Part shown: positions 1 through 64,000 of the stretch, piece by piece
Layout: every line of letters starts with the position of its first letter
Numbering within the stretch: position 1 is the stretch's first letter
Origin: an uncultured delta proteobacterium
GTDB taxonomy: Bacteria; Desulfobacterota; Desulfovibrionia; Desulfovibrionales; Desulfovibrionaceae
Direction of reading: 5' to 3'
DNA length: 64,000 bases
NCBI GenBank assembly: GCA_903843965.1
Contig: CAIMRY010000043.1
Span: forward strand, 1 to 64,000
Program-made: the position numbers and the translations under genes
The notes under the pieces: model-generated
Seen by the model: the letters and a program-made list of their open reading frames with translations, nothing else
What the model was told of the DNA's origin: nothing
Database searches by the model: none

Positions 1-299
1 AATTCCTCTCGACGAGTCAAGGTCAATCTGGCATTTCTATGGATGTTCACTCGGTCCTCCCTCGGCAAATGAGTTCTCGCAAACCCAATTTGACCGATTC
101 GGGCCGAGTGAACAACCTCCTATAACTTCACAGCTAGCGGCGCATACATGCCAGTGCGTTGTGACGGGGTGGTGAAGGGGCGGTGACTATTTGGGCGGGG
201 TGGTGGTCATGGTCAGCGTGAGGAATGATGCATCCTTTTGCGTCTTTTCCCGTCTTCACTGCACATCACGCCGCTGCTGCGGCACAGGGAGGCGAGGAC
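1..299. other. Intergenic region upstream of arsM, with inverted repeats
   Basis: No convincing gene is visible. The first 140 bases are clearly less GC-rich than the rest of the window. A perfect 10-base inverted repeat, GTTCACTCGG at 45-54 and its complement at 104-113, interlocks with an imperfect one (GGTCAATCTGG at 21-31 and its near complement around 85-95). The arms cross rather than nest. They could be regulator sites or the edge of an old insertion. I see no clear sigma-70 promoter. Confidence 0.5.
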
Positions 300-1097
300 A
301 TGCACAGGAACAAGGACAGCGAAATCAGGGAAACGGTTCGCAGGAAATACTCGGAAACGGCGCTTGCCGGCACAGCCGGTTGCGGCTGCGGCGGCGGATG
401 CTGCAGCTCGCAGAAAGCGGTCACGTCCGAGGCCCTGGCCAAGTCGGTCGGCTACTCCGAGGACGACCTGCAAAACGTCCCCGAAGGGGCGAACATGGGC
501 CTTGGCTGTGGCAACCCCCAGGCCATCGCGGCGCTGAAGCCCGGCGAAGTGTTGGTGGATTTGGGCAGCGGCGGCGGCTTCGACTGCTTTCTGGCCGCGC
601 GGCAGGTGGGCGCGGCAGGGCGGGTCATTGGCGTGGACATGACGCCGGAGATGGTGGAAAAGGCCAGGAGGAACGCGGTCGCCGCCGGGGTTGCAAATGT
701 CACGTTCCGCCTGGGAGAGGTCGAGCATCTGCCCGTGGCCGATGCCGAGGCTGATGTCGTGCTGTCCAATTGCGTCATCAACCTGAGCACGGACAAGGTG
801 CAGGTCTTTCGCGAGGCTTTCCGGGTGCTGAAAAGTGGCGGCAGGCTGGCCATTGCAGACATCGTGGCCGTGGCGGACATTCCTGAGGACATCCGGGCGG
901 ACGTTTTGCTCCACGCCGAATGCGTGGCTGGCGCGGCACGGGTGGAGGCGCTGGAGGACATGATGCGCCAGGCCGGGTTTGCGCAAATTTCCATCCGCCT
1001 GAACTCCGGAAGCGCCCAAATGATGGACCAGATGTTTCCCGGTCTGGGCCTGGGCGGGGTCGTGGCCTCGGCAGCGATCGAGGCCATCAAGGCATAG
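300..1097 (+). CDS. arsM: Arsenite S-adenosylmethionine methyltransferase
   Basis: This enzyme would methylate trivalent arsenic in the cytoplasm using SAM, as a detoxification step. The 265-residue product has a glycine-rich SAM site (DLGSGGGFDCF, about 87-97) followed by the acidic GVDMTPEM motif. The three cysteines expected of ArsM are present: C70 in GLGCGNP, C158 in SNCVINLS and C208 in AECVAGA. A further cysteine cluster (GCGCGGGCC, 27-35) precedes the fold and may bind metal. I chose the ATG at 300 because GGAGGCGAGG sits just upstream; an in-frame extension to 225 has no such site. A sigma factor gene follows 11 bases later, so the two are probably co-transcribed. No arsR is visible in the window. 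Assignment is from motifs and is fairly secure. Confidence 0.88.
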   Translation: MHRNKDSEIRETVRRKYSETALAGTAGCGCGGGCCSSQKAVTSEALAKSVGYSEDDLQNVPEGANMGLGCGNPQAIAALKPGEVLVDLGSGGGFDCFLAARQVGAAGRVIGVDMTPEMVEKARRNAVAAGVANVTFRLGEVEHLPVADAEADVVLSNCVINLSTDKVQVFREAFRVLKSGGRLAIADIVAVADIPEDIRADVLLHAECVAGAARVEALEDMMRQAGFAQISIRLNSGSAQMMDQMFPGLGLGGVVASAAIEAIKA

Positions 1098-1108
1098 GGG
1101 CGAAGCGC

Positions 1109-1693
1109 ATGATGCAGACTCTGGAAGCGGTCTGGCAGGAGCACCGGGGCGAGCTCAAGTCCTTCATCCTGAAGCGGGTACGCGGGGCAGCCGACGCCGA
1201 GGACATCCTCCACGAGGTGTTTCTCAAGATGCATGCGGGCCTGGGCTCCGTCAAGCGGGTGGACCATTTGCGGGCCTGGCTGTTCACCGTGGCGCGTAAT
1301 GCGGTGGCCGACCATTTCCGCGGCAGGCGGCCCACACAGGAGCTTCCAGAGGACCTGGACGACCACGGACAGGAGGAGATCGGCGGCCAGATGGAGGATG
1401 TGGGCACCTGCCTGAGGCCCATGATCGACGCCTTGCCGGAGAAGATCCGTACGGCGCTGGTTCTGGCCGACCTGGAAGGCCTGAAGCAACGGGAGGTGGC
1501 GCAGCGCCTGGGCATATCCCTTGCTGCGGTCAAGTCCAGGGTCCTGCGTGGACGCCTCCTGGTCCGGCGGATGATCGAGGACTGCTGCCATCTGGAGCTG
1601 GACGCCAGGGGAAGCATCATGGACTACACTGTCAAGCCCAAGGGCTGCCCGCACTGCGGCCCGGGAACGGAGCTGCGCAGGCTCCCGAAATAG
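1109..1693 (+). CDS. ECF-type RNA polymerase sigma factor, SigZ-like
   Basis: A 194-residue group 4 sigma factor that would redirect RNA polymerase to a small gene set. Region 2 is seen around 15-75 (DAEDILHEVFLKM, then LRAWLFTVARN) and region 4 around 110-160 (LPEKIRTALVLADLEGLKQREVAQRLGISLAAVKSRV). No region 3 lies between, as is usual for ECF factors. The C-terminus carries two cysteine pairs, DCCHLEL and CPHCG, after the HTH. I recall similar tails in SigZ-type factors and infer that they may sense metal or redox state. It starts 11 bases after arsM with an ATG-ATG pair. No anti-sigma gene is adjacent, which makes self-sensing through the cysteine tail more attractive. A bidirectional terminator follows. 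Confidence 0.82.
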   Translation: MMQTLEAVWQEHRGELKSFILKRVRGAADAEDILHEVFLKMHAGLGSVKRVDHLRAWLFTVARNAVADHFRGRRPTQELPEDLDDHGQEEIGGQMEDVGTCLRPMIDALPEKIRTALVLADLEGLKQREVAQRLGISLAAVKSRVLRGRLLVRRMIEDCCHLELDARGSIMDYTVKPKGCPHCGPGTELRRLPK

Positions 1694-1725
1694 CAAAGGC
1701 CCCGTCAGTTGGCGGGGCCTTTTGC
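1693..1725. terminator. Bidirectional intrinsic terminator between sigma factor and acyl-CoA ligase genes
   Basis: A stem of AAAGGCCCCG with CGGGGCCTTTT around an 8-base loop. The run of A on one side and T on the other lets it work for both convergent genes. Confidence 0.85.
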
Positions 1726-1742
1726 GTTAGCAATGTCTGGCT

Positions 1743-3470
1743 TCAGCCCTCGCTGCTCGTGTCGTCCACCACCGGCGGCACGCCGCAGGCCTTGGCGCGT
1801 TCGTTCTCCTCGGCGCGCAGGGCGCGGCGCAGCACCTTGCCCACAATGGTCTTGGGCAGGCTCTCGCGGAACTCCACGTGCCGGGGCACCTTGTACCCGG
1901 CCAGCTTCTGGCGGCAGAAGGCGATGACCTCGGCCCTGGACAGGCTCTGGCCCTCTTTGGGCACCACAAAGGCCTTGACCACCTCGCCGCGCGCGTCGCA
2001 GGGCACGCCAACGGCCACGGCCTCCTGGATCTTGGGGTGCTGGTGCAGCACCTCGTCGATTTCGCGCGGGTAGATGTTGTACCCGGCGCTGATGATCAGG
2101 TCCTTTTTGCGGTCCACGATGAAGAAGTAGCCGTCCTCGTCCATGTAGCCGATGTCGCCGGTGTAGAGCCAGCCATTGCGCAGCACGTCGGCGGTCTCGT
2201 CGGCCCGGTTGAAATACCCGGCCATGACCTGCGGGCCGCGCACGACCAGCTCGCCCAGCTTGCCCGGCGGCAGGGGCGGGCCGCCCAGGTCCTGGTCCAC
2301 GATCTTGGCGTCGGTGCCGGGCACGGGCAGACCGATGGAGCCGTGCTTGGCCACGCCGTCCAGGGGGTTGATGTGCGTCACCGGGCTGGCCTCGGTCAGG
2401 CCATAGCCCTCGCAGATGCGCGCGCCCGTGGTCCGCTTGAACTGCTCGAACCACTCCAGGGGCATGGGCGCGGAGCCGGACACGCAGTACTTGATGGAGG
2501 ACAGGTCGTAGGCGGCGATGTTTTTCTGCTGCAACAGCGAAATGTACACCGAGGGCGCGCCGGGAAAGGCCGTGGGTTTGTGCTTGTGGATGGCCTTCAA
2601 AAGGTCGCCGGGGACGAAGCGCGGGAACAGAATCTGCGTGGCGCCCTTGGCCGTGGCCAGGTTCAGGCACACGGTGAGGCCGTAGATGTGGAAAAAGGGC
2701 AGCACGCCGAGAAAGATCTGGTGCCCCTCGGACAAGCCCGGCAGCATGGCCACGCACTGGCAGGCGTTGGCGTAGAGGTTGGCGTGGGTGACCATGCAGC
2801 CCTTGGCCAGGCCCGTGGTGCCGCCGGTGTACTGCAAAAGCGCCAGGTCCTTTTCCGGGATGAGCTTGTCCGTGGTGTAGCCCACAAAGCCGCGCGTCAG
2901 GGTGCTCCAGGGCAGCACCTTGGGGTCGCCTGCGGGCAGGGCGGGGATCTTGCCCTCGCGCCAGCAGCGCAGGCGGTACAGCAGCCCCAGGGGGAAGCGC
3001 AGGCCGTCGCTGATGCTGGTGACGAAGTACTTTTCGATGGGCAGCTGGCTGCGCAGGGGCGCTATCTTGGACCAGAGCAGGTCGAGCACGATCAGAAAGC
3101 GCGCGCCGGAGTCCTGGAACTGGTGGATGATCTCGGTCTCCATGTACAGCGGGTTGGTGAAGACCACGGTGCCGCCCGCGCGCAGCACGCCCCAGTAGGC
3201 GATCACTGCCTGGGGGGTGTTCGGCAGCATCACGGCCACACGGTCCCCGCGCTTCAGGCCCTGGCGGCGCAGGTTGGCGGCCAGCACGCCGGAAAGGTGG
3301 TTCAGCCGGGCGTAGGTGATGCTTAAATTCTGGAAGATCAAGGCCGGCCTGTCGGGCCAGCGCTTGGCGGCCTCCTGGAGCAGGGAGTGCATGGGCCGTG
3401 GGACAGGGGCGCAGCTGTGCGGCACCTCCGGGTCGTAGTGGGCAAGCCAGGGGCGTTGTATGTCGGGCAT
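1743..3470 (-). CDS. Long-chain fatty acid-CoA ligase (AMP-forming)
   Basis: This enzyme would activate fatty acids to acyl-CoA through an acyl-adenylate. The 575-residue protein has the P-loop-like YTGGTTGLAKG at 214-224, the GYGLTEASP motif near 355, the YTGDIGYMDEDGYFFIVDRKKD hinge region split around 440-465, and the C-terminal lysine in KTIVGKVLRR. Length fits FadD-type ligases. The ATG at 3470 is preceded by an AGAGG site. The gene is monocistronic, facing the sigma factor across a shared terminator. Substrate chain length cannot be read from sequence. Medium- or long-chain substrates are likely because of the FadD-like architecture. Confidence 0.88.
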   Translation of the reverse strand: MPDIQRPWLAHYDPEVPHSCAPVPRPMHSLLQEAAKRWPDRPALIFQNLSITYARLNHLSGVLAANLRRQGLKRGDRVAVMLPNTPQAVIAYWGVLRAGGTVVFTNPLYMETEIIHQFQDSGARFLIVLDLLWSKIAPLRSQLPIEKYFVTSISDGLRFPLGLLYRLRCWREGKIPALPAGDPKVLPWSTLTRGFVGYTTDKLIPEKDLALLQYTGGTTGLAKGCMVTHANLYANACQCVAMLPGLSEGHQIFLGVLPFFHIYGLTVCLNLATAKGATQILFPRFVPGDLLKAIHKHKPTAFPGAPSVYISLLQQKNIAAYDLSSIKYCVSGSAPMPLEWFEQFKRTTGARICEGYGLTEASPVTHINPLDGVAKHGSIGLPVPGTDAKIVDQDLGGPPLPPGKLGELVVRGPQVMAGYFNRADETADVLRNGWLYTGDIGYMDEDGYFFIVDRKKDLIISAGYNIYPREIDEVLHQHPKIQEAVAVGVPCDARGEVVKAFVVPKEGQSLSRAEVIAFCRQKLAGYKVPRHVEFRESLPKTIVGKVLRRALRAEENERAKACGVPPVVDDTSSEG

Positions 3471-3908
3471 GAGCCAACCTCTTCAAGGGGAAATGCGTAG
3501 GCGCCTTGAGGCACTGCATGAGTATAGGTGTCGGGCTGTTTCGAGGCAAGGGGAAATCCCGAACTGGGCCGGCGCCCTTGAAGGCGGGGCAGGGCCCGGC
3601 GACGCGGCCGGATCTTTCATTGCACCCATGAATGATCCAGAGGAAAAATGTATGTATTTGTCGCGCTGCTCCAAAGCCGCGCCCAGCCGCCGGGTTGTTG
3701 ACAATCCTTGCCTGCTGGGGCTAAAAGACTGAGAGTGACAGGCACGGGCCCAGGCTTAAAATCATTGACCAAGCGAATGATTCGCGTATGATTGGCCCAA
3801 GGATTGCATTTTAACTGTCGCAGGCCCAGGTCGGCAGACACTGCTGCCCCCCGCCTGCCCGCACAGGGCTCAAATCATCGCACCGCACCAACCACTGGGT
3901 GAACGAAC
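3471..3908. other. Intergenic region with divergent control sequences
   Basis: I see no credible gene here; the short open frames lack codon structure and ribosome sites. The right half is less GC-rich and holds the promoter and palindrome described separately at 3765-3792. The left part would contain the promoter of the acyl-CoA ligase, which I could not pinpoint. Confidence 0.5.
3765..3792 (+). promoter_or_regulatory. Sigma-70 promoter with a palindromic operator in the spacer
   Basis: TTGACC at 3765-3770 is followed after 16 bases by TATGAT at 3787-3792, close to consensus. The spacer contains a perfect palindrome, GCGAAT-G-ATTCGC (3773-3785), where a dimeric repressor would block polymerase. 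It drives the regulator-neuB pair with a leader of about 110 bases. Confidence 0.65.
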
Positions 3909-4523
3909 ATGCTGCTCGCCGACGGAAAATACATCAAGCCAAGCAAGGAAACCAGGGTGCTCGCCATCCTGAACTCCCTGTCCCAGGACTCCGCCCTGTC
4001 CCAGATCGAGCTGGGCAAGCGGCTCAAGCTCAGCGGGGCCATGGTCAACCAGTACCTGCGCCTGCTGCAGGAGCAGAACCTCATCGAATACCGCCCGGTG
4101 AACGGCAAAAGCTACCGCTACGTGCTCACCAGCGGCGGGGAGAAAAGCCGCAGGCAGATGTTCTCCGACTACTCCAGCGAGACCATCCGCCTGTACACCA
4201 ACATCAAGGATTTCATCCTCTCCAAGTTGCGCAGCCTGGAGCGGCGCGGGCGCAAGAAGATCGCCCTGTTCGGGGCCTCGGAAACGTGCGAGGTGGTGCT
4301 CTCGGCCCTGCGCGACACCGCCTTCATGGTCGTGGCCGTGGTCGACACCGACACCGAGAAGCATGGCGCGATCTTCCACGGCTACGTCGTCTCCTCCCCC
4401 ATGGTGCTGGAGCATGTGGACTGCCAGTCGGTGGTCATCACCTCCTTTGGCCGCCAGGACGAAATCTATCAGCAACTGCAGCCCGTGGCGCTGAAGCGCG
4501 GGCTCGAAATCGTGAGGCTGTGA
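3909..4523 (+). CDS. Winged-helix regulator with C-terminal Rossmann-like sensor domain
   Basis: A 204-residue probable transcription regulator. Residues about 10-75 form a MarR/ArsR-like winged helix (SQIELGKRLKLSGAMVNQYLRLLQEQNLIEYR). Residues about 115-204 look like a small Rossmann-type fold (KKIALFGASETCEVVLSAL, then VVAVVDTDTEKHGAIFHGY and SVVITSFGRQDEIYQQL). This part resembles the nucleotide-binding half of sugar acyltransferases or of redox/nucleotide-sensing regulators. The gene ends 2 bases before neuB, so the pair is translationally close and probably one operon. I infer that it senses a sugar-nucleotide or a related metabolite and represses its own promoter through the palindrome at 3773-3785. 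I do not recognise a named family. Confidence 0.7.
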   Translation: MLLADGKYIKPSKETRVLAILNSLSQDSALSQIELGKRLKLSGAMVNQYLRLLQEQNLIEYRPVNGKSYRYVLTSGGEKSRRQMFSDYSSETIRLYTNIKDFILSKLRSLERRGRKKIALFGASETCEVVLSALRDTAFMVVAVVDTDTEKHGAIFHGYVVSSPMVLEHVDCQSVVITSFGRQDEIYQQLQPVALKRGLEIVRL

Positions 4524-4525
4524 GC

Positions 4526-5620
4526 ATGGCGAACTCTTTCTACATCACCACCCGCTCCGGCCTGCGCATCGGCCAGGGTCAAAGCTGCTTCATCGTGGCC
4601 GAGGTGGGCAACAACCACCAGGGCGACATGGGCCTTGCCCGGCGCATGGTCGAGGAAGCCGCCAAGGCCGGGGTCCAGGCCGTGAAGTTCCAGAAGCGGC
4701 ACCTGGAGTCCCTGCTCACCCGCAGCGGCCGCGAGGCCCCCTATTGCGGTGCCAACAGCTTCGGCCCGACCTACGGCGCGCACCGCCTGGCCCTGGAGCT
4801 CGACGTGGCGCAGATGGGCGAGCTGAAAGCCCAGGCCGAATCGCTCGGCCTGGTCTTCTTCGCCTCGGCCTGGGACGAGGTCAGCCTGGACGAGATGCTG
4901 GGCCTTGGCGTGGAGCTTCTGAAGGTCTGCTCCGCCGACCTGGTCAACGTGCCGCTGATGCGCCGCGTGGCCGCCACCCGCCTGCCGGTGATCCTGTCCA
5001 CGGGCATGAGCAGCCTGGAGGAGATCGACGCCGCAGTGGCGCTCATCCGCTCCTACCACAACCAGCTGGTGCTGCTGCACTGCAACAGCTCCTATCCCTG
5101 CCTGGAGGAACAGATCGGCCTGCCGGTGATGGACACCCTGCGCGAGCGCTACGGCCTGCCTGTGGGCTATTCCGGGCACGAGCGCGGCCTGGCCCCCAGC
5201 GTGGCCTCCGTGGCCCTGGGCGCCTGCGTGGTCGAGCGCCACTTCACCCTGGACAAGAACCAGACCGGCACGGACCACCAGGCCTCGCTGGAGCCCGCCG
5301 AGCTGGCGCTTCTGGTGCGCATGGTGCGCGAGGTGGAAGAGTCCATGCTCCAGAAGGGCAAGAAGGTCTTTCCCGAGGAGCTGGCCGCAGCCAAGAAATT
5401 GCGCAAGTGCCTTGTGTTCTCGCGTGACCTGCCAGCCGGGCATGTGCTAACCTCAGCTGATCTGACCACGCGCAGCCCGCTGGACGGCATCTCTCCGGTG
5501 CACTGGGACGAGGTGCTGGGCGCGGTGCTCCTGCGCAGCGTGAAGCACGAGGAGCCCCTGCAGTGGGAGACCTTGAGCGTGCATGGCGCGGGCGTCCAGG
5601 CGGTGTCCTCGTCGACCTGA
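4526..5620 (+). CDS. neuB: N-acetylneuraminate synthase family protein (NeuB-like)
   Basis: This would condense phosphoenolpyruvate with an N-acetylated hexose to make a nonulosonic acid such as sialic, legionaminic or pseudaminic acid. The 364-residue protein starts with FIVAEVGNNHQGDMGLARRM, then KFQKR, the TIM-barrel signature STGMSSLEEI, HCNSSYPC, VGYSGHERG and ERHFTLDKNQTGTDHQ. The C-terminal 60-70 residues (LPAGHVLTSADLTTRSPLDGI) form the antifreeze-like SAF domain, so architecture is complete. ATG at 4526 follows the stop of the regulator by 2 bases. No neuA or neuC partner lies here, so the pathway is completed elsewhere, perhaps for glycan or flagellin decoration. The exact sugar cannot be told from sequence. 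Confidence 0.88.
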   Translation: MANSFYITTRSGLRIGQGQSCFIVAEVGNNHQGDMGLARRMVEEAAKAGVQAVKFQKRHLESLLTRSGREAPYCGANSFGPTYGAHRLALELDVAQMGELKAQAESLGLVFFASAWDEVSLDEMLGLGVELLKVCSADLVNVPLMRRVAATRLPVILSTGMSSLEEIDAAVALIRSYHNQLVLLHCNSSYPCLEEQIGLPVMDTLRERYGLPVGYSGHERGLAPSVASVALGACVVERHFTLDKNQTGTDHQASLEPAELALLVRMVREVEESMLQKGKKVFPEELAAAKKLRKCLVFSRDLPAGHVLTSADLTTRSPLDGISPVHWDEVLGAVLLRSVKHEEPLQWETLSVHGAGVQAVSSST

Positions 5621-5701
5621 GGCCTGCCCGCCAAGGGCGCAGGAGCGCGGGCACAGGCAATCGGGCCGGGCAAGCGCATCACATCCAGGGAGCGACCCGA
5701 C

Positions 5702-6667
5702 ATGAACCAGACGAGCATTCTCCTTGAGAGCGGCACCAACGAGCTGGAAATCATCGAGATGTTCCTGCTCGAACCCGGAGCGGGCGGCGAGCCCGAGCCG
5801 CAGTATTTCGGCGTCAACGTGGCCAAGGTGCTGGAGATCATCGAGGCCCCGGCCCAACTGGAGCCCTCGCCCTCGGCCACGCACAAGAGTTTTCTCGGGG
5901 TCATCCCCCTGCGCGACATGGTCCTGCCCGTGGTCGACCTCTCCATCTGGCTCGACGTGCCCCGTGTGCCCACCCGCCACGAAACCGTCATCGTCACCGA
6001 GTTCAACGGCGTGAAGTCCGGCTTCCTGGTCTCCGGGGTGACCATGATCCACCGCGTGGGCTGGGCCGATGTGGAGCCTCCCAGCCGCATGCTGGCCAAC
6101 CTGCCCGGCAACTGCATCACCGGCACCGTGCGCCTGGGCGACCACTTCGCGCTCTTGCTCGACCTGGAGCGCGCCCTGGTGGAGCTGGGCGCGGTGAACG
6201 TGGAGCTGCCCGACCACGCCGTGGAGAAAGACCCTGTGCGGCCCCTGAACATCATGCTGGTCGATGACTCTACCTCGGTGCGCTTCCTGCTCAAACGCAA
6301 TTTCGAGACCGCCGGGTTCGAGGTCCAGGCCCTGGGCAACGGCGAGGAGGCCTGGAACCAGCTGCTGGAGCTGAAGGCCGAGGCCGCGCGTCAGAAAAAG
6401 TCCATCACCGCCATGCTCGACGCCGTGATTTCCGACGTGGAGATGCCGCGCATGGACGGCTACACGCTCACCCGCAACATCAAGGCCGACGCCGAGCTTT
6501 CGCGCCTGCCCGTGGTGCTCTTCTCCTCGCTCATCTCGCCCTCGCAGCTGCACAAGGGCCAGAGCGTGGGTGCGGATGTCCAGGTGACCAAGCCGGAGTT
6601 CGGCGGGCTCACGGTCCAGGTGCGCAAGCTCATCGAGACGCGCCGCGCGGCCAATTCCAAACGATGA
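5702..6667 (+). CDS. cheV: Chemotaxis protein CheV
   Basis: A CheW-receiver fusion of 321 residues that couples chemoreceptors to CheA and can be tuned by phosphorylation. Residues about 25-170 form the CheW domain (FGVNVAKVLEIIE, IPLRDMVLPVVDL, GSV-type contacts replaced by VRLGDHFALLLDLE). Residues about 183-312 are a receiver domain with the acidic pair D188-D189, phospho-acceptor D245 in VISDVEMPRMDG, and a lysine in QVTKPEF. Length matches CheV. It stands alone between neuB and the ilv leader. It probably serves the receptors encoded elsewhere in the window at 31.9 and 51.5 kb. Confidence 0.92.
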   Translation: MNQTSILLESGTNELEIIEMFLLEPGAGGEPEPQYFGVNVAKVLEIIEAPAQLEPSPSATHKSFLGVIPLRDMVLPVVDLSIWLDVPRVPTRHETVIVTEFNGVKSGFLVSGVTMIHRVGWADVEPPSRMLANLPGNCITGTVRLGDHFALLLDLERALVELGAVNVELPDHAVEKDPVRPLNIMLVDDSTSVRFLLKRNFETAGFEVQALGNGEEAWNQLLELKAEAARQKKSITAMLDAVISDVEMPRMDGYTLTRNIKADAELSRLPVVLFSSLISPSQLHKGQSVGADVQVTKPEFGGLTVQVRKLIETRRAANSKR

Positions 6668-6711
6668 CCGAAGCCTTGACCGGGCCAATGACCGGGGCAA
6701 TAACCGGGCGA
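6664..6711 (+). repeat. Four 12-bp tandem units after cheV
   Basis: Four imperfect copies of a 12-base unit, ATGACCGGGGCA-like, begin in the last codon region of cheV and continue into the gap. They belong to the family of short arrays seen throughout this window. Confidence 0.7.
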
Positions 6712-6767
6712 TGACAAGGCAATGACCAAACGAACACCCGCCGCAGAATTTTTCCCGGCCAGGGGGC

Positions 6768-6796
6768 TTGACGGACCCCGGCCCCCGGCGTTACCC
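6768..6796 (+). promoter_or_regulatory. Possible promoter of the ilvBN leader
   Basis: TTGACG at 6768-6773 is followed after 17 bases by TTACCC at 6791-6796. The -10 box is weak. The position, about 55 bases before the leader peptide, is right for an attenuated operon. Confidence 0.35.
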
Positions 6797-6852
6797 AGAG
6801 ATCAGCAACACAATCGCGACCCATACAGTCGCAAACATTGATGGAAGACCCC

Positions 6853-6957
6853 ATGATCCGTAGCGCCGCATCCACCCTCAGCCTAACCCCGATCCACAGC
6901 GCCGACGCCACTCGCGTCGTCGTCGTAGTAGGCAGCGTAGGCATTCGCGCGACGTAG
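6853..6957 (+). CDS. ivbL: ilvBN leader peptide (attenuator)
   Basis: A 34-residue leader peptide whose translation would set transcription of ilvBN. It carries five consecutive valine codons (GTC GTC GTC GTA GTA, residues 22-26), another valine at 29, plus leucine and isoleucine codons. Several codons (CTA, GTA) are rare in this GC-rich genome, which increases sensitivity to charged tRNA. GGAAGA sits 6 bases upstream of the chosen ATG; an in-frame ATG at 6841 is possible but poorly placed. The local motif RVVVVVG is, from memory, identical to that in the Escherichia coli IvbL peptide. A terminator hairpin starts 32 bases after the stop. When branched-chain aminoacyl-tRNA is scarce the ribosome would stall at the valines and prevent termination. 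Confidence 0.85.
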   Translation: MIRSAASTLSLTPIHSADATRVVVVVGSVGIRAT

Positions 6958-6989
6958 CGGGCAGGTCATCAGTCCTTTTTAGGCAACCC

Positions 6990-7021
6990 AAACCCCCGTC
7001 GGCGCGCGCTGGCGGGGGTTT
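6990..7021 (+). terminator. Attenuator terminator of ilvBN
   Basis: AAACCCCCG (6990-6998) pairs with CGGGGGTTT (7013-7021) around a GC-rich loop, followed by CGCGTTT. It lies between the leader peptide stop at 6957 and the ilvB ribosome site, the expected place for an attenuator. Confidence 0.8.
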
Positions 7022-7090
7022 CGCGTTTCCTGGGGGGGAGGCGGGCGGGGCCGCACCAGCAGCGCACGGGGCACCTGAAGGAGGTGTCTC

Positions 7091-8932
7091 ATGTTTGATG
7101 GCAACGGCGCACAGCTTGTGATCCGCCTGTTGGAGCGCCAGGGCATCCGGCGCATCCCCGGCATTCCCGGCGGGGCCAACCTGCCCCTGTACGACGCCCT
7201 GGGGGCCAGCCGCAGCATCCGCCACATCCTGGCCCGGCACGAGCAGGGCGCGGGCTTCATGGCCCAGGGCATGGCCCGCACCACGGGCGCGCCCGCCGTG
7301 TTTTTCGCCACCTCCGGCCCGGGCGCCACCAACACCCTGACCGCCATAGCCGACGCCAAGCTCGACTCCGTGCCCATCATCTGCATCACCGGCCAGGTGC
7401 CCAGCGCGTTAATCGGCACCGATGCCTTCCAGGAGGTGGACATCTACGGCATGAGCCTGCCCGTGACCAAGCACAACTTCCTGGTGCGCAGCGTGGGCGA
7501 GCTGGTTTTCGTCATCCCCGAGGCCTTCCGCATCGCGTCCTCCGGTCGGCCCGGCCCGGTGCTCATCGACATCCCCAAGGACGTGCAGACCGCCCGCGTG
7601 CGCATCGCAGAACTGCCGGAGCCGGGCCTGCCCGATCCCGTTGAGGCCCCGGACAGCCAGGACATCAGCCAGGCCGCGCAGATGCTCAGCGAAGCCAAAC
7701 GGCCCATCCTGCTCGTTGGCGGCGGGGTGGCCGCCTCCGGCGCGGCCGGGGCCGCCCGAAAACTGGCCGAGGCCGCCAGCCTGCCCACGACCATGACGCT
7801 TCTGGGCCTGGGAATCCTGCCCGACGCCCACCCGCTGAACCTCGGGATGCTCGGCATGCATGGCACCCGCGCGGCCAACATCCTGCTGGAGGAGTGCGAC
7901 CTGCTGGTGGTGGCCGGGGCGCGCCTGGACGACCGAGCCACAGGGAGGTTGGAGCGCTTTTGCGCCGGGGCCAGGCTCATCCACATGGACATCGACCAGA
8001 GCGAGCTGGACAAGCTCAAGACCGCGCACCTGGCCATCACCGGCGACGTGGGCGCGGCGCTTTCCGCGCTGCTGCCCCTGGTGCAAGCCGCAGGCCCAAC
8101 GGACGGCGCAGGCAGCGTTGACAGGTCCGCCTGGCTGGCGCGGGTGGGCCAGTGCCGGGCCGAGAACCCGCCCCAGCTGCCCGGCCTGGACAATCCCTTG
8201 ACGCCCTACGGCCTGGTGCGCTGCACCGGCGATCTGCTGGCCTCGTCTGAAGGCGGGGGCGCCATCGTGGTCACGGACGTGGGCCAGCACCAGATGCGCG
8301 CGGCCCAGGCATACCCGGACCTCAAGCCCCGGGCCTGGCTGACCTCCGGGGGCCTTGGCACCATGGGCTTTGGCCTGCCTGCGGCCATCGGCGCGGCCCT
8401 GGCCAACCCGGCGCGGCGCGTGGTCTGCTTCAGCGGCGACGGCAGCCTGCAGATGAACATCCAGGAACTGGCCACAGCGGCGGAGACCGGGGCCAACGTG
8501 ACCATTGTCCTGGCCGACAACGGCGGGCTGGGCCTGGTGCAGCAGCAGCAGGACCTGTTCTACGGGCGGCGCATCTTCGCCTCGGACTACCGCGTGCGCA
8601 TCGACTTCGTGAAGATCGCCGAGGGCTTCGGCGTGCGCGCCCTGGACCTGAACCTCTCGCGCGAGCCTCTGGCCGACCTGGAGCGCGCGCTCAAGCGCGA
8701 AGGCCCGTGCCTGGTGCGCGTGCCGGTGGCGGCGGAGGACAACGTGTATCCCATCGTGCCGCCCGGCGCGGCGAATATCGACATGATCGGCGGTGAGCCC
8801 GATGCTGGCGACGGCAGGACAGGCCACAAGGCCGTCAACGACAGAGCAGGCGGCATGGCCGCCAACGGCAGGACAGGCGGCAAGGCCGTTGATTGCATGA
8901 GAGGCGGCCTGGCCGCACGGGGAGGAAACTAG
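7091..8932 (+). CDS. ilvB: Acetolactate synthase large subunit, IlvB (AHAS I) type
   Basis: The catalytic subunit that makes acetolactate or acetohydroxybutyrate in valine, leucine and isoleucine synthesis, using thiamine diphosphate and FAD. Key features are the catalytic glutamate E51 in [17 protein letters not shown], the [10 protein letters not shown] loop, the [10 protein letters not shown] motif and the ThDP/Mg site starting [15 protein letters not shown] at about 449. AAGGAGGTG precedes the ATG at 7091. The body is very like enteric IlvB, consistent with the IvbL-like leader. At 613 residues it exceeds the usual 560-575. The extra 46 residues at the end are low-complexity, built from imperfect repeats of RTGGKAV and RAGGMAA type, and are probably not needed for catalysis. 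ilvN follows after 2 bases. Confidence 0.94.
8792..8932 (+). repeat. Degenerate repeat tail inside ilvB
   Basis: The last 46 codons of ilvB are imperfect repeats around GGCAGGACAGGCGGCAAGG-like units. The encoded tail lies beyond the normal end of the enzyme. Confidence 0.65.
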
Positions 8933-8934
8933 CC

Positions 8935-9291
8935 ATGGCCAGGGATGCGGAAAAGACGAACGGCGCGAATGGCCACAACGGCTACATGGCCCTGCGGCTT
9001 ACGGTGAACAACCACCCCGGCGTCATGAGCCATGTCTGCGGGCTGTTCGCCCGGCGGGCCTTCAACGTGGAGGGCATCCTGGTCACGCCGCAGCAGGGCG
9101 GGGACACCAGCCGCATCTGGCTGGTGGTGCAAGCCGACGCGCGCCTGGGCCAGATGATCCGCCAGGTGCGCAAGCTCTGCGACGTGCTGGAGGTGCTGGC
9201 CTTTGAGGCCGACGCAAGCGCGCTTGCGCGCATGGACGAGTGCATGGCCGGGTGGGAGCAGGCCGGGCCCTGCGCCGAGACCGGGGCCTGA
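8935..9291 (+). CDS. ilvN: Acetolactate synthase small regulatory subunit
   Basis: The 118-residue regulatory partner of IlvB, which activates the enzyme and confers valine feedback inhibition. An ACT domain spans about 17-90 ([33 protein letters not shown]). The run [23 protein letters not shown] is as I remember it in enteric IlvN, so the pair belongs to the AHAS I type and not the longer IlvH type. The ATG at 8935 overlaps the end of ilvB in spacing (GGAGGAAAC then TAG, 2 bases, ATG), implying coupling. The first 16 residues are a hydrophilic extension ([12 protein letters not shown]). A convergent terminator follows. Confidence 0.9.
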
Positions 9292-9348
9292 AACCGGCGG
9301 GCCGGGGCTGATGAGCCGGGCCTGGGCCTGAAAATTGAGGCAGGAACG

Positions 9349-9388
9349 TGAAAACGGGCGGGAGAGACTCGCTCCCCCGCCCGTTCTC
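9349..9388. terminator. Bidirectional terminator between ilvN and ribE
   Basis: GAAAACGGGCGGG pairs with CCCGCCCGTTCTC across a short loop. A-rich and T-rich flanks allow use by both converging operons. Confidence 0.75.
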
Positions 9389-9432
9389 CAGCCCGCCCGC
9401 TTGCCCGGTTTAACCGCGCTGGCGCTGCCGGG

Positions 9433-10110
9433 CTAGAATCCGTGCTCGCGCAGGAAGTCCATGCTGAGCTTCGACGACGGCGCACTGCCGCCGCCGCCCG
9501 CTGCCGCCCCCATCGAGGAAAGCCACGGCCCGAGCATGTTGCGCACGTACTTGCCGATGAGGTCGGTCTCCATGTTCACCTGCGTGCCCGGAGCCCAGGC
9601 CGAGATGGTGGTGGCCTGCTGGGTGGCCGGGATGATGTTCACCGAAAGAAACTCCGGCCCGCACTCGTTCACGGTCAGGCTGATGCCGTCCAGCGCCACA
9701 GAGCCCTTGGGCACCACCAGCGGGCCGTATTCCGGCGGAAAGCTCAGGGTATACACCCGGCTCTCGCCCGCAGGCCGGATGTCCGTGACCTGGGCCAGGC
9801 AGTCCACGTGCCCGCTGACCAGATGCCCGCCCAGGCGCGCGCCCAGGGCCAGGGCCCGCTCCAGGTTGACGCCGCTCCCGGCCTTGAGGCTCGCCAGGCT
9901 GGTGTGCGCGAGCGTCTCCGCGCTGGCGAAGACCGTGAACCAGTTCACGCCAAAGGTCTCCACCGTAAGGCAGGCCCCGTTCACGGCGATGGACTCGCCC
10001 AGCACGATCTCGGGCAGGTCGAACAGGGCGCGCAGCTTCAGCCGCGTGTCGGCTCCGCGCGGCTCGACAGTCTCTACGCGGCCGCGTCCTTGCACCAGTC
10101 CGGTGAACAT
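9433..10110 (-). CDS. ribE: Riboflavin synthase alpha chain
   Basis: This enzyme dismutates two molecules of dimethyl-ribityllumazine to riboflavin and the pyrimidine precursor. The 225-residue protein starts with the typical [12 protein letters not shown] and contains two internally homologous lumazine-binding halves: ESIAVNGACLTVE with GGHLVSGHVD in the first, and GSVALDGISLTVNE near 150 in the second. The tail after about 200 is glycine- and serine-rich (AAAGGGGSAPSSK). The start ATG overlaps the ribD stop as TGATG, so translation is coupled. In this operon type ribAB and ribH usually follow, but here the operon ends against ilvN, so those genes lie elsewhere. Confidence 0.93.
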   Translation of the reverse strand: MFTGLVQGRGRVETVEPRGADTRLKLRALFDLPEIVLGESIAVNGACLTVETFGVNWFTVFASAETLAHTSLASLKAGSGVNLERALALGARLGGHLVSGHVDCLAQVTDIRPAGESRVYTLSFPPEYGPLVVPKGSVALDGISLTVNECGPEFLSVNIIPATQQATTISAWAPGTQVNMETDLIGKYVRNMLGPWLSSMGAAAGGGGSAPSSKLSMDFLREHGF

Positions 10111-11285
10111 CACGGCCTCCGGGGCTTGTAGGTCAGCTTCAGGTCCTCGCCGCAGGACGCGGCCACGGCCAGGCGGAAGTTCAGCGTCTCGTCCATGCTC
10201 TGCACGGCGCCGCCCGCAAACAGGCTCTTGCCCTCGGCGTCGCCCAGCACGCGCGGGGCCAGGTAGAGCACGAACTCGTCCACCAGGTCCTGGCGCGCCA
10301 GGGACAGGGCCAACTGGCCGCCGCCCTCGCACAGCGTGCGGTAACAGCCGAACTCCGCGCGCAGCCGCGCAAAGGCCCCGGCGAAGTCCAGGCCCTCGCC
10401 ATTGCCCGGGAGCTTGCCGCCGCGCAGCTCCGGCAGGCCCCAGATGAGCGTGCCGCGCTCGCGCAGCTCATCGGCCAGGGGGATCTTGGCCGAGTACTCG
10501 CTGGTCCAGAAGAGCACCTGCTCCGGCCTTTGGCGCAGCAGATTGAAGGTCGAGTAGGCCTTGGGCAGGGTGCTCGTGACCACCACGGCCAGCGGCTGGC
10601 AATACCCTGTGGGCAGGCCGTCCGCGTCCAGGCGGCAGGTCAGCTGCGGGTTGTCGCCGTAGAAGGTGTTGCCGCCCACGATGACCGCCTGGACCTCGGC
10701 GCGTAAGAGGTGCACGTCGGCCTGGGACTCCGGGCAGGAGACGGCCTGGGGCCTGCCCCCGCGCGCGGCGATCTTGCCGTCCAGCGTGCTCGCCATCTTG
10801 AGGATGCTGTAGGGGCGCTTCGTGGTCTGCCAGATGCGGAATTCGTCGATCAGGTCCTGGCACAGGACCTTCTGCACGCCCAGCACCACCTCGACCCCGG
10901 CGGCGCGCAAAACCTCGGCCCCACCCCCGGCCACGTGCGGGTTGGGGTCGAGGCAGCCGATGACCACGCGCGTGATCCCGGCCTCCAGGATGGCCCTGGT
11001 GCAGGGCGGGGTCTTGCCCTGGTGGCTGCAGGGCTCCAGCGTCACGTACAGGGTGCAGGCGCTCGGGTCCACGCCTTTGCTCCGGGCGTCGGCCAGGCAC
11101 TCCACCTCGGCATGCGGCCCGCCAAAGGCCTTGTGCCAACCCTCGGCCACGATCTGCTCATTGTGCGCCAGCACGGCGCCCACGCAGGGATTGGGGGCGG
11201 TGCGTCCGCGCCCGCGCAGCGCCAGCCGGGCCGCGCGCAGCATGAACCGGTCATGCGGACCGATAGTCTCCAGGCAGGTGGGCAT
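10110..11285 (-). CDS. ribD: Bifunctional diaminohydroxyphosphoribosylaminopyrimidine deaminase / reductase
   Basis: Carries out steps two and three of riboflavin synthesis. The 391-residue protein has an N-terminal deaminase domain with the zinc motifs PHAEVEC and [13 protein letters not shown], and a C-terminal NADPH-dependent reductase domain beginning near residue 150 ([15 protein letters not shown]), with [10 protein letters not shown] and [11 protein letters not shown]. The ATG at 11285 lies 35 bases inside the end of the dCMP deaminase gene. A longer in-frame extension exists but belongs to that neighbour. Overlap at both ends indicates tight co-transcription with the deaminase and ribE. 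Confidence 0.93.
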
Positions 11286-11712
11286 AGTCGACTCCCGCTT
11301 CCTTGAGCATGTCATTGGCCAGTTCGTCCGGGTATTGTTCCGCGAAATAGATGGCCTTGACCTGGCAGTTGATGAGCATCTTGGTGCAGATGAGGCAGGG
11401 CTCGGTGGTGCAGTATATCTCCGCCCCGGCAAGGGTGAGGCCGTGCAGGGCGCACTGGATGATGACGTTCTGCTCCGCGTGCAGGCCCCGGCACAGCTCG
11501 TGGCGCTGGCCCGAGGGGATGTTCAGCCGCTCGCGGATGCAGCCGACCTGGGCGCAGTGGGCCACGCCCGTGGGCGTGCCGTTGTAGCCGGTGGCGATGA
11601 TGCGCTTGTCGCGCACGGCCACGGCCCCCACCATCCGGCGCAGGCAGGTGGAGCGCTCGGCCACGAGGTGCGCGATGCGCATGAAGTACAGGGGCCAGGG
11701 GACGCGGGGCAT
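11251..11712 (-). CDS. dCMP deaminase family protein
   Basis: A 153-residue zinc deaminase likely to convert dCMP to dUMP for thymidylate synthesis. Zinc ligands are visible in LHAEQN and [10 protein letters not shown]. The insertion with cysteines and histidine typical of dCMP deaminases ([14 protein letters not shown]...RHELCRG) is also present and argues against a plain cytidine deaminase. It is also called ComEB in some genomes. It overlaps ribD by 35 bases. Upstream, the usual glyA neighbour is separated from it by an inserted two-gene cassette at 11722-12505. Confidence 0.88.
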
Positions 11713-11721
11713 GGGAGAACC

Positions 11722-12303
11722 TTACTTTTTTGGTGTGGTAGCGTCCTGATCGTCGTGCCGCGTCTCTTTTGCCGCTTGGCTCGCGGCCGCACGCGCGGAG
11801 AAACCTCGTCCTGCACGGAAGGCATAGACCAAGGACGCCAGCCCTGAACCGCCAAGCAGCGCGCCCGGCCATGGGTATCCCAAATAGGCCAGGAATACGC
11901 CAGCAACGACGATGGACATGCAAAGGATGAAGGCAAACCACTGGCCGCGCCGACCATCCTCTATTGTGGAGTCAAGGTATTTCTCTTCCAGGGACATTCC
12001 CCGGCATTCCAAAGCCTGCCGGTGGCGGGTTTGGTTATCCCAGTTGGAGAGTAATTGCTTTGTGCATCCGGGGTGAAGCTGTTCGTACTCTTTGAGCATC
12101 GAAGGTGGGGGAAGAGGGCCGTTGGTGATTTCTTTTCGCAACCGTACACTGAGCAGTTTCCGCACGTTCAGCGGAATCTGCGCAAGTATCTCCGGAGGAA
12201 GAATGTCGGGAGCGCCGTCCAGACTGTAGGTATCGTCTTCTGGCCGGGAACCGTCCCCCGCAGGGAGGCTAATCGACGTATCCTTGGCCTCGTCTTCGGG
12301 CAT
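11722..12303 (-). CDS. DUF2335 family membrane protein
   Basis: A 193-residue protein of unknown function. Residues 1-60 are acidic and proline-containing. A central segment (GPLPPPSMLKEYEQLHPGCTKQLLSNWDNQ split around 62-92, then HRQALE) matches my memory of DUF2335. Two hydrophobic helices follow (WFAFILCMSIVVAGVFLAYLG and a glycine-rich GALLGGSGLASLVYAF) before a basic tail. It would sit in the inner membrane with a long cytoplasmic N-terminus. It overlaps the small gene upstream by 35 bases, so the two form a unit. Base composition is visibly lower in GC than the flanking riboflavin and glyA genes, a sign of transfer. The function is unknown; membrane-acting effector of a defence or stress module is only a guess. 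Confidence 0.7.
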   Translation of the reverse strand: MPEDEAKDTSISLPAGDGSRPEDDTYSLDGAPDILPPEILAQIPLNVRKLLSVRLRKEITNGPLPPPSMLKEYEQLHPGCTKQLLSNWDNQTRHRQALECRGMSLEEKYLDSTIEDGRRGQWFAFILCMSIVVAGVFLAYLGYPWPGALLGGSGLASLVYAFRAGRGFSARAAASQAAKETRHDDQDATTPKK

Positions 12304-12505
12304 TGATCAACCCCGTGTCGATATTGTTCAGGGCATGGGCGAGATCTTCACCGATCACGTTCATGTCGTCTCGAAGGATTCTGGCATCATTACTCCGTAA
12401 CACATTGGATTTGCGGAGTTCGATAATGACTTCATCCAGATAGGATCCAGACAAATCAAGTATCTGTCCGGCTCCACGGAGATAGCTCATCATGCGCTTT
12501 GTCAT
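12269..12505 (-). CDS. Small hypothetical protein paired with DUF2335 protein
   Basis: A 78-residue, largely helical protein with alternating charged and hydrophobic residues (LSGSYLDEVIIELRKSN, DDMNVIGEDLAHALNNID). It has no membrane segment and no motif that I recognise. GAGG precedes the ATG at 12505. The 3' end overlaps the DUF2335 gene by 35 bases. The codon use is less GC-biased than in neighbours. The pair interrupts an operon that I remember as contiguous (glyA then dCMP deaminase) in Desulfovibrio. It could be a small partner or regulator of the membrane protein. Confidence 0.65.
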   Translation of the reverse strand: MTKRMMSYLRGAGQILDLSGSYLDEVIIELRKSNVLRSNDARILRDDMNVIGEDLAHALNNIDTGLINARRRGQGYVD

Positions 12506-12657
12506 GGCGGTGCCTCCTCAGTGTTTTGCCGGTTGGAGCATCATGTGGTTGAAGACTAACAACCCATACATAAGAAATTACCCGGAAAAGGCAAGCTGTG
12601 CAAGGAGTTTCAAAAGGGATTCATTCCCCTCGATATCCAACGTGTGAGCCTGCTGCT

Positions 12658-13896
12658 CTACCAGGCATACAGGGGGAACTCCCGCGCGAAGTCCTCGACC
12701 TCGAGGCGGATCTCCTCCAGCACGGTGTCGTCGCCCATGTTCTCCAGGGCGGCGGTGATGGCCTCGGCCACGGCCAGCATGTCCTCTTCGACCATGCCGC
12801 GCGTGGTCAGGGCGGGCGTGCCGATGCGGATGCCCGAGGTGATGGTGGGCGGCGTGGTGTCGAACGGGATGCCGTTCTTGTTCACGGTGATGCCCGCCTT
12901 TTCCAGGGCCGCCTGGGCGTCCTTGCCGGTGATCTTCTTGCTGCGCAGGTCCACCAGCATCAGGTGGTTGTCCGTGCCGCCGGACACCAGCTCGAACCCG
13001 GCGTCCTTCAGGTATCCGGCCAGGGCCCCGGCGTTCTTGATGACCTGCTCCTGGTACTGCTTGAAGCCGGGCTGCAGCGCCTCGCCAAAGGCGACCGCTT
13101 TCGCCGCGATGATGTGCATGAGCGGTCCGCCCTGGATGCCGGGGAAGAGCTGGGAGTTCAGGACCTTGCCCTGCTCCTCCGCCGCCATGATCATGCCGCC
13201 GCGCGGGCCGCGCAGGGTCTTGTGCGTGGTGGTGGTGGTGTAGTGCGCCAGGCCGATGCTGGTCGGGTGCAGCTCGGTGGCGATGAGGCCCGCGATGTGC
13301 GCCACGTCGGCCATGAGCACCGCGCCCACCTCGTCGGCAATGGCGCGGAAGCGCTTGAAGTCGATGGTGCGCGGGTAGGCGCTGGCCCCCGCGATGATCA
13401 TCTTGGGCTTGCTCTCCTTGGCGATCTTCTCCAGCTCGTCGTAGTCGATGGTCTGGGTGTCCTTGTTCACGCCGTAGGAGACGATGTTGAACAGCTTGCC
13501 GGAGAAGTTCACCGGGCTGCCGTGGGTCAGGTGCCCGCCGTGGGCCAGGTTCATGCCCAGCACCGTGTCGCCGGGCTTGCACGCGGCGAAGTACACGGCC
13601 ATGTTGGCCTGGGAGCCGGAGTGCGGCTGCACGTTGACGTACTCGCAGCCGAAGAGATCCTTGGCGCGGTCGCGGGCGATCTCCTCGGCCTGATCCACGA
13701 ACTCGCAGCCGCCGTAGTAGCGCTTGCCGGGATAGCCTTCGGCGTACTTGTTGGTCAGCACGCTGCCCGCAGCCTGGCGCACGGCGGTGGACACGAAGTT
13801 TTCCGAGGCGATGAGCTCAAGCCCGCCAACCTGGCGGTCGATCTCTCCGGCGATGATGGAGGCCAGTTCCGGATCCTGGATGAACAGTTCTTCCAT
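12658..13896 (-). CDS. glyA: Serine hydroxymethyltransferase
   Basis: Interconverts serine and glycine with tetrahydrofolate, feeding one-carbon units to purines, thymidylate and methionine. The 412-residue PLP enzyme shows the cofactor lysine K226 in [14 protein letters not shown], the SENFVS and [18 protein letters not shown] substrate motifs and the [12 protein letters not shown] stretch. Length is normal. It is the last gene of the lipid operon in reading order after fabF, 36 bases downstream. Together with dCMP deaminase it links folate metabolism to thymidylate supply. Confidence 0.95.
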
Positions 13897-13932
13897 GGCG
13901 ATTCTTCCTCGTGTGTCTGTGCGCTTGCGGGA

Positions 13933-15171
13933 CTACGCCTCAAAGCGCTTGAAGAGCATGCAGGCGTTGGTGCCGCCGAAGCCGAAGGAGTTGGAGAGCA
14001 CGAACTCGGCCTGCTTCTGGCGCGGGCCTGCCGCGCCGTAGTCCAGGTCGCATTCCGGGTCCGGGGTGATCTGGTTCACGGTGCCGGGCAGGGTGCCGGT
14101 GGCCAGCGCCATGACGCTGAACACGGCCTCCACGCCGCCTGCCGCGCCCAGCAGGTGGCCCATCTGGCCCTTGTTGCCGCAGATGGCGATCTTGCCCGCG
14201 TGTGCGCCGAAAACCGTCTTGATGGCCCTGGTCTCGCACAGGTCATTTAGGTGCGTGGAGGTGCCGTGGGCGTTGATGTGGTCCACGCGCGTTGGCTCCA
14301 CCCCGCCCTCCTCCAGGGCCTTCTGCATGGCGATGGCCGCGCCGGAGCCGTCCTCGGGCGGGGCGGTCATGTGGTAGGCGTCGCCGCTGGCGCCGAAGCC
14401 GACCACCTCGGCCAGAATCTTGGCCCCGCGCGCTTTCGCGTGGTCGAGCGACTCCAGCAGCAACAGCCCGCAGCCCTCGCCCATGACAAAGCCGTCGCGG
14501 TCCTTGTCAAAGGGGCGGGAGGCGTGCTCCGGGTCGTCGTTGCGGGTCGACAGCGCCTTGGAGGCGTTGAACCCGGCAAAGGCGAGCGGCGTGATGGTGC
14601 TCTCGGACCCGCCGCAGACCATGACGTCGTTGCGGCCCAGCTTGATCTCGGAGAAGGCGCTGCCGATGGCGTGCGTGCCCGAGGCGCAGGCAGTGGTGGT
14701 GCACATGTTGGCCCCGCGCGCGCCCAGCTCGATGGAGACCATGCCTGCGGCCATGTTGGCGATGATGGTCGGGATGAAGAACGGGCTGATGCGGCCCGGC
14801 CCGGCCTCCATCAGCTTCTTGTGCTGGGTCTCGATGCCTTCGAGCCCGCCTAATCCGACTCCGATGATGACCCCGGCGCGGTGCGCCTGCTCGGGCGGAA
14901 TGCTCCAGGCGGCCTGGTCCATGAGCATCCTGGCGGCGCTCACGGCGAACTGGGAGAACTTCTCCATGCGCCGCGCGGCCTTGGGGTTCATGTACTTGCT
15001 TGGATCAAAGCCCTTGACCTCGCCCGCGATCTGCGTGTCGTGGCCGGTGGCGTCAAAGGTGGTGACCTTGGCTATGCCGCTTTTTCCGGCCAGCAGGTTG
15101 GTCCAGCTGGTCTCAAGATCGTTGCCAATGGGGGTGATGGCGGCCAAGGCCGTGACGACAACCCTTTTCAT
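13933..15171 (-). CDS. fabF: 3-oxoacyl-ACP synthase II
   Basis: The elongating condensing enzyme of type II fatty acid synthesis. In 412 residues the catalytic triad is complete: C162 in TTACASGTHAIG, H302 in NAHGTSTHLND and H339 in NKGQMGHLLGAAGG. The start MKRVVVTALAAITPIG is typical; the longer upstream frame lacks a ribosome site. It lies between acpP and glyA, the usual order of the fab cluster. Confidence 0.95.
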   Translation of the reverse strand: MKRVVVTALAAITPIGNDLETSWTNLLAGKSGIAKVTTFDATGHDTQIAGEVKGFDPSKYMNPKAARRMEKFSQFAVSAARMLMDQAAWSIPPEQAHRAGVIIGVGLGGLEGIETQHKKLMEAGPGRISPFFIPTIIANMAAGMVSIELGARGANMCTTTACASGTHAIGSAFSEIKLGRNDVMVCGGSESTITPLAFAGFNASKALSTRNDDPEHASRPFDKDRDGFVMGEGCGLLLLESLDHAKARGAKILAEVVGFGASGDAYHMTAPPEDGSGAAIAMQKALEEGGVEPTRVDHINAHGTSTHLNDLCETRAIKTVFGAHAGKIAICGNKGQMGHLLGAAGGVEAVFSVMALATGTLPGTVNQITPDPECDLDYGAAGPRQKQAEFVLSNSFGFGGTNACMLFKRFEA

Positions 15172-15285
15172 GGGGGAAATCCGTGGTTCGGGTTCATCCC
15201 TGGGGGGAAAAGGCGGAGCGCTCCACAGGCACGCGAGCCGGGAGCGCTCCGGACTGGTCAAAAAAACAGGGCCGTTTCGGCCGGT

Positions 15286-15516
15286 CTACTTATGGCTCTC
15301 GATGTAGTCGATGGCGTCCTTGACCTTGGCGATCTTCTGGGCCTCTTCGTCGTCGATCTCGATGTCAAAGGCTTCTTCCATGGCCATGATCAGCTCGGTC
15401 AGATCCAGGGAGTCGGCTCCCAGGTCCTCGACAAAGGAGGCCTCAGGCTTCACTTCGTCGGCGGACACGCCCAGCTGCTCCACGACAATGGCTTTCACTT
15501 TCTCGGCTACAGACAT
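15286..15516 (-). CDS. acpP: Acyl carrier protein
   Basis: The 76-residue carrier that tethers acyl chains through a phosphopantetheine arm. The attachment serine is S36 in the [10 protein letters not shown] motif. The protein is strongly acidic, as expected ([14 protein letters not shown]). TTTGGAGGG-type ribosome site precedes the ATG. Placement between fabG and fabF is the common arrangement. Confidence 0.96.
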
Positions 15517-15551
15517 ATTCCCTCCAAACGGTTTTTTACGTGACGAAATGG

Positions 15552-16295
15552 TTACATGTACATGCCGCCGTTGACCGCCAGCACCTGACCCGTGACATAG
15601 CCCGCGCCTTCTCCGGCCAAAAACGAAACGGCGCTTGCGATGTCCTCGGGTCCGCCCAGGCGGCCAAGGGGAATGTTCTCCAGCATTTTCGATACAATGG
15701 CCTCAGGCAGCGCGGCGGTCATGTCGGTCTGGATGAAGCCGGGGGTGACCGCGTTCACCGTGATGTTGCGGCCCGCCAACTCGCGCGCTGCGCTCTTGGT
15801 CAGCCCGATCAAGCCCGCCTTGGCCGCCACGTAGTTGGCCTGGCCCGCGTTGCCCATCTGCCCGACCACGGAGGCGATGTTGATGATCCGCCCCCGGCGC
15901 TGCTTGACCATGATCTTGGCCGCCTCGCGCAGGCAGGCGAAGGCCCCGGTCAGGTTCACCTGAATGACCTTGTCCCAGTCGTCGTCCTTCATGCGGATCA
16001 ACAGGCCGTCCTTGGTGATGCCGGCGTTGTTCACCAGCACCTCGAGGGTGACCTTGTCCTTGATCTCCTCGGCAAAAAACGCGGTCATGGCCTCGCGGTT
16101 GGAGGCGTCCAGACGGAAGGCCTTGGCCTCGCCCCCGGCCTCGCCGATGGCGGCCACGACCTTGTCGGCCTCCTCAGGGCGGCTGACATAGGTCAGGTAG
16201 ACCTCAAAACCGTCCCTGGCCAGACGCTCTGCGCAGGCGCGACCAATGCCGCGCGAACCGCCCGTGACCAGCGCAACCTTGGGCAAGTCGCTCAT
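15552..16295 (-). CDS. fabG: 3-oxoacyl-ACP reductase
   Basis: The NADPH-dependent ketoreductase of fatty acid elongation, 247 residues, short-chain dehydrogenase fold. The cofactor loop TGGSRGIG is at 11-18, the NNAG motif near 89-92, and the catalytic residues are S142, Y155 and K159 (IASVVGQ...YVAAK). ATG at 16295 gives the normal length. It lies between fabH and acpP. Confidence 0.95.
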
Positions 16296-16400
16296 GTTTT
16301 CCCTCGCTCGCGGCGGGTTTGCCCGCCGGGTTGATCGCACGCCAATATCCGAATTCGCGCCGGACTGCAAATGTCCCGGCGCTGGCGGCCTGCCGTGGGT

Positions 16401-17399
16401 CTAGAAGCGCAGCAGGCACGAACCGTAGGTGAAGCCGCCGCCAAAGGTGCTCAGCAGCACCAGGTTTGTGTCCTTGATGAAGCCGCTTTCCACGGCCTCG
16501 GACAGGGCGATGATGACCGACGCCGCAGAGGTGTTGCCGTACTTTTGCACGTTTGTGAAGATCCGCTCCGCAGGCATGTCCAGGCGCGCGCCCACGGCGT
16601 CGATGATGCGCAGGTTGGCCTGGTGCGGGATGAACACGTCCACCTGCTCCTTGGCCACGCCGTGCTTGGCCATCATGGTCTGGCAGATGCCGGTCATGGC
16701 GCGCACCGCGTATTTGTACACCTCGCGCCCGTTCATCTCCACGAAGAAGTCGCGGCGCACCGTCTCGCCGGGCTTGTAGGGCGCGCCGGAGCCGCCGCCC
16801 TTGACGGTCAAAAGGTCGTGGGCCGAGCCGTCGGTGGCGAGCAGCACGTCCAGCAGCCTGGCGCGGCCAGGGTGGTCGCCGGGGGCCTCGCCTGTGACGA
16901 TGGCCGCACCCGCGCCGTCGCCGAAGAGCACGCAGATGCTGCGGTCGGAGTAGTCCACGCGTGAGGAGACCACGTCCGTGGCCGTGACCAGGATCTTGGC
17001 CTGCGGGTGCAGGCTGACAAAGGCCCGCGCGGTCTCAAGGGCGAAGAGAAAGCCGGAGCACGCCGCCGAGATGTCCATGGCCGTGCGGCCCTTGATGCCC
17101 AGGCGGTCGGCCAGCATGCACGCGGCAGAGGGGATGTAGGAGTCTGCGGTAAAGGTGGCCACCAGGATGTGGGTCAGCTCCTCGGCCTGCATCCCGGCGT
17201 CCGCCAGGGCCCGCAGCGCGGCCTGGTGCGACAGGCTGACCGTGGTCTCGCCCTTGGCCGCTATGCGTCGCTCCTTGATGCCCGTGCGGCTGGTGATCCA
17301 CTCGTCATTGGTGTCGACCATGCGTTCGAGGTCGGCGTTGGTGAGCCTGGTCTCCGGCACACAATGGCCCAGTCCGCGAATGATGCAGGGTGTTGTCAT
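16401..17399 (-). CDS. fabH: 3-oxoacyl-ACP synthase III
   Basis: Starts fatty acid synthesis by condensing acetyl-CoA (or a branched primer) with malonyl-ACP. The 332-residue protein has the catalytic triad C114 (DISAACSGFLF), H259 (IPHQANLRIID) and N289 (KYGNTSAAS). Primer preference cannot be predicted reliably. Gene order plsX-fabH-fabG is standard. Confidence 0.95.
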   Translation of the reverse strand: MTTPCIIRGLGHCVPETRLTNADLERMVDTNDEWITSRTGIKERRIAAKGETTVSLSHQAALRALADAGMQAEELTHILVATFTADSYIPSAACMLADRLGIKGRTAMDISAACSGFLFALETARAFVSLHPQAKILVTATDVVSSRVDYSDRSICVLFGDGAGAAIVTGEAPGDHPGRARLLDVLLATDGSAHDLLTVKGGGSGAPYKPGETVRRDFFVEMNGREVYKYAVRAMTGICQTMMAKHGVAKEQVDVFIPHQANLRIIDAVGARLDMPAERIFTNVQKYGNTSAASVIIALSEAVESGFIKDTNLVLLSTFGGGFTYGSCLLRF

Positions 17400-17480
17400 G
17401 GGGCTCGCTCGATGTGGTGTTTGCCGGGGCATGCCGGCGGTTATCCCGGGCCCGGGCCGAAAAGGCCGGGCAGGGGCCCC

Positions 17481-18518
17481 TCAGGCCTTGTGTCGACTGA
17501 ACTGCGCAAGCTCGGTGTGGGCCGTCAGCTCCGCCGCCAGATGCTCGTGGGACTTGCGCTCCACGTAGGTCGCGGCCATGCGGATGGCGTTGGTCACGGC
17601 CTTGAGGTTGCTCGACCCGTGGCAGACGATGAGGATGCTTTTGAGGCCCAGGAGCGGGGCGCCGCCGTACTCGGCGTAGTCCAGCATCTGGGCGAAGTTC
17701 TTGAGCGAACGCATGGACAGCGCTGCGCCCATGCGCGAAATCATGTGTCGTTTGAGCTCGCGCTTGAGCACCCGGCCAAAGGAGCGGGCCAGGCCTTCGG
17801 ACAGCTTCAGGCAGATGTTGCCCACAAAGCCGTCGCACACGGCCACGTCCAGGTCGCCGGAGAAGATGTCGCGGCCTTCGACGTTGCCCACGAAGTTGAG
17901 CGACGTGCGCTTGAGCAGGTCAAAGGCCTCCTTGACCATGATGTTGCCCTTGCCCTCTTCCTCGCCGATGGACAAAAGGCCCACCCTGGGCCTGTCCACG
18001 GCGAGCACGTCACGCGCGAGCACGTCGCCCATGATGCCGAACTGGGCCAGGTGGAAGGGCTTGGAGTCCACGTTGGCGCCCACGTCGATGAGCACGATGG
18101 GCTCCTTTTCCGTGGGCATGATGGTGGCGAGCGCCGGGCGCTCCACGCCCTTGATGCGGCCAAGGGTGAAGATGCCGCAGGCCACGGACGCCCCGGAGTT
18201 GCCCGCGCTGACCACGCCGTCGGCGCGGCCGTCCTTGACCAGCTGGCAGGCCACCTGGATCGAGGAGTCCTTCTTGCGGCGCAGGGCGTCGCCGGGCTTC
18301 TCGTCCATGCCCACCACCTGGGTGCAGTGGACGATGTCGATGGGCAGGCCCGCCGGAGGGTTCAGGCGCGCAAGCTCGCCACGCAAGACCTCCGCATCGC
18401 CCACCAGGGTGATGCGGATGCCTTCGCGGGCGGCCTGGATGGCCGCAGCCACGTTGATCCGGGGGCCGATGTCGCCCCCCATGGCATCAACGGCGATGCA
18501 GGGCGGGGTCTCAGGCAT
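17481..18518 (-). CDS. plsX: Phosphate acyltransferase PlsX
   Basis: Makes acyl-phosphate from acyl-ACP for the first step of phospholipid synthesis with PlsY. The 345-residue protein shows IAVDAMGGDIGP at the start, the VSAGNSGA motif, the LIDVGANVD motif and VCDGFVGNI. Its first codons overlap the end of rpmF by 8 bases, so translation is coupled. This links membrane synthesis to ribosomal protein output. Confidence 0.94.
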   Translation of the reverse strand: MPETPPCIAVDAMGGDIGPRINVAAAIQAAREGIRITLVGDAEVLRGELARLNPPAGLPIDIVHCTQVVGMDEKPGDALRRKKDSSIQVACQLVKDGRADGVVSAGNSGASVACGIFTLGRIKGVERPALATIMPTEKEPIVLIDVGANVDSKPFHLAQFGIMGDVLARDVLAVDRPRVGLLSIGEEEGKGNIMVKEAFDLLKRTSLNFVGNVEGRDIFSGDLDVAVCDGFVGNICLKLSEGLARSFGRVLKRELKRHMISRMGAALSMRSLKNFAQMLDYAEYGGAPLLGLKSILIVCHGSSNLKAVTNAIRMAATYVERKSHEHLAAELTAHTELAQFSRHKA

Positions 18519-18690
18519 TCGCGATGCTGACGGCCTGGCGGTCCTTGTAGTTGCCGCAGGCGGAGCAGGCGCAGTGCGAGAGCACGGGCTCGCCGCATTT
18601 GCACAAAACGACGTTGGGGGTGGCCACGTGGTCGTGGGCGCGGCGCATGTTCTTGCGGGACTTGGAGGTCTTTTTCTTCGGTAAGGCCAT
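18511..18690 (-). CDS. rpmF: 50S ribosomal protein L32
   Basis: A 59-residue protein, easily missed because of its size. It begins MALPKKKTSKSRKNMRRAHD, the classic L32 N-terminus, and continues with a zinc-ribbon-like cysteine set (LCKCG and HCACSACGNYKD). GGAGTG precedes the ATG at 18690. Its stop region overlaps the start of plsX by 8 bases. The yceD gene is 57 bases upstream, giving the conserved yceD-rpmF-plsX order. Confidence 0.95.
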   Translation of the reverse strand: MALPKKKTSKSRKNMRRAHDHVATPNVVLCKCGEPVLSHCACSACGNYKDRQAVSIANA

Positions 18691-18747
18691 GAGGCACTCC
18701 TTATTGATCTTGCCGCGTGAAAGGGGATGGATTCCCTTCCGCGTGGG

Positions 18748-19269
18748 CTATGATAACTTCAAGTTGCGCAGGACCGCAAGCCTGGGATCGCCCTTATCTT
18801 CGGCGCAGGCGCAGGTTTCCTGGTTGCGGTTCACGCCGCATTTGGGGCACAGGCCCTTGCATTCCTCGGCACACAGGGGGCTGACGGGCAGGGCCAGCAT
18901 GAACTGCTCCCAGAGGTAGCCCGACGCGTCGAGGTCGAGCACGTTCTTGGCGCGCCGGATGCGGCACTCGCCCAGGAGCTCGTCGTCCTTGGCGCAGGGC
19001 TCCTCAAAACTCTCGAACTCCCCGGCCACGGGAATCTCAATCTCCTCGGCGCAGCGGTCGCAGGGGACCAGCACCGAGCCGGAAAAGCCCCCGGCCACGA
19101 GAAAGCCCTCGTCCTGGGGCGTGATGAACATCCGGGCCTCGAAGGCCTTGCCCGGTCGGACCTGAAGGCCGTACTCCTTCATCGGGCCGGTCCACAGGGA
19201 CTGGTCCGTGAAATGAAATTCCCGGCCCTCGGCCGGGATGTCCTTCAGCGCGATCCAGAGTTCAAACAT
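18748..19269 (-). CDS. yceD: YceD family (DUF177) protein
   Basis: A 173-residue cytoplasmic protein of the DUF177 family, nearly always encoded next to rpmF and thought to have a role in 23S rRNA processing or accumulation. It shows the conserved CDRCAEE and VLDLDASGYLWEQFMLALPVSPLC region (quoted in parts) and a C-terminal cysteine cluster (CAEECKGLCPKCGVN) that resembles a zinc knuckle. It is the first gene of the operon that runs to glyA and is driven by a strong promoter at 19290-19317. Confidence 0.88.
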   Translation of the reverse strand: MFELWIALKDIPAEGREFHFTDQSLWTGPMKEYGLQVRPGKAFEARMFITPQDEGFLVAGGFSGSVLVPCDRCAEEIEIPVAGEFESFEEPCAKDDELLGECRIRRAKNVLDLDASGYLWEQFMLALPVSPLCAEECKGLCPKCGVNRNQETCACAEDKGDPRLAVLRNLKLS

Positions 19270-19289
19270 GTCGCCTCGCAGGCCGCATC

Positions 19290-19317
19290 TCTATACGGAG
19301 GGGTTTTTGTTTGTCAA
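19290..19317 (-). promoter_or_regulatory. Strong sigma-70 promoter of the yceD-rpmF-plsX-fab operon
   Basis: On the minus strand TTGACA is followed after 16 bases by TATAGA, almost consensus. The predicted start site is about 15 bases from the yceD ATG, so the leader is short. Confidence 0.8.
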
Positions 19318-19328
19318 GAAAAAAGCAC

Positions 19329-19357
19329 TTGCCTTTTCCCCCGGCTGGGGCTACAAG
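19329..19357 (+). promoter_or_regulatory. Sigma-70 promoter of rpmB
   Basis: TTGCCT at 19329-19334, 17 bases, then TACAAG at 19352-19357. It diverges from the yceD promoter, the -35 boxes lying only 11 bases apart, so the two may share a regulator or compete. Confidence 0.55.
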
Positions 19358-19448
19358 TCCTCTTCCCTGATGCCGGGGAGCCCGGTTTCAGGCCCTGCGC
19401 GGCGTTTCCGCGCGAAGAAGAAGTTCGTCAGTTCCAGGAGGTTTCCCC

Positions 19449-19673
19449 ATGTCCCAGACGTGCGATATATGCGGCAAGCACCCCAGCTCCGGCAACAACG
19501 TGAGCCACGCCAACAACCGCACCCGGCGCCGTTTTCTGCCGAACCTGCAGCGCGTTCGCGCCCTTCTGCCCTCGGGCGAAGTCCGCGCCCTGCGCGCCTG
19601 CACCCGCTGCATCCGCAGCGGCGCGGTGGTCAAGCCCCCGGTGCGCAGCCTGGCCGTCACGCCTGCCGCCTAG
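19449..19673 (+). CDS. rpmB: 50S ribosomal protein L28
   Basis: A 74-residue ribosomal protein: [20 protein letters not shown] at the start, then the basic [15 protein letters not shown] and a second cysteine pair in ACTRCIRSG. The four cysteines would bind zinc. CAGGAGG precedes the ATG. It is monocistronic, with a terminator at 19699-19731. Confidence 0.95.
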
Positions 19674-19698
19674 GCAGCCCAAGCCTTCCCGCTGAGTG

Positions 19699-19731
19699 AG
19701 AAAGCCCCGGAGCGATCCGGGGCTTTTTGCG
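19699..19731 (+). terminator. Intrinsic terminator of rpmB
   Basis: AAAGCCCCGGA pairs with TCCGGGGCTTTTT around a short loop, ending in a T run. Confidence 0.88.
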
Positions 19732-19941
19732 TTCCCGCGCCGGTCTGTTCCCCGCGCCATTTTCGCCCGCGCCAATCTTTGCCCATGCGCCGCAGTGTGT
19801 CCACTGCCGTCATCAGCATTCCGGAAGACCCCCTTCAGCTCTCGCCATTGGACCTCGGAGCGGACCTCTGGCATGGCTGTGCCGTGGGCGCGGCACCAAA
19901 AGGGACCGGGCTGCGGCAACTTTGCGACAGGAGGGACACGC

Positions 19942-21111
19942 ATGTCGAGCAGGGACTATTTCGCCCAGGTGGCCGGGGACTGGGACCAGCTGCGCGCCGG
20001 GTTCTTTTCCGAGGCCGTGCGCGAGGCCGCGCTGGCCCTGGCCGGGGTGCGCACCGGCAGCCATTTCGGCCAGACAGCGGCGGACCTGGGCGCGGGCACG
20101 GGCTTCGTCACCGAGGCGCTGCTGCGCGCAGGCCTGTCCGTGGCCGCAGTGGACCAGTCCGCGCCGATGCTGGCCCGGCTGCGCGCCAAGTTTGCGGCCA
20201 CTGGCCGGGTGCGCGCCTTTGAGGGCCAGGCCGAGGCCCTGCCTCTGGCCGACAACGCGGTGGACTTCGTCTTCGCCAACATGTTCCTGCACCACGTGGA
20301 CGACCCGGCCCGGGCCATCGGCGAGATGGCGCGCATCGTGCGTCCTGGGGGGCGGGTGGTCATCACCGACCTGGACAGCCACGCGCACGCCTTTCTTCTG
20401 GCCGAGCACCACGACCGCTGGCCCGGCTTTGCCCGCTCCGATGTGGCGGCCTGGATGACCGCCGCCGGGCTGGAGCGCGTGGCCGTGGGCGGTATTGGTG
20501 GGAATGGCGCTGGTGCGGACGGTGAGGGCCTGGAAGGCGAAGGAGAAGTCTGCTGCGCCGAATCCTGTGACGGCTCCTGTGACGGGTCAGCCTCGGCCCG
20601 CGTGTCCATCTTCGCCGCCCATGCGCGGCGGCCCCTGTGCGCCATCCCGGCGGCCCAGGCCGATCCGCTGGCCGTGGGCGCGCGGGCGCGGGCCTGCATG
20701 GACCTTGGGCGGCCGCTTTTGTGCGCGGAGTCCGTGCTCCTGGCCGTGAGCCAGGGGCTGGGCTGCTCGTCGCCGTTGATTCCGCGCCTGGCCACGGGCT
20801 TTTGCAGCGGGCTTTCGCGCAGCTGCGGGCCGTGCGGGGCCTTTTCCGCCGGGGTCATGGCCCTGGGGCTGGCGCTTGGCCGGGACACGGGCCTGGACGA
20901 CCTGGATGAGACCTACGGCCCGGTGCTGGAGTTCCGGGAGTTCTTTCTGGCGCGCTTCGGGTCGCTTTCCTGCCCGGAGCTCACCGGGCACGACCTCGGC
21001 TCGCCTGCGGGGCTGGCGGCCTACCGCGCGCAGGGGCTGAAGGAGCGGGTCTGCTTCCCGATCCTGGAGCAGGCCGCAGCTCAGCTCATCCGCATCCTGG
21101 CCGAGCAGTGA
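19942..21111 (+). CDS. SAM-dependent methyltransferase fused to a C_GCAxxG_C_C redox-like domain
   Basis: A 389-residue two-domain protein. Residues about 1-185 are a class I methyltransferase (AADLGAGTGFVTEALL, then AVDQSAPMLARLR, FVFANMFLHHVDDP, RPGGRVVITDLDSH). Residues about 190-225 are a glycine- and cysteine-rich linker (CCAESCDGSCDGS). From about 240 comes a domain that fits the C_GCAxxG_C_C family: CAESVLLAVSQGLG, FCSGLSRSCGPCGAFSAGVMALGLALG, with later cysteines in LSCPEL and RVCFPIL. That family is thought to bind metal or act in redox. AGGAGGGAC precedes the ATG at 19942. I infer a role in metal or metalloid handling, but the substrate is unknown. pabBC follows closely and may be co-transcribed. 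Confidence 0.78.
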   Translation: MSSRDYFAQVAGDWDQLRAGFFSEAVREAALALAGVRTGSHFGQTAADLGAGTGFVTEALLRAGLSVAAVDQSAPMLARLRAKFAATGRVRAFEGQAEALPLADNAVDFVFANMFLHHVDDPARAIGEMARIVRPGGRVVITDLDSHAHAFLLAEHHDRWPGFARSDVAAWMTAAGLERVAVGGIGGNGAGADGEGLEGEGEVCCAESCDGSCDGSASARVSIFAAHARRPLCAIPAAQADPLAVGARARACMDLGRPLLCAESVLLAVSQGLGCSSPLIPRLATGFCSGLSRSCGPCGAFSAGVMALGLALGRDTGLDDLDETYGPVLEFREFFLARFGSLSCPELTGHDLGSPAGLAAYRAQGLKERVCFPILEQAAAQLIRILAEQ

Positions 21112-21122
21112 GGGACCGGGCA

Positions 21123-22991
21123 ATGACGGGCCGGGCAGCGGGGGGGAGCCTGGAAGGCCGGGCCGTTTTTTTCGACGCCAGGACCGGGCCGGGCGCCATG
21201 ACCGACGGCGGGGGCTGGGGACGCAGCCTCTGCTTTGGCGTGCCCGCAGCCCTGCGCCGGGCCGAGAGCCTGGACCAGGTGCCCGGCGTGGTGCACTGGG
21301 CCGAGGAGCAGTCCCGCGCGGGCCGCTGGGTCGTGCTGGCCCTGGCCTTTGAGGCCGCACCGGCCTTTGACGCGGCCCTGTGCGCGCACCCACCGCAGGA
21401 GGGCCTGCCCCTGGCCTGGGCCGCCAGCCACGATGCGCCCTCGCAACGAAAATCGACCCCGGCGGATCCCGCCCCCGCCCCAGGGCCTTGGCGGGCGCTG
21501 GTGCCGCCGCGCGACTACGCCGCGAACTTCGTGCGGCTGCAGGGGCTCATCGCCGCAGGCGAGACCTACCAGGCCAACTACACCCTGCCTTTCGAGGCCC
21601 GCTTCGCGCCTGACGCCGCCGATCCGGCCGACTCTGATCCGGCCGACGCCGACCGGGCCTGGTTCGCCGACCTGGCCCGCGCCCAGGCCGGAGGCTTTTG
21701 CGCTTGGCTCGACCTGGGCAGGCACCGGGTCCTCTCGCTCTCGCCGGAGCTGTTCTTCCGCGTCGAACACACCCCGACTGGCAGGCTGGGCGCTCGCGAG
21801 GCCCTGGCCCGGCCCATGAAGGGCACGGCCCCGCGCGGCTGCACGCCGGGGGAGGACGCCGCCCTGCGCGCGGAGCTGGCCGCGAGCTCCAAAAACCGCG
21901 CCGAGAACGTCATGATCGTGGACCTGCTGCGCAGCGACCTGGGCCGCGTGGCCCGGCCCGGCAGCGTCCGCGTGCCCCGGCTGTTCCACGTGGAGGCCTA
22001 CCCCACGCTGTTCCAGATGACCTCGGACGTGCGCGCCACCCTGAAGGATGGCGTCGGACTGGCCGGGCTGCTGGCCGCGCTGTTCCCCTGCGGGTCGGTC
22101 ACCGGCGCGCCCAAGGTGCGCACCATGCAGATCCTGCGCGGCCTGGAGCCGCACCCGCGCGGGCTATACTGCGGGGCCATCGGCCTGATCGAGCCGGGCT
22201 CTTTTTCCGGTTGCGGCCCAATGGCCTTCAGCGTGCCCATCCGCACCATCGTGCTGGACCGCGCCACGGGCCTGGCGCGCTTCGGCGTGGGCGGCGGCGT
22301 GACGCACGATTCCGAGGTCGCTTCGGAGTACGCCGAGTGTCTGACCAAGATGCGCTTTCTGACCCCGCCGGGACGGGACTTCGCGCTCATGGAGGCCCTG
22401 TTGCTGCTGCGCGGGCGCTACCCGCTGCGTGAGCTGCATTTGGACCGGCTGAAGCGCTCGGCGGAATATTTCGGTTTTGTGCTCGATGAGGCGGCGCTGC
22501 GGCGGGAACTGGCGCGGCTGGCCGCCGCCCACCCCGAGGGTCGGCACAAGGTCCGGCTGGTCCTGGGGCGCGACGGCTCGCTGACCGTCGAGGCCGCAGC
22601 CATTGCTTCCGGTCGCATGGCCAGGCTGCGCGTGGGCTTTGCCCGCCAGCCGGTCGATTCCGGTGACGAACTGCTGCTCCACAAGACCACGCGCCGGGCG
22701 CTGTTCGAGGCCGCCCTGAACTCCTGCCCCGGCTGCGACGACGCGCTGCTGGTCAACGAGCGCGGCGAGGTCACGGAGTCCACCAGGGCCAGCCTGGTGC
22801 TGCGGCTGGACGGAGCGTTGGTGACGCCGCCGCTTGCAAGCGGGCTGTTGCCCGGCGTGTTCCGCGAGCGCCTGCTGCGGATCGGGACGGTACGGGAGCA
22901 GGTGTTGTTCCCCCTCGACGTGCTGCGGGCGGAAAAGGTCTGGCTGGTGAACTCGGTGCGCTGGTGGATGGACGTGGCGGTGGTGGGGTAG
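21123..22991 (+). CDS. pabBC: Aminodeoxychorismate synthase component I fused to aminodeoxychorismate lyase
   Basis: A 622-residue fusion that makes 4-aminobenzoate for folate. Residues about 1-415 are the chorismate-binding PabB part (GETYQANYTLPFEA, FSRVEHTP-type region, MKGTAPRG, ASSKNRAENVMIVDLLRSDLGRV split here, TLFQMTSDV, GSVTGAPK, GLYCGAIGLI). Residues about 420-622 are a PabC-like class IV PLP lyase (LREL HLDRLKRSAEYFGF, HKTTRR, LLVNERGEVTESTRASLVLRLDG in parts). A short DPADSDPADADRAW repeat lies in the first domain. ATG at 21123 has GAGGGA upstream; a GTG at 21108 overlapping the previous stop is an alternative. No PabA glutaminase is adjacent, so ammonia or a distant PabA would supply nitrogen. 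Confidence 0.88.
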   Translation: MTGRAAGGSLEGRAVFFDARTGPGAMTDGGGWGRSLCFGVPAALRRAESLDQVPGVVHWAEEQSRAGRWVVLALAFEAAPAFDAALCAHPPQEGLPLAWAASHDAPSQRKSTPADPAPAPGPWRALVPPRDYAANFVRLQGLIAAGETYQANYTLPFEARFAPDAADPADSDPADADRAWFADLARAQAGGFCAWLDLGRHRVLSLSPELFFRVEHTPTGRLGAREALARPMKGTAPRGCTPGEDAALRAELAASSKNRAENVMIVDLLRSDLGRVARPGSVRVPRLFHVEAYPTLFQMTSDVRATLKDGVGLAGLLAALFPCGSVTGAPKVRTMQILRGLEPHPRGLYCGAIGLIEPGSFSGCGPMAFSVPIRTIVLDRATGLARFGVGGGVTHDSEVASEYAECLTKMRFLTPPGRDFALMEALLLLRGRYPLRELHLDRLKRSAEYFGFVLDEAALRRELARLAAAHPEGRHKVRLVLGRDGSLTVEAAAIASGRMARLRVGFARQPVDSGDELLLHKTTRRALFEAALNSCPGCDDALLVNERGEVTESTRASLVLRLDGALVTPPLASGLLPGVFRERLLRIGTVREQVLFPLDVLRAEKVWLVNSVRWWMDVAVVG

Positions 22992-22998
22992 AAATCTC

Positions 22999-24471
22999 TC
23001 AACCCAGGCGCACGCAATTCCTCCCGGCTGCCTTGGCCGCGTACATGGCCACGTCGGCCCGGCCAACCAGCGCCTCCACGGACTCCTTGGGCGTCAGCTC
23101 GGCCACGCCGATGCTCACCGTCACCAGGCCCGAGGCCAGAGTGGCCAGGGGCTGGTCGTCGGCGATGGCGATGCGCAGCTTCTCGGCCAAAAGCAGGGCC
23201 GCGCTGGCGTCGCAGTCCTGCAGGATCATCAGGAATTCCTCGCCGCCCCAGCGGCACACCGTGTCCGATTCGCGCAGGCGCTCGCGCAGGCTCATGGCCA
23301 GGCGCTGGAGCACCTCGTCGCCCGTCAGGTGGCCGTAGTGGTCGTTGATGGCCTTGAAGTGGTCCACGTCGGCCAACAGCACGCTCATGGGCGCGCCGGA
23401 GCGCTGGGAGCGGGTCATGGCCTGGTGGATCAGCACGTCCAGGGACTGGCGGTTCAAGAGGCCGGTGAGCTTGTCCGTGGTGGCCAGCTCCTCCATGCGT
23501 AGTTGATAGCGGCTCAGGGCCAGGCCGGTGATGCCGACCACGAGGAAGGTCACAAAGGCGCACACGGCCAGGTTCACGTACAGGGTGCGGCGCACGGCGG
23601 CCAGGGCCTCGTCCTCGGTCTTCTCCACAAACAGGAACCACTTGAGCTCCGGGATGTAGCGCACGTTCAGCAGGTGCGTCTTCCCGCCGCTCTGGTACTG
23701 GTACGAGCCCGCGCCCTCGGCCAAAATCTTCTTGGCCTGGTCGCGCAGGCCGTCCACCTCGCCGATGTTCCCGGCCTGCATGCCCGCATCGTTGCCATAA
23801 AGAACAATGCGCCCGGTGCGGTCCACAAAGCTGATGCTGCGGCCAAAGCGCTCCTGATAGGCGCGGAGCGCGCCGCGCACCGAGCCCATGGCCAGGCCCA
23901 CCCCGGCCACGCCCAAAAAGCGCCCCTCGTAGTCCAGCACGCGGTAGTTGATGAAGATGGTCAGCAGGTTGTGGTTGGCCAGGTCTTGGTCCACGTTGAT
24001 CTCGTAGGGGTCCTGCAGGCGGCGCACGCGGAAGTACCAGGCGTCCAGCGGATCGCCATCGCGAACGGTCTTGAGCAGGCCCGAGGGGTGGTAGTAGGCG
24101 CGCGTGGACTCGGACACGAAAAAGCTGGTGAAGGCCCCGTAGCGCGCCATGATCTCCTTCAGATAGCGCACCATGTCCATGGGCTCGCGCTCGCCGCGCA
24201 GGGTCCAGTCGCGCAGAAAGGTGTCGCTGGCCATCATGGACGAGATGAACACCGGCCGCACCAGGTCCTTCAAAATCTCGGAATAGATGTTGTCCGAGGT
24301 CAGCGGCAGCTCCTGGGTCAGGATGGACTGGCGGATGGAGCTGCGCGAGACCTGGTAGCTGATGATCGTGGTGCTGAAGAAGCCCACGCACAACAGCAGG
24401 CTCAAGCCCAGGAGCAAGGGGCGCATCCGGGGAATGCTGGTGCGCGGTGCGGACGGGCTGGGGCTGGCCAT
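22999..24471 (-). CDS. Diguanylate cyclase with periplasmic Cache sensor
   Basis: Synthesises cyclic di-GMP from GTP. The 490-residue protein has an N-terminal membrane helix (about 18-42), an extracytoplasmic double-Cache-like domain (about 45-290) including VAGVGLAMGSVRGAL and SFVDRTGRIVLYG, and a second helix near 295-318. The GGDEF domain spans about 330-490. The active site reads GGEEF at 409-413, and an inhibitory RxxD (RESD, 400-403) lies the correct five residues before it, so product feedback is expected. The LADVDHFKAINDHYGH metal/GTP motif is intact. It converges on pabBC with only 7 bases between. Confidence 0.92.
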   Translation of the reverse strand: MASPSPSAPRTSIPRMRPLLLGLSLLLCVGFFSTTIISYQVSRSSIRQSILTQELPLTSDNIYSEILKDLVRPVFISSMMASDTFLRDWTLRGEREPMDMVRYLKEIMARYGAFTSFFVSESTRAYYHPSGLLKTVRDGDPLDAWYFRVRRLQDPYEINVDQDLANHNLLTIFINYRVLDYEGRFLGVAGVGLAMGSVRGALRAYQERFGRSISFVDRTGRIVLYGNDAGMQAGNIGEVDGLRDQAKKILAEGAGSYQYQSGGKTHLLNVRYIPELKWFLFVEKTEDEALAAVRRTLYVNLAVCAFVTFLVVGITGLALSRYQLRMEELATTDKLTGLLNRQSLDVLIHQAMTRSQRSGAPMSVLLADVDHFKAINDHYGHLTGDEVLQRLAMSLRERLRESDTVCRWGGEEFLMILQDCDASAALLLAEKLRIAIADDQPLATLASGLVTVSIGVAELTPKESVEALVGRADVAMYAAKAAGRNCVRLG

Positions 24472-24585
24472 GGGTTCTCCTGCCGCCTGCCCGTGCGGGC
24501 GGCTTTTCCGGCGGATTGTGCCCGCCGACTGTGCTCACCGACTGTGCCCGCCGACGGTGCTCCTCGGCGTCACTCCTCGGAGCTG

Positions 24586-26412
24586 CTACTCCACGGTGAC
24601 GCTTTTGGCCAGGTTGCGCGGCTGGTCCACGTCCTTGCCCAGGTAGTCGGCCATTTCGTAGGCGAAGAGCTGCAGCGCGGGCAGGGTCAAAAAGGCCGCC
24701 AGCGGCCCGGTGGCCCTGGGCAGCATCCAGGGGTGCTCCACCTTGAGGTCCAGGCCCTCGTTGGTCAGGGCCACGATCTCGCCCGCGCGCGCCTGCACCT
24801 CCACCAGGTTGCTCTTGACCTTGGGGAAGAACTCGTCGTCGAGCGCGATGGCGAAGGTGGGAAACTGCGGGTCGATGAGCGCGATGGGCCCGTGCTTCAT
24901 CTCGCCTGCGGCGTAGCCCTCGGCATGGATGTAGCTGATCTCTTTCAGCTTGAGCGCGCCCTCCAGGGCCAGGGGGAAGTTCGGCCCACGGCCCAGGAAC
25001 AGGAAGCTGGTGGCCTGCGCAAAGTGCTTGGCCAGGCGCAGGGCCTCGGCCCGCAGGCCGGGCAGGGCGTCCTCCAGGATCTTCGGCAGAGTCAACAGCT
25101 CGCGCACCATGGCGGCGCAGTCGGCCTCGCTCATGCTGCCCTTGCGCCGCCCCCAGTACAGGGTCAACAGCAGCAGCGCGGTGAGCTGGCTGCACATGGC
25201 CTTGGTCGAGGCCACGCTGATCTCCGGCCCGGCCTGGCTGTACACCACGTAGTCGGACTCGCGCGAGATGCTGGAGCCCACCACGTTGCACAGGCCGATG
25301 ACCTTCATGCCCCGCTGCTTGACCAGCTTGATGCTGGCCATGGTGTCCATGGTCTCGCCCGATTGGCTGATGGCCAGGACCACGCCCTTGGGGTCCAAAA
25401 TGGGGTCGCGGTAGCGGAACTCGGACGCGATCTCGGCCTGCACCGGAATCTTGGCGTATTTCTCCAGCAGGTACAGGCCCCACAGCCCGGCGTGGTACGA
25501 GGTCCCGCAGGCCACGATGTGCAGCCGCTCGGGCACGGGGAGCGCGTCCAGCTCGGGCAGGCGCACCTGTCCGGTCTGCTGGTCGATGCGGCCCAGCAGG
25601 CAGTCGCGGATGACCTTGGGCTGCTCGAAGATCTCTTTCAGCATGAAGTGCTTGTACCCGCCCTTTTCGGCGGCCTGCACGTCCCAGTTGATGCGGTTCA
25701 CTTCCTTCTGGACGGGCGCCAGGGTGTCGGTGCGGAAGACCTCCCAACTGCTGGCCGTGAGGCGCACCAGATCGCCGTCCTCCAGAAACACCACGTCGCG
25801 GGTGTAGGGCAGAAAGGCCGGGATGTCCGAGCCCAGGAAGTTTTCGCCCGTGCCCACGCCCATGACCAGCGGGCTGGCCACGCGCGTGGCCCAGAGGGTG
25901 CCCGGATGGTCCACGCTCATGAGCACGATGGCGTACGCGCCCTCGGCCCGGGCCAGGGCGGCCTGGATGGCCCGCATGACATCGCCGCCGGTGGTCTTCA
26001 GGCACTCGGCGATGAGGTTCACCAGGACCTCGGAGTCCGTGTCCGAGCGGAACTCGCAGCCCTTGGCCACAAGCTCGGCCTTGATCTCCTCGTAGTTCTC
26101 GATGATGCCGTTGTGGATGATGGCGAGTTTGCCCTCGTGGTCCAGGTGCGGGTGGGCGTTTCTTTCCACAGGCACGCCGTGGGTGGCCCAGCGGGTGTGG
26201 CCCATGCCCGTGGTGGCGGAGAACACGTTCATGGTGGCCAGCTTCTGCTCCAGGGCCAAGAGCTTGCCCTCGGCCCGGATGACCGTGAGCTTGCCCGCCT
26301 GGACAAAGCTGACCCCGGCGGAGTCGTAGCCGCGGTATTCAAGACGGCGCAGGCCCTCCACAACGAGGGGGACGGCCGGACGGTGCCCACAGTAGCCGAT
26401 GATGCCGCACAT
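24586..26412 (-). CDS. glmS: Glutamine-fructose-6-phosphate aminotransferase (isomerizing)
   Basis: Makes glucosamine-6-phosphate, the first step towards peptidoglycan, LPS and amino sugars. The 608-residue protein has the N-terminal glutaminase nucleophile C2 in MCGIIGYCG, the GHTRWATHG motif, and two SIS sugar-isomerase domains (CGTSYHAGLW, SQSGETMDT, and LGRGPNFPLALEGALKLKE in parts). The end DQPRNLAKSVTVE is the family's typical C-terminus. I see no glmS ribozyme upstream. The 289-base gap before it contains a 17-bp repeat. Confidence 0.96.
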   Translation of the reverse strand: MCGIIGYCGHRPAVPLVVEGLRRLEYRGYDSAGVSFVQAGKLTVIRAEGKLLALEQKLATMNVFSATTGMGHTRWATHGVPVERNAHPHLDHEGKLAIIHNGIIENYEEIKAELVAKGCEFRSDTDSEVLVNLIAECLKTTGGDVMRAIQAALARAEGAYAIVLMSVDHPGTLWATRVASPLVMGVGTGENFLGSDIPAFLPYTRDVVFLEDGDLVRLTASSWEVFRTDTLAPVQKEVNRINWDVQAAEKGGYKHFMLKEIFEQPKVIRDCLLGRIDQQTGQVRLPELDALPVPERLHIVACGTSYHAGLWGLYLLEKYAKIPVQAEIASEFRYRDPILDPKGVVLAISQSGETMDTMASIKLVKQRGMKVIGLCNVVGSSISRESDYVVYSQAGPEISVASTKAMCSQLTALLLLTLYWGRRKGSMSEADCAAMVRELLTLPKILEDALPGLRAEALRLAKHFAQATSFLFLGRGPNFPLALEGALKLKEISYIHAEGYAAGEMKHGPIALIDPQFPTFAIALDDEFFPKVKSNLVEVQARAGEIVALTNEGLDLKVEHPWMLPRATGPLAAFLTLPALQLFAYEMADYLGKDVDQPRNLAKSVTVE

Positions 26413-26562
26413 GTTCGCTCCGATTCATTTTGGTTGCTTGACTGTTGATGGCGCAAGCGCCCCAGGACTCTGTGCCCTTTCGCCATGCGGGCGCAAGCCC
26501 CACGGGCATGGTGCGGCACGAAAATACGTAGCCGGACGGGCGGATTGCCGCAATACCGCGCC

Positions 26563-26614
26563 CGCGCGAAATGCCGCGTCCGCATGAAATGCCCGTCCGC
26601 GTGAAATGACCGTC
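26563..26614 (+). repeat. Three 17-18 bp tandem units between glmS and rdgB
   Basis: Three copies of CGCATGAAATGCCCGTC-like sequence (one 18, two 17 bases). The rest of the 26413-26701 gap holds no gene; the glmS promoter must lie here but is not obvious. Confidence 0.75.
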
Positions 26615-26701
26615 CGCCCGGCCTGAACGCCGCACCGGCCCGGCCCCTGCGCCACCGGCGCGGTGGGGGCATCCGCGCGTCCGCGCCGGAAGCCGCGCCT
26701 G

Positions 26702-27391
26702 CTAGGTTTGCGCCTTGGCCCAGAAGGCGGGCCAGTGCGCAAGCAGGGCGCGCAGGGCGTGGCCCCGGTGCGAGCGCGCGTTTTTTTCGGCAGGCGCAAG
26801 CTCTGCCGCGCTGCGGCCCAGCTCCGGGTCCAGGAACAGCGGATCGTAGCCGAAGCCGCCTGTTCCGCGCGGGCTGGGGAGCACGCGGCCCTCCCAGCGG
26901 CCCTCGGCCGTTATCTCGGCCCCGTTCGGCGCATGCGCCGTCACCACGCTGATGAAGCGACAGCCGCGCCGGGACTCGGGCACGCCCGTAAGGGCGGCCA
27001 GAAGCTTGGCGTTGTTCGCGGCGTCGGTTGCGCCCTGGCCCGCGTAGCGCGCGGAATACACGCCGGGCGCGCCGGAAAGCTCGTCCACGGCCAGGCCGGA
27101 GTCGTCGGCCAGGGCCACCAGCCCGGTGGCCTGGGCCACGGTGCGGGCCTTGAGCGCGGCGTTCTCGGCAAAGGTGGCGCCGGTCTCCTCGATCTCGCCG
27201 ATGTCTGGAAAGGCGTCCAGGCCGAGCACGGCCACGCCGAAGCCGGCCAACAGGGCAGAGAGTTCGGCGATCTTGCCCGTGTTCCTGGTGGCCAGGACAA
27301 CGGTCTTCTCCGTGCCGACTGGCTGCGTGCCGACTGGCGGCGCAGCGGGGTTGGGCGCAACGGGGGTGGCGGGGGGCGTCTTTTCGGTCAT
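26702..27391 (-). CDS. rdgB: Non-canonical purine NTP pyrophosphatase, RdgB/HAM1 family
   Basis: Hydrolyses dITP, XTP and similar damaged nucleotides to keep them out of DNA. The 229-residue protein has LATRNTGKIAELSALL near 35, the catalytic EETGATFAENAALKAR, ALADDSGLAVDELSGAPGVYSARYAG (in parts) and GFGYDPLF. An N-terminal extension of about 30 residues (PPATPVAPNPAAPPVGTQPVGTEK in parts) is low-complexity and absent from typical members. A much longer open frame upstream is a shadow of the kinase gene. It starts 8 bases after the kinase stop, so they are likely co-transcribed. Confidence 0.93.
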   Translation of the reverse strand: MTEKTPPATPVAPNPAAPPVGTQPVGTEKTVVLATRNTGKIAELSALLAGFGVAVLGLDAFPDIGEIEETGATFAENAALKARTVAQATGLVALADDSGLAVDELSGAPGVYSARYAGQGATDAANNAKLLAALTGVPESRRGCRFISVVTAHAPNGAEITAEGRWEGRVLPSPRGTGGFGYDPLFLDPELGRSAAELAPAEKNARSHRGHALRALLAHWPAFWAKAQT

Positions 27392-27399
27392 GCCGGACT

Positions 27400-28908
27400 T
27401 TACCCGGTTGGCTCCGGTTTCGCAACCGCCAGGTGCGGGGGCAGGTACAGGGTCACGCGGGTGCCCTCGCCAGGGACGCTGGTCAGGTCCACGGTGCCGC
27501 CCAGGTCGTCCAGGATCTTCTTGATCATGGCCAGGCCCAGGCCCGAGCCGGTGCCCTTGGTGCTGAAAAAGGGGCTGAAGACCTTGTCGCGCAGCTCCGG
27601 GGCGATGCCCACGCCGGTGTCCTCCACCTCCATGAACACGTGCGCCGCGCCCAGGCCCGTGCGCACGGTGAGCCGCCCGCCCCCGGGCATGGCCTCCAAG
27701 GCGTTCTTGACCAGGTTGATGAGGCACTGGGTGATGAGCTCCGGGTTGGCCTTGACCAGGGGGATGTCCGTGGTCAGGTCCAGGATGGGCTCGATGCCCT
27801 GGTTCTCGCAGGCCATGCCCATGAGGTCCATGGTGTCGCCCACGATGCTGTTCACGTCGGCCAGGCCCGGTGCGGACTCCGCAGGCCGGGCAAAGGTCAG
27901 GATGCTCTTCAGGATGCCGTCGAGCCGACGCGACTCGGCCACGATGATGCCGAGCTTCTCCACGGTTTTCGCGTCCTGGGCCTCGCGCAAGAGTTGGTTG
28001 GCGAAGCCGCTGATGGCGAACAGCGGGTTCCTGATTTCGTGGGCGATGTAGGTGGACAGCTCGCCGATGGAGGCCAGCCGTTCGGACTGCTGGAGGCGCA
28101 GCTCCATCTGGGTGCGGTTGGTGATGTCGCGGCGGATGCACAAAAGGCTCGACACCGCGCCCGCGTCGTTCGTGATGGGGTAGATGTACTCGCGCACGTA
28201 GTGCATGCGCCCGTCCTGGTCCACCTGGGGCAGGGTGGCCTCTGCGCTTTGCAGCGAACGTAAGGCCTGCTCCAGGGGCGACAGGCCGTCGCTGTTCCTG
28301 CCGCTGGTATCGAAACCGGTCCCGTTGCCGGGCGGCGCTTCGGGCAGGGTGAAGAACAGGCGCAGGTGCCGGCCCGCCACCTCGGCCTTGGACACTCCCA
28401 GGCGGTCCAGCAGGGCCTTGTTGCAGTCCAGCACCAGGCCCTGGTGGTCGGTGAGGACGATCTCCTCCTTCAACTGGTCGATGACGTTTTTGAGGAGCGT
28501 CTGGGTGTGCAGCAGGTCGAGTTTGCAGGCCACCCACATCTGGTCCGAGGAGAGCAGGCGCAGAAAGAAGCTGGCCGCCGCGCGCTCCACCAGGGCAACC
28601 GTGCCGGGCAGGCCGGAGCGCAGGTCCTGGATCATGTCCTGGTGGCCCGTGGTCTCGATGACCATGCTGATGTCCGGGTGCCGCTCCAACATGTCGCGCC
28701 AGCCGGTGTACACGGGCAGGTCCAGGCTGGCGGAATAGGGCTCGCCGACGGCGGCGTGGTCGTGCAGGGCCAGGGCCACCAGGCCCAGCTGGCTCAGCAC
28801 GCGCTCGTTGCCCAGGTTGGCGAACAGCTCCCAGAAAGGCACCAGCGATGACTTGTCGCCGATGATGCCAATGCGGTATGGCTTCTCTGCCCGCAGGGAC
28901 TCGACCAT
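27400..28908 (-). CDS. PAS sensor histidine kinase with N-terminal Rossmann-like domain
   Basis: A soluble 502-residue kinase with no membrane helix. Residues about 10-115 resemble a nucleotide- or CoA-binding Rossmann fold (YRIGIIGDKSSLVPF, then LPVYTGWRDMLERHPDISMVIETTG in parts). A PAS domain follows (about 140-262: LKEEIVLTDHQGLVLDCNKALL, ending in SLLCIRRDITNRTQME). The phospho-acceptor is H290 in YIAHEIRNPLFAISG, and the ATPase part has NLVKNALEAMPGG, DTGVGIAPE, FSPFFSTKGTGSGLGLAM (in parts). No response regulator is adjacent. ATG at 28908 follows GAGGAG. I infer cytoplasmic sensing of a metabolite or cofactor. Confidence 0.85.
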   Translation of the reverse strand: MVESLRAEKPYRIGIIGDKSSLVPFWELFANLGNERVLSQLGLVALALHDHAAVGEPYSASLDLPVYTGWRDMLERHPDISMVIETTGHQDMIQDLRSGLPGTVALVERAAASFFLRLLSSDQMWVACKLDLLHTQTLLKNVIDQLKEEIVLTDHQGLVLDCNKALLDRLGVSKAEVAGRHLRLFFTLPEAPPGNGTGFDTSGRNSDGLSPLEQALRSLQSAEATLPQVDQDGRMHYVREYIYPITNDAGAVSSLLCIRRDITNRTQMELRLQQSERLASIGELSTYIAHEIRNPLFAISGFANQLLREAQDAKTVEKLGIIVAESRRLDGILKSILTFARPAESAPGLADVNSIVGDTMDLMGMACENQGIEPILDLTTDIPLVKANPELITQCLINLVKNALEAMPGGGRLTVRTGLGAAHVFMEVEDTGVGIAPELRDKVFSPFFSTKGTGSGLGLAMIKKILDDLGGTVDLTSVPGEGTRVTLYLPPHLAVAKPEPTG

Positions 28909-29067
28909 GGGACGGTGCTCCTCTTGCGCTGTGGCTGTCCTGTTTGTGCTGTGGATGTTCCGTTGCAAACTCGTGCTGACATGGTACATGAGTTTGTGCA
29001 AAGCGCAACACCTGACGCGGATTCCGGCAAAAAACTCTGTAGTATTTAAATATGTAGAGGGTCTCTT

Positions 29068-30381
29068 ATGTCCAAGGTCCGCGTGCACACCATCAGCCTG
29101 GGCTGCCCCAAGAACCGCGTGGACACCGAGAGGCTGCTGGGCGTGCTGGGCAAGAGCTTTGTCCCGGCCGAGGAAGCCGCCGCCGCCGACCTCGTGCTCA
29201 TCAACACCTGCGGGTTCATCCGCCCGGCAGTGGAGGAATCCGTGGAGACCATCCTGGCGGCCATCCGCGAGCTGGCCGATGTGAGCCCGCGCCCGGTGCT
29301 GGCCGTCACCGGCTGTCTGGTCTCGCGCTACGGCCAGGCCGACCTCGCCGCAGACCTGCCCGAGGTGGACCTCTGGCTCTCCACGCGCGAGTTGGAGACT
29401 TGGCCCGGCCTGGCAGGCGCGGCCCTGGGCAAAAAAAGGCTCGACGCGCTGGGCCCCCGCCGCCTGAGCACCGGCCCGGCCTACGCCTATCTCAAGGTCA
29501 GCGAGGGCTGCTCGCACAACTGCGCCTTCTGCACCATTCCCGGCATCCGCGGGCCCCACGTCAGCCGCACGTTGGACGACCTGGAGCGCGAGGCGCGCCT
29601 GCTGGTGGAGCAGGGCGGCGTGCCGGAGCTGGTCATCGTGGGCCAGGACGTGACCTCCTACGGCCGCGACCTGGGCTTGAAGGACGGCCTGCAGCGCCTG
29701 CTGGACCGGCTCCTGCCCATCAAGGGCCTGCGCTGGCTGCGGCTGATGTACCTGTACCCGGCGGGCCTGACCGACGGCCTCTTGAAGCATCTGGCGGGCC
29801 TGGCCGGACCTGGAAGCCCGCTCTTGCCCTATTTCGACATCCCGCTCCAGCACGCCCACCCGGAGATCCTGTCCGCCATGGGCCGGCCCTTCGCCCGCGA
29901 CCCCTCGCTGGTCATCGACCGCGTGCGCGCGCACTTCCCGGACGCGGCCCTGCGCACCAGCCTCATCGTGGGCTTTCCCGGCGAGACCGACGCGCACTTC
30001 AAGACCCTCAAGGCCTTTGTCCAGCGCACAGGGTTCTCGCACCTGGGCGTGTTCCCCTACCATCAGGAGGAGGGCACCCCGGCCGCGAGCCTGCCCGGCC
30101 AGGTGGCCCAGGGCGTCAAGACCCGGCGCAAGAACGCGCTCATGAAGCTCCAGGAGGCCATCAGCCGCGAGCACCTGTCCGGCCTGGTGGGCCAGCGCCT
30201 GGAGGTGCTGGTGGAGGAGCCGAGTCCGGAATGGCCGGGCCTGCACGTGGGCCGCGTGTGGTTCCAGGCCCCGGAGGTGGACGGCGTGACCTACGTCAGC
30301 GGGCCCAAGGTCAAGCCCGGCAGAATCGTCCTGGCCGACATCGAGCAGGCCCAGAGCTACGACCTGGTGGCCCTTGCCTGA
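29068..30381 (+). CDS. rimO: Ribosomal protein S12 methylthiotransferase
   Basis: Adds a methylthio group to an aspartate of ribosomal protein S12 by radical SAM chemistry. The 437-residue protein has the N-terminal UPF0004 cysteines C12, C48 and C83 for the auxiliary iron-sulfur cluster, the radical SAM motif C148-x3-C152-x2-C155 (CSHNCAFC), and a C-terminal TRAM domain (GQRLEVLVEE to the end). The start MSKVRVHTISLGCPKN is typical of RimO and distinguishes it from MiaB. It diverges from the kinase gene. The upstream AT-rich stretch near 29020-29060 probably carries its promoter. Confidence 0.94.
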   Translation: MSKVRVHTISLGCPKNRVDTERLLGVLGKSFVPAEEAAAADLVLINTCGFIRPAVEESVETILAAIRELADVSPRPVLAVTGCLVSRYGQADLAADLPEVDLWLSTRELETWPGLAGAALGKKRLDALGPRRLSTGPAYAYLKVSEGCSHNCAFCTIPGIRGPHVSRTLDDLEREARLLVEQGGVPELVIVGQDVTSYGRDLGLKDGLQRLLDRLLPIKGLRWLRLMYLYPAGLTDGLLKHLAGLAGPGSPLLPYFDIPLQHAHPEILSAMGRPFARDPSLVIDRVRAHFPDAALRTSLIVGFPGETDAHFKTLKAFVQRTGFSHLGVFPYHQEEGTPAASLPGQVAQGVKTRRKNALMKLQEAISREHLSGLVGQRLEVLVEEPSPEWPGLHVGRVWFQAPEVDGVTYVSGPKVKPGRIVLADIEQAQSYDLVALA

Positions 30382-30447
30382 TGCCTTGAATGGGGCCATG
30401 GTTCATTGTTAAGCTGCGGGCCAACCGCACCAACGGAGGTTCAGACA

Positions 30448-30957
30448 ATGCCGAGAAAATGGAAACCAGGCCCGGCGGCCACTTACGACCACGGCAAGCA
30501 CGTCATCGTCAACGTCAACAAGGAGTTCCGGGGCAGGCTCACTACCGGGCAGCGCGTGGCCGACGCCGTGGCGCGCATCGTGGGCGGCTGGCCGTTCATC
30601 ATCACCCAGAGCGCCATCATCCTGCTCTGGGTGGCGGCCAACGGCTATTTGTTCTACCAAGCCAGCGTCAGCCCGGCCTATTTCAAGTCCTGGGACCCCT
30701 ACCCGTTCATCCTGCTGAACCTGGTGCTGAGCTTCCAGGCGGCGTACACCGGCCCCATCGTCATGATGAGCCAGAACCGCCAGTCCGAAAAGGACCGGCT
30801 CATGGCCGAGCACGACTTCCAGGTCAACGTCACCGCCGAGGAGGAGATCAAGGTCATCATGGAGCACTTGGTGCACCAGGACGATCTCATCCTGGAGATA
30901 CTGGCCCGGCTGGAGACAATGCACAAGGCCGTGGACCGCGTGGACAACGCGGAATGA
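30448..30957 (+). CDS. DUF1003 family membrane protein
   Basis: A 169-residue protein of unknown function. Two closely spaced hydrophobic helices lie at about 48-70 (WPFIITQSAIILLWVAANGY) and 85-112 (YPFILLNLVLSFQAAYTGPIVMMSQNRQ in parts), followed by the basic KDRLMAEHDFQVN motif typical of DUF1003. A long C-terminal helix, probably a coiled coil, completes it (EEEIKVIMEHLVHQDDLILEI). GGAGG precedes the ATG at 30448. It follows rimO by 66 bases and may share its transcript. Confidence 0.82.
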   Translation: MPRKWKPGPAATYDHGKHVIVNVNKEFRGRLTTGQRVADAVARIVGGWPFIITQSAIILLWVAANGYLFYQASVSPAYFKSWDPYPFILLNLVLSFQAAYTGPIVMMSQNRQSEKDRLMAEHDFQVNVTAEEEIKVIMEHLVHQDDLILEILARLETMHKAVDRVDNAE

Positions 30958-31061
30958 ATCGTGCGCGGAGGTGAGCGCAGCGGGTGCGCGGGTGCGCAAG
31001 TATTTGTTCCAGGCCCGGTTTGTGCTTTTATTTTTGTGTGGAATTGTAGCTAGATGCAATT

Positions 31062-31078
31062 TGGCACAGGCTATGCTA
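31062..31078 (+). promoter_or_regulatory. Sigma-54-type promoter of the arginine-rich exported protein gene
   Basis: TGGCAC at 31062-31067, five bases, then ATGCTA at 31073-31078. Both the -24 and -12 elements and their spacing fit RpoN promoters well. Transcription would start near 31090, about 40 bases before the GTG start at 31129. Confidence 0.7.
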
Positions 31079-31128
31079 TGACCCAGGCGGCACCCGTGCC
31101 GCACAACAAATACGCAAGGAGACCTTCC

Positions 31129-31590
31129 GTGAAAAAGTTCGCCACCCTCGCCTTGACCGTGTGCACCCTGGCCGCCCTCAGCCTGCCTGTCCTGGCCCAG
31201 CAGGGGCCGCCTCCGGCAGCGGGCGGCAGGCCCGACATCAGCGCCGACCGCCAGAACGTGCGCCAGGACAACCAGAACGTGCGCCAGGATGACCAGAACG
31301 TGCGCCGCGACAATCGTGAGATGCGCCAGGACCGCCAGGAGCGGCGCGACACCCGCCAGGAGATGCGCCAGGACCGCCGCGCCGGGGACAAGGACGGCGT
31401 GCGCCGCGACAGGCAGGAGCTGCGCCGCGAGAACAAGAACATGCGCAACGACAGGATGGAGCGCCGCCAGGACCAGCACCGGATGCAGCAGGACCGCCAG
31501 GAGCGCAGGCAGGACAAGGGCGAACGCCGCCAGGACCGCAGGGAGCGGCGCGAGGATCGCAACGACGGGCGCCAGGACCACAGGCCGTAG
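31129..31590 (+). CDS. Exported arginine/glutamine/aspartate-rich repeat protein
   Basis: A 153-residue protein with a clear signal peptide (VKKFATLALTVCTLAALSLP, cleavage after VLA at about 23) and a mature part made almost entirely of R, Q, D, E and N in short imperfect repeats such as RQDNQNV, RQDRQER and RREDRND. It should form a long, highly charged helix in the periplasm or outside. AAGGAG precedes the GTG start. An in-frame ATG at 31057 region would lie inside the sigma-54 promoter and is rejected. The family is not one I recognise. It has the feel of periplasmic stress chaperones such as Spy/CpxP or ZraP in charge and export only. A strong stem-loop follows at 31640-31675. Confidence 0.75.
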   Translation: MKKFATLALTVCTLAALSLPVLAQQGPPPAAGGRPDISADRQNVRQDNQNVRQDDQNVRRDNREMRQDRQERRDTRQEMRQDRRAGDKDGVRRDRQELRRENKNMRNDRMERRQDQHRMQQDRQERRQDKGERRQDRRERREDRNDGRQDHRP

Positions 31591-31639
31591 GCTGCGTAGC
31601 GCAAGACTGAAGACTGCGCACGCTTTTTAAGGGAAACGC

Positions 31640-31675
31640 GCGGGCCGCGCCTGGTGAATGCCGGGCGCGGCCCGC
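31640..31675 (+). terminator. Strong stem-loop after the arginine-rich protein gene
   Basis: GCGGGCCGCGCC pairs perfectly with GGCGCGGCCCGC around a 12-base loop. No T run follows, so it may be a processing or transcript-stability element as much as a terminator. Confidence 0.6.
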
Positions 31676-31699
31676 TTGCGTCCGGGGGCGGCGAGCCGG

Positions 31700-31830
31700 T
31701 CAGGCCCAGTGGACGCGGAACACCTCGGCCCTGATTTCAGCCTCAGCATCAGCCTCTGCCCTCGCGTCCGACGGCGATGCGGAAAGCCTCGGCCTTGACC
31801 TCCTCCACAGCCTCAGCATCAGCTCCAACA
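31700..31830 (-). repeat. Two degenerate copies of an acidic C-terminal coding segment
   Basis: On the minus strand, two stretches of about 55 bases repeat the order CTGATGCTGAGGCTG - GGCCGAGG - TTCCGC. They encode ADAEAVEEVKAEAFRIAVGR and EADAEAEIRAEVFRVHWA. The second is in the same frame as the chemoreceptor upstream, beyond its TAG stop, and ends at its own TGA. The first is in another frame. They look like a duplicated and damaged gene end. Confidence 0.5.
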
Positions 31831-31882
31831 TCAGCCACAACACCGGGCTCTGCGCCCGTGCTCTCTCCCGGGCCGGTAAAGG

Positions 31883-33838
31883 CTAGCGCAGGGGCCTGCG
31901 CGCGGCTGCTGGCCGTGCGGTCGTGCGGCCCGCGTCGGCCCTGGCCGGGGGGGCGGCGGCCCTGGCCGCACCCTTTCCCGCGCCGTTTCCAGAGTCCTTG
32001 ACCGACGCCGCGTCCAGGTCGCGCAAATGGTGTTCGCTCTTGAAATAGTCGCACTTGGAGCAGTGCGCGATCTTCGAGGCGTAGCCGCCCTGGACCGCCC
32101 CGCCGCAGTAGGTTCCCTTGACGATGGCGCAGTCCGTGCCGTGGTCCGGCCAGGCCGGGCACACGCCCATCTCGTTCACCTTGGCCCCGCCCTTTTCCCG
32201 GCCGCAGCGCTTGAACTCCCAGCAGTCCTGCCGTGCGCCCGCCCCAAGGCCGCGGATGTCCCTGGAGCCGGACCCGTCGGTGATGCCCTCGATCAGGCGG
32301 CGCAGGTCGCTGGCCCGGCCCGAAAGCGCGAGGATGGACAGGGCGGCGGCGTTCATGGAGCTGGTGGTGTGCTGGGCGATGGTGTTGGTCTCCTCCACCG
32401 TTCGGTTGATCTGGGACACGGCCGCGGACTGCTCCTCCGCCGCCACGGCGATGGCGTGGACCTGGCCGCTGGTCTGCCCGGTGAGGTTCAAAATCTCCGC
32501 CAGGGTCGCGCCGGAGGCGCTGGCCCGCTGCGTCACTTCGCCGATGGCCCTGCTGACGTCCTCCATTTCCGAGGCGGCGGACTTCACGCTGTCCTGGATG
32601 CCGGAAATGACCGAGCCCACCTCGCCGGTGGCGTGCATGGTCTTTTCGGCCAGCTTGCGCACTTCGTCGGCCACCACGGCGAAGCCGCGCCCGGCGTCGC
32701 CCGCCCGTGCCGCCTCGATGGCCGCGTTCAGGGCCAGCAGGTTGGTCTGGTCGGCGATGTCGTTGATGACGTAAATGATCTTGCCGATGTCGTCGGCCTG
32801 GGAGTCCAGGGTGTGCACCCGGGCCTTGAGTTCGCCGATGACCGTGTCCACGGCGGCGATGCGCGTCACCAGGACCTCCAGGGTCTGCGAGCCCTCTGTG
32901 GCCGTGTCGCTGGCGCCCTTGGCCATGGTCGCCGCGTCCGTGGAGTTGCGGGCCACCTCCAGCACCGTGGCGTTCATCTGCTCCATGGCCGTGGCCGACT
33001 CGCCCGCCTGCTCCAGCAGGCGCTGGGCGTCGGCGTTGGCGTCGGTGATGCGCGCGGCCAGCTCCTCCGAGGAGGCGTTGACCTCGGCGGCGATGGCCAG
33101 GGACTCCCGGACCAGGCTGGCGGTGGAGCTGGCCTGGCTGGCCATGGCCGCTTCGTTTTCCTTGAGTTGGGTCAGGTCGAAGTAGATGGTCAGGGAGCCG
33201 ATGACCGCGTCGGCCGCGTCGTGCAGGGGGCTGGCGCTCACATTCAGCGTGCGCTTGTTGCCCTTGACCGTGGTCAGTTTGGTCTCCCGGGCGATCTTCA
33301 CGTCCTGCTTCAGGGCCTCAAGGGAGGTGGTGGAGCGGTTGGGGTTCTGGAAAAACACCTCGCCCGGGGTCTTGCCCACGAAGTCGAGCTCGCTGCCGTC
33401 AAAGTCCAACAGGTCGATGAGCATGGGGCTGATGTGGGAGATTGTCCCGGACGCGTCCAAGGCCAGGAAGGGGAACGTCTCGGACAGGCAGTTCAGCACC
33501 CCCTCGGCAAAGCCAAGGGTGCGTTTGAGCTCTGCGGCCATGGAGTTGAGCGTCTGGCCCAGCTCGGCCAGGTCGGCGGGCAGGTCGTCGGCCAGCACGG
33601 CCTCCAGGTCGCCCACGCCGAGCCGCCGGGCAAAGGCCGTCAGCCTGCCTGCCGCCTGGGCCAGCAGCCCGCGCAAAACGCCCCAGGCCGCAGCCGCAGC
33701 GGCAAGCGGCAGCGCCACGGCGGCCAGCCAGCCCACCGCAGGCGAAACGGCGCTGGAAAGCCAGAGCGAGGCCGCTGCGGACAGCAGCGCCCCGGCCAAA
33801 ACGATGCACGATAGCCTTGCACTCAGGGACGCTTGCAT
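31883..33838 (-). CDS. Methyl-accepting chemotaxis protein with PAS and C-terminal two-CW domain
   Basis: A 651-residue chemoreceptor. Two hydrophobic helices near the N-terminus (about 8-55) are separated by only a few residues, so there is no real periplasmic sensor. A HAMP-like stretch and a PAS domain (about 115-225, [20 protein letters not shown]) point to cytoplasmic sensing. The signalling hairpin contains the invariant [21 protein letters not shown] and [18 protein letters not shown]. After it (about 560-615) comes a cysteine-rich two-CW domain: [40 protein letters not shown]. The tail is alanine- and arginine-rich and ends in an in-frame TAG beyond which more coding-like sequence remains. 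The two-CW cysteines may bind metal or heme-like redox cofactors. Confidence 0.87.
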
Positions 33839-34085
33839 GGGTTCCTCCGGGGGGTGAGAAGTGCCGCGCGCGGTCGATGTTTTGGCCAGGGATCGTGGCG
33901 GAGAATTGTGCATACCACCCTGGTAGGGTATCGGATTTTTGTCAAGGGGGGTGGGGGGCTGTAAAGGTTTCCTGGTGGCGGCCGGGGGCGCGGCGCGTGT
34001 GGAGTGTCGGGGCGGACTCAGGACCGCCCCCAAGCGCACCGGGATCCTGCCGGGCAGATGGGAACGGCCCTGCGTCCGCGCTGGT

Positions 34086-34286
34086 TCAGCGCGTGGGGCA
34101 GGTGTTGATGCCGAGGATGGTGTACAGCATGCACCGGCCCATGAGCCCGGTGGCCAGCGGCACAAGGCCGATGAGCCCCCACCACCACAGCGTGTCCCCG
34201 TTTTTCAGGAAGTAGACCAGGGAAAGCAGCACCAGCCCGACCACAATGCGCAGAATCTTGTCAATGCCGCCGACATTCGGTTTCAT
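34086..34286 (-). CDS. DUF2892 family small membrane protein
   Basis: A 66-residue protein with [20 protein letters not shown] at the start and two hydrophobic helices, the second ending [17 protein letters not shown]. This is the YgaP-like DUF2892 pattern, often associated with rhodanese-type sulfurtransferases; no rhodanese is present here. AGGTCC lies upstream of the ATG at 34286. The 247 bases between it and chemoreceptor 1 show no gene. Confidence 0.82.
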
Positions 34287-34369
34287 AAGGACCTCCAGCT
34301 GTTAGAGGGTTTGGAACATGCTTTGGCCCCAGACCTTCCACCCGCACCCCTCTCAAAAAGGGGCCAACC

Positions 34370-34412
34370 GCGTTCGGATTGTCGAGGGCCCCCCCCTCGG
34401 AAATCCGAACGC
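34370..34412. repeat. Long intergenic hairpin
   Basis: GCGTTCGGATT at 34370-34380 is perfectly complementary to 34402-34412, and CGAGGG inside pairs with CCCTCG, giving a nearly unbroken stem of about 19 pairs. It lies between the RND gene end and the DUF2892 promoter region. Confidence 0.8.
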
Positions 34413-34479
34413 ATTGCTCACGATCCAACCCAGCCAACGCCTTTGCCCTCGCCACCCTGGCCCAGGCCCCATGGGGAGT

Positions 34480-34502
34480 CCAGAGGGCCTCAGGCCCTTT
34501 GG
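34480..34502. repeat. Palindromic element overlapping the RND gene stop codon
   Basis: CCAGAGGGCC-TCA-GGCCCTTTGG. The three-base loop is exactly the TGA stop codon of the RND gene read on the minus strand. The same palindrome with loop TGA occurs at 49087-49109, and both are accompanied by GGCCGCCGGAGGC nearby. Confidence 0.75.
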
Positions 34503-37500
34503 CCGCCGGAGGCATTCTCTCCCGCCTTTCCCGCCTCGGCCTCGGTGCGCTCGTGCCTGCGCTGGTCCAGGTAGTACATCACCGGCACCACCATGCGCGA
34601 GAACAGCGTGGCGGCGATCTCTCCGGCCAAAAGCGACAGGGCCAGGCCCTGGAAGATGGGGTCGAAGAGGATGACGAAGGCCCCGGCCACCACGGACAGC
34701 GCGGTCAGCAGCATGGGCCGGAAGCGCACGGCCCCGGCCTCGATGACCGCGTCCTCCAGGCTGCAGCCCTCGGCTCGCTTCAGGTTGATGAAGTCCACCA
34801 GGATGATGGAGTTGCGCACCACGATGCCCGCCCCGGCGATGAAGCCGATCATGCTGGTGGCGGTGAAGAACGAGCCCGTGATGGCGTGCGCCGGGATGAT
34901 GCCGATGAGCGAGAGCGGGATGGGCGACATGATGGCGATGGGCGTGGTGTAGGAGCCGAACCAGCCCACCACCAGGATGTAGATGAGGATCATGACCACG
35001 CCGAAGGCCAGGCCCATGTCGCGGAAGACCTCGTAGGTGATCTGCCACTCGCCGTCCCACTTCATGCTGAAGTCCGCGCTGGAGAAGGGCATGCCGGTGC
35101 GCAGGCGCGGCAGCTCGCGCGTGTCCGTTGTTTTGCCGTCGGCGCCCGTGCCTGTTTGCCACGCGCCCTGGCCCTTGGCCGCCAGCCTGTCCAGGTCCTG
35201 GTCGATGCGCGCCATGCCATAGACCGGGCTTTCCTCGCGCCCGGCCATGTCGCCGGTGACGTAGACTACGGGCAGCATGTTCTTGTGGTGGATGTCCGGC
35301 GGGGTGAAGGCCTGCTCCAGGGTGGCCAGCTGCCCCAGGGACACGACAGTGCCGCCGCCATTTGCCAGTGTTCCCCGGACCGGGATGGCCGCCAGCTCTG
35401 CGGCCGAGGCCCGGCGCGACACCGGCAGGCGCACCACGATGGGCACGTCCTCGCGCGAGTTCACGTCGTGCAAAAGCCCGGCCTTGTCCCCGCCCACGGA
35501 GGCCGCGACCACGCGCCGGGCGCGCTCCGGGTCCACCCCGTTCTTCAGCGCCTTGTCCGTCTGCACGCTGATGCGCGTCTCGGTCCTCTGGTCGTTGACC
35601 AGCCAGTCCACGTCGACCACGCTGTCGGCTGCGGCGAAGGCCTGCCGCACCTGCCGGGCCACGCGCACGCGGCCCTCGAAGGTGGGGCCGTAGATCTCGG
35701 CCACCAGGGTCTGGAGCACCGGCGGTCCGGGCGGCACCTCGACCACCTTGATGCGCGCGCCGAGCCTGCCCGCGATGGGCAGCATGGCCAGGCGGGCGCG
35801 TTTGGCGATGGCGTGGCTGGACGCGCTGCGCTCCCCGCGCGGGGTCAGGTTGACCTGGATCTCAGCCATGTTTGGCCCCTGGCGCAGGTAGTAGTGGCGC
35901 ACCAGGCCGTTGAAGGAGAAGGGCGCGGCCGTGCCGCTGTAGAGCTGGGCGTCGGTGACCTCGGGCTGGGCCAGGACCACGCGGGAGAGCTCCTCGGCTG
36001 CGGCGGCGGTGGCCTCCAGCGGGGTGCCGTCGGGCATGTCGATGACCACCTCGAACTCGCTCTTGTTGTCAAAGGGCAGCATCTTCACCAGCACCGCTTT
36101 CAGCGGGAACAAGGAGACGGACGCCAGGAGCAGACCGACCACGGCCAGCAGAAAGCGCTTGCGGTAGCCCGGTTCGGTGATCAGCCGTCCCATGACCCTG
36201 CGGTAGAGCCGGGTGAAGAAATCGTCGTGTTTTTCGCGCTCGTGGGCCTGGGCCGGTTTGAGCAGCCGCAGCGAGGTCCAGGGCGTGATGACGAAGGCCA
36301 CGGCCATGGACAGCAGCATGGCCACACTTGCGCCCACGGGCATGGGCCGCATGTACGGACCCATCAAGCCCCCCACGAAGCCCATGGGCATGATGGCCGC
36401 CATGACCGTGAAGGTGGCCAGCACCAGCGGCGCGCGCACCTCGTTCACGGCCTCGATGATCACGCGGACAAAGGGGCGGCCCTGGGAGCCGGGCAGGCGC
36501 GTGTGGCGCACGATGTTCTCCACGTCCACGATGGGGTCGTCGACCAGGATGCCGATGCAGAAGATCAGCGCGAACAAGGTCACGCGGTTCAGGGTGTAGC
36601 CCAGAATCCAGTAGGTGGCGAGGGTCACGGCGAGGGTCACCGGCACGGCGATCATGACCACCCAGCTGGCGCGCAGGCCCAGGAACAGCGCCACGATGGC
36701 CCCAACCGAGAGCGCCGCCAAAAGCAGGTGCTGCAACAGCTCGTCGCTCTTGTCCTTGGCCGTCTTGCCGTAGTCGCGCACCACGCTGGTGTGCAGCCCG
36801 TCCGGGATGACGCTGCCGCGCAGGGTGGCGATCTTCTTCAGGGCCTGGTCGCACAGGGTCGTCGCGTTGACCCCGGCGCGCTTGGCCACGCTCAAGGTCA
36901 CCGAGGGCAGCACGCGCCCGGGCGATTCCGCAATGCCCTTGCTCCTGGCCTGGGCTCCGGGGGCGAAGAACACGTAATCCTTGGGCTCCTCGAACCCGTC
37001 GCGCACCGTGGCCACATCGCCCAGGTACACCGGGCGGCCCTGGCGCATGGCCACCACCACGCGGTCCACGTCGGCCCCGGTCTTGAGGAAGCTGTCCAGG
37101 CGCACGCCAAAGCTCTGCCCCCCGCTGGTGAAGGCCCCGCTCTGGGCGGCCTGGTTCTGGGCGCGCAGGGCGTCGGCCACGTCAAGCGCGTCCAGCCCCA
37201 GCGGCCGCAGCCGGTCCGGGTCCACGTCCACCGTGATGCTGCGGGTGCGCCCGCCGGTGAGGGTGACCTCGCTGACGCCGGGGAGCGTGCGCACGACCTC
37301 TGCCGCCTCCGCCGCCACCTGGCGCAGGGTGCGGCCGTCAAAGCCCTCGCCGAAGAAGCTTACGGCCAGCACGGGCACGTCGTCGATGCTGCGCGGCTTC
37401 AAAATGGGCTGGGAGCAGCCGGGCGGAATCCAGTCCAGGTGCTGGTAGAGCTTGGCGTAGGTCTTGACCACGCTCTTCTCCGTGTCCTGGTCGACGAAGA

Positions 37501-37942
37501 AGCGCACGATGGTCAGGGCCTTGCCGTCCATGGCCTGGGAGTACACGTACTCCACGCCGGGGATCTCCCAGAGGATCTTCTCCATGGGTCCGATGACGCG
37601 GGTCTCGATCTCCTTTGGCGTTGCGCCGGGCATCTCGACCATGACGTCGATCATGGGCACGATGATCTGCGGCTCCTCCTCGCTTGGGGTGCGCAGCACG
37701 GCGAACACGCCGAGCAGAAGCGCGCCAAGGATGATCAGCGGCACCAGCTTGGAGTCCACAAAGCTCGCGGTGATGCGCGAGAGCAGGGCATGGTCGCGCG
37801 GGTGCGGCTCCGGGGCTTGCGGCTCCGGGGTGCCGGGGCCAGAGGATTCGGACTCGGGCGCTTCGGACACGGGCGTTGCGGACACAGGAATTTCTGGTTC
37901 GCGGGGGTCCGGGACGCCGGGGGTCTGGGGTGTGTCGCTCAT
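34490..37942 (-). CDS. RND efflux transporter permease subunit (AcrB/HAE family)
   Basis: A 1150-residue proton-driven inner-membrane pump that would expel drugs or other toxic compounds with a periplasmic adaptor. A 50-residue proline- and acid-rich tail precedes the first helix (LVPLIILGALLLGVFAVLRT). Porter domains follow (MVEMPGATPKEIETRV). The family signature GILVDDPIVDVENIVRH carries the essential aspartate pair in helix 4. The second half repeats the architecture (LPFDNKSEFEVVIDMPDGT; FGVVMILIYILVVGWF; GIVVRNSIILVDFINLK). The substrate cannot be predicted. It starts 9 bases after the adaptor gene, forming one operon. No TolC-type outer membrane channel is encoded here. The last codons come from a palindromic element. 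Confidence 0.92.
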   Translation of the reverse strand: MSDTPQTPGVPDPREPEIPVSATPVSEAPESESSGPGTPEPQAPEPHPRDHALLSRITASFVDSKLVPLIILGALLLGVFAVLRTPSEEEPQIIVPMIDVMVEMPGATPKEIETRVIGPMEKILWEIPGVEYVYSQAMDGKALTIVRFFVDQDTEKSVVKTYAKLYQHLDWIPPGCSQPILKPRSIDDVPVLAVSFFGEGFDGRTLRQVAAEAAEVVRTLPGVSEVTLTGGRTRSITVDVDPDRLRPLGLDALDVADALRAQNQAAQSGAFTSGGQSFGVRLDSFLKTGADVDRVVVAMRQGRPVYLGDVATVRDGFEEPKDYVFFAPGAQARSKGIAESPGRVLPSVTLSVAKRAGVNATTLCDQALKKIATLRGSVIPDGLHTSVVRDYGKTAKDKSDELLQHLLLAALSVGAIVALFLGLRASWVVMIAVPVTLAVTLATYWILGYTLNRVTLFALIFCIGILVDDPIVDVENIVRHTRLPGSQGRPFVRVIIEAVNEVRAPLVLATFTVMAAIMPMGFVGGLMGPYMRPMPVGASVAMLLSMAVAFVITPWTSLRLLKPAQAHEREKHDDFFTRLYRRVMGRLITEPGYRKRFLLAVVGLLLASVSLFPLKAVLVKMLPFDNKSEFEVVIDMPDGTPLEATAAAAEELSRVVLAQPEVTDAQLYSGTAAPFSFNGLVRHYYLRQGPNMAEIQVNLTPRGERSASSHAIAKRARLAMLPIAGRLGARIKVVEVPPGPPVLQTLVAEIYGPTFEGRVRVARQVRQAFAAADSVVDVDWLVNDQRTETRISVQTDKALKNGVDPERARRVVAASVGGDKAGLLHDVNSREDVPIVVRLPVSRRASAAELAAIPVRGTLANGGGTVVSLGQLATLEQAFTPPDIHHKNMLPVVYVTGDMAGREESPVYGMARIDQDLDRLAAKGQGAWQTGTGADGKTTDTRELPRLRTGMPFSSADFSMKWDGEWQITYEVFRDMGLAFGVVMILIYILVVGWFGSYTTPIAIMSPIPLSLIGIIPAHAITGSFFTATSMIGFIAGAGIVVRNSIILVDFINLKRAEGCSLEDAVIEAGAVRFRPMLLTALSVVAGAFVILFDPIFQGLALSLLAGEIAATLFSRMVVPVMYYLDQRRHERTEAEAGKAGENASGGQRA

Positions 37943-37951
37943 GATCCGGCC

Positions 37952-39286
37952 CTAGGGCTTCTGGGCGATGCGGTCGCCCTCGCGCAGGGATTCCGGTCCG
38001 CCGTTGACCAGCACCTCGCCCGGGGTCAGGCCGGAGAGCACCTCCAGCATCATCGCCGGTCCGCCCGAACCGTCGCTCAGGGCCTCGGTTTGGGCCTGGA
38101 CGATGTACGACTGGCCGTCCAGCTCGGCCTTGAGGTAGACCCCGCCGATCTTGAGCAGGCGCAGGCGCAGCACGCCGGTGTCGTCCACCACCAGGGCGGT
38201 GGTCAGCTCCCCGCGCTGGCGCACGGCGCTGGCCGGAATGAGCAGCTTCTTGGCCCGGCCCACGGGCACGCAGACCTTGCCGAACATGCCCGCGCGGGGC
38301 CGGTTGTTCGGAAGGGGGGCCAGGGTGGCGGCCTGGGTGGCGTTGGCCTGGGCGGAAGCCTGGGTGGCGTTGGCCTGGCCTGTGCTGGCCGGTGAGTTGG
38401 CCTGGGGAACGGGCGCAGGGGCCTTGTAGTCGGCCCGGACCTTGAAGGTGCGCGTGGCCGGGTCCACCCGGCCCACCACGGTGGTCAGCCGCGTGATGAA
38501 GGGCATGGGCGAAAGCGAGGGCACCAGCCCCAGCACCTGCATGCCCACGCTGACCAGCGGCAGCATGCTCTCGTCGGCCTGGGCCTCCAGCTCGTAGCCG
38601 CCCTGGGCGTCGCCTCCGGGAGCCAGTTCGTCCACGGCGGCGAGCGGCGCGCCCGCGTTCACAAAGGCCCCCTGGTCCACATACCGCCGCGAGAGCACGC
38701 CCCGGAAGGGCGCGACGACCAGGCTGTAGCCCATGAGCGTGCGCGCCTCGGCCCCCATGTGCCCGGCGGAGGCGGCGCTGGCGGCCATGGCCTGCTCCTG
38801 CTTCTTGAGCGCCTGGAACTCCGTGCGCGCGCGGTCCAGCTCGTCCTGGCTGATGGCCTGCTGGGCGTACAGCTTCTGCATGCGCTCCAGGTTGACCTTG
38901 GCCAGGGCCGAGCGCGCGGAGAGCGCCTGGCGCTCCAGCCCGGCCTGCTGGGCCGTGGACTGAATGCCCTGCATGCGCTGCCTAAGCTCGCTGTCGTCGA
39001 TGCGCAGGATGGGCTGGCCCTTTTCCACCACAGCGCCCTCGGCGGCCATGACCTCGACCACGGTGCCGGAGATCTTGCTGGCCAGCACCACGCTGTTCTG
39101 GGAGCGCACCTCGGCCGGCAGGCTGCGGCACTCGCGGGCGTCGTACAGGGCGGCGCGCACCGTGGGGGCCTGCACGCTCTTGGCCTCGGCCTGCTTGTCG
39201 CCGCCGCCGCAGGCGGACAGGAGGAGCCCGGCTGTCAGGAGCTGGGCAGTGAGGAGCAGGGCCGGGGCGGTTTTGAGCTGGGGCAT
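37952..39286 (-). CDS. RND efflux periplasmic adaptor lipoprotein (HlyD/MFP family)
   Basis: A 444-residue adaptor that bridges the pump to an outer membrane channel. A lipoprotein signal (LLLTAQLLTAGLLLSAC) ends in LSAC-GGG. Barrel-sandwich sequences VLASKISGTVVEVMAAEGAVVEKGQPILRID (in parts) flank a coiled-coil hairpin with a heptad pattern (about 95-165). A beta-barrel region with RYVDQGAFVNAGAPLAAVDE follows. A 40-residue alanine/glutamine repeat insertion (STGQANATQASAQANATQAA) near residue 300 is unusual. The gene precedes the pump gene by 9 bases. Confidence 0.9.
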   Translation of the reverse strand: MPQLKTAPALLLTAQLLTAGLLLSACGGGDKQAEAKSVQAPTVRAALYDARECRSLPAEVRSQNSVVLASKISGTVVEVMAAEGAVVEKGQPILRIDDSELRQRMQGIQSTAQQAGLERQALSARSALAKVNLERMQKLYAQQAISQDELDRARTEFQALKKQEQAMAASAASAGHMGAEARTLMGYSLVVAPFRGVLSRRYVDQGAFVNAGAPLAAVDELAPGGDAQGGYELEAQADESMLPLVSVGMQVLGLVPSLSPMPFITRLTTVVGRVDPATRTFKVRADYKAPAPVPQANSPASTGQANATQASAQANATQAATLAPLPNNRPRAGMFGKVCVPVGRAKKLLIPASAVRQRGELTTALVVDDTGVLRLRLLKIGGVYLKAELDGQSYIVQAQTEALSDGSGGPAMMLEVLSGLTPGEVLVNGGPESLREGDRIAQKP

Positions 39287-39626
39287 GGGCTGTGGCCCTC
39301 CTCGCGTGCGTGTTCCACCGGAATGTGCGGCTGCCGGGTGGTGCGTGATTTGACCGGATTCTCATTTTCTACCCAACCGGAGGAATTACGTCAAGAAAGC
39401 CGCGCCGGAGTTGCCTCGCGCCGGGCCTGCCGCAGGCTCTCCTGGACCGCGCCCCGCTGTTCCTGGCGCTGCGGCTGGGCGCGCCCTGGCGAGAGTCCCC
39501 GGCTGTGCAGGGGGATGAGGCCGGGCGGTCGGGCCTGCACAGGCGTTGCCGCACGTTCGGCTGCGGGCGCGGCTGCGGACGGGAACCAGGCGCTGCGATC
39601 TCCGTCCGCATTCTCACGGCGCGCCG

Positions 39627-41129
39627 CTAGATCATGAACCAGGTGGCCACCAGCCCGGCCAGGGTCATGCTCACGGTGTAGGGCAGGGCCAGCATGACCA
39701 TGCGCCCGTATGACAGCCGGATCACCGGGGCCAGCGACGAGGTCAACAGGAACAGGAACGCGGCCTGGCCGTTGGGCGTGGCCACGCTGGGGATGTTGGT
39801 GCCGGTGTTGATGGCCACGGCCAGAAGCTCGAACTGCTGGCGGGTCATGCCCGAGAGCCCGGCGTCGAAGACCTTCTTGGTCTCCGAGATGTACACCGTG
39901 GCCACGAACACGTTGTCGCTGATGGAGGACAAGAGGCCGTTGGCCAAGTAGTAGGCCGCCAGCTGCTCGCGGCCCTTCAGCGCCAGCACCAGGTCGATGA
40001 TCGGCTTGAACAGGTGCTGCTCGTGGATCACGGCCACCACGCCGAAGAACACCACCAGCAGCGCGGTGAAGGGCAGGGCCTCCTTGAAGGCGTTTCCGAT
40101 GCGGTGCTCGTCGACCACGCCGGTGAACGCGGTCAGCAGGATGATCACCGACAGGCCGATGAGCCCGACCTCGGCCAGGTGCAGGCCCAGGGCCAGCACC
40201 AGCCAGATGCCCGCCAGGGCCTGCACCAGCAGGGAGAGCTTGCCGCGCTCGTCCAGGGCCGCCTCGCGCTTGCGCGCCTCGTCCACCAGCACCACGCGCA
40301 CGGCAAGCGGCATCCCGACCCCGTAGCCGAAGAGCTTGAAGCGCTCCACCACCACGCAGGTGGCGAGCCCCACCACCAGCACCGGCAGCGAAACCGGGGC
40401 CACGTGCACAAAGAACTGGGCGAAGCTCCAGCCCATCTCCCCGCCCACCAGCAGGTTCTGGGGCTCGCCCACCAGGGTGCACACCCCGCCCAGCGCCGTG
40501 CCCACGGCCCCGTGCATCATGATGTTGCGCAGAAAGCCCCGGAAGTTCATCAGGTCGTCGCGGGCGGACTGGTTGAAGGCCGCCTCTTCGAGCAGGTCGC
40601 GCTTCTCGGTCGGGCCGGAGACGTGGCGGTGGTACAGGTCATAAAAGCCGTAGGCCACGGTGATGATCACCGCGACCACGGTCAGCGCGTCGAGAAAGGC
40701 CGAGAGCACTGCCCCGGCCACGCAGAACAGCAGCGAGATGAGAACCTTGGAGCGCATGCGCACCAGGATCTTGGTGAACACGTAGCGCAGCATGTCCTGC
40801 ATGAAATATATCCCCGCCACCATGAACATCAACAGCAGGATCACCGGGAAGTTGTGCAGGGTCTCGGTGTACACGGCCAGCGGGCTGGCCAGGCCCAGGG
40901 CCACGGCCTCCAGGGTCAGCAGGCCGCCTGCGGGCAGGGGGTGGCACTGCAGCGCCATGGCCAGGGTGAAGATGAACTCCAGGATCAGGGCCCAGCCCGC
41001 GACGAAGGGCCCGGCAGTGTGCAGCAGCAGCGGGTTCAGGACAAGAAAGCCGAGGACCGAGAACTTGTACCAGCGCGGCGCGCCGCCCAGCAGGTTGGAG
41101 AAGAAGGCCTGGGCCAAGGTGCGTGGCAT
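39627..41129 (-). CDS. nhaB: Na+/H+ antiporter NhaB
   Basis: A 500-residue integral membrane protein with about 11-13 helices that exchanges sodium for protons. Features recalled from NhaB include FFSNFLG-like [11 protein letters not shown] at the start, [53 protein letters not shown] (in parts), [13 protein letters not shown] and [25 protein letters not shown] (in parts). The start at 41129 gives the family length. It lies in the same direction as the kinase cluster upstream and the efflux genes downstream. It suggests a sodium-containing habitat, though many freshwater bacteria have NhaB. Confidence 0.92.
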
Positions 41130-41282
41130 CGTTGAACTCCGGGGGATTGGGGTAGGTGATCGGGCCTCCCTGGCGCGGGAAGGCCAGCCGTCGTGGTTGT
41201 AGTGCAGCGGGCGTGGTTCATGACGCGGGGGGGGGCGCTGGCGCGCGGTCGACACGGCAGGCCGCGCGTCGGCGGGCGGGCC

Positions 41283-42281
41283 TCAACGCCGGGTGGTCTG
41301 GGCCGGGCTGTCCTTGGGCTCTTCTTTGACCCGCACCAGGCGCAGGCCGTAGAAGGCCGTGCGCAGGTCGGGCCAGGCCCGGCTGCGGTTGGCCGAGCGC
41401 AGGGTCGAGGCCTTGGTGACCCAGGAGCCGCCGCGCAGCACGCGCGAGGCGCCCTCGACCGTGTTCAGCGGGTCCAGGCGCGGGGAGCGGGCGTAGTACT
41501 GCGCGTCGTACACATCCTCGCACCACTCCCAGACATTGCCGTGCATGTCGTACAGGCCGAAGCCGTTGGGCTGGAAGCTGGCCGCCACGTTGGTGTGCAT
41601 GTTTGGTCGGATTCTGATGCTTGGCTGTACCGTCTTGCGGTTCGAGCCGCGCCGGGACGAGCGTGGCGCGGGCAGCTGGTAGCGTTTCCCAAAGCTGGCC
41701 TGGTCCTGGGAGATGCCCTCGCCGAAGGCGTAGGCCGTGGTCGTGCCCGCCCGCGCGGCGTATTCCCACTGGGCCTCGGTGGGCAGGCGGAAGGTTTCGC
41801 CGCTCTTTTTGCCCAGTCTGGCCGCGTAGTCCTTGGCCATGCCCCAGGAGATCATGTCCACGGGATAGTCCTCGCCGCTGGCGATGAGCGAGGGGTTGCC
41901 GCCCATGACGGCCCGCCACTGGCCCTGGGTGACCTCGGTCTTGCCGATCCAGAAGCCGGACAGGCAGACCTCGTGCTGCGGCCCCTCGTCCAGGTTGCGG
42001 CCGGGCTCGGTCCTGGGGCTGCCCATGACGAAGCAGCCTGGGGGCACCCAGTTGAAGACCATGCCGGTCTTGGGCTCGGTCCAGATTTGCGCGGGCGTCC
42101 GCACGGGCGCGGGCGCGGGCCGGGGTTGCGCCGGGGCGGCGTTGGCGTTCTCGACCGTGGCGTTGGCGGCCATGGCCTTGCCCCGTGTCTGGCCCAGGCC
42201 GGGGGCCGCCGCGCCCAGGGCCAGCAGCAGGAGCAGAAGCAGCGTGGAGGTCAGGCGGGTCATTGCGTGTGGGTGCTCCAT
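41283..42281 (-). CDS. Exported formylglycine-generating-enzyme-like (SUMF1) protein
   Basis: A 332-residue protein with a signal peptide (MTRLTSTLLLLLLLALGAAA from residue 7) and a proline/alanine linker, then an FGE-sulfatase domain from about 68: GMVFNWVPPGCFVMGS, VCLSGFWIGKTEVTQGQWRAVMG (in parts), RLPTEAQWEYAARAG, GLYDMHGNVWEWCEDVY and VLRGGSW. Residues near the C-terminus that carry the catalytic cysteine pair in true FGE are not evident, so it may be a binding or accessory protein. No sulfatase gene is nearby. Its first ATG overlaps the kinase stop as TGATG, so it is translated with the kinase. I infer a periplasmic partner of that sensor. Confidence 0.82.
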   Translation of the reverse strand: MEHPHAMTRLTSTLLLLLLLALGAAAPGLGQTRGKAMAANATVENANAAPAQPRPAPAPVRTPAQIWTEPKTGMVFNWVPPGCFVMGSPRTEPGRNLDEGPQHEVCLSGFWIGKTEVTQGQWRAVMGGNPSLIASGEDYPVDMISWGMAKDYAARLGKKSGETFRLPTEAQWEYAARAGTTTAYAFGEGISQDQASFGKRYQLPAPRSSRRGSNRKTVQPSIRIRPNMHTNVAASFQPNGFGLYDMHGNVWEWCEDVYDAQYYARSPRLDPLNTVEGASRVLRGGSWVTKASTLRSANRSRAWPDLRTAFYGLRLVRVKEEPKDSPAQTTRR

Positions 42282-44647
42282 CAGTTCCCGGCCCTGGCGG
42301 GCGGGGTCTTGGGCAGCAGCACAGCCACCGTTGTCTGGCCGGGCACGGAGCAGTCCAGCGTGACGCCGCCGCCGTGAAACTCGGCGATGCGCCGGGCCGA
42401 GTATGTGCCCAGGCCGGTGCCGTTGGCCTTGGCTGCGGTGACGTACTTCTCGAAAAAGCGCTCGCGGATGGCCGCAGGCACCTCGCCCTTGTTGCGGATG
42501 GTGATGCGCCCCGCCCCGCCCTGGCCCTTCTGGTCCACCTCCGGCAAGTCCGCCTCCAGATCCACCTCGATAATCCCGCCCTCGGGCGAGGCCTCCAGGG
42601 CGTTTTTCAGGAGGTTGGCCAGCATGGTCGAGCAGAGGGTCTCCTCGCAGAGGATGTTGAGCGTTGCGCCGGGGGGCAGGGGCGCACCGCCCAGGGTCAG
42701 CAGCACGTGCTTGCCCTGCAGTTGCGGCTCCTGGGCCAGACTTTCCCGCGCGCTTTGGACCAGGGCCACGAGGTCGGCCTGGACCGGCTGGAGCTTCAGT
42801 CTGCCGCGCTCGATGCGCGAAAGCTTCAGGTAGGCGTCGAGGATGCGCAGCATGTTTGCGGCCTGGGCCCCCAGCAGCGTGACCCAGCCGCGCTGCTCGG
42901 CGGTCAGGTTCGGCTGCGCCAGCAGCAGCTGCGGCAGGCTGATGAAGCCCACCAGCGGGCTGCGCAGGTCGTGGCGCATGATGTGCTCCACGGATTCCCT
43001 GGCCTGCTCGCGCTGGGTGCGTTCGGTGATGTCCTCGAAGACCACGATGACCGCGCGCAGGCCGCCGCCTTCTTCACCGAGGGGGTCGCGGCTGGTGTCG
43101 CGGATGGGAATGGCCGCGCAGTGGACCACGGCGCGCCCGGTGGCGTTCGGGGCCTGGATGTCGAGCACCTGCACGGGCAGGGCTTCTTCCCCGGCCAAGG
43201 CCCGGGCCAGCACGAACTCGCCGGGCCGCAGGGGTTGGCCGGTGTCGTGCCGCCAGGCCCGCAGGCCCTGGTTCTGGCCTTGGCCCTGGCCCGGCGCGCC
43301 GCCAGCAGCGCCGCCAGCAGCGCCGCCAGCAGCGTTGTCCGAGGCGTTGTCCGCAATGACATACGCAGCGCAGGCCGCAATGACATCCGCAGCGCAGGCC
43401 CCCGCCGGTCCCCAGATCAGGCGGCTGGCCTGGTTGGCGTACCGGATGCGGCCCCGCTCGTCGGACATCCACACGCCCACGGGCAGGGTCTCCAGGATCA
43501 TGCGCAACAGGGCCTCGTTCTTGCGCACCTCCACCTCGGCGGCCTCCCGCGCGGTGATGTCCCTGGACAGGGCCTCGGCCATGTCGTCCAGCGTCTTGGC
43601 CAAGAGCGCCAGCTCGCCGAAGTCCTCTGGCGCGCCGCTGCGCGCGTCCAGGTCGCCGCCGCCCAGCCGCCGGGCCACGCCGGCCAGCCGCTCCACGGGC
43701 CTGCTGATGACGATGCCGCCCACCACCCAGGCCACGAGGATGGCCAGAAACGCCGCCCCGGCCAGGGACATCAGGTCGCGGTACAGGGTGCTGACGGCCC
43801 CGGCCAGGGCCTGCTGCTCCGGAATGCCGATGGAGATGTAGAGATAGGGCGGGCTCTCCGGGCTCAGGCGCAGCTGCGTGTAGGCCACGATGCGCCGCAC
43901 CCCGTCGGCGAAGGTCACCGTGGCCGTGCCCAGGGGCTTTGGCCCGCTGACCTCGTTCCACAGGTCCTCGACGATCTTCTGCCCGGCGGGGCTGGTCTGC
44001 TCCGCCGGGGGATAGCGGTATAGGCGCTTGCCCGAGTGGTCGGCGATGGACAAGACCGAGCCCGGCGGCAGGGAGGCCACGTTGAAGATGCGCTCAAAGC
44101 GTTCGGGCCGCAGGGCCGTGGCCAAAAGGCCCAGGCTCTGCCCGTCCGCGCCGGTGATGGGGTAGGCGAAGTGCAGAAGCGGCGCTTTGTGCGTGCCGGG
44201 CAGGCCCAGGTCGAAGTCGCCCACGCTGAAGCCCTCGTTTTGCAGGGCCGTTTCAAACTGCTCCCCGGCCTTGAGGGTCGCGGGATGGTCCAGGTGCAGG
44301 GCCGAGCCGAAGACCCGCCCGTGCGCGTCTGCGGCCACGATGTTGGCGAAGACGGCGCTCTGGGTGCGCAGTCGGCGCAGGATGCCGCTGGTGGCCTGGG
44401 CGTCCAGGGCCTTGACCTGGGGCATCTGCGCCAATAGCGAGAGCAGCTGCTCCGCGCGCATGGTGATGAGCTGCTGCTCGCTGGACAGGAACTGGGCGGC
44501 GCGCAGGGCCTCGGCCTGGGCGTCTTTGATGGCCCGGTCGCGGTTTTCCAGGCTGGAGTGCAGGATGACCCCCAGCGCGGGCAGCACGGCCAGAAGAACC
44601 AGCGTGAGCAGGCTGTTGCGCAGGGAGCTGAAGAAGAGGTTTCGCAT
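42281..44647 (-). CDS. Membrane sensor histidine kinase with Cache, HAMP and PAS domains
   Basis: A 788-residue sensor. Helix one is at about 11-31, a double-Cache-like periplasmic domain at about 35-285, and helix two at 292-315, followed by HAMP (316-370) and PAS (380-540). The phospho-acceptor is H559 in EHIMRHDLRSPLVGF. The ATP-binding domain follows (NLLKNALEASPEGG, FFEKYVTAAKANGTGLGTYSARRI in parts). Residues about 415-461 inside the PAS domain are a repeat-encoded insertion rich in A, G and Q. It is followed by the FGE-like gene with overlapping stop and start, and preceded by the response regulator gene 233 bases upstream. Confidence 0.9.
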   Translation of the reverse strand: MRNLFFSSLRNSLLTLVLLAVLPALGVILHSSLENRDRAIKDAQAEALRAAQFLSSEQQLITMRAEQLLSLLAQMPQVKALDAQATSGILRRLRTQSAVFANIVAADAHGRVFGSALHLDHPATLKAGEQFETALQNEGFSVGDFDLGLPGTHKAPLLHFAYPITGADGQSLGLLATALRPERFERIFNVASLPPGSVLSIADHSGKRLYRYPPAEQTSPAGQKIVEDLWNEVSGPKPLGTATVTFADGVRRIVAYTQLRLSPESPPYLYISIGIPEQQALAGAVSTLYRDLMSLAGAAFLAILVAWVVGGIVISRPVERLAGVARRLGGGDLDARSGAPEDFGELALLAKTLDDMAEALSRDITAREAAEVEVRKNEALLRMILETLPVGVWMSDERGRIRYANQASRLIWGPAGACAADVIAACAAYVIADNASDNAAGGAAGGAAGGAPGQGQGQNQGLRAWRHDTGQPLRPGEFVLARALAGEEALPVQVLDIQAPNATGRAVVHCAAIPIRDTSRDPLGEEGGGLRAVIVVFEDITERTQREQARESVEHIMRHDLRSPLVGFISLPQLLLAQPNLTAEQRGWVTLLGAQAANMLRILDAYLKLSRIERGRLKLQPVQADLVALVQSARESLAQEPQLQGKHVLLTLGGAPLPPGATLNILCEETLCSTMLANLLKNALEASPEGGIIEVDLEADLPEVDQKGQGGAGRITIRNKGEVPAAIRERFFEKYVTAAKANGTGLGTYSARRIAEFHGGGVTLDCSVPGQTTVAVLLPKTPPARAGN
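43265..43405 (-). repeat. Repeat insertion inside the kinase PAS domain
   Basis: Two copies of a 24-base unit (GCAATGACATACGCAGCGCAGG-type, quoted short) and three of a 12-base unit GCCGCCAGCAGC make up most of this in-frame 141-base segment. Confidence 0.75.
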
Positions 44648-44880
44648 GGTCGTATCCTAAGGCCTGTTCCTGTGGTCTGTTCCTGTGGTCTGGGCCTGTG
44701 CTCGGGGCCGGGTCAGTTGATTCCGGGCCCTGTGCGGAGGTGCGGAAGTTTTGTGGGAGGCCACGGGACACAAGCCCCGCAGCCTCCGGTCGATGGTTGC
44801 GCCTGGCGTGCAGGATGGGCCTGCGGAAGGGTCGGGGGAAGTCACCACACTTCCCCCAGCCTTTGGCCGGGCGCTTTTGG
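44648..44880. other. Gap between kinase and response regulator genes
   Basis: No gene is visible. It holds a short repeat (CCTGTTCCTGTGGTCTG-like, 44664-44697) and a perfect hairpin, GGGGGAAGT (44834-44842) with ACTTCCCCC (44849-44857), just beyond the response regulator stop. The hairpin may attenuate or stabilise the transcript. Confidence 0.5.
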
Positions 44881-46338
44881 TCACCGTCCGTGTGAGATTT
44901 CGCCGCCTTTTGCGCTGCCCCTTGCGCCGCCCTTCCCGGTCAGGGAGCGGCCGTGCTTGCTGAGCAGGCCATACAGGCGCGAGGGGCTGAGGCCGGAAAT
45001 GTTGAGCGCGCGCTTGAGCTCGCCCGCGCTGGCGCTGATCAGGGCGTCCACGTAGTCCGCCTCGATGCGCTCCTGCTCCTGGCGCTTGTGCTCGCTCCAG
45101 CTGGCCAGCGGGCCCAGGCCGATCTGGCCGGAGCCCGGGCCGCCCTGGCCGGAGCGCGGGCCGACCTTGCCCACGCGGGAGCGCAACATCTGGATGCGCA
45201 GCTCCTGGGGCAGGTGCGCGGGCAGCAGCATCTCCTCGTCCGGGGCGCTGGCCACCATGGCCTCCAGCACGTGCACCAGCTCACGCACGTTGCCGGGCCA
45301 GGCGTACTGCTTGAGAAAACCCTTGAGGTCGCAGGACAGGGTCTTCTGCCCCAGCCTGCTGTCGCGGCAGATGCGCTCCAGGTGGTGCGCGGCGATGGCC
45401 GGGATGTCCTCGCCCAGCTCGCGCAGGGGCGGCAGCTCCAGCACGGCGGAGCGGATGCGGTAGAACAGGTCCTCGCGGAAGGTTCCGGCGGCCACCATGT
45501 CGGCCAGGTTCTTGTTGCTGGCGCAGACCAGGCGGAAGTCCAGGCGCAGCTCACGCGTGTCGCCCAGGGGGCGGAAGGTGCGCGTTTCCAGCAGGCGCAG
45601 AAAGCTCTTCTGCAATTCCAGCGAGAGTTCGCTGATCTCGTCGAGAAAGAGCGTGCCGCCGTCGGCCCTTTGGAGCACCCCGGCCTTGTCCGAAACGGCC
45701 CCGGTGAAGGCTCCCTTGCGGTGGCCGAAGAGGTCGCTGCCGACCAGGGCCTCCTGCAGCGAGGCGCAGTCGACCACCACGTAATTCTTGTTTTTGCGCG
45801 GGCTGCCCGCGTGCACGGCCCGGGCGAAGATCTCCTTGCCGGTGCCTGTTTCGCCCTGGATGAGCACGCTGGCCGAGCTGCGGGCCGCCGTGGCCATCTG
45901 GCGCACGGCCTCGGCCAGGCGCGGGCTTTCGCCCACGATGCCGCGCCGCTCCACCGGCAGGGCCGACTGCTTGTTGCGGCGGAACTCCAGCGCGCGCTTG
46001 AACGAGAGCTGCAGGCCCTCGGGCGAGCCGGTCTTCTGGATGTAGTCCCAGGCCCCGTTGCGGATGGCCAGCTCCGCGCCGTCCGGATCGCCCAGGCCGG
46101 TCATGATGATCAGCTCCGGGGCCGAGGGCAGCTCCTTGACCTTGGGGGCCAGGTCGAGCCCGCTGCCGTCGGGCAGGCGCACGTCGAGGAAGACCACGTC
46201 GAAGTCCGACTCGGCCAGCAGGGCCTCGGCCTGGGCCATGTCCCTGGCCACGGCGGTCTCCACCTCCGGGCCGGAGAGCAGCGAGGCCAGCAGGCGGCCG
46301 AAAAACTCGTCGTCATCGATGATGCAGACCCTGGTCAC
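44881..46338 (-). CDS. Sigma-54-dependent response regulator (NtrC family)
   Basis: A 485-residue transcription activator. The receiver domain (1-120) starts VTRVCIIDDDEFFG and has phospho-acceptor D52 in FLDVRLPDG. The AAA+ domain (about 135-370) has Walker A GETGTGKE, the sigma-54 contact loop KGAFTGA, and Walker B GGTLFLDEIS, so it should activate RpoN promoters. A Fis-type HTH ends the protein (LKRALNISGLSPSRLYGLLSKHG in parts). A glycine-rich repeat linker (RSGQGGPGSGQIGLG) separates the last two. I chose GTG at 46338 because GAGG lies 8 bases upstream; a longer reading to 46452 adds atypical residues. It lies between Hpt and kinase genes in one direction. Confidence 0.88.
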   Translation of the reverse strand: MTRVCIIDDDEFFGRLLASLLSGPEVETAVARDMAQAEALLAESDFDVVFLDVRLPDGSGLDLAPKVKELPSAPELIIMTGLGDPDGAELAIRNGAWDYIQKTGSPEGLQLSFKRALEFRRNKQSALPVERRGIVGESPRLAEAVRQMATAARSSASVLIQGETGTGKEIFARAVHAGSPRKNKNYVVVDCASLQEALVGSDLFGHRKGAFTGAVSDKAGVLQRADGGTLFLDEISELSLELQKSFLRLLETRTFRPLGDTRELRLDFRLVCASNKNLADMVAAGTFREDLFYRIRSAVLELPPLRELGEDIPAIAAHHLERICRDSRLGQKTLSCDLKGFLKQYAWPGNVRELVHVLEAMVASAPDEEMLLPAHLPQELRIQMLRSRVGKVGPRSGQGGPGSGQIGLGPLASWSEHKRQEQERIEADYVDALISASAGELKRALNISGLSPSRLYGLLSKHGRSLTGKGGARGSAKGGEISHGR

Positions 46339-46432
46339 GAGCGGCCTCACATGGTTCTCGGGGTTGGTGTCGCAGCCGACAGGAGATAATCCTGCCCCAA
46401 TCATACCCCAGGCCGTTGATTCAGGCAAATGG

Positions 46433-46795
46433 CTACGAAGCATTGGCTTCATGCCCCAGGCTGCGCAGCTTGGCGAAGATGTAGCCCATGACGATGCCGA
46501 GCCGCTGGTGGGCGTGCCCTGCTGCGGGCAGGTCGCCCTGCTCGCCTGCGGCGTATATCTCCCGGGCGTATGCGGCCAGGGCCTGCACCGGCAGCAGCCC
46601 GGTCAGGCTGGCCAGGCTGTGTGCGGCGTCCATGACGGCATGGGCGTTCCCGGCGGCCAGGGCCTGGTCCAGCTGGCCCAGCCGCTGCTCCCCGGCGGCC
46701 AGGAACAGCGCGCCCATCTTGGCGGGCAGGCGCAGGGCGGCCTTGTCCAGGTCCACTCCCCGGCATTCCGCAGGCACAGAGTCCATTCCCGGCAT
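46433..46795 (-). CDS. Hpt-domain phosphotransfer protein
   Basis: A 120-residue helical protein with the phosphotransfer motif at H59 in DAAHSLASLTGLL. This would shuttle phosphate in a multi-step relay. AGGAG lies 9 bases before the ATG at 46795. It is the first gene of the series Hpt, response regulator, kinase, FGE-like. Since the kinase has no fused receiver, the Hpt may take phosphate from another receiver or act as a branch point. The conserved glycine and lysine around the histidine of classic Hpt (HxLKG) are replaced by HSLAS, so activity needs proof. Confidence 0.75.
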   Translation of the reverse strand: MPGMDSVPAECRGVDLDKAALRLPAKMGALFLAAGEQRLGQLDQALAAGNAHAVMDAAHSLASLTGLLPVQALAAYAREIYAAGEQGDLPAAGHAHQRLGIVMGYIFAKLRSLGHEANAS

Positions 46796-47561
46796 GTCCA
46801 CGCGCTCCTTTGCTCCTGACCGGCGCAGCCTCGGCGCCGGGGTGGTCGGATGTGGTGTTCTGCGGCCCCCCAACATGGGAGGGAGGCAGTCGGGCGCGAA
46901 CAGGTGCCGCGACCGCAGCAGTTGGCCGTAAGGCCCTCACCCCGCTGCGGCCGCGGCGTGGCGGAAGGAGCCACGCCTCCTCCCTATCAAGAAGCCTGCC
47001 AGGATGTACGAAAGTACAACATGCTGGAATTGCGCGTAATAAATTTTGCGGGAATGTATTTGCGGGGTGTATTCCTGAAATATAGGAGCTGCGGCGTAGG
47101 AGCGTCCTGCGATTTCCGTAGGAAGGGGAGCCGCGCCGAAGGGCGGCTGGGGCGATGATCAGGACCGGGGCGCAGGCCAAGGGCCGGGCCTGGCGCTGTC
47201 CGAACCTGTCCGGCGGGCCCGCACCAGGCCGCGCGGGGCGTGGCCGGTTGCGCCGGTTGCGCCCGGTGGAAGCTCTGCGCGCAGGCCAGGCGCAGTGGTG
47301 CAGCGTGGTTCGGTGTGCTTTGGCTCGGGGCGTCGCGTTGGGCCGGGACCGGGCCACGCGCAACGGGCCACGAGTCCCGGAAATGCGGAGCGCACAAGTT
47401 CGAGGCTCGGCACAACAAAAGCCCCGGCATGACCGGGGCTCGTGTTGGGTGCGCAGGTCGTTGCAGGCGACCCTTGGGGCATGGAAAGGCGGTGCGCAGC
47501 CGACTGTTTCCGGCCAGCCTGGCCAGATCAGCAGATCGCCAGATCAGCCAGCCAGCCGGGC
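46796..47561. other. 766-bp intergenic region upstream of Hpt gene
   Basis: I find no credible gene; short open frames run through but lack codon structure and ribosome sites. An AT-rich island at about 47000-47100 interrupts the GC-rich sequence. It contains a small palindrome TGTAC-GAAA-GTACA (47005-47018) and, on the minus strand, a weak sigma-54-like match (TGGCAG-N5-TTGAT, 46985-47001). These may control the Hpt-regulator-kinase operon. The serS terminator lies at 47413-47440. Confidence 0.5.
47413..47440 (-). terminator. Intrinsic terminator downstream of serS
   Basis: On the minus strand AGCCCCGGTC-ATG-CCGGGGCT is followed by TTTGTTG. It lies about 120 bases after the serS stop. Confidence 0.75.
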
Positions 47562-48839
47562 CTACCTGGCCTCGATGCGCTCCAGCCCCTTCATGTAGGG
47601 CCGCAGGGCCGGGGGCAGGACCACGGAGCCGTCGGCCTGCTGGCCGTTCTCCAGCACCGCCACCAGCGCCCGGCCCACGGCCAGGGCCGAGCCGTTGAGC
47701 GTATGCAGGTATTCGCTCTTCTTCGCGCCCTTGGCCTTGAAGCGGATGTTCGCGCGCCGCGCCTGGAAGTCCAGGAAGTTGGAGCAGGACGAGATCTCGC
47801 GGTACTTGTTCTGGCCGGGCAGCCAGACCTCGATGTCGTAGGTCTTGGCCGAGGAGAAGCCCAGGTCGCCGCCGCACAGCGCAATGACCCGGTAGTGCAG
47901 GCCCAGGCGCTTCAAGATTTCCTCGGCGTGGCCCGTGAGCAGCTCCAGGTCGGCCATGGAGCGCTCCGGGTGGCTGAAGCGCACCAGCTCGACCTTGTGG
48001 AACTGGTGCTGGCGGATCAGCCCCTTGGTGTCCTTGCCGTAGCTCCCGGCCTCGCTGCGGAAGCAGGGGGTCAGCGCGCAGTAGCCCAGCGGCAGCTGGT
48101 CCTCGTCCATGACCTCGCCCGCGTGCAGGTTGGTCACCGGCACCTCGGCCGTGGGGATGAGGTAGTATTCCTGGCCCTCGATCTTGAACAGATCCTCCGC
48201 GAATTTGGGCAGCTGGCCGGTGCCGGTCATGGCCTGGCGGTTGACCATGAACGGGGTCAGCACCTCGGTGTAGCCGTGTTCGGCGGCGATATCGAGCATG
48301 AATGCGCCCAGGGCCCGCTCCAGCTTTGCGGCCCAGCCGAAGCTGACGCAGAAGCGCGAGCCGGTGATTTTGCCTGCGCGCTCAAAGTCCAGCCCGCCCA
48401 GCGCCTGGCCCAGCTCCCAGTGCTCCTTGGGGGCGAAGTCCAGCTGCGGCTTTTCGCCCCAGGTGCGGATCACCGGGTTGTCGTCCTCGCCTGCGCCGTC
48501 CGGGGTGGACTCGTGCGGGATGTTCGGCACCTTGAGCAGCCAGTCGGACTCCTGTTCTTCTATGACCGCCAGCTCGGCGTCGAGCTCCTTCACGCGGTCG
48601 CCCATGGCCGACATGCGGGCCATGAGCTCGCCTGCGTCCTGGCCCGCGCGCTTGAGCCTGGCCACCTCGGCCGAGCCCTGGTTGCGTTCGGCCTTCAAGC
48701 CTTCAGCTTCACGAATAAGCGCGATGCGCGCCTCGTCCAGGCGGGCGAACTCGGCCACGTCAGGCTCGGTCTTGCAGCGTTTTTCCAGGCCCTGGCGCAC
48801 GGCGTCCAGGTTCTTCTGCACGAATTTCAGGTCAAGCAT
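47562..48839 (-). CDS. serS: Seryl-tRNA synthetase
   Basis: Charges tRNA-Ser (and tRNA-Sec) with serine. The 425-residue class II enzyme has the N-terminal coiled-coil arm (about 30-100), motif 2 region [14 protein letters not shown] preceded by [15 protein letters not shown], and motif 3 near the end ([17 protein letters not shown]). The start [18 protein letters not shown] is typical. It is transcribed alone. Confidence 0.96.
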
Positions 48840-49086
48840 GCTCGTCTCCTCAAAATGGGGCGCGCCGTCGCGGCGCTGGCGCGGGCTCCCCGCCGCACGC
48901 CCGAAGCCGGGCCGGGGGAGATATTTGTTCCTTTAACAAATTAATGTGTCAAGCGCTGTGTACCCGAAGGCGGGGCGGGAATAAAGGGGGAAATGGGCCT
49001 GTGCGCCAAGGGCTCCGCCCCTGGACCCCGCCGGGGGCCGCTGCCGCCGACCCCACAGCCGGGGGCCGCTGCCCCCGGACCCCCCG

Positions 49087-49109
49087 CCAAAGGGCCTGAG
49101 GCCCTTTGG
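49087..49109. repeat. Palindromic element, second copy
   Basis: CCAAAGGGCC-TGA-GGCCCTTTGG, a 10-bp stem with a three-base loop, near-identical to the element at 34480-34502. Confidence 0.8.
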
Positions 49110-49121
49110 AATCCCCATTAC

Positions 49122-49166
49122 GCCGAAAGGGCTGGGTCAGGCGAAGCCTGTCCCAGCCCTTTCGGC
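49122..49166. repeat. Near-perfect 21-bp hairpin
   Basis: The arms 49122-49142 and 49146-49166 (beginning GCCGAAAGGGCTGGG) are complementary with one mismatch, around a GAA loop. No T run follows, so it is more likely a repeated extragenic palindrome than a simple terminator. Confidence 0.8.
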
Positions 49167-49258
49167 TGATGAGGGGGTTCGGGGGGAATCATTCCCCCCG
49201 GCCGCCGGAGGCCTCTTGCTCTTCAGCTTTCGGAGGCCTCTTGGCTTGTGCCTGTCGG

Positions 49259-49717
49259 CTACGGCTTGATGCCGTTCTCGATGTTCTTGCGGCGCACGTA
49301 GAGCAGGTAGGGCACGATCATGGCCAGGCCCACCGGGGCCAGGTCCTGCTGCCACAGGCACCAGGCCAGCACCGGCGCGCCCAGGACCATGAAGACCGTC
49401 TGGCGCTTTTTGCGCCCGGTGAGGGGCTGGGCCAGCCAGGCGCATTCCTGGCCGATGAGCCGCTCCACCCAGGGCAGCAGCCGCCGCAGCTCCGTGTGCT
49501 GCATGGGCGGTAGGGGCAGCTCCAGGCACCCCAGGCCGAAGCCCAGCGCGGCCAGGGTCAGCAGGGCCGTGTTGTGCGTCACCAGGCCAAAGGGCGCGAT
49601 GGCCAGGCTGGCCGTTTGCAGGCACCAGTTCCAGGGTTCGCGGCGGCGCAGGCGCAGCTTGTGGGAAAGGTTCCTGGCCCGCTCACGCAGGAAGGGGAGA
49701 AAGTGGCCGTGGTCCAT
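49259..49717 (-). CDS. Hypothetical membrane protein
   Basis: A 152-residue protein of unknown function. Hydrophobic helices are visible at about 30-75 ([35 protein letters not shown], in two segments) and 108-140 ([36 protein letters not shown]). A basic amphipathic N-terminus ([20 protein letters not shown]) precedes them. The ATG at 49717 lacks a strong ribosome site, so the start is uncertain. It diverges from pncC. Confidence 0.6.
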
Positions 49718-49783
49718 GGGGTGCAATTGCCACGTCCGGCCCTGTCCTGTAAACAGCGGGAAACAGGAAGCGGGGGTGCGGGC

Positions 49784-50317
49784 ATGAAAAAAGTGGATTT
49801 CCAGGTCCTGCTGGAGCAGGAGGGCATGGAGCGCCTGGGGGCCATGGCCTCGGAGGCGGCCCGCAAGCTGCACGGCCAGGGCTGGCTGCTGGCCACGGCG
49901 GAGTCGTGCACCGGCGGGCTGTTGGCCCACGCCCTGACCAACCTGGACGGCAGCTCGGCCTGGTTCCACGGCGGCGTGGTCTGCTACTCCAATGCCCTTA
50001 AGACCGGGCTGCTGGGCGTGGATGAGGCCGTTCTGGCCGGGCACGGCGCCGTCAGCGAGGCCACGGTGCTGGCCATGGCCCAGGGCGCGCTGCGCCTGCC
50101 GGGCATGCCTCCGGACCGGGGCGTGGGCGTGGCCATTTCCGGCATCGCCGGGCCCACCGGCGGCACGCGGGAAAAGCCCGTGGGCACGGTGTGGATGGCC
50201 TGGGCCTGGCCGGGCGGCCTGCGCGCGGAGCAGTTCCTGTTCCGGGGCTCGCGCGTTTCGGTGAAGTCCCAAAGCGCCGCCGGGGCGCTGTTCGGTTTGG
50301 CGACCTTTGTCCGCTAG
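49784..50317 (+). CDS. pncC: Nicotinamide-nucleotide amidohydrolase, CinA C-terminal family
   Basis: A 177-residue stand-alone CinA_C domain that would deamidate nicotinamide mononucleotide to nicotinate mononucleotide for NAD recycling. Diagnostic motifs: [36 protein letters not shown] (in parts), [43 protein letters not shown] (in parts). It precedes thpR by 7 bases; pncC/cinA and thpR are commonly neighbours, often with recA. The start is probably ATG at 49784, though ATG at 49829 in MERLGAM cannot be excluded. Confidence 0.9.
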
Positions 50318-50324
50318 GGCGGCC

Positions 50325-51089
50325 ATGGCTGCCCAGCCTTCCACCCAGCCCCTGGCCCAGACTTCCGCCCGGCCTGCCGCCAAGCCCGTACCATTGCGCG
50401 GCTTCATCGGGCTGCCCCTGCCGGAGACCTGGCAGCAGGGCCTGGCCCGCGTCACGTTGCGGCTTTCCGGGGAGCTCCGCTCGCGCATCAGCTGGACCCG
50501 GCCCGGCAACTGGCACCTGACCCTGAAGTTCCTGGGCGAGGTGGACGAGGCCCGCCTGCCCGACCTGTCCGACCTGTCCGATCTGTCCGGCCTGCCCGAC
50601 CTGTCCGACCTGTCCGATCTGTCCGGCCTGCCCGGCCTGTCCGACCTGTCCGATCTGCCCGGCCTGTCCGATCTGTCCGATCTGTCCGATCTGTCCGATC
50701 TGATCCGGGCCCTGCGCGCCATATCCTTTGCGCCTTTTGCCCTGGCCGTGGGCCGGGCCGGGGGGTTCCCGCAGGCGGGCGCGCCTCGCGTGCTCTGGGC
50801 GGGCCTGACCCAGGGCCAGGCCGAGAGCGCGCGGTTGGCCGCGCAGGTGGAGCAGGCGCTTGTCCCGCTCGGCTTCGCGCCGGAAGAACGGCCCTTTGCC
50901 CCGCACCTGACCCTGGGCCGGGTCAGGCAGGCGTCCCAGGACGACGCCTGGGCGCTGGTGGAGCGCGCCGTGGCCCTGGAGCCTTGGTCCGTGGCCCAGG
51001 TGGACCGCTTCGTGCCCTGGCGCAGCGAACTGGGTCCAGGCGGCCCGCGTTATTCCAGGTTGGCGGAATTCCCTGCCCGGCCGGAATAA
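50325..51089 (+). CDS. thpR: RNA 2',3'-cyclic phosphodiesterase with a repeat insertion
   Basis: A 254-residue 2H phosphoesterase (LigT/ThpR) that opens 2',3'-cyclic phosphates on RNA. The two catalytic HxTx motifs are present: HLTLKFLGEV near residue 66 and HLTLGRVRQ near 195. Between them, just after the first motif, 48 residues (about 78-125) come from sixteen 9-base units and read DLSDLSDLSGLP repeatedly. Ordinary members are about 180-190 residues, so this insertion, with an N-terminal tail of about 20, accounts for the excess length. The reading frame is intact, so the enzyme probably folds with an acidic, leucine-rich loop protruding near the active site. Confidence 0.9.
   Translation: MAAQPSTQPLAQTSARPAAKPVPLRGFIGLPLPETWQQGLARVTLRLSGELRSRISWTRPGNWHLTLKFLGEVDEARLPDLSDLSDLSGLPDLSDLSDLSGLPGLSDLSDLPGLSDLSDLSDLSDLIRALRAISFAPFALAVGRAGGFPQAGAPRVLWAGLTQGQAESARLAAQVEQALVPLGFAPEERPFAPHLTLGRVRQASQDDAWALVERAVALEPWSVAQVDRFVPWRSELGPGGPRYSRLAEFPARPE
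50556..50699 (+). repeat. Sixteen-copy 9-bp minisatellite inside thpR
   Basis: Sixteen tandem CTGTCCGAC-like units with few substitutions (GAT, GGC, CCC variants). A higher-order 36-bp pattern is visible at the left end. Confidence 0.95.
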
Positions 51090-51527
51090 GGTCTGGACCG
51101 CAGCGGCCAGGCGAAGATATTTTGCGCACATGTTAAACATTTTGTTCTCCGCCCCGCCCAGTCCTGCACTGCGGCCATGTACGTAACAACTTGATCGTAT
51201 ATCCGTGTAATTTTTCACGGGTATACGTATTGACGTTCTTGGTGCGTATTGTGCGGCCAGCTATCGACGAAAACCACAGTTTTCCCTTGGCAGCTGCGAA
51301 ATTGTCCGATAGTGTATTACTTCTGGTTTCCCAGGCGTCGCCGGAGTGCTGGCACGGGGTCGCCGTCTTGTGTGTGCGGACGGGAGTAATGTGTTGCAGC
51401 GTTACTCCCGATAGTGTTCGTGGAGCCATCATCCCGCAGGCGTACACTGTCGGAACGTTTTTCCGGCTGATACGGTTGTGCGGTACTAGCTCGAATGATT
51501 TACTTAATAGGCAATTGAGGAGGGTGT
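51090..51527 (+). other. Regulatory region upstream of chemoreceptor 2, with two hairpins
   Basis: No gene. The segment is far less GC-rich than its surroundings. A hairpin at 51196-51227 has 12-bp arms (CGTATATCCGTG with CACGGGTATACG, one G-U pair) and a T-rich loop. A second at 51381-51410 has perfect 9-bp arms (CGGGAGTAA / TTACTCCCG) with a 12-base loop. A TTGACG box follows the first hairpin at 51229. The long leader suggests regulation after transcription start or multiple operator sites. Confidence 0.6.
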
Positions 51528-53843
51528 ATGTTCCGGAAAAGCATCAGCAGCGTGCTTATCGCATCAGTGACCGTGGCTGTGTTCCTGGCCGTGGCCGCCA
51601 TTGTCATCTACGTCTCGCGCTCGTCGTACAACATGGCGCTGGAGATGGAGCAGCAGTCGATGCAGCAGGTCTCGGCGTCCACCCAGGCGGCGCTGGACGT
51701 GTATATCAACAACACCAGGGTGATGGTGGAGACTCTGGCCATCCAGAAGGCCATCCAGGAGGCCTTTGAGGGCGACCCAAAGCGGGCCAGGGAGCGCCTG
51801 CTGGACTACATCCAGGTCAACAAGGACTATTGGGCCCTGTTTGTTTTTGACGCCAAGGGCGTGATCCTGGCCGGGTACAACGCCAACAAGGACGACCTGA
51901 CCGGGCAAAGCCGCGCGGACCGCGACTATGTCAAGGCCGTGCTCGGCGGACAGGACCTGTACGTGGGCAAGGAGATCCTCAAGGCCAAGAGCGGCGAAGG
52001 CGAGCTGTTCATCTTTTCCATGGCCAAGGCCATCAAGGACAAGGGCGGCAAGGTGCTGGGCGGCGTGGGCGCCTTTCCCCGCTGGGAGGTCTTCACCAAG
52101 ACCGTCATCGACCCGCCCCGCTTCGGCGCGCGCGGCTACGGCTTCATGGTCGACTCCAAGGGCCGCATGATCGCCCACGCCGTGGACAAGTCCCTGATGC
52201 TCACGGACATGAACGAGCATGAGTTCATCCGCAAGGCCCTGGCCCTGAAGAACGGCACCATGTTCTACGACTGGAAGGGCGAGCAGAAGTACCTGACCGT
52301 GTCCACGGACCCGGACACTGGCTGGGCCGTGTGCCTGAGCGCCTACGTTGCGGACATGACGGCCACGGCCACCATGCAGCGCAACATCCTGCTGGGCATC
52401 GGGCTTGCGGTGATCCTCGTGTTGGTGGGCGTCATCTCGCTCATCATCAGCCGCCTGGTGGTGCGCCCCTTGAGCGACATCGAGGCCTTCACCAGCCGCA
52501 TTGCCCAGGGTGACTTCAAGGCCCAGCTGGGCAGCGGGTTCAAGTTCGAGCTGGCCAGCCTGGCCGGAAACATCCGCTCCATGGTGGCCGAGATCAAGAA
52601 CAAGCTCGGCTTTTCCCAGGGTGTGCTCATGGGCATTCCCACCCCCTGCGGCATTGTCGGCCCGGACTTCAAGATGCTCTGGCTGAACCAGCATGTCTGC
52701 GACTTCCTGGAAAAGCCAAAGCCTCCGGCGGAATACATCGGGCAGAAGTCGGGCGAGTTCTACTGGAACGACCCCAACCGCGAGACCATGTCCGACAGGG
52801 CCATCCGCCAGAACTCCGTGCAGAAGGGCCAGGTGAACTTAGTGCTGAAGAGCGGGCAGGAGGTGCATGTGGACGTGTCCACCACCCCGTTCTTCGACCT
52901 GGACGGGAAGATGCTCGGGTCCATCTCCTTCTGGGCGGACATCACCGACATCATGCGCAACCAGAAAAAGATCGAGCAGCAGAACGAGAAGATCGCCCGC
53001 GCCGCAGAGGCCGCCACCGCCATTTCCGACCAGGTGGCCTCGGCCTCGGAGGAGCTCTCGGCCCAGATCGAGCAGTCCAGCCGCGGCACCGAGGCGCAGC
53101 GCGCCCGCACGGGCGAGGCCGCCACGGCCATGGAGGAGATGAACGCCACGGTCATGGAGGTGGCCCAGAGCGCCTCGGGCGCGGCGGAGCTGGCCGACCA
53201 GGCCAAGAAAAAGGCCCAGGAGGGCGCGCGCCTGGTGGACGAGGTCGTGGCCAACATCAGCCAGATCAACACCCGGGCCGAGGCCCTGAAGGTGGACATG
53301 GGCGAGCTGGGCAAGCAGGCCGAGGGCATCGGCGCGATCATGAACGTCATCTCCGACATCGCCGACCAGACCAACCTCCTGGCGCTCAATGCCGCCATCG
53401 AGGCGGCCAGAGCGGGCGACGCCGGACGCGGCTTCGCCGTTGTGGCCGACGAGGTGCGCAAGCTGGCCGAAAAGACCATGACCGCCACCAACGAGGTGGG
53501 CGCGTACATCAAGGCCGTGCAGGGCAGCGCCAAGAAGAACATCGAGGGCACCGAGGCCACCACCAAGGCCATCCAGGCCGGCACGGCCACGGCGGGCAAG
53601 TCCGGCGAGGCCCTGCGCGAGATCGTGGGCCTGGTGGACCGCACGGCGGACCAGGTGCGCTCCATCGCCACGGCCTCGGAGGAGCAGTCTGCCGCCAGCG
53701 AGGAGATCAGCCACACCACCGAGGACATCAACCGCATCGCCAGCGAAACGGCGGAGGCCATGAACCAGTCGGCCCATGCCGTGTCCGACCTCTCGCGCCT
53801 GGCCCAGGAGCTCAAGCGGATCATCGGCAACATGCAGGACTAG
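51528..53843 (+). CDS. Methyl-accepting chemotaxis protein with Cache, HAMP and PAS domains
   Basis: A 771-residue transmembrane chemoreceptor. Helix one at about 8-30, a periplasmic double-Cache domain at 35-280 ([42 protein letters not shown] in parts), helix two at about 288-312, HAMP to 365, a PAS domain at about 370-480 ([19 protein letters not shown]) with cysteines at its start, then the signalling domain with [21 protein letters not shown] and [24 protein letters not shown] precedes the ATG. The PAS and signalling parts are close to chemoreceptor 1, suggesting a shared origin. The gene has its own long leader and a duplicated terminator. Confidence 0.93.
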
Positions 53844-53849
53844 ACGGCT

Positions 53850-54036
53850 GCGCGGGCTGGCGCACGAAATTGAAACGGGGCGGGAAGCGGATTCCTGCCC
53901 CGTCTTTTTGCGAGGGGTTGCGGGTTGCGGCGGTATGCGGGCTTGCAGCGGGGCTGGCGCGCAAATATGACGCGGGGCAGGACGCGTGTTCCTGCCCCGC
54001 GTCGTGTGCGAGGGTTGCGGGTTTGCGGCGGGGTTT
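53850..54036 (+). terminator. Tandemly duplicated terminator after chemoreceptor 2
   Basis: Two diverged copies of about 90 bases follow each other (53850-53946 and 53947-54036). Each has GGCTGGCGC, a hairpin (GGGGCGGGAA/TTCCTGCCCC in the first; GCGGGGCAGGA/TCCTGCCCCGC in the second) and GAGGGTTGCGGGTTGCGGCGG. The first hairpin ends in CTTTTT and is a good terminator; the second has lost the T run. Confidence 0.8.
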
Positions 54037-54532
54037 ACGCGGTGTAGTCCCCACGGTTGAACTTGATGCGTTCCGTCACCGCCATGACCTCCAGCTCCGA
54101 CACCACACCCTGCAGGGCCGGGTGGGCTTGCGCCAGGTCGGGGTTTTCGCCCTTGAGCTGCTGCACGGTTCCGTCGATGTCCTGAAGAACGCCGTAGGCC
54201 TTCTTGAGGTCCGCCGAGCCGGAGGTTCCTTGCAGATTCTGGGCGTACTGGTCCCACTTGTCGAGCAGGTTGTCCACCTTGTCCACGATCGTGCTCTCCG
54301 CCTTTTGCACCGGGGCCACAGACTCGACAGCGCCGACGCCCATGAGGGCGCTTAAGGTGCCGAGCCCGCCCGGCGGGGGCAGGGGAGCGCTGGTCTTGGG
54401 GGCGTCCGTGCCCGTCTTGGCGACTTCCTGGTTCAGGAGATCGCCGAAAGCGGTGCTGGGCGGCTTGACCCTGTTCGTTTGCGGCGCGCTGTCCGGACGA
54501 ACTCCTTCCAACTGGTCAGGATGGATCTTCAT
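54035..54532 (-). CDS. Hypothetical protein
   Basis: A 165-residue soluble protein that I do not recognise. The first 55 residues are proline-rich and probably disordered (KTSAPLPPPGGLG). The rest is predicted helical with heptad-like spacing (STIVDKVDNLLDKWDQYAQNL; LQDIDGTVQQLKGENPDL; VSELEVMAVTERIKFNRGDY). It has no signal peptide or membrane segment. MKIHPDQLEG with GAGCAACC upstream gives a reasonable start. It sits alone between the chemoreceptor and universal stress genes. The C-terminal ERIKFNRGDY motif resembles small flagellar or secretion-associated proteins only superficially. Confidence 0.6.
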   Translation of the reverse strand: MKIHPDQLEGVRPDSAPQTNRVKPPSTAFGDLLNQEVAKTGTDAPKTSAPLPPPGGLGTLSALMGVGAVESVAPVQKAESTIVDKVDNLLDKWDQYAQNLQGTSGSADLKKAYGVLQDIDGTVQQLKGENPDLAQAHPALQGVVSELEVMAVTERIKFNRGDYTA

Positions 54533-54858
54533 GGTTGCTCCTCATCCTGTGTTTTGTTTCTATTGTGCAGAGACCATGCCAACGAGATCTGCGCATAAGT
54601 CGCTGTAACTTTAGTGTTCTTGCGCGTCCCGCCGGTGGGCAATTCTTGCCTGCCTCCGGGCTGTGCGGCTCTCTGCCTGTGCTTTCGGATATCCCATGGC
54701 CGGGGGCTTGTCCATCGGACCGGGCTTGGCCGCTTCAGCCCCCTTATCGGCGCGTTTTGTCCTTGCGTTAATGGACGCCGGTGATTATTTTCACATTGTT
54801 CATGTATCCCCCTTTCCCCAAAAGGGGCAACCGCCGACGACCTTTGAGGAGGACAGCC
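54533..54858. other. Divergent intergenic region
   Basis: No gene is visible. The stretch 54780-54830 is AT-rich (GATTATTTTCACATTGTTCATG) and probably holds the universal stress gene promoter, but I cannot assign boxes with confidence. Confidence 0.4.
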
Positions 54859-55302
54859 ATGGCCCAGATCAAGAAGATTCTTTGCGCAGTGGATTTTTCC
54901 GAGCACAGCCCGGCCGTGGCCGAGTACGCGCGCATCATGGCCCAGGGCCTGGGCGCCACCATCGACTGCCTGTATGTCGCCCCCTCGCTCAGCCAGTACG
55001 TGGGCTTCCACGTGCCGCCGAGCTCCATCGAGAACTTCGTGGGCGAGATCGTCACCGGTGCCGAGGCCACCATGAGCGCCTTCCTGAACGAGAACTTCCA
55101 GGGCGTGCAGGCCGTGGGCCATGTGGTCACCGGCTACGCGGCCGAGGAGATCTTCGGCATGGCCGCCAAGGAGAACGTGGACCTCATCATCATGGGCACC
55201 CATGGCCGCAAGGGCATCGACCGCATCCTCTTCGGCTCCGTGGCCGAGAAGGTCGTCAAGGGCGCGCGCTGCCCGGTGCTGACCATCAGGCCCACCAAGT
55301 AG
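54859..55302 (+). CDS. Universal stress protein (UspA family)
   Basis: A 147-residue single-domain Usp. It begins IKKILCAVDFSEHSPAVAEYA and ends with the ATP-binding signature GTHGRKGIDRILFGSVAEKV followed by CPVLTIRP. The G-2x-G-9x-G-S pattern indicates an ATP-binding member. GAGGAGG precedes the ATG at 54859. It is monocistronic, with a 14-bp repeat array beginning 30 bases after its stop. The precise stress cannot be inferred. Confidence 0.93.
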   Translation: MAQIKKILCAVDFSEHSPAVAEYARIMAQGLGATIDCLYVAPSLSQYVGFHVPPSSIENFVGEIVTGAEATMSAFLNENFQGVQAVGHVVTGYAAEEIFGMAAKENVDLIIMGTHGRKGIDRILFGSVAEKVVKGARCPVLTIRPTK

Positions 55303-55332
55303 CAGGCCGGAAGGTCCGCCGGACCGTGGCGG

Positions 55333-55514
55333 GCTGGCCGGGACGGACTGGTCGGCGCGGGTTGGCCAAGACGGGTTGGCTGAGATGGGTTGGCTGAGAT
55401 GCGTTGACCGGCGCGAGTTGACCAGCGCGAAACGGTCAAGCCGGACAGGCCAAGACGGACAGGCCAAGCCGAAACGGCCAAGCCGGACAGGCCAAGGCGG
55501 ACAGGCCAAGCCGA
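55333..55514 (+). repeat. Thirteen-copy 14-bp tandem array between usp and hisC
   Basis: A continuous 14-base period runs for 182 bases. Units drift from GTTGGCCAAGACGG-like at the left, through GTTGGCTGAGATGG and GTTGACCGGCGCGA, to ACAGGCCAAGCCGG-like at the right. The period is not a multiple of three and no reading frame is kept. The remaining parts of the 55303-55680 gap show no gene. Confidence 0.92.
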
Positions 55515-55680
55515 GGCCGCCCGCCAGCGCCCAGCCGCGCTGGCGCGCACCGGCGTGGACCGGCCCGGGCGGTTGCGCCGAACCGCAAGTCCGGCTATGG
55601 CTCTTGCCAATACAGTCGCACAGGGGACGCCCCGAGGCGGTTCCCTGTTTTTTCGCATTGAGTCCAAGAAGGGGTGCGCC

Positions 55681-56781
55681 ATGCCAATCGAGCGAGTCCG
55701 GCCGGAGATACTCACCTTCACGCCGTATGTTCCCGGCCTGTCCATAGACGAGATCAAGGCCAAGTACGGCCTGAGCACGGTCATCAAGCTGGCCAGCAAC
55801 GAGAACCCGCTGGGCGCCTCGCCCGTGGTGCAGCAGGCGCTGGCCCGCGCCGTGGGCCAGGTCTTCCGCTATCCCCAGAACCACAGCCCGCGCCTGTGCC
55901 AGGCCATCGCCCAGGCCATGGGCGTCCCGGCGGAGGCCATCGTCTGCGGCAACGGCTCGGATGAGATCATCGACCTGCTGCTGCGGGTCGTGGCCCGGCC
56001 CGGCCAGGACAACGTGGTCTGCTACGAGCACTCCTTCAGCATGTACGGCATGATGTCCCGGATGTGCGGGGTGGAGTACCGCGAGGTGCCCCGGGGCGAG
56101 GACTATCGCCTGCCGCTGGAGTCCCTGGCCGAGGCCGTGGACCGCAACACCGCGCTGGTCTTCGTCACCAGCCCGGACAACCCCACGGGCCTGGCCGCCA
56201 AGGCCGAGGAGCTCATGGTCCTGTCCGGCATCTTGCCCGCAGGCGCGCTTTTGGTGGTGGACGAGGCGTACATGGACTTCACCTGGCCGCCGGAAGAGTA
56301 CTCCATGCTGAATGTCCTGGGCGAGCTGGGCAACGTTGTGGTCCTGCGCACCTTTTCCAAGGCCTATGGCCTGGCTGGCCTGCGCCTGGGCTACGGGGTC
56401 ATGCCCGCGTGGCTGGCCGAGCACCTGCGCCGCGCGCGGCCGCCCTTCACCGTGAACCTGCTGGCCGAGGAGGCGGGCGTGGCCGCCCTGGGCGACGACG
56501 CCTTCTACAGCGCCACCCTGGAGGTGGTCTTCACCGGGCGCGAGCGGCTGCTCAAGCGCCTGCCCGAGCTGGACTGCACGGTCTGGCCCTCCCAGGCCAA
56601 TTTTGTCATGTTCCGCCCGCCGCTGGCCGCTGGCGTGGTCTGCGAGGAGCTGCTCAAGCGCGGCATCATCGTGCGCCACCTGAAGAGCTTCGGCCTGCCG
56701 GGCCACATCCGCGTCAACGTGGGCACCGGCCCGGAGACAGAGGCCTTCCTCAAGTCCCTGGAGGAGATCCTCCATGCCTAG
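55681..56781 (+). CDS. hisC: Histidinol-phosphate aminotransferase
   Basis: A PLP enzyme of histidine synthesis, 366 residues, class I aminotransferase fold. It shows KLASNENPLG near 37, FRYPQNHSPRL, GNGSDEII, TSPDNPTG, VVDEAYMDF, and the cofactor lysine K227 in TFSKAYGLAGLRLG. The C-terminus RHLKSFGLPGHIRVNVGT is typical of HisC, though a relaxed aromatic or imidazole substrate range is possible. The last 8 bases overlap cmk. Confidence 0.92.
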   Translation: MPIERVRPEILTFTPYVPGLSIDEIKAKYGLSTVIKLASNENPLGASPVVQQALARAVGQVFRYPQNHSPRLCQAIAQAMGVPAEAIVCGNGSDEIIDLLLRVVARPGQDNVVCYEHSFSMYGMMSRMCGVEYREVPRGEDYRLPLESLAEAVDRNTALVFVTSPDNPTGLAAKAEELMVLSGILPAGALLVVDEAYMDFTWPPEEYSMLNVLGELGNVVVLRTFSKAYGLAGLRLGYGVMPAWLAEHLRRARPPFTVNLLAEEAGVAALGDDAFYSATLEVVFTGRERLLKRLPELDCTVWPSQANFVMFRPPLAAGVVCEELLKRGIIVRHLKSFGLPGHIRVNVGTGPETEAFLKSLEEILHA

Positions 56782-57496
56782 CGCCCCCCAGTCTGCTCCG
56801 AAGTCTGCCCAGAAGTCTGCCCAGAAGGCTGCCGCCCCGCTCATCATCACCCTGGACGGGCCCGCAGGCGTGGGCAAAAGCTCCATCGCCGCGCGCCTGG
56901 CCGAGGAGCTGGGCATCGCCTTTCTGGACACCGGGGCCATGTTCCGCGCCGTGGCCTGCACCCTGGGCGAGGGTGCCTGGGACTGGCCCCAGGGCGTGTT
57001 GCAGCAGAAGCTGGGCGAGTACGACTTCACCCTGCGCGGCAGCGGCAGGCAGACCGAGCTGTTGCTCAACGGCCAGCCCCTGCCGGAGGAGATCCGCTCC
57101 GAGCGGACCGGCCTGTGGGCCTCCAAGCTGGCCGTGCTGCCCACGGTGCGCGCCACCATGAAAATGGCCCAGATCTTTCTTGGCCGGACCACCTCCCTGG
57201 TGGCCGAGGGCCGCGACATGGGCACCGTGGTCTTCCCCGGCGCGCAGTTCAAGTTCTTCCTCGACGCCGAGCCCGAGGAGCGCGCGCGCAGGCGCTGCCG
57301 CCAGCTTCAGGCCCAGGGCAAGCCCGCCGACCTGGCCGCCATCCTCCAGGCCATCACCCTGCGCGACCACCAGGACCGCACCCGCAGCATCGCGCCCATG
57401 AAGCCCGCCGAGGGCGCGGTGGTGGTCGACACCACGCACGTCACCGAGAACGAGGCCCTGGAAAAGGTGCTGCACGTGGTCTGCGGCCAGAGGTAG
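56774..57496 (+). CDS. cmk: Cytidylate kinase
   Basis: Phosphorylates CMP and dCMP. The 240-residue protein has the P-loop GPAGVGKSS (29-37), LDTGAMFRAVA, and EGRDMGTVVFPGAQFKFFLDAEPEERARRR (in parts). The first 20 residues are repeat-encoded (SAPKSAQKSAQKAA) and precede the usual start of the fold, so they are an added tail. The ATG overlaps the hisC end by 8 bases, implying coupling. A strong terminator follows. Confidence 0.93.
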   Translation: MPSAPQSAPKSAQKSAQKAAAPLIITLDGPAGVGKSSIAARLAEELGIAFLDTGAMFRAVACTLGEGAWDWPQGVLQQKLGEYDFTLRGSGRQTELLLNGQPLPEEIRSERTGLWASKLAVLPTVRATMKMAQIFLGRTTSLVAEGRDMGTVVFPGAQFKFFLDAEPEERARRRCRQLQAQGKPADLAAILQAITLRDHQDRTRSIAPMKPAEGAVVVDTTHVTENEALEKVLHVVCGQR

Positions 57497-57525
57497 CTTC
57501 CCCTTCCCGCGCGCGGAGCACGAAG

Positions 57526-57570
57526 AACGCCCGCCCCGGCCACCCATTGCGTTGGGCCGGAGCGGGCGTT
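57526..57570 (+). terminator. Intrinsic terminator of hisC-cmk
   Basis: AACGCCCGCCCCGGCC pairs with GGCCGGAGCGGGCGTT around a 13-base loop, with TTTCG after it. Confidence 0.82.
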
Positions 57571-57702
57571 TCGCTGTTGTTGCGGTCCGGGCCTGCCCGC
57601 GTCACCCGTCCGATGTTCGCCGGGCCGCGTGTGGGCTGGCCGCGCCGTGTCCGAGCTGTTTCCGCCCGGCCCAAAGCAGTTCTGCTGTTCGCTGGCGCGT
57701 CG

Positions 57703-58770
57703 CTACTCCGCCGTGCTGACCCCGGCCGAGGCGAAGGACGCCATTTCGTTGAAGATGGCCGCAGCCGAGCGCAGCAGGAACATGGCCAGGGCCGCGCCCG
57801 TGCCCTCGCCCAGGCGCAGGCCCAGGTGCAGCAGCGGGGTCTTGCCCATCTTCTCCACCGCCAGCTTATGGCCCGGCTCTGCAGAGGCGTGGGCCAGCAC
57901 GGTGTAGTCCGCCGTGGCCGGACACAGCTTCCAGGCCGCCACGCAGGCCGCCGTGGAGATGAAGCCGTCCACGCAGACCATCTGGCGGTTTTTGGCCGCG
58001 CCCAGGATCAATCCGGCCAGGCAGGCGATCTCGTACCCGCCCAGGGCCGCCAGGATGGTCAGCGGGTCTCCTGAGGATATGGCTGCGGCATTGGCCGCCA
58101 GGCCCCGCTTGATGACCGCCACCTTGCGGCCCACGCCAGCCTGGTCCAGGCCGGTGCCCGGGCCGGTCATGGGCGCAGGGTCCAGGCCCAGGTACGCGCA
58201 GTACAGCGCGGTGGAGGGCGTGGTGTTGCCGATGCCCATGTCGCCGGTGCCCAGCACGCGCACTCCGGCGGCCTTTGCGCGGTCGGCCAGGTCCACGCCC
58301 AGCAGCAGGGCCTGCTCGCACTGGGCGATGCTCATGGCCGGGCCCACGGCCAGGTTGGCCGTGCCCTCGGCCACCTTGCCCTGGATCAGGTTCGGGTGCG
58401 CGTCAAAAGGCCCGCCCAGGCAGCCTGCGTCGACCACGAAGAGCTCTGCCCCGGCGGTGCGCGCCAGCACGTTGATGCCCGCGCCGCCATGCACGAAGTT
58501 GGCCACCATCTGGCGGGTCACCTCCTGGGGGAACAGGCTCACGCCCTCGGCCACCACGCCGTGGTCGCCGGCCACGGTGTACACGCGGCAGGGGTCGGCT
58601 TGGGGCTTATTTCCGCCCTGGATCATGTAGAGCTGGAGCGCCAGCTCCTCCAGGCGGCCCAGGCTGCCCTGGGGCTTGGTCAGGTTGTCCAGGTGGGCCT
58701 GGCCAGGGTCGGCCAGGGCGCGGTCGACCGGGGAAATGGCCGCCAGGACGGCGCTCAGGGATGCGTTCAT
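57703..58770 (-). CDS. cobT: Nicotinate-nucleotide-dimethylbenzimidazole phosphoribosyltransferase
   Basis: Activates the lower ligand base of cobalamin by transferring phosphoribose from nicotinate mononucleotide. The 355-residue protein shows LTKPQGSLGRLEELA, VAGDHGVVAEGVSLFPQEVTRQM (in parts), GTGDMGIGNTTPSTAL, GTGLDQAGVGRK and CVDGFISTAAC. The C-terminal catalytic glutamate region is LRLGEGTGAALAM. It is monocistronic and controlled by a cobalamin riboswitch with terminator directly upstream. Confidence 0.95.
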   Translation of the reverse strand: MNASLSAVLAAISPVDRALADPGQAHLDNLTKPQGSLGRLEELALQLYMIQGGNKPQADPCRVYTVAGDHGVVAEGVSLFPQEVTRQMVANFVHGGAGINVLARTAGAELFVVDAGCLGGPFDAHPNLIQGKVAEGTANLAVGPAMSIAQCEQALLLGVDLADRAKAAGVRVLGTGDMGIGNTTPSTALYCAYLGLDPAPMTGPGTGLDQAGVGRKVAVIKRGLAANAAAISSGDPLTILAALGGYEIACLAGLILGAAKNRQMVCVDGFISTAACVAAWKLCPATADYTVLAHASAEPGHKLAVEKMGKTPLLHLGLRLGEGTGAALAMFLLRSAAAIFNEMASFASAGVSTAE

Positions 58771-58826
58771 GTAAACTCCTTTTCGAGCAGGCTTGGCGCG
58801 GGGGTTCTCCGCCCCGCGAGGGCGAC

Positions 58827-58871
58827 AAAAAAGGGTTCCGGCGGACGCGCCAACGCCCGCCGGAACCCTTT
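58827..58871 (-). terminator. Riboswitch-controlled terminator in the cobT leader
   Basis: On the minus strand AAGGGTTCCGGCGG pairs with CCGCCGGAACCCTT, followed by a run of T. It lies between the cobalamin aptamer and the cobT ATG and would terminate transcription when the vitamin is bound. Confidence 0.88.
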
Positions 58872-58882
58872 GCCATCAAGTT

Positions 58883-59074
58883 CCAGTCATGCCGACGCGG
58901 ACAGGTCTTCCGGCTTCCGGATCAGCCGGGGAGAGACGGCCTTCCCGCCGGGGTGGGCCCCGGCAGTGGCTGGGCCGCTGCGCCCTTTGTCTTTCCCCGT
59001 CCCCGGTTACGGCGGCGGGACCGCCACGGAATCGCACCGTGTTCCGAGATGTCCGCTCGGTGTGGGATGACTGG
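58883..59074 (-). ncRNA. Cobalamin riboswitch
   Basis: On the minus strand the conserved core CGGAACACGGTGCGATTCCG is followed by GGCGGTCCCGCCGC, the B12 box AGCCACTGC (58963-58971) and GGAAGCCGGAAGACCTGTC near the 3' end. The closing stem pairs GCGGACA (59050-59056) with TGTCCGC (58897-58903), extended by an outer stem CCAGTCAT/ATGACTGG (59067-59074 with 58883-58890). Ligand binding would favour the terminator at 58827-58871. Confidence 0.92.
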
Positions 59075-59158
59075 TAGCCGAATCCGCCGCGCATTTCAAG
59101 GGGCGCTCCCCGGAAACGGTCGGCCCCGGCCCGGCACGGGCATTGCAACACCCCCGGC

Positions 59159-60022
59159 GTGGACAAACGCATCGCCATCCTGCACGCCAACTGCCAGGGC
59201 AGGCCCCTGGCCGCCCAGCTCTTGGCCAGCCCGGAGTTCGCCGAGGGCTTTGCCCCGCGCGTGTACCTGAACTACGCCCGCGAGCAGATCCCAGAGGCCG
59301 AGTTGGAGCGCTGCGGCCTGTTCCTGTACCAGCACCTGGGGCCGGAGTGGGGCGAGCTGTCCTCGGCCGCGCTTTTGGCCCGGCTTCCGGCGGGCTGCCC
59401 CAGCCTGTGCATTCCGAACATGTTCTTCCGGGGGCCGTGGCCGCTGTGGTCCGGCGCGCCGGGCTTCGACTACCGCGACACCCTGCTCGACGCCCTGCTG
59501 GACATGAAGCTTCCCAGGCGCGACATCCTGCACCTGTACCTCGCCACCCCGCTCAAGCGGAAGGTCGACCTGGATGCCCTGCTGGCCGAGACCGTGGCCC
59601 GCGAGCGCCAGCGCCAGGCCCTCACCCCGGTCCTGTACCTGGACCATGTGCTGGAGCACTGGCGCAAGCGCCCGCTGTTTTTGTCCGTCAACCACCCCGG
59701 CCCGGAGCTGCTGCGCCTGGCCGCTGCGGGCATATTGCGGGAGCTGGGCCTGGCCGGGCCAACGTATCCGAAACAGACGGACCCTGAACAGCTGGACCCG
59801 AAACAGCCGGGCCTGGGCGAGGGCCTGGGCGAAGGGTATGGCGACTTCGAGCTGCCCGTGCACCCGCAGGTTGCGGCATTCTACGGCCTGCAGTACGGCG
59901 GCGATCACACAGTGTACAACGTCTACGGCAGGCCCAGGACCTTTGCCCAGTATGCGGCGGCCTACGTGGACTGCCGCCAGATGGGGCTCGACGACTTCAT
60001 CGGCTACCTGCACCTGGCGTGA
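59159..60022 (+). CDS. WcbI-like polysaccharide biosynthesis protein
   Basis: A 287-residue protein resembling the WcbI family of capsule/polysaccharide acyltransferase-like proteins: RIAILHANCQGRPLAAQLL at the start, a middle with SLCIPNMFFRGPWPLW, and GDHTVYNVYGR late. A 45-base in-frame array (59768-59812) encodes PKQTDPEQLDPKQPG. The start is GTG at 59159 with no strong ribosome site, just downstream of the cobT riboswitch on the other strand. It nearly touches the glycosyltransferase gene, so both probably modify the same glycan. The biochemical activity is inferred from family resemblance only. Confidence 0.68.
   Translation: MDKRIAILHANCQGRPLAAQLLASPEFAEGFAPRVYLNYAREQIPEAELERCGLFLYQHLGPEWGELSSAALLARLPAGCPSLCIPNMFFRGPWPLWSGAPGFDYRDTLLDALLDMKLPRRDILHLYLATPLKRKVDLDALLAETVARERQRQALTPVLYLDHVLEHWRKRPLFLSVNHPGPELLRLAAAGILRELGLAGPTYPKQTDPEQLDPKQPGLGEGLGEGYGDFELPVHPQVAAFYGLQYGGDHTVYNVYGRPRTFAQYAAAYVDCRQMGLDDFIGYLHLA
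59768..59812 (+). repeat. Three 15-bp tandem units in the WcbI-like gene
   Basis: CCGAAACAGACGGAC-like unit, three imperfect copies, in frame. Confidence 0.75.
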
Positions 60023-60042
60023 GGCCCGATAGGAGTGTGGAC

Positions 60043-61254
60043 ATGAGTGTGGACACCAGTGTGGACAAGGGCGCAGACACAAAACTCCTGGCCTGGCTGG
60101 GCGGAAAGTTCTTCATGCGCCACATGGAGGCCCAGGGCTATCGCCTCGCGCACATCCCGCTGACCAGCCCCCAGGCCCTGACCTGGGAGGACATCTGCGC
60201 GCGCTGCGGCGCGGCCCCGGACGCCGTGGTCTACGCCGACCGCAGCCTGCCCCCGCCCCTGCTGGGCCTGGAGCGCTACCCGGCGCTCACGGCCTTCTAC
60301 TGCATCGACTCGCACATCCACGGCTGGTACCCGCTGTACGCCGGGGCCTTCGACCTCTGCGCCGTGAGCTTGAAGGGCGACCTGGAGCGCTTTGACGCCG
60401 GGCGCGCGCCGGGCCGGGTGCTGTGGCTGCCGCCTTTTGCCGAGGAGCGCTACCTGTCCGCCCAGCCCGATCCGCCCGCCCTGGCCGATCAGCCCGCTCA
60501 TTCCGATCAGCCCGATCAGGCCGACAAGGACATCAAGGGCGGCACGGGTGAAAACCACCAACAGCACGACCAGCCTGCCCAGCTCGACACCGACGGTATG
60601 GGCGGACAGGCTCACGCGCACGTGGCGACCGGCACGGACTTTGACCTGCTCTTCGTGGGCACGGTCGACCCGGACACGACTCCGCAGCGGCATGACTTTT
60701 TGCGCCGCCTGGGCCGCGTGTTCCCGGGCCTGGCCACGCGCCAGGGCGATTTTACCGAACTTTTGCCCCGCGCCCGCGTGGCCCTGAACATCGCCGAGCG
60801 CGGCGACCTGAACTTCCGCGTGTTCGAGGCCCTGGCCTGCGGGGCCTGCCTGCTCACGCCGAAAATAGCCAACGGCCAGGACGAGCTGTTCGAGGACGGG
60901 GTGCATTTCGTCACCTACAGGCCGGACGACGAGGCTGACGCAGCGGCCAAGGCCCGCGCGCTGCTGGCCGACGATCTTCTGGATGGCGGCGTGCGGCGCA
61001 AGGCCGTGGGCCGGGCCGGGTTCGCCCGGGTGAACGCCCTGCACCGGCCTTGGCACAGGGCCGAGGCCCTGGCCGCGCTGCTGCGCCAAGGATTTGACGA
61101 GGGGCTGCCCGCCCAGCGCCTGGCCAGCCCGGACCGCGCCCTGGGTGCAGCCCTGCGCCTGCTTTACCTGCACTGGGCCGAGCACTGCGGCGACCCGGCC
61201 CTGGCCGCGCGCTACCTGGCCGAGGCCCGCAGGCTCCCGCACCCGGCGGCCTAG
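60043..61254 (+). CDS. Glycosyltransferase (GT-B type, group 1-like)
   Basis: A 403-residue probable glycosyltransferase. The C-terminal half has the CgeB/Glyco_trans_1_2 pattern: FDLLFVGTVDPD, then ARVALNIAERGDLNFRVFEALACGACLLT (in parts) and DELFEDGVHFVTYRPDDEA. The N-terminal half includes DAVVYADRSLPPPLLGLE and FYCIDSHIHGWYPLYAGAFDL. Between the two Rossmann halves lies a 50-residue low-complexity insertion of DQPAHSDQPDQAD type. The first codons repeat AGTGTGGAC three times. I chose ATG at 60043 because AGGAG lies 8 bases upstream; a GTG at 60019 overlaps the previous gene. The sugar is unknown. Confidence 0.78.
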   Translation: MSVDTSVDKGADTKLLAWLGGKFFMRHMEAQGYRLAHIPLTSPQALTWEDICARCGAAPDAVVYADRSLPPPLLGLERYPALTAFYCIDSHIHGWYPLYAGAFDLCAVSLKGDLERFDAGRAPGRVLWLPPFAEERYLSAQPDPPALADQPAHSDQPDQADKDIKGGTGENHQQHDQPAQLDTDGMGGQAHAHVATGTDFDLLFVGTVDPDTTPQRHDFLRRLGRVFPGLATRQGDFTELLPRARVALNIAERGDLNFRVFEALACGACLLTPKIANGQDELFEDGVHFVTYRPDDEADAAAKARALLADDLLDGGVRRKAVGRAGFARVNALHRPWHRAEALAALLRQGFDEGLPAQRLASPDRALGAALRLLYLHWAEHCGDPALAARYLAEARRLPHPAA

Positions 61255-61298
61255 GGGAGCGGGGCGCATCATTCTCGACGGTCTTGGCCCGGCGGCCT

Positions 61299-61315
61299 TG
61301 GCACGGCTCATGCTA
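61299..61315 (+). promoter_or_regulatory. Sigma-54-type promoter upstream of mltC
   Basis: TGGCAC at 61299-61304, five bases, then ATGCTA at 61310-61315. The two hexamers are the same as those of the promoter at 31062. The leader to mltC would be about 165 bases and contains a hairpin, GGGCAGTG (61385-61392) with CACTGCCC (61416-61423). Confidence 0.6.
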
Positions 61316-61490
61316 CAGTTTGGGCACCCTGGACGACAGGTGCGAGCCAGAACGGCATCGGGAACCAACACCAAATGAAGTGAAGGGCAGTGCCCATTGC
61401 AACAGGGTTCCGATCCACTGCCCACGGTCAACCGGGGATTTTTTTCGCCCGTCGCGCGGCTGGGCGGTTCGCAGCGCCAGGAGGCCGACC

Positions 61491-62930
61491 ATGATTCGAG
61501 GTGTGCGCAGGAGAGCAGCAAACCGTTCTGCCAATCGGGCCGCCAACCGGTCCGCCAACCGTTCTGCTGATCATTCGGCCAACCGTTCGGTTGATTCTTC
61601 GGCTCACCTCTCTGCTCACCTGTCTGCCCATCACACGGCCAACCGCTCGGCTAATCGCTCGGCCAACCGCTCGGCCAATCGCTCGTCTAGCCTTTGGGCC
61701 CAGCTCCAAAACGTGCTTCAAGGCAGGCGTACGCAACGCCTGGGTGCGGCCAGCCTCGCGGTTTGGCCAATGCTCTGCCTGCTCTGCCTGGCCTTTGCGT
61801 CCGCCTCCTGCTCGACGTCCGACGCAATCAACATCGCCCGCGTGGCCAGCGGCGACACCAGCGCTGCGGCCAGCATGGCCCGCAACAAGGCCATCCGCTA
61901 CGCCACCCACCCCAGCGCCATCGAGGCCGACTACAAGCGCTTCCGCAACCTGGTTTCGTCCTTCCGCCGCGCCGTGGGCGGAACCTGGGGCCAGCGCGAC
62001 GTGCGCGAGCCCGAGCCCAAGCAGTACGTCAAGTACACCCAGAATTACTTAAGCCGCGCCAGCGTGGACTTCGAGCGTGGGCTGATTGTTGTGGAGACCC
62101 TGGACCAGGACACCCCGCAGGCCAGCCTGCGCGCGGCCATCGCCACCATGCTGTTGACCCCGTACGACCCGCGCGCCGTGGACCTGTACTCTGCCGGGCC
62201 CGTGCGCCTGGGCGGCACGCCGTTTCTCCTGGGCGAGGTCAAGGACGCACACGGCCGCGACATCCGCACCGAGGACCAGGCCGAGGACTTCGCCCGCCAT
62301 GTGGTGGCGACAAACCTGCAGGAGCGCCCGGCAGACCCCTCCCTGGGCCAGGCGGGCAGGCTGGTGCGCTTTGTGGTCATCGCGCTCACCGGCGACCACA
62401 TGCAGGTGCGCGCGGCCAAGTTCCGGCCCATGGTGGAGGAGGCGGCGCAACGCTTCAACCTCAGCCGCACGCTCATCTACGCCATCATCCGCGTGGAGAG
62501 CGACTTCAACCCCTACGCCATCAATTCCGTGCCCGCCGTGGGGCTGATGCAGGTGGTGCCGCAAACCGCCGGGGCCGACGCCCAGGCCTTTCTCACGGGC
62601 AAGGCCGGGGAGCCCACCAAGGCCTACCTCTTCGAGCCGCAGCACAACATCACCTACGGCGCGGCCTACCTGCACATCCTGGGCACGCGGCAGCTTGTGG
62701 GCATCGGCGACGATCTCTCGCGCGAGTACTGCGTCATCGCCGCGTACAACGGCGGCGCGGGCGCGCTGCTCAAGACCTTCAGCCCTGACCGCAGCAAGGC
62801 GGTGCAGGCCATCAACAGCCGCTCGCCCCTGGCCGTGTACCAGACCATCGTGGAGCGCCATGCGGCCCAGGAGACGCGGGACTACCTGCGCAAGGTGCTG
62901 ACGGCCAAGAAGGAGTTCGTGGGGCTGTAG
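61491..62930 (+). CDS. mltC: Membrane-bound lytic murein transglycosylase C-like protein with repeat N-terminus
   Basis: Cleaves peptidoglycan glycosidic bonds, releasing anhydro-muropeptides. The 479-residue protein has a DUF3393-like domain (about 110-310) and an SLT domain with catalytic E336 in YAIIRVESDFNPYAIN, then VGLMQVVPQTAG and AAYNGGAGALL. A lipoprotein signal (RRTQRLGAASLAVWPMLCLL, then AFASASC) ends with the modified cysteine at about residue 105. Before it lie 56 residues encoded by a 12-bp repeat (NRSA units, 11-66), preceded by a well-placed GGAGG at the ATG at 61491. How a signal peptide so far inside is exported is unclear. An alternative start inside the signal (MLCLL) lacks a ribosome site. 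Confidence 0.88.
   Translation: MIRGVRRRAANRSANRAANRSANRSADHSANRSVDSSAHLSAHLSAHHTANRSANRSANRSANRSSSLWAQLQNVLQGRRTQRLGAASLAVWPMLCLLCLAFASASCSTSDAINIARVASGDTSAAASMARNKAIRYATHPSAIEADYKRFRNLVSSFRRAVGGTWGQRDVREPEPKQYVKYTQNYLSRASVDFERGLIVVETLDQDTPQASLRAAIATMLLTPYDPRAVDLYSAGPVRLGGTPFLLGEVKDAHGRDIRTEDQAEDFARHVVATNLQERPADPSLGQAGRLVRFVVIALTGDHMQVRAAKFRPMVEEAAQRFNLSRTLIYAIIRVESDFNPYAINSVPAVGLMQVVPQTAGADAQAFLTGKAGEPTKAYLFEPQHNITYGAAYLHILGTRQLVGIGDDLSREYCVIAAYNGGAGALLKTFSPDRSKAVQAINSRSPLAVYQTIVERHAAQETRDYLRKVLTAKKEFVGL
61521..61688 (+). repeat. Fourteen-copy 12-bp array at the start of mltC
   Basis: Fourteen units of AACCGCTCGGCC type, in frame, encode NRSA with variants DHSA, NRSV, DSSA, HLSA, HHTA. Confidence 0.95.
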
Positions 62931-62940
62931 CGCGGGCCGG

Positions 62941-63000
62941 GGCCAGGTCCGGTCAGGTCCGGCCAGGTCCGGCCAGGTCCGGCCAGGTCCGGCCAGGTCC
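62941..63000 (+). repeat. Six-copy 10-bp array downstream of mltC
   Basis: Six tandem copies of GGCCAGGTCC, one with a single change, start 11 bases after the mltC stop. Confidence 0.97.
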
Positions 63001-63052
63001 GGCCACAACGGCGCATGCGCGCTGCCCAGGATTTTTCGCGCCGATCTCGCCG

Positions 63053-63153
63053 GGGCCGTGTGCCAGACCACAGTGGAGCGCACGCGCGGGCCAGGAGACG
63101 CGGGACTACCTGCGCACGATGCTGGCGGCCAAGAAGGAGTTCGTGGGGCTGTA
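63053..63153 (+). pseudogene. Duplicated 3' end of mltC
   Basis: This 101-base stretch repeats the last part of mltC (62830-62930) at high identity, including GGCCGTGTGCCAGACCAC, CAGGAGACGCGGGACTACCT and the final codons up to the TAG. It has no start codon or ribosome site and is separated from the original by the 10-bp array. It is a partial duplication, not a functional gene. Confidence 0.85.
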
Positions 63154-63183
63154 GCCCTGTCGGGGCCGTGCGCCTGCTTGCCC

Positions 63184-64000
63184 CTAGTCCGTCCACTCCT
63201 GCCCGCTCATGAGCCTCCAGGCGTTCCTGAAGGCGATGCGCTCGGCTGCTGGCCTGCTCAACCGCGCCAACACCAGCCGCCGGAAGGTCTCGATGACGCG
63301 GGAGTAGTCGTCAAAGCGCCCGGTGTTCGTGTCCGTGCCGATGACGAAGCGCTCCGGAAACTCCTCCAGCAGCTCCAGCCACTGGGCGTTCAGCTTGGCG
63401 TCGGGCTGGTTGTCGCCGCTCTTGCTCGGGTCGGTGTCGTAGAGCACGGCGTCCACCTGGTTCGTGCCCCGGTGCCTGCTGCCGGGCTTGGCCTGGTTCA
63501 GGTCAAAGGACAGGTTCGGGTAGCGCCGCAAAAAGTCGCGCACCCCGTCCGGGGTGGGCAATCTGGTCCAGGTGCTGCGGTTGCGGTTGCGGCCCACATG
63601 GCACCACACGACGTGGGCCCTGGGGTGCCGGGCGAGCATGCGCTCCAGCTCGGGCAGCAGCGCGTCCTCGGCCTCGTGGTGCAGCAGCATGGGCAGGCCG
63701 GTCTCCTCGGCCAGGCTGAACACAGCCTCGAAGCCCGGAGAATCCACGGGCAGGTGCACGTCGCGGTCGTTGGTGCTGGACACGTAGTGCCGGGCCTCGA
63801 ACTCGCCCAGGGCGAAGTAGTGGCCGCTCTTGGCGTCGCGGGCCAGCTCCTCCAGCAGCAGCGGGTCGCGCCCGTGCCAGCGCGGGCCGTCGCCGTGGAT
63901 GGTGGCGGGCACGATGCGGTTGGGGGATTTGCCTGCCTCAATGAGGGCGAGGGCGCTGCCGTTGCGTTCGTTCTGGCCCAGCCAGGTCAGGGCCACGCCG
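63184..64000 (-). CDS. Amidohydrolase family protein (5' end beyond window)
   Basis: At least 272 codons of a TIM-barrel metal-dependent hydrolase of the amidohydrolase_2 type, cut at the window edge. Visible features are FALGEFEARHYV, GLPMLLHHEAEDALLPELERML (in parts) with a likely metal-binding HH pair, HPRAHVVWCHVGRN, NLSFDLNQAKP and FVIGTDTNTGRFDDY with the usual late aspartate. The C-terminus AERIAFRNAWRLMSGQEW fits the family's end. The substrate is unknown. It converges on the mltC remnant. Confidence 0.75.
   Translation of the reverse strand, partial: GVALTWLGQNERNGSALALIEAGKSPNRIVPATIHGDGPRWHGRDPLLLEELARDAKSGHYFALGEFEARHYVSSTNDRDVHLPVDSPGFEAVFSLAEETGLPMLLHHEAEDALLPELERMLARHPRAHVVWCHVGRNRNRSTWTRLPTPDGVRDFLRRYPNLSFDLNQAKPGSRHRGTNQVDAVLYDTDPSKSGDNQPDAKLNAQWLELLEEFPERFVIGTDTNTGRFDDYSRVIETFRRLVLARLSRPAAERIAFRNAWRLMSGQEWTD

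Follow-up and report, generated by a model that had tools for sequence, protein, structure and literature searches.

A nine-base coding minisatellite in the ThpR gene of a sulfate-reducing bacterium, probably a young slippage expansion of an ancestral unit

The question raised by this locus is how a small, conserved RNA enzyme, the 2',3'-cyclic phosphodiesterase ThpR, came to hold a long block of nine-base tandem repeats between its two HxTx motifs, and whether the block serves any purpose there. The stretch analyzed, here called the window, is 64,000 nucleotides from a 3.56-Mb draft genome in 46 contigs. The reading that we favor, and consider probable, is that the array is a young, lineage-specific coding minisatellite, produced by slippage expansion of an ancestral unit and tolerated in ThpR. 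The features that define the host gene and its upstream neighbor are the following.

49793..50317, plus strand: CinA-family gene (PncC domain), directly upstream of ThpR; PF02464 at 2.1e-49, also TIGR00199; start from crude gene prediction
50325..51089, plus strand: ThpR gene (RNA 2',3'-cyclic phosphodiesterase, LigT/2H family), 254 aa from the ATG at 50325; TIGR02258, PF02834 and a fold match to 1vdx
50514..50525, plus strand: first HxTx motif, His-Leu-Thr-Leu, H64-L67, with H64 and T66 invariant in alignments
50904..50915, plus strand: second HxTx motif, His-Leu-Thr-Leu, H194-L197, with H194 and T196 invariant in alignments

ThpR is identified by a TIGR02258 match at 7.3e-38, scoring 130.3 bits against a curated cut-off of 65.7, and by a match to Pfam LigT_PEase (PF02834) at 1.6e-26. 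The TIGR02258 match is split in two stretches that meet at the array in genome coordinates; no second copy of ThpR is seen in the genome, both profile matches being halves of the single gene. The alignment of relatives to ThpR begins at about RCFVGLPLP, and an in-frame TTG at 50394 is an alternative start equally compatible with the N-termini of relatives. Invariance of the HxTx residues was judged in two alignments, of 12 and 26 sequences, and the placement of the array between the two motifs in a preliminary description of this DNA is confirmed, with HLTL (H64) on one side and PHLTL (H194) on the other.

The stop codon of the CinA-family gene lies 7 bp before the ThpR ATG. Neither a promoter nor a terminator is assigned to the array: 49600-51600 has no promoter-like site and a single terminator-like site at 50273-50289, for which the shuffle mean of 2.1 is higher. 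Rfam gives one match over 44000-64000, a cobalamin riboswitch distant from the array, located at 58882-59102 of the window on the minus strand and scoring 59.6 bits (gathering score 31.5). Also on the minus strand, an ORF of 487 aa spans 49259-50722 and is partly kept open by the stop-free array; the likely real minus-strand gene, by crude prediction, is 49259-49726.

The AlphaFold model of ThpR, made with the 26-sequence alignment, has a mean pLDDT of 86.3. In ten-residue blocks, the values for residues 21-70 and 121-254 are about 83-98, and those for residues 71-120, the part that contains most of the array, are about 55-73; short helices are drawn in the array region. The predicted model has the 2H phosphoesterase fold, with 181 of 184 residues aligned to 1vdx at rmsd 1.9 and Z 21.6 (low-confidence stretch omitted) and with Z 19.6 to E. 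coli LigT (5ldi_A). Because the model keeps this fold in both alignments, ThpR is predicted to be a whole enzyme, to which the array adds a low-confidence loop outside the conserved fold. Compared with the ThpR/LigT family (TIGR02258; 2H phosphoesterases; 1vdx, 1iuh, 5ldi), the window protein has both HxTx motifs, the whole predicted fold and a score above the TIGR02258 cut-off, and it differs in the 45 additional residues that follow the first HxTx strand.

The array itself consists of exactly sixteen 9-bp units at 50556-50699 on the plus strand, which make 48 codons in frame inside the ThpR gene and are translated as LPDLSDLSDLSGLPDLSDLSDLSGLPGLSDLSDLPGLSDLSDLSDLSD, array residues 78-125, with Leu at each third residue. 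Five unit types are distinguished: A, CTGCCCGAC, present twice; B, CTGTCCGAC, three times; C, CTGTCCGAT, seven times; D, CTGTCCGGC, twice; and E, CTGCCCGGC, twice. They are arranged as follows.

50556..50699, plus strand: order of units in the array, ABCDABCDEBCECCCC
50556..50627, plus strand: two identical 36-bp higher-order copies, ABCD ABCD, from the unit list and the TRF period of 36
50556..50564, plus strand: probable seed unit, CTG CCC GAC (Leu-Pro-Asp), from the codon listing of 29 named relatives

TRF reports the array in the window as period 9 × 16.9 and as period 36 × 4.0, the latter with 93% matches and a score of 253. When the whole window was shuffled 30 times with dinucleotides preserved, the best score was 66, and 9 of the 30 gave no row at all. 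The initial count of sixteen in-frame units at this position is confirmed. Unit differences are transitions only and are confined to 3 of the 9 columns, and every unit type is present more than once. No stop codon occurs in any frame of the array. What we have is an array above chance, made of a unit that is a multiple of three, in a conserved host gene, and the earlier reading of it as an in-frame minisatellite was right; it was also right that a unit of nine keeps the frame at any copy number, as this period cannot shift it. The insert was first described as a loop of 48 residues. That figure is correct for the codons in the array, but the net gain is 15 units, or 45 residues, because 1 of the 16 units is taken as ancestral. 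With the insert, this RNA enzyme gains 11 or 12 Asp residues, a change that may not be neutral.

Whether the loop is unique to this genome, a point that the preliminary description had left to an alignment of homologs, is answered by reading the site in relatives. A ThpR search over 59 genomes, this one included, gave a match in 45, and the site was read in 30 relatives from that set, comprising 14 congeners (G007 and G013 included) and 16 others. For G013, the first reading (L014) was broken by a contig end and the site was later read from a fetched stretch, as it was for G007. None of the 30 relatives read has an insertion at the array site, the 14 of 14 searched congeners being among these, and a second collection, whose genomes are partly shared with the first set, likewise has the array in none of its 29 named loci. 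The collections compared have one genome per species. At one locus, L164, the array site is longer by about four residues; in the 29-relative codon listing, its row and those of L150 and L154 are registered at a different FLG. At the level of the order, TIGR02258 matches 97 of 150 genomes (own included), and by the span of that match no other clear array-like split is found among the 150, with the sites in G066 and G137 unread. The match in G124 is split, and its site, which was read, is without an array; the other split matches are on two contigs in G066 and partial in G137. Some unsplit matches are up to about 28 residues longer than the model.

The same comparison can be made by the spacing from HxTx to HxTx, which is 122 residues in the window ThpR and 77 in 29 of 56 relative rows. 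The range in relatives is 42-108 (56 rows with a value, from two overlapping sets), the extremes being 42 in L164, where the gene is shortened, and 108 in L149, which is G007 and owes its spacing to an insertion in a different loop. This congener (L149 / L183) has its own low-complexity insertion there, SQSRSSSGDKDRGADKGRGG, which suggests that ThpR tolerates loop insertions. By these alignments, the array is in no relative read at the site, and of all the genomes read, this species is the sole one in which the 45-residue insertion is seen.

The relatives also indicate where the array came from. The residues there are R-L-P-(E/G/D)-(L/V) in several close ones and V-P-D-L-V-R-A-L in L163/G013. 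Since the residues of relatives at the site match it, one unit is probably ancestral, and the empty site as reconstructed would probably have read CTG CCC GAC and then CTG. In the scheme we propose, this ancestral CTG CCC GAC (+ CTG), located where the helix that follows the first HxTx strand begins, would have been duplicated by strand slippage. The array of a few units would then have acquired variants and been re-amplified, partly as 36-bp blocks, and would hardly have mutated since growing from units that were already different. That the units were copied after diverging is indicated by the restriction of all variation to three columns and by the five types, none of them single; such a pattern of copied variant units may be the trace of slippage or of unequal exchange. 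Slippage would be favored by the near-palindromic unit (GTC-C-GAC) and by the folding of the array as RNA, which surpasses that of 200 of 200 shuffles (z -4.12); a hairpin-prone unit of this kind may slip more readily than others. Three features would make the insertion tolerable: its position outside the conserved 2H fold, a unit length that is a multiple of three, and the absence of stops from every frame. Purifying selection on ThpR would remove only events that break the frame or the fold. We infer slippage as the process, tolerance of the insert, and a lack of function.

The setting for such an event is a genome moderately rich in tandem repeats. Outside the window, nine 20-kb stretches not selected for repeats have 45 TRF arrays in 180 kb (25.0 per 100 kb), and the window has 30 in 64 kb (46.9 per 100 kb), so that window and unselected stretches together have 75 in 244 kb (30.7 per 100 kb). 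Stretches chosen for pattern matches have 76 in 206.7 kb (36.8 per 100 kb). By comparison, the figure is 15.6 per 100 kb in the sister G002 (56 in 360 kb) and 20.0 in G009 (8 in 40 kb). The excess over the sister outside the window is only 1.6-fold, and the sister, being a metagenome-assembled genome, may have lost arrays. The ThpR array is somewhat exceptional, because its tandem-repeat score is the top one in the 450.7 kb sampled of its own genome. Loss of mismatch repair as the source of the repeats is ruled out by the presence of MutS1, at 930 bits.

How much should be made of the preserved frame can be judged from these other arrays, divided into coding and intergenic by a crude gene predictor with arrays at gene edges (5, 2 and 1) excluded. 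The period is divisible by three in 84 of 96 coding arrays of this genome (38/44 in the sample that includes the window, 46/52 in the chosen sample) versus 16 of 48 intergenic ones (8/26 and 8/22), and in the sister the counts are 44/45 coding and 5/10 intergenic. Because periods divisible by three are standard in coding arrays and not in intergenic ones, the frame preservation in ThpR is attributed to ordinary purifying selection. The preliminary description had singled out a frame kept despite possible slippage; the frame is indeed kept, but it has no special meaning when most coding arrays of the genome do likewise.

Several of the other repeats deserve a record of their own. In the window, intergenic arrays are found at 55359-55514 and 53854-54031, with 14/42-bp and 97-bp units, and a 10-bp array of 6.5 copies at 62941-63005 begins about 10 bp past a stop codon. 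The last 63 bases of that gene, stop included (62868-62930), have a slightly diverged second copy 224 bp downstream at 63092-63154. Candidates for fast-changing typing loci elsewhere in the genome are the intergenic arrays at L104 4911-5033, L103 14162-14233 and L093 8253-8360, whose units of 13, 16 and 19 bp have 100% matches. In-frame repeats of related sequence, with TRF periods of 18 and 36 bp (multiples of nine), are found at L093 9166-9267 in a SpoU methylase-domain protein and at L092 13465-13607 in a PSP1 protein, within its C-terminal part.

A 9-bp period is shared with a class of dispersed arrays, (GTCNGACNN)n, which have the form (GTC N GAC NN)n, an odd-palindrome core with a free center base and a free 2-bp spacer. 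They extend up to 31 units, several adjoin the ends of long ORFs, and the loci seen are L127-L132 in G052, L133-L134 in G048 and L170-L181 across the phylum. From 25 such arrays, of which two (L135, L136) are in congeners, 165 interior units were compared: A, C, G and T are evenly represented at the center base, with an entropy of 2.0 bits at the center and 1.8-1.9 bits in the spacer, and the arms are 95-98% conserved, a figure partly due to the search pattern. One viral contig matches a three-unit pattern of the unit. A decayed 9-bp array with a variable spacer lies at L090 17724-17831 (G000:C17, about 252090), seemingly across a stop codon.

Could the ThpR array be an inserted member of this dispersed palindromic repeat? 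In the phylum, a scan of 395 genomes with a four-unit pattern (at most 1 mismatch) gives matches in 15 and lists none for the control, and a three-unit pattern with at most 3 mismatches is found 178 times in G052 versus 9 for the reversed control (10 versus 2 in G048; in most other genomes scanned the control count is equal or higher). Within the home genome, the array DNA matches five other degenerate places at E from 1.4e-10 to 8e-4, four decayed look-alikes occur in the sampled stretches, and the window outside the array has 16 matches to two-unit GTCCGRC, where shuffles average 5.95 and reach at most 13. The unit, too, is GTCCGAC-like. However, the home genome has none of the four-unit matches in the scan of 395, and at 26 three-unit matches (array included) versus 19 for the control it is hardly enriched; of the genome's 16 matches to a pattern of two and a third ThpR units (at most 1 mismatch), 15 are inside the array. 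The conserved and variable positions are also reversed. The dispersed repeat keeps its GTC/GAC arms and frees the center and spacer, whereas in the ThpR array all 16 units share the center C and the spacer CT, and only 3 of 16 have both arms intact, as GTCCGAC; moreover, relatives of ThpR carry the local seed unit. For these reasons, the array is not filed under (GTCNGACNN)n, and we regard its arrival as an inserted copy as very unlikely. A variant in which it is a protein-coding outgrowth of the hairpin-forming repeat, which expanded at near-matching codons and forced ThpR to accommodate it, seems to us a little less improbable than that and still unlikely.

A second group of explanations gives the array a role or questions its assembly. 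As a contingency locus it would gain and lose 9-bp units, shift the loop length and with it the activity of ThpR, and have its variability under selection. The unit of nine, the lack of stops and the young, homogenized array would fit this, and so would the copy-number variants of tandem repeats in isogenic populations reported for M. tuberculosis promoters (PMC12817950). On the other side, arrays are found throughout the sampled coding and intergenic DNA of the same genome. The array also does not look like one of the flexible active-site loops that PMC5283653 names for E. coli LigT (alpha5-beta6, beta8-beta9 and beta4-beta5), as compared by chain order and not residue by residue, which leaves an active-site loop role unsupported. 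Nothing supports a tuning role, functional variability is unneeded as an explanation, and we hold the contingency locus to be unlikely. ThpR, moreover, is not known as a surface or host-interaction gene, which counts against tuning. The opposite possibility is a fixed structural or binding domain gained by ThpR in this lineage, for which one can point to 48 regular residues with Leu every third and to the short helices of the AlphaFold model; with block pLDDT only about 55-73 up to residue 120, no counterpart in the 14 of 14 searched congeners, and a unit makeup that looks like raw DNA amplification with no protein-level divergence seen, this is highly improbable. Finally, a 144-bp array is near short-read length and the genome is a 46-contig draft, so that a wrong copy number or a misjoin could be suspected, but the array lies wholly inside a single contig, its flanks are intact, the frame stays open, its variant units serve as internal markers, and an assembly artefact is the explanation to which we give hardly any credence.

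There remains the reading as a young coding minisatellite, and for this the literature offers partial parallels. Prokaryotic coding satellites and minisatellites, as surveyed in PMC6749651, are alike in an in-gene unit that is a multiple of three, amino-acid repeats and an array-rich genome; the ThpR array differs in sitting in a small conserved enzyme with a period of 9. The phase-variable repeats of M. tuberculosis promoters (PMC12817950) are alike in that the ThpR array, too, is a tandem array that could change its copy number, and unlike in that this array is coding and not in a promoter. Among the matches listed, which lie outside subscription journals, there is no paper on an in-frame ThpR array, on Humidesulfovibrio minisatellites or on GTCNGACNN arrays.

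More attention may be due to the (GTCNGACNN)n arrays found elsewhere in the phylum than to the one in ThpR, which is otherwise of an ordinary kind and of interest as an instructive example. It is a clean case of minisatellite birth in a small conserved enzyme, in which the seed, the variants, the higher-order block and the empty site are all readable. Such arrays can also mislead annotation, here by helping to hold open a minus-strand reading frame and by dividing the profile match to ThpR. With relatives that are without the array and many other short repeats in the genome, the array would seem to be an unremarkable by-product of DNA-copying slips in the gene for a housekeeping RNA enzyme of a sulfate-reducing bacterium.
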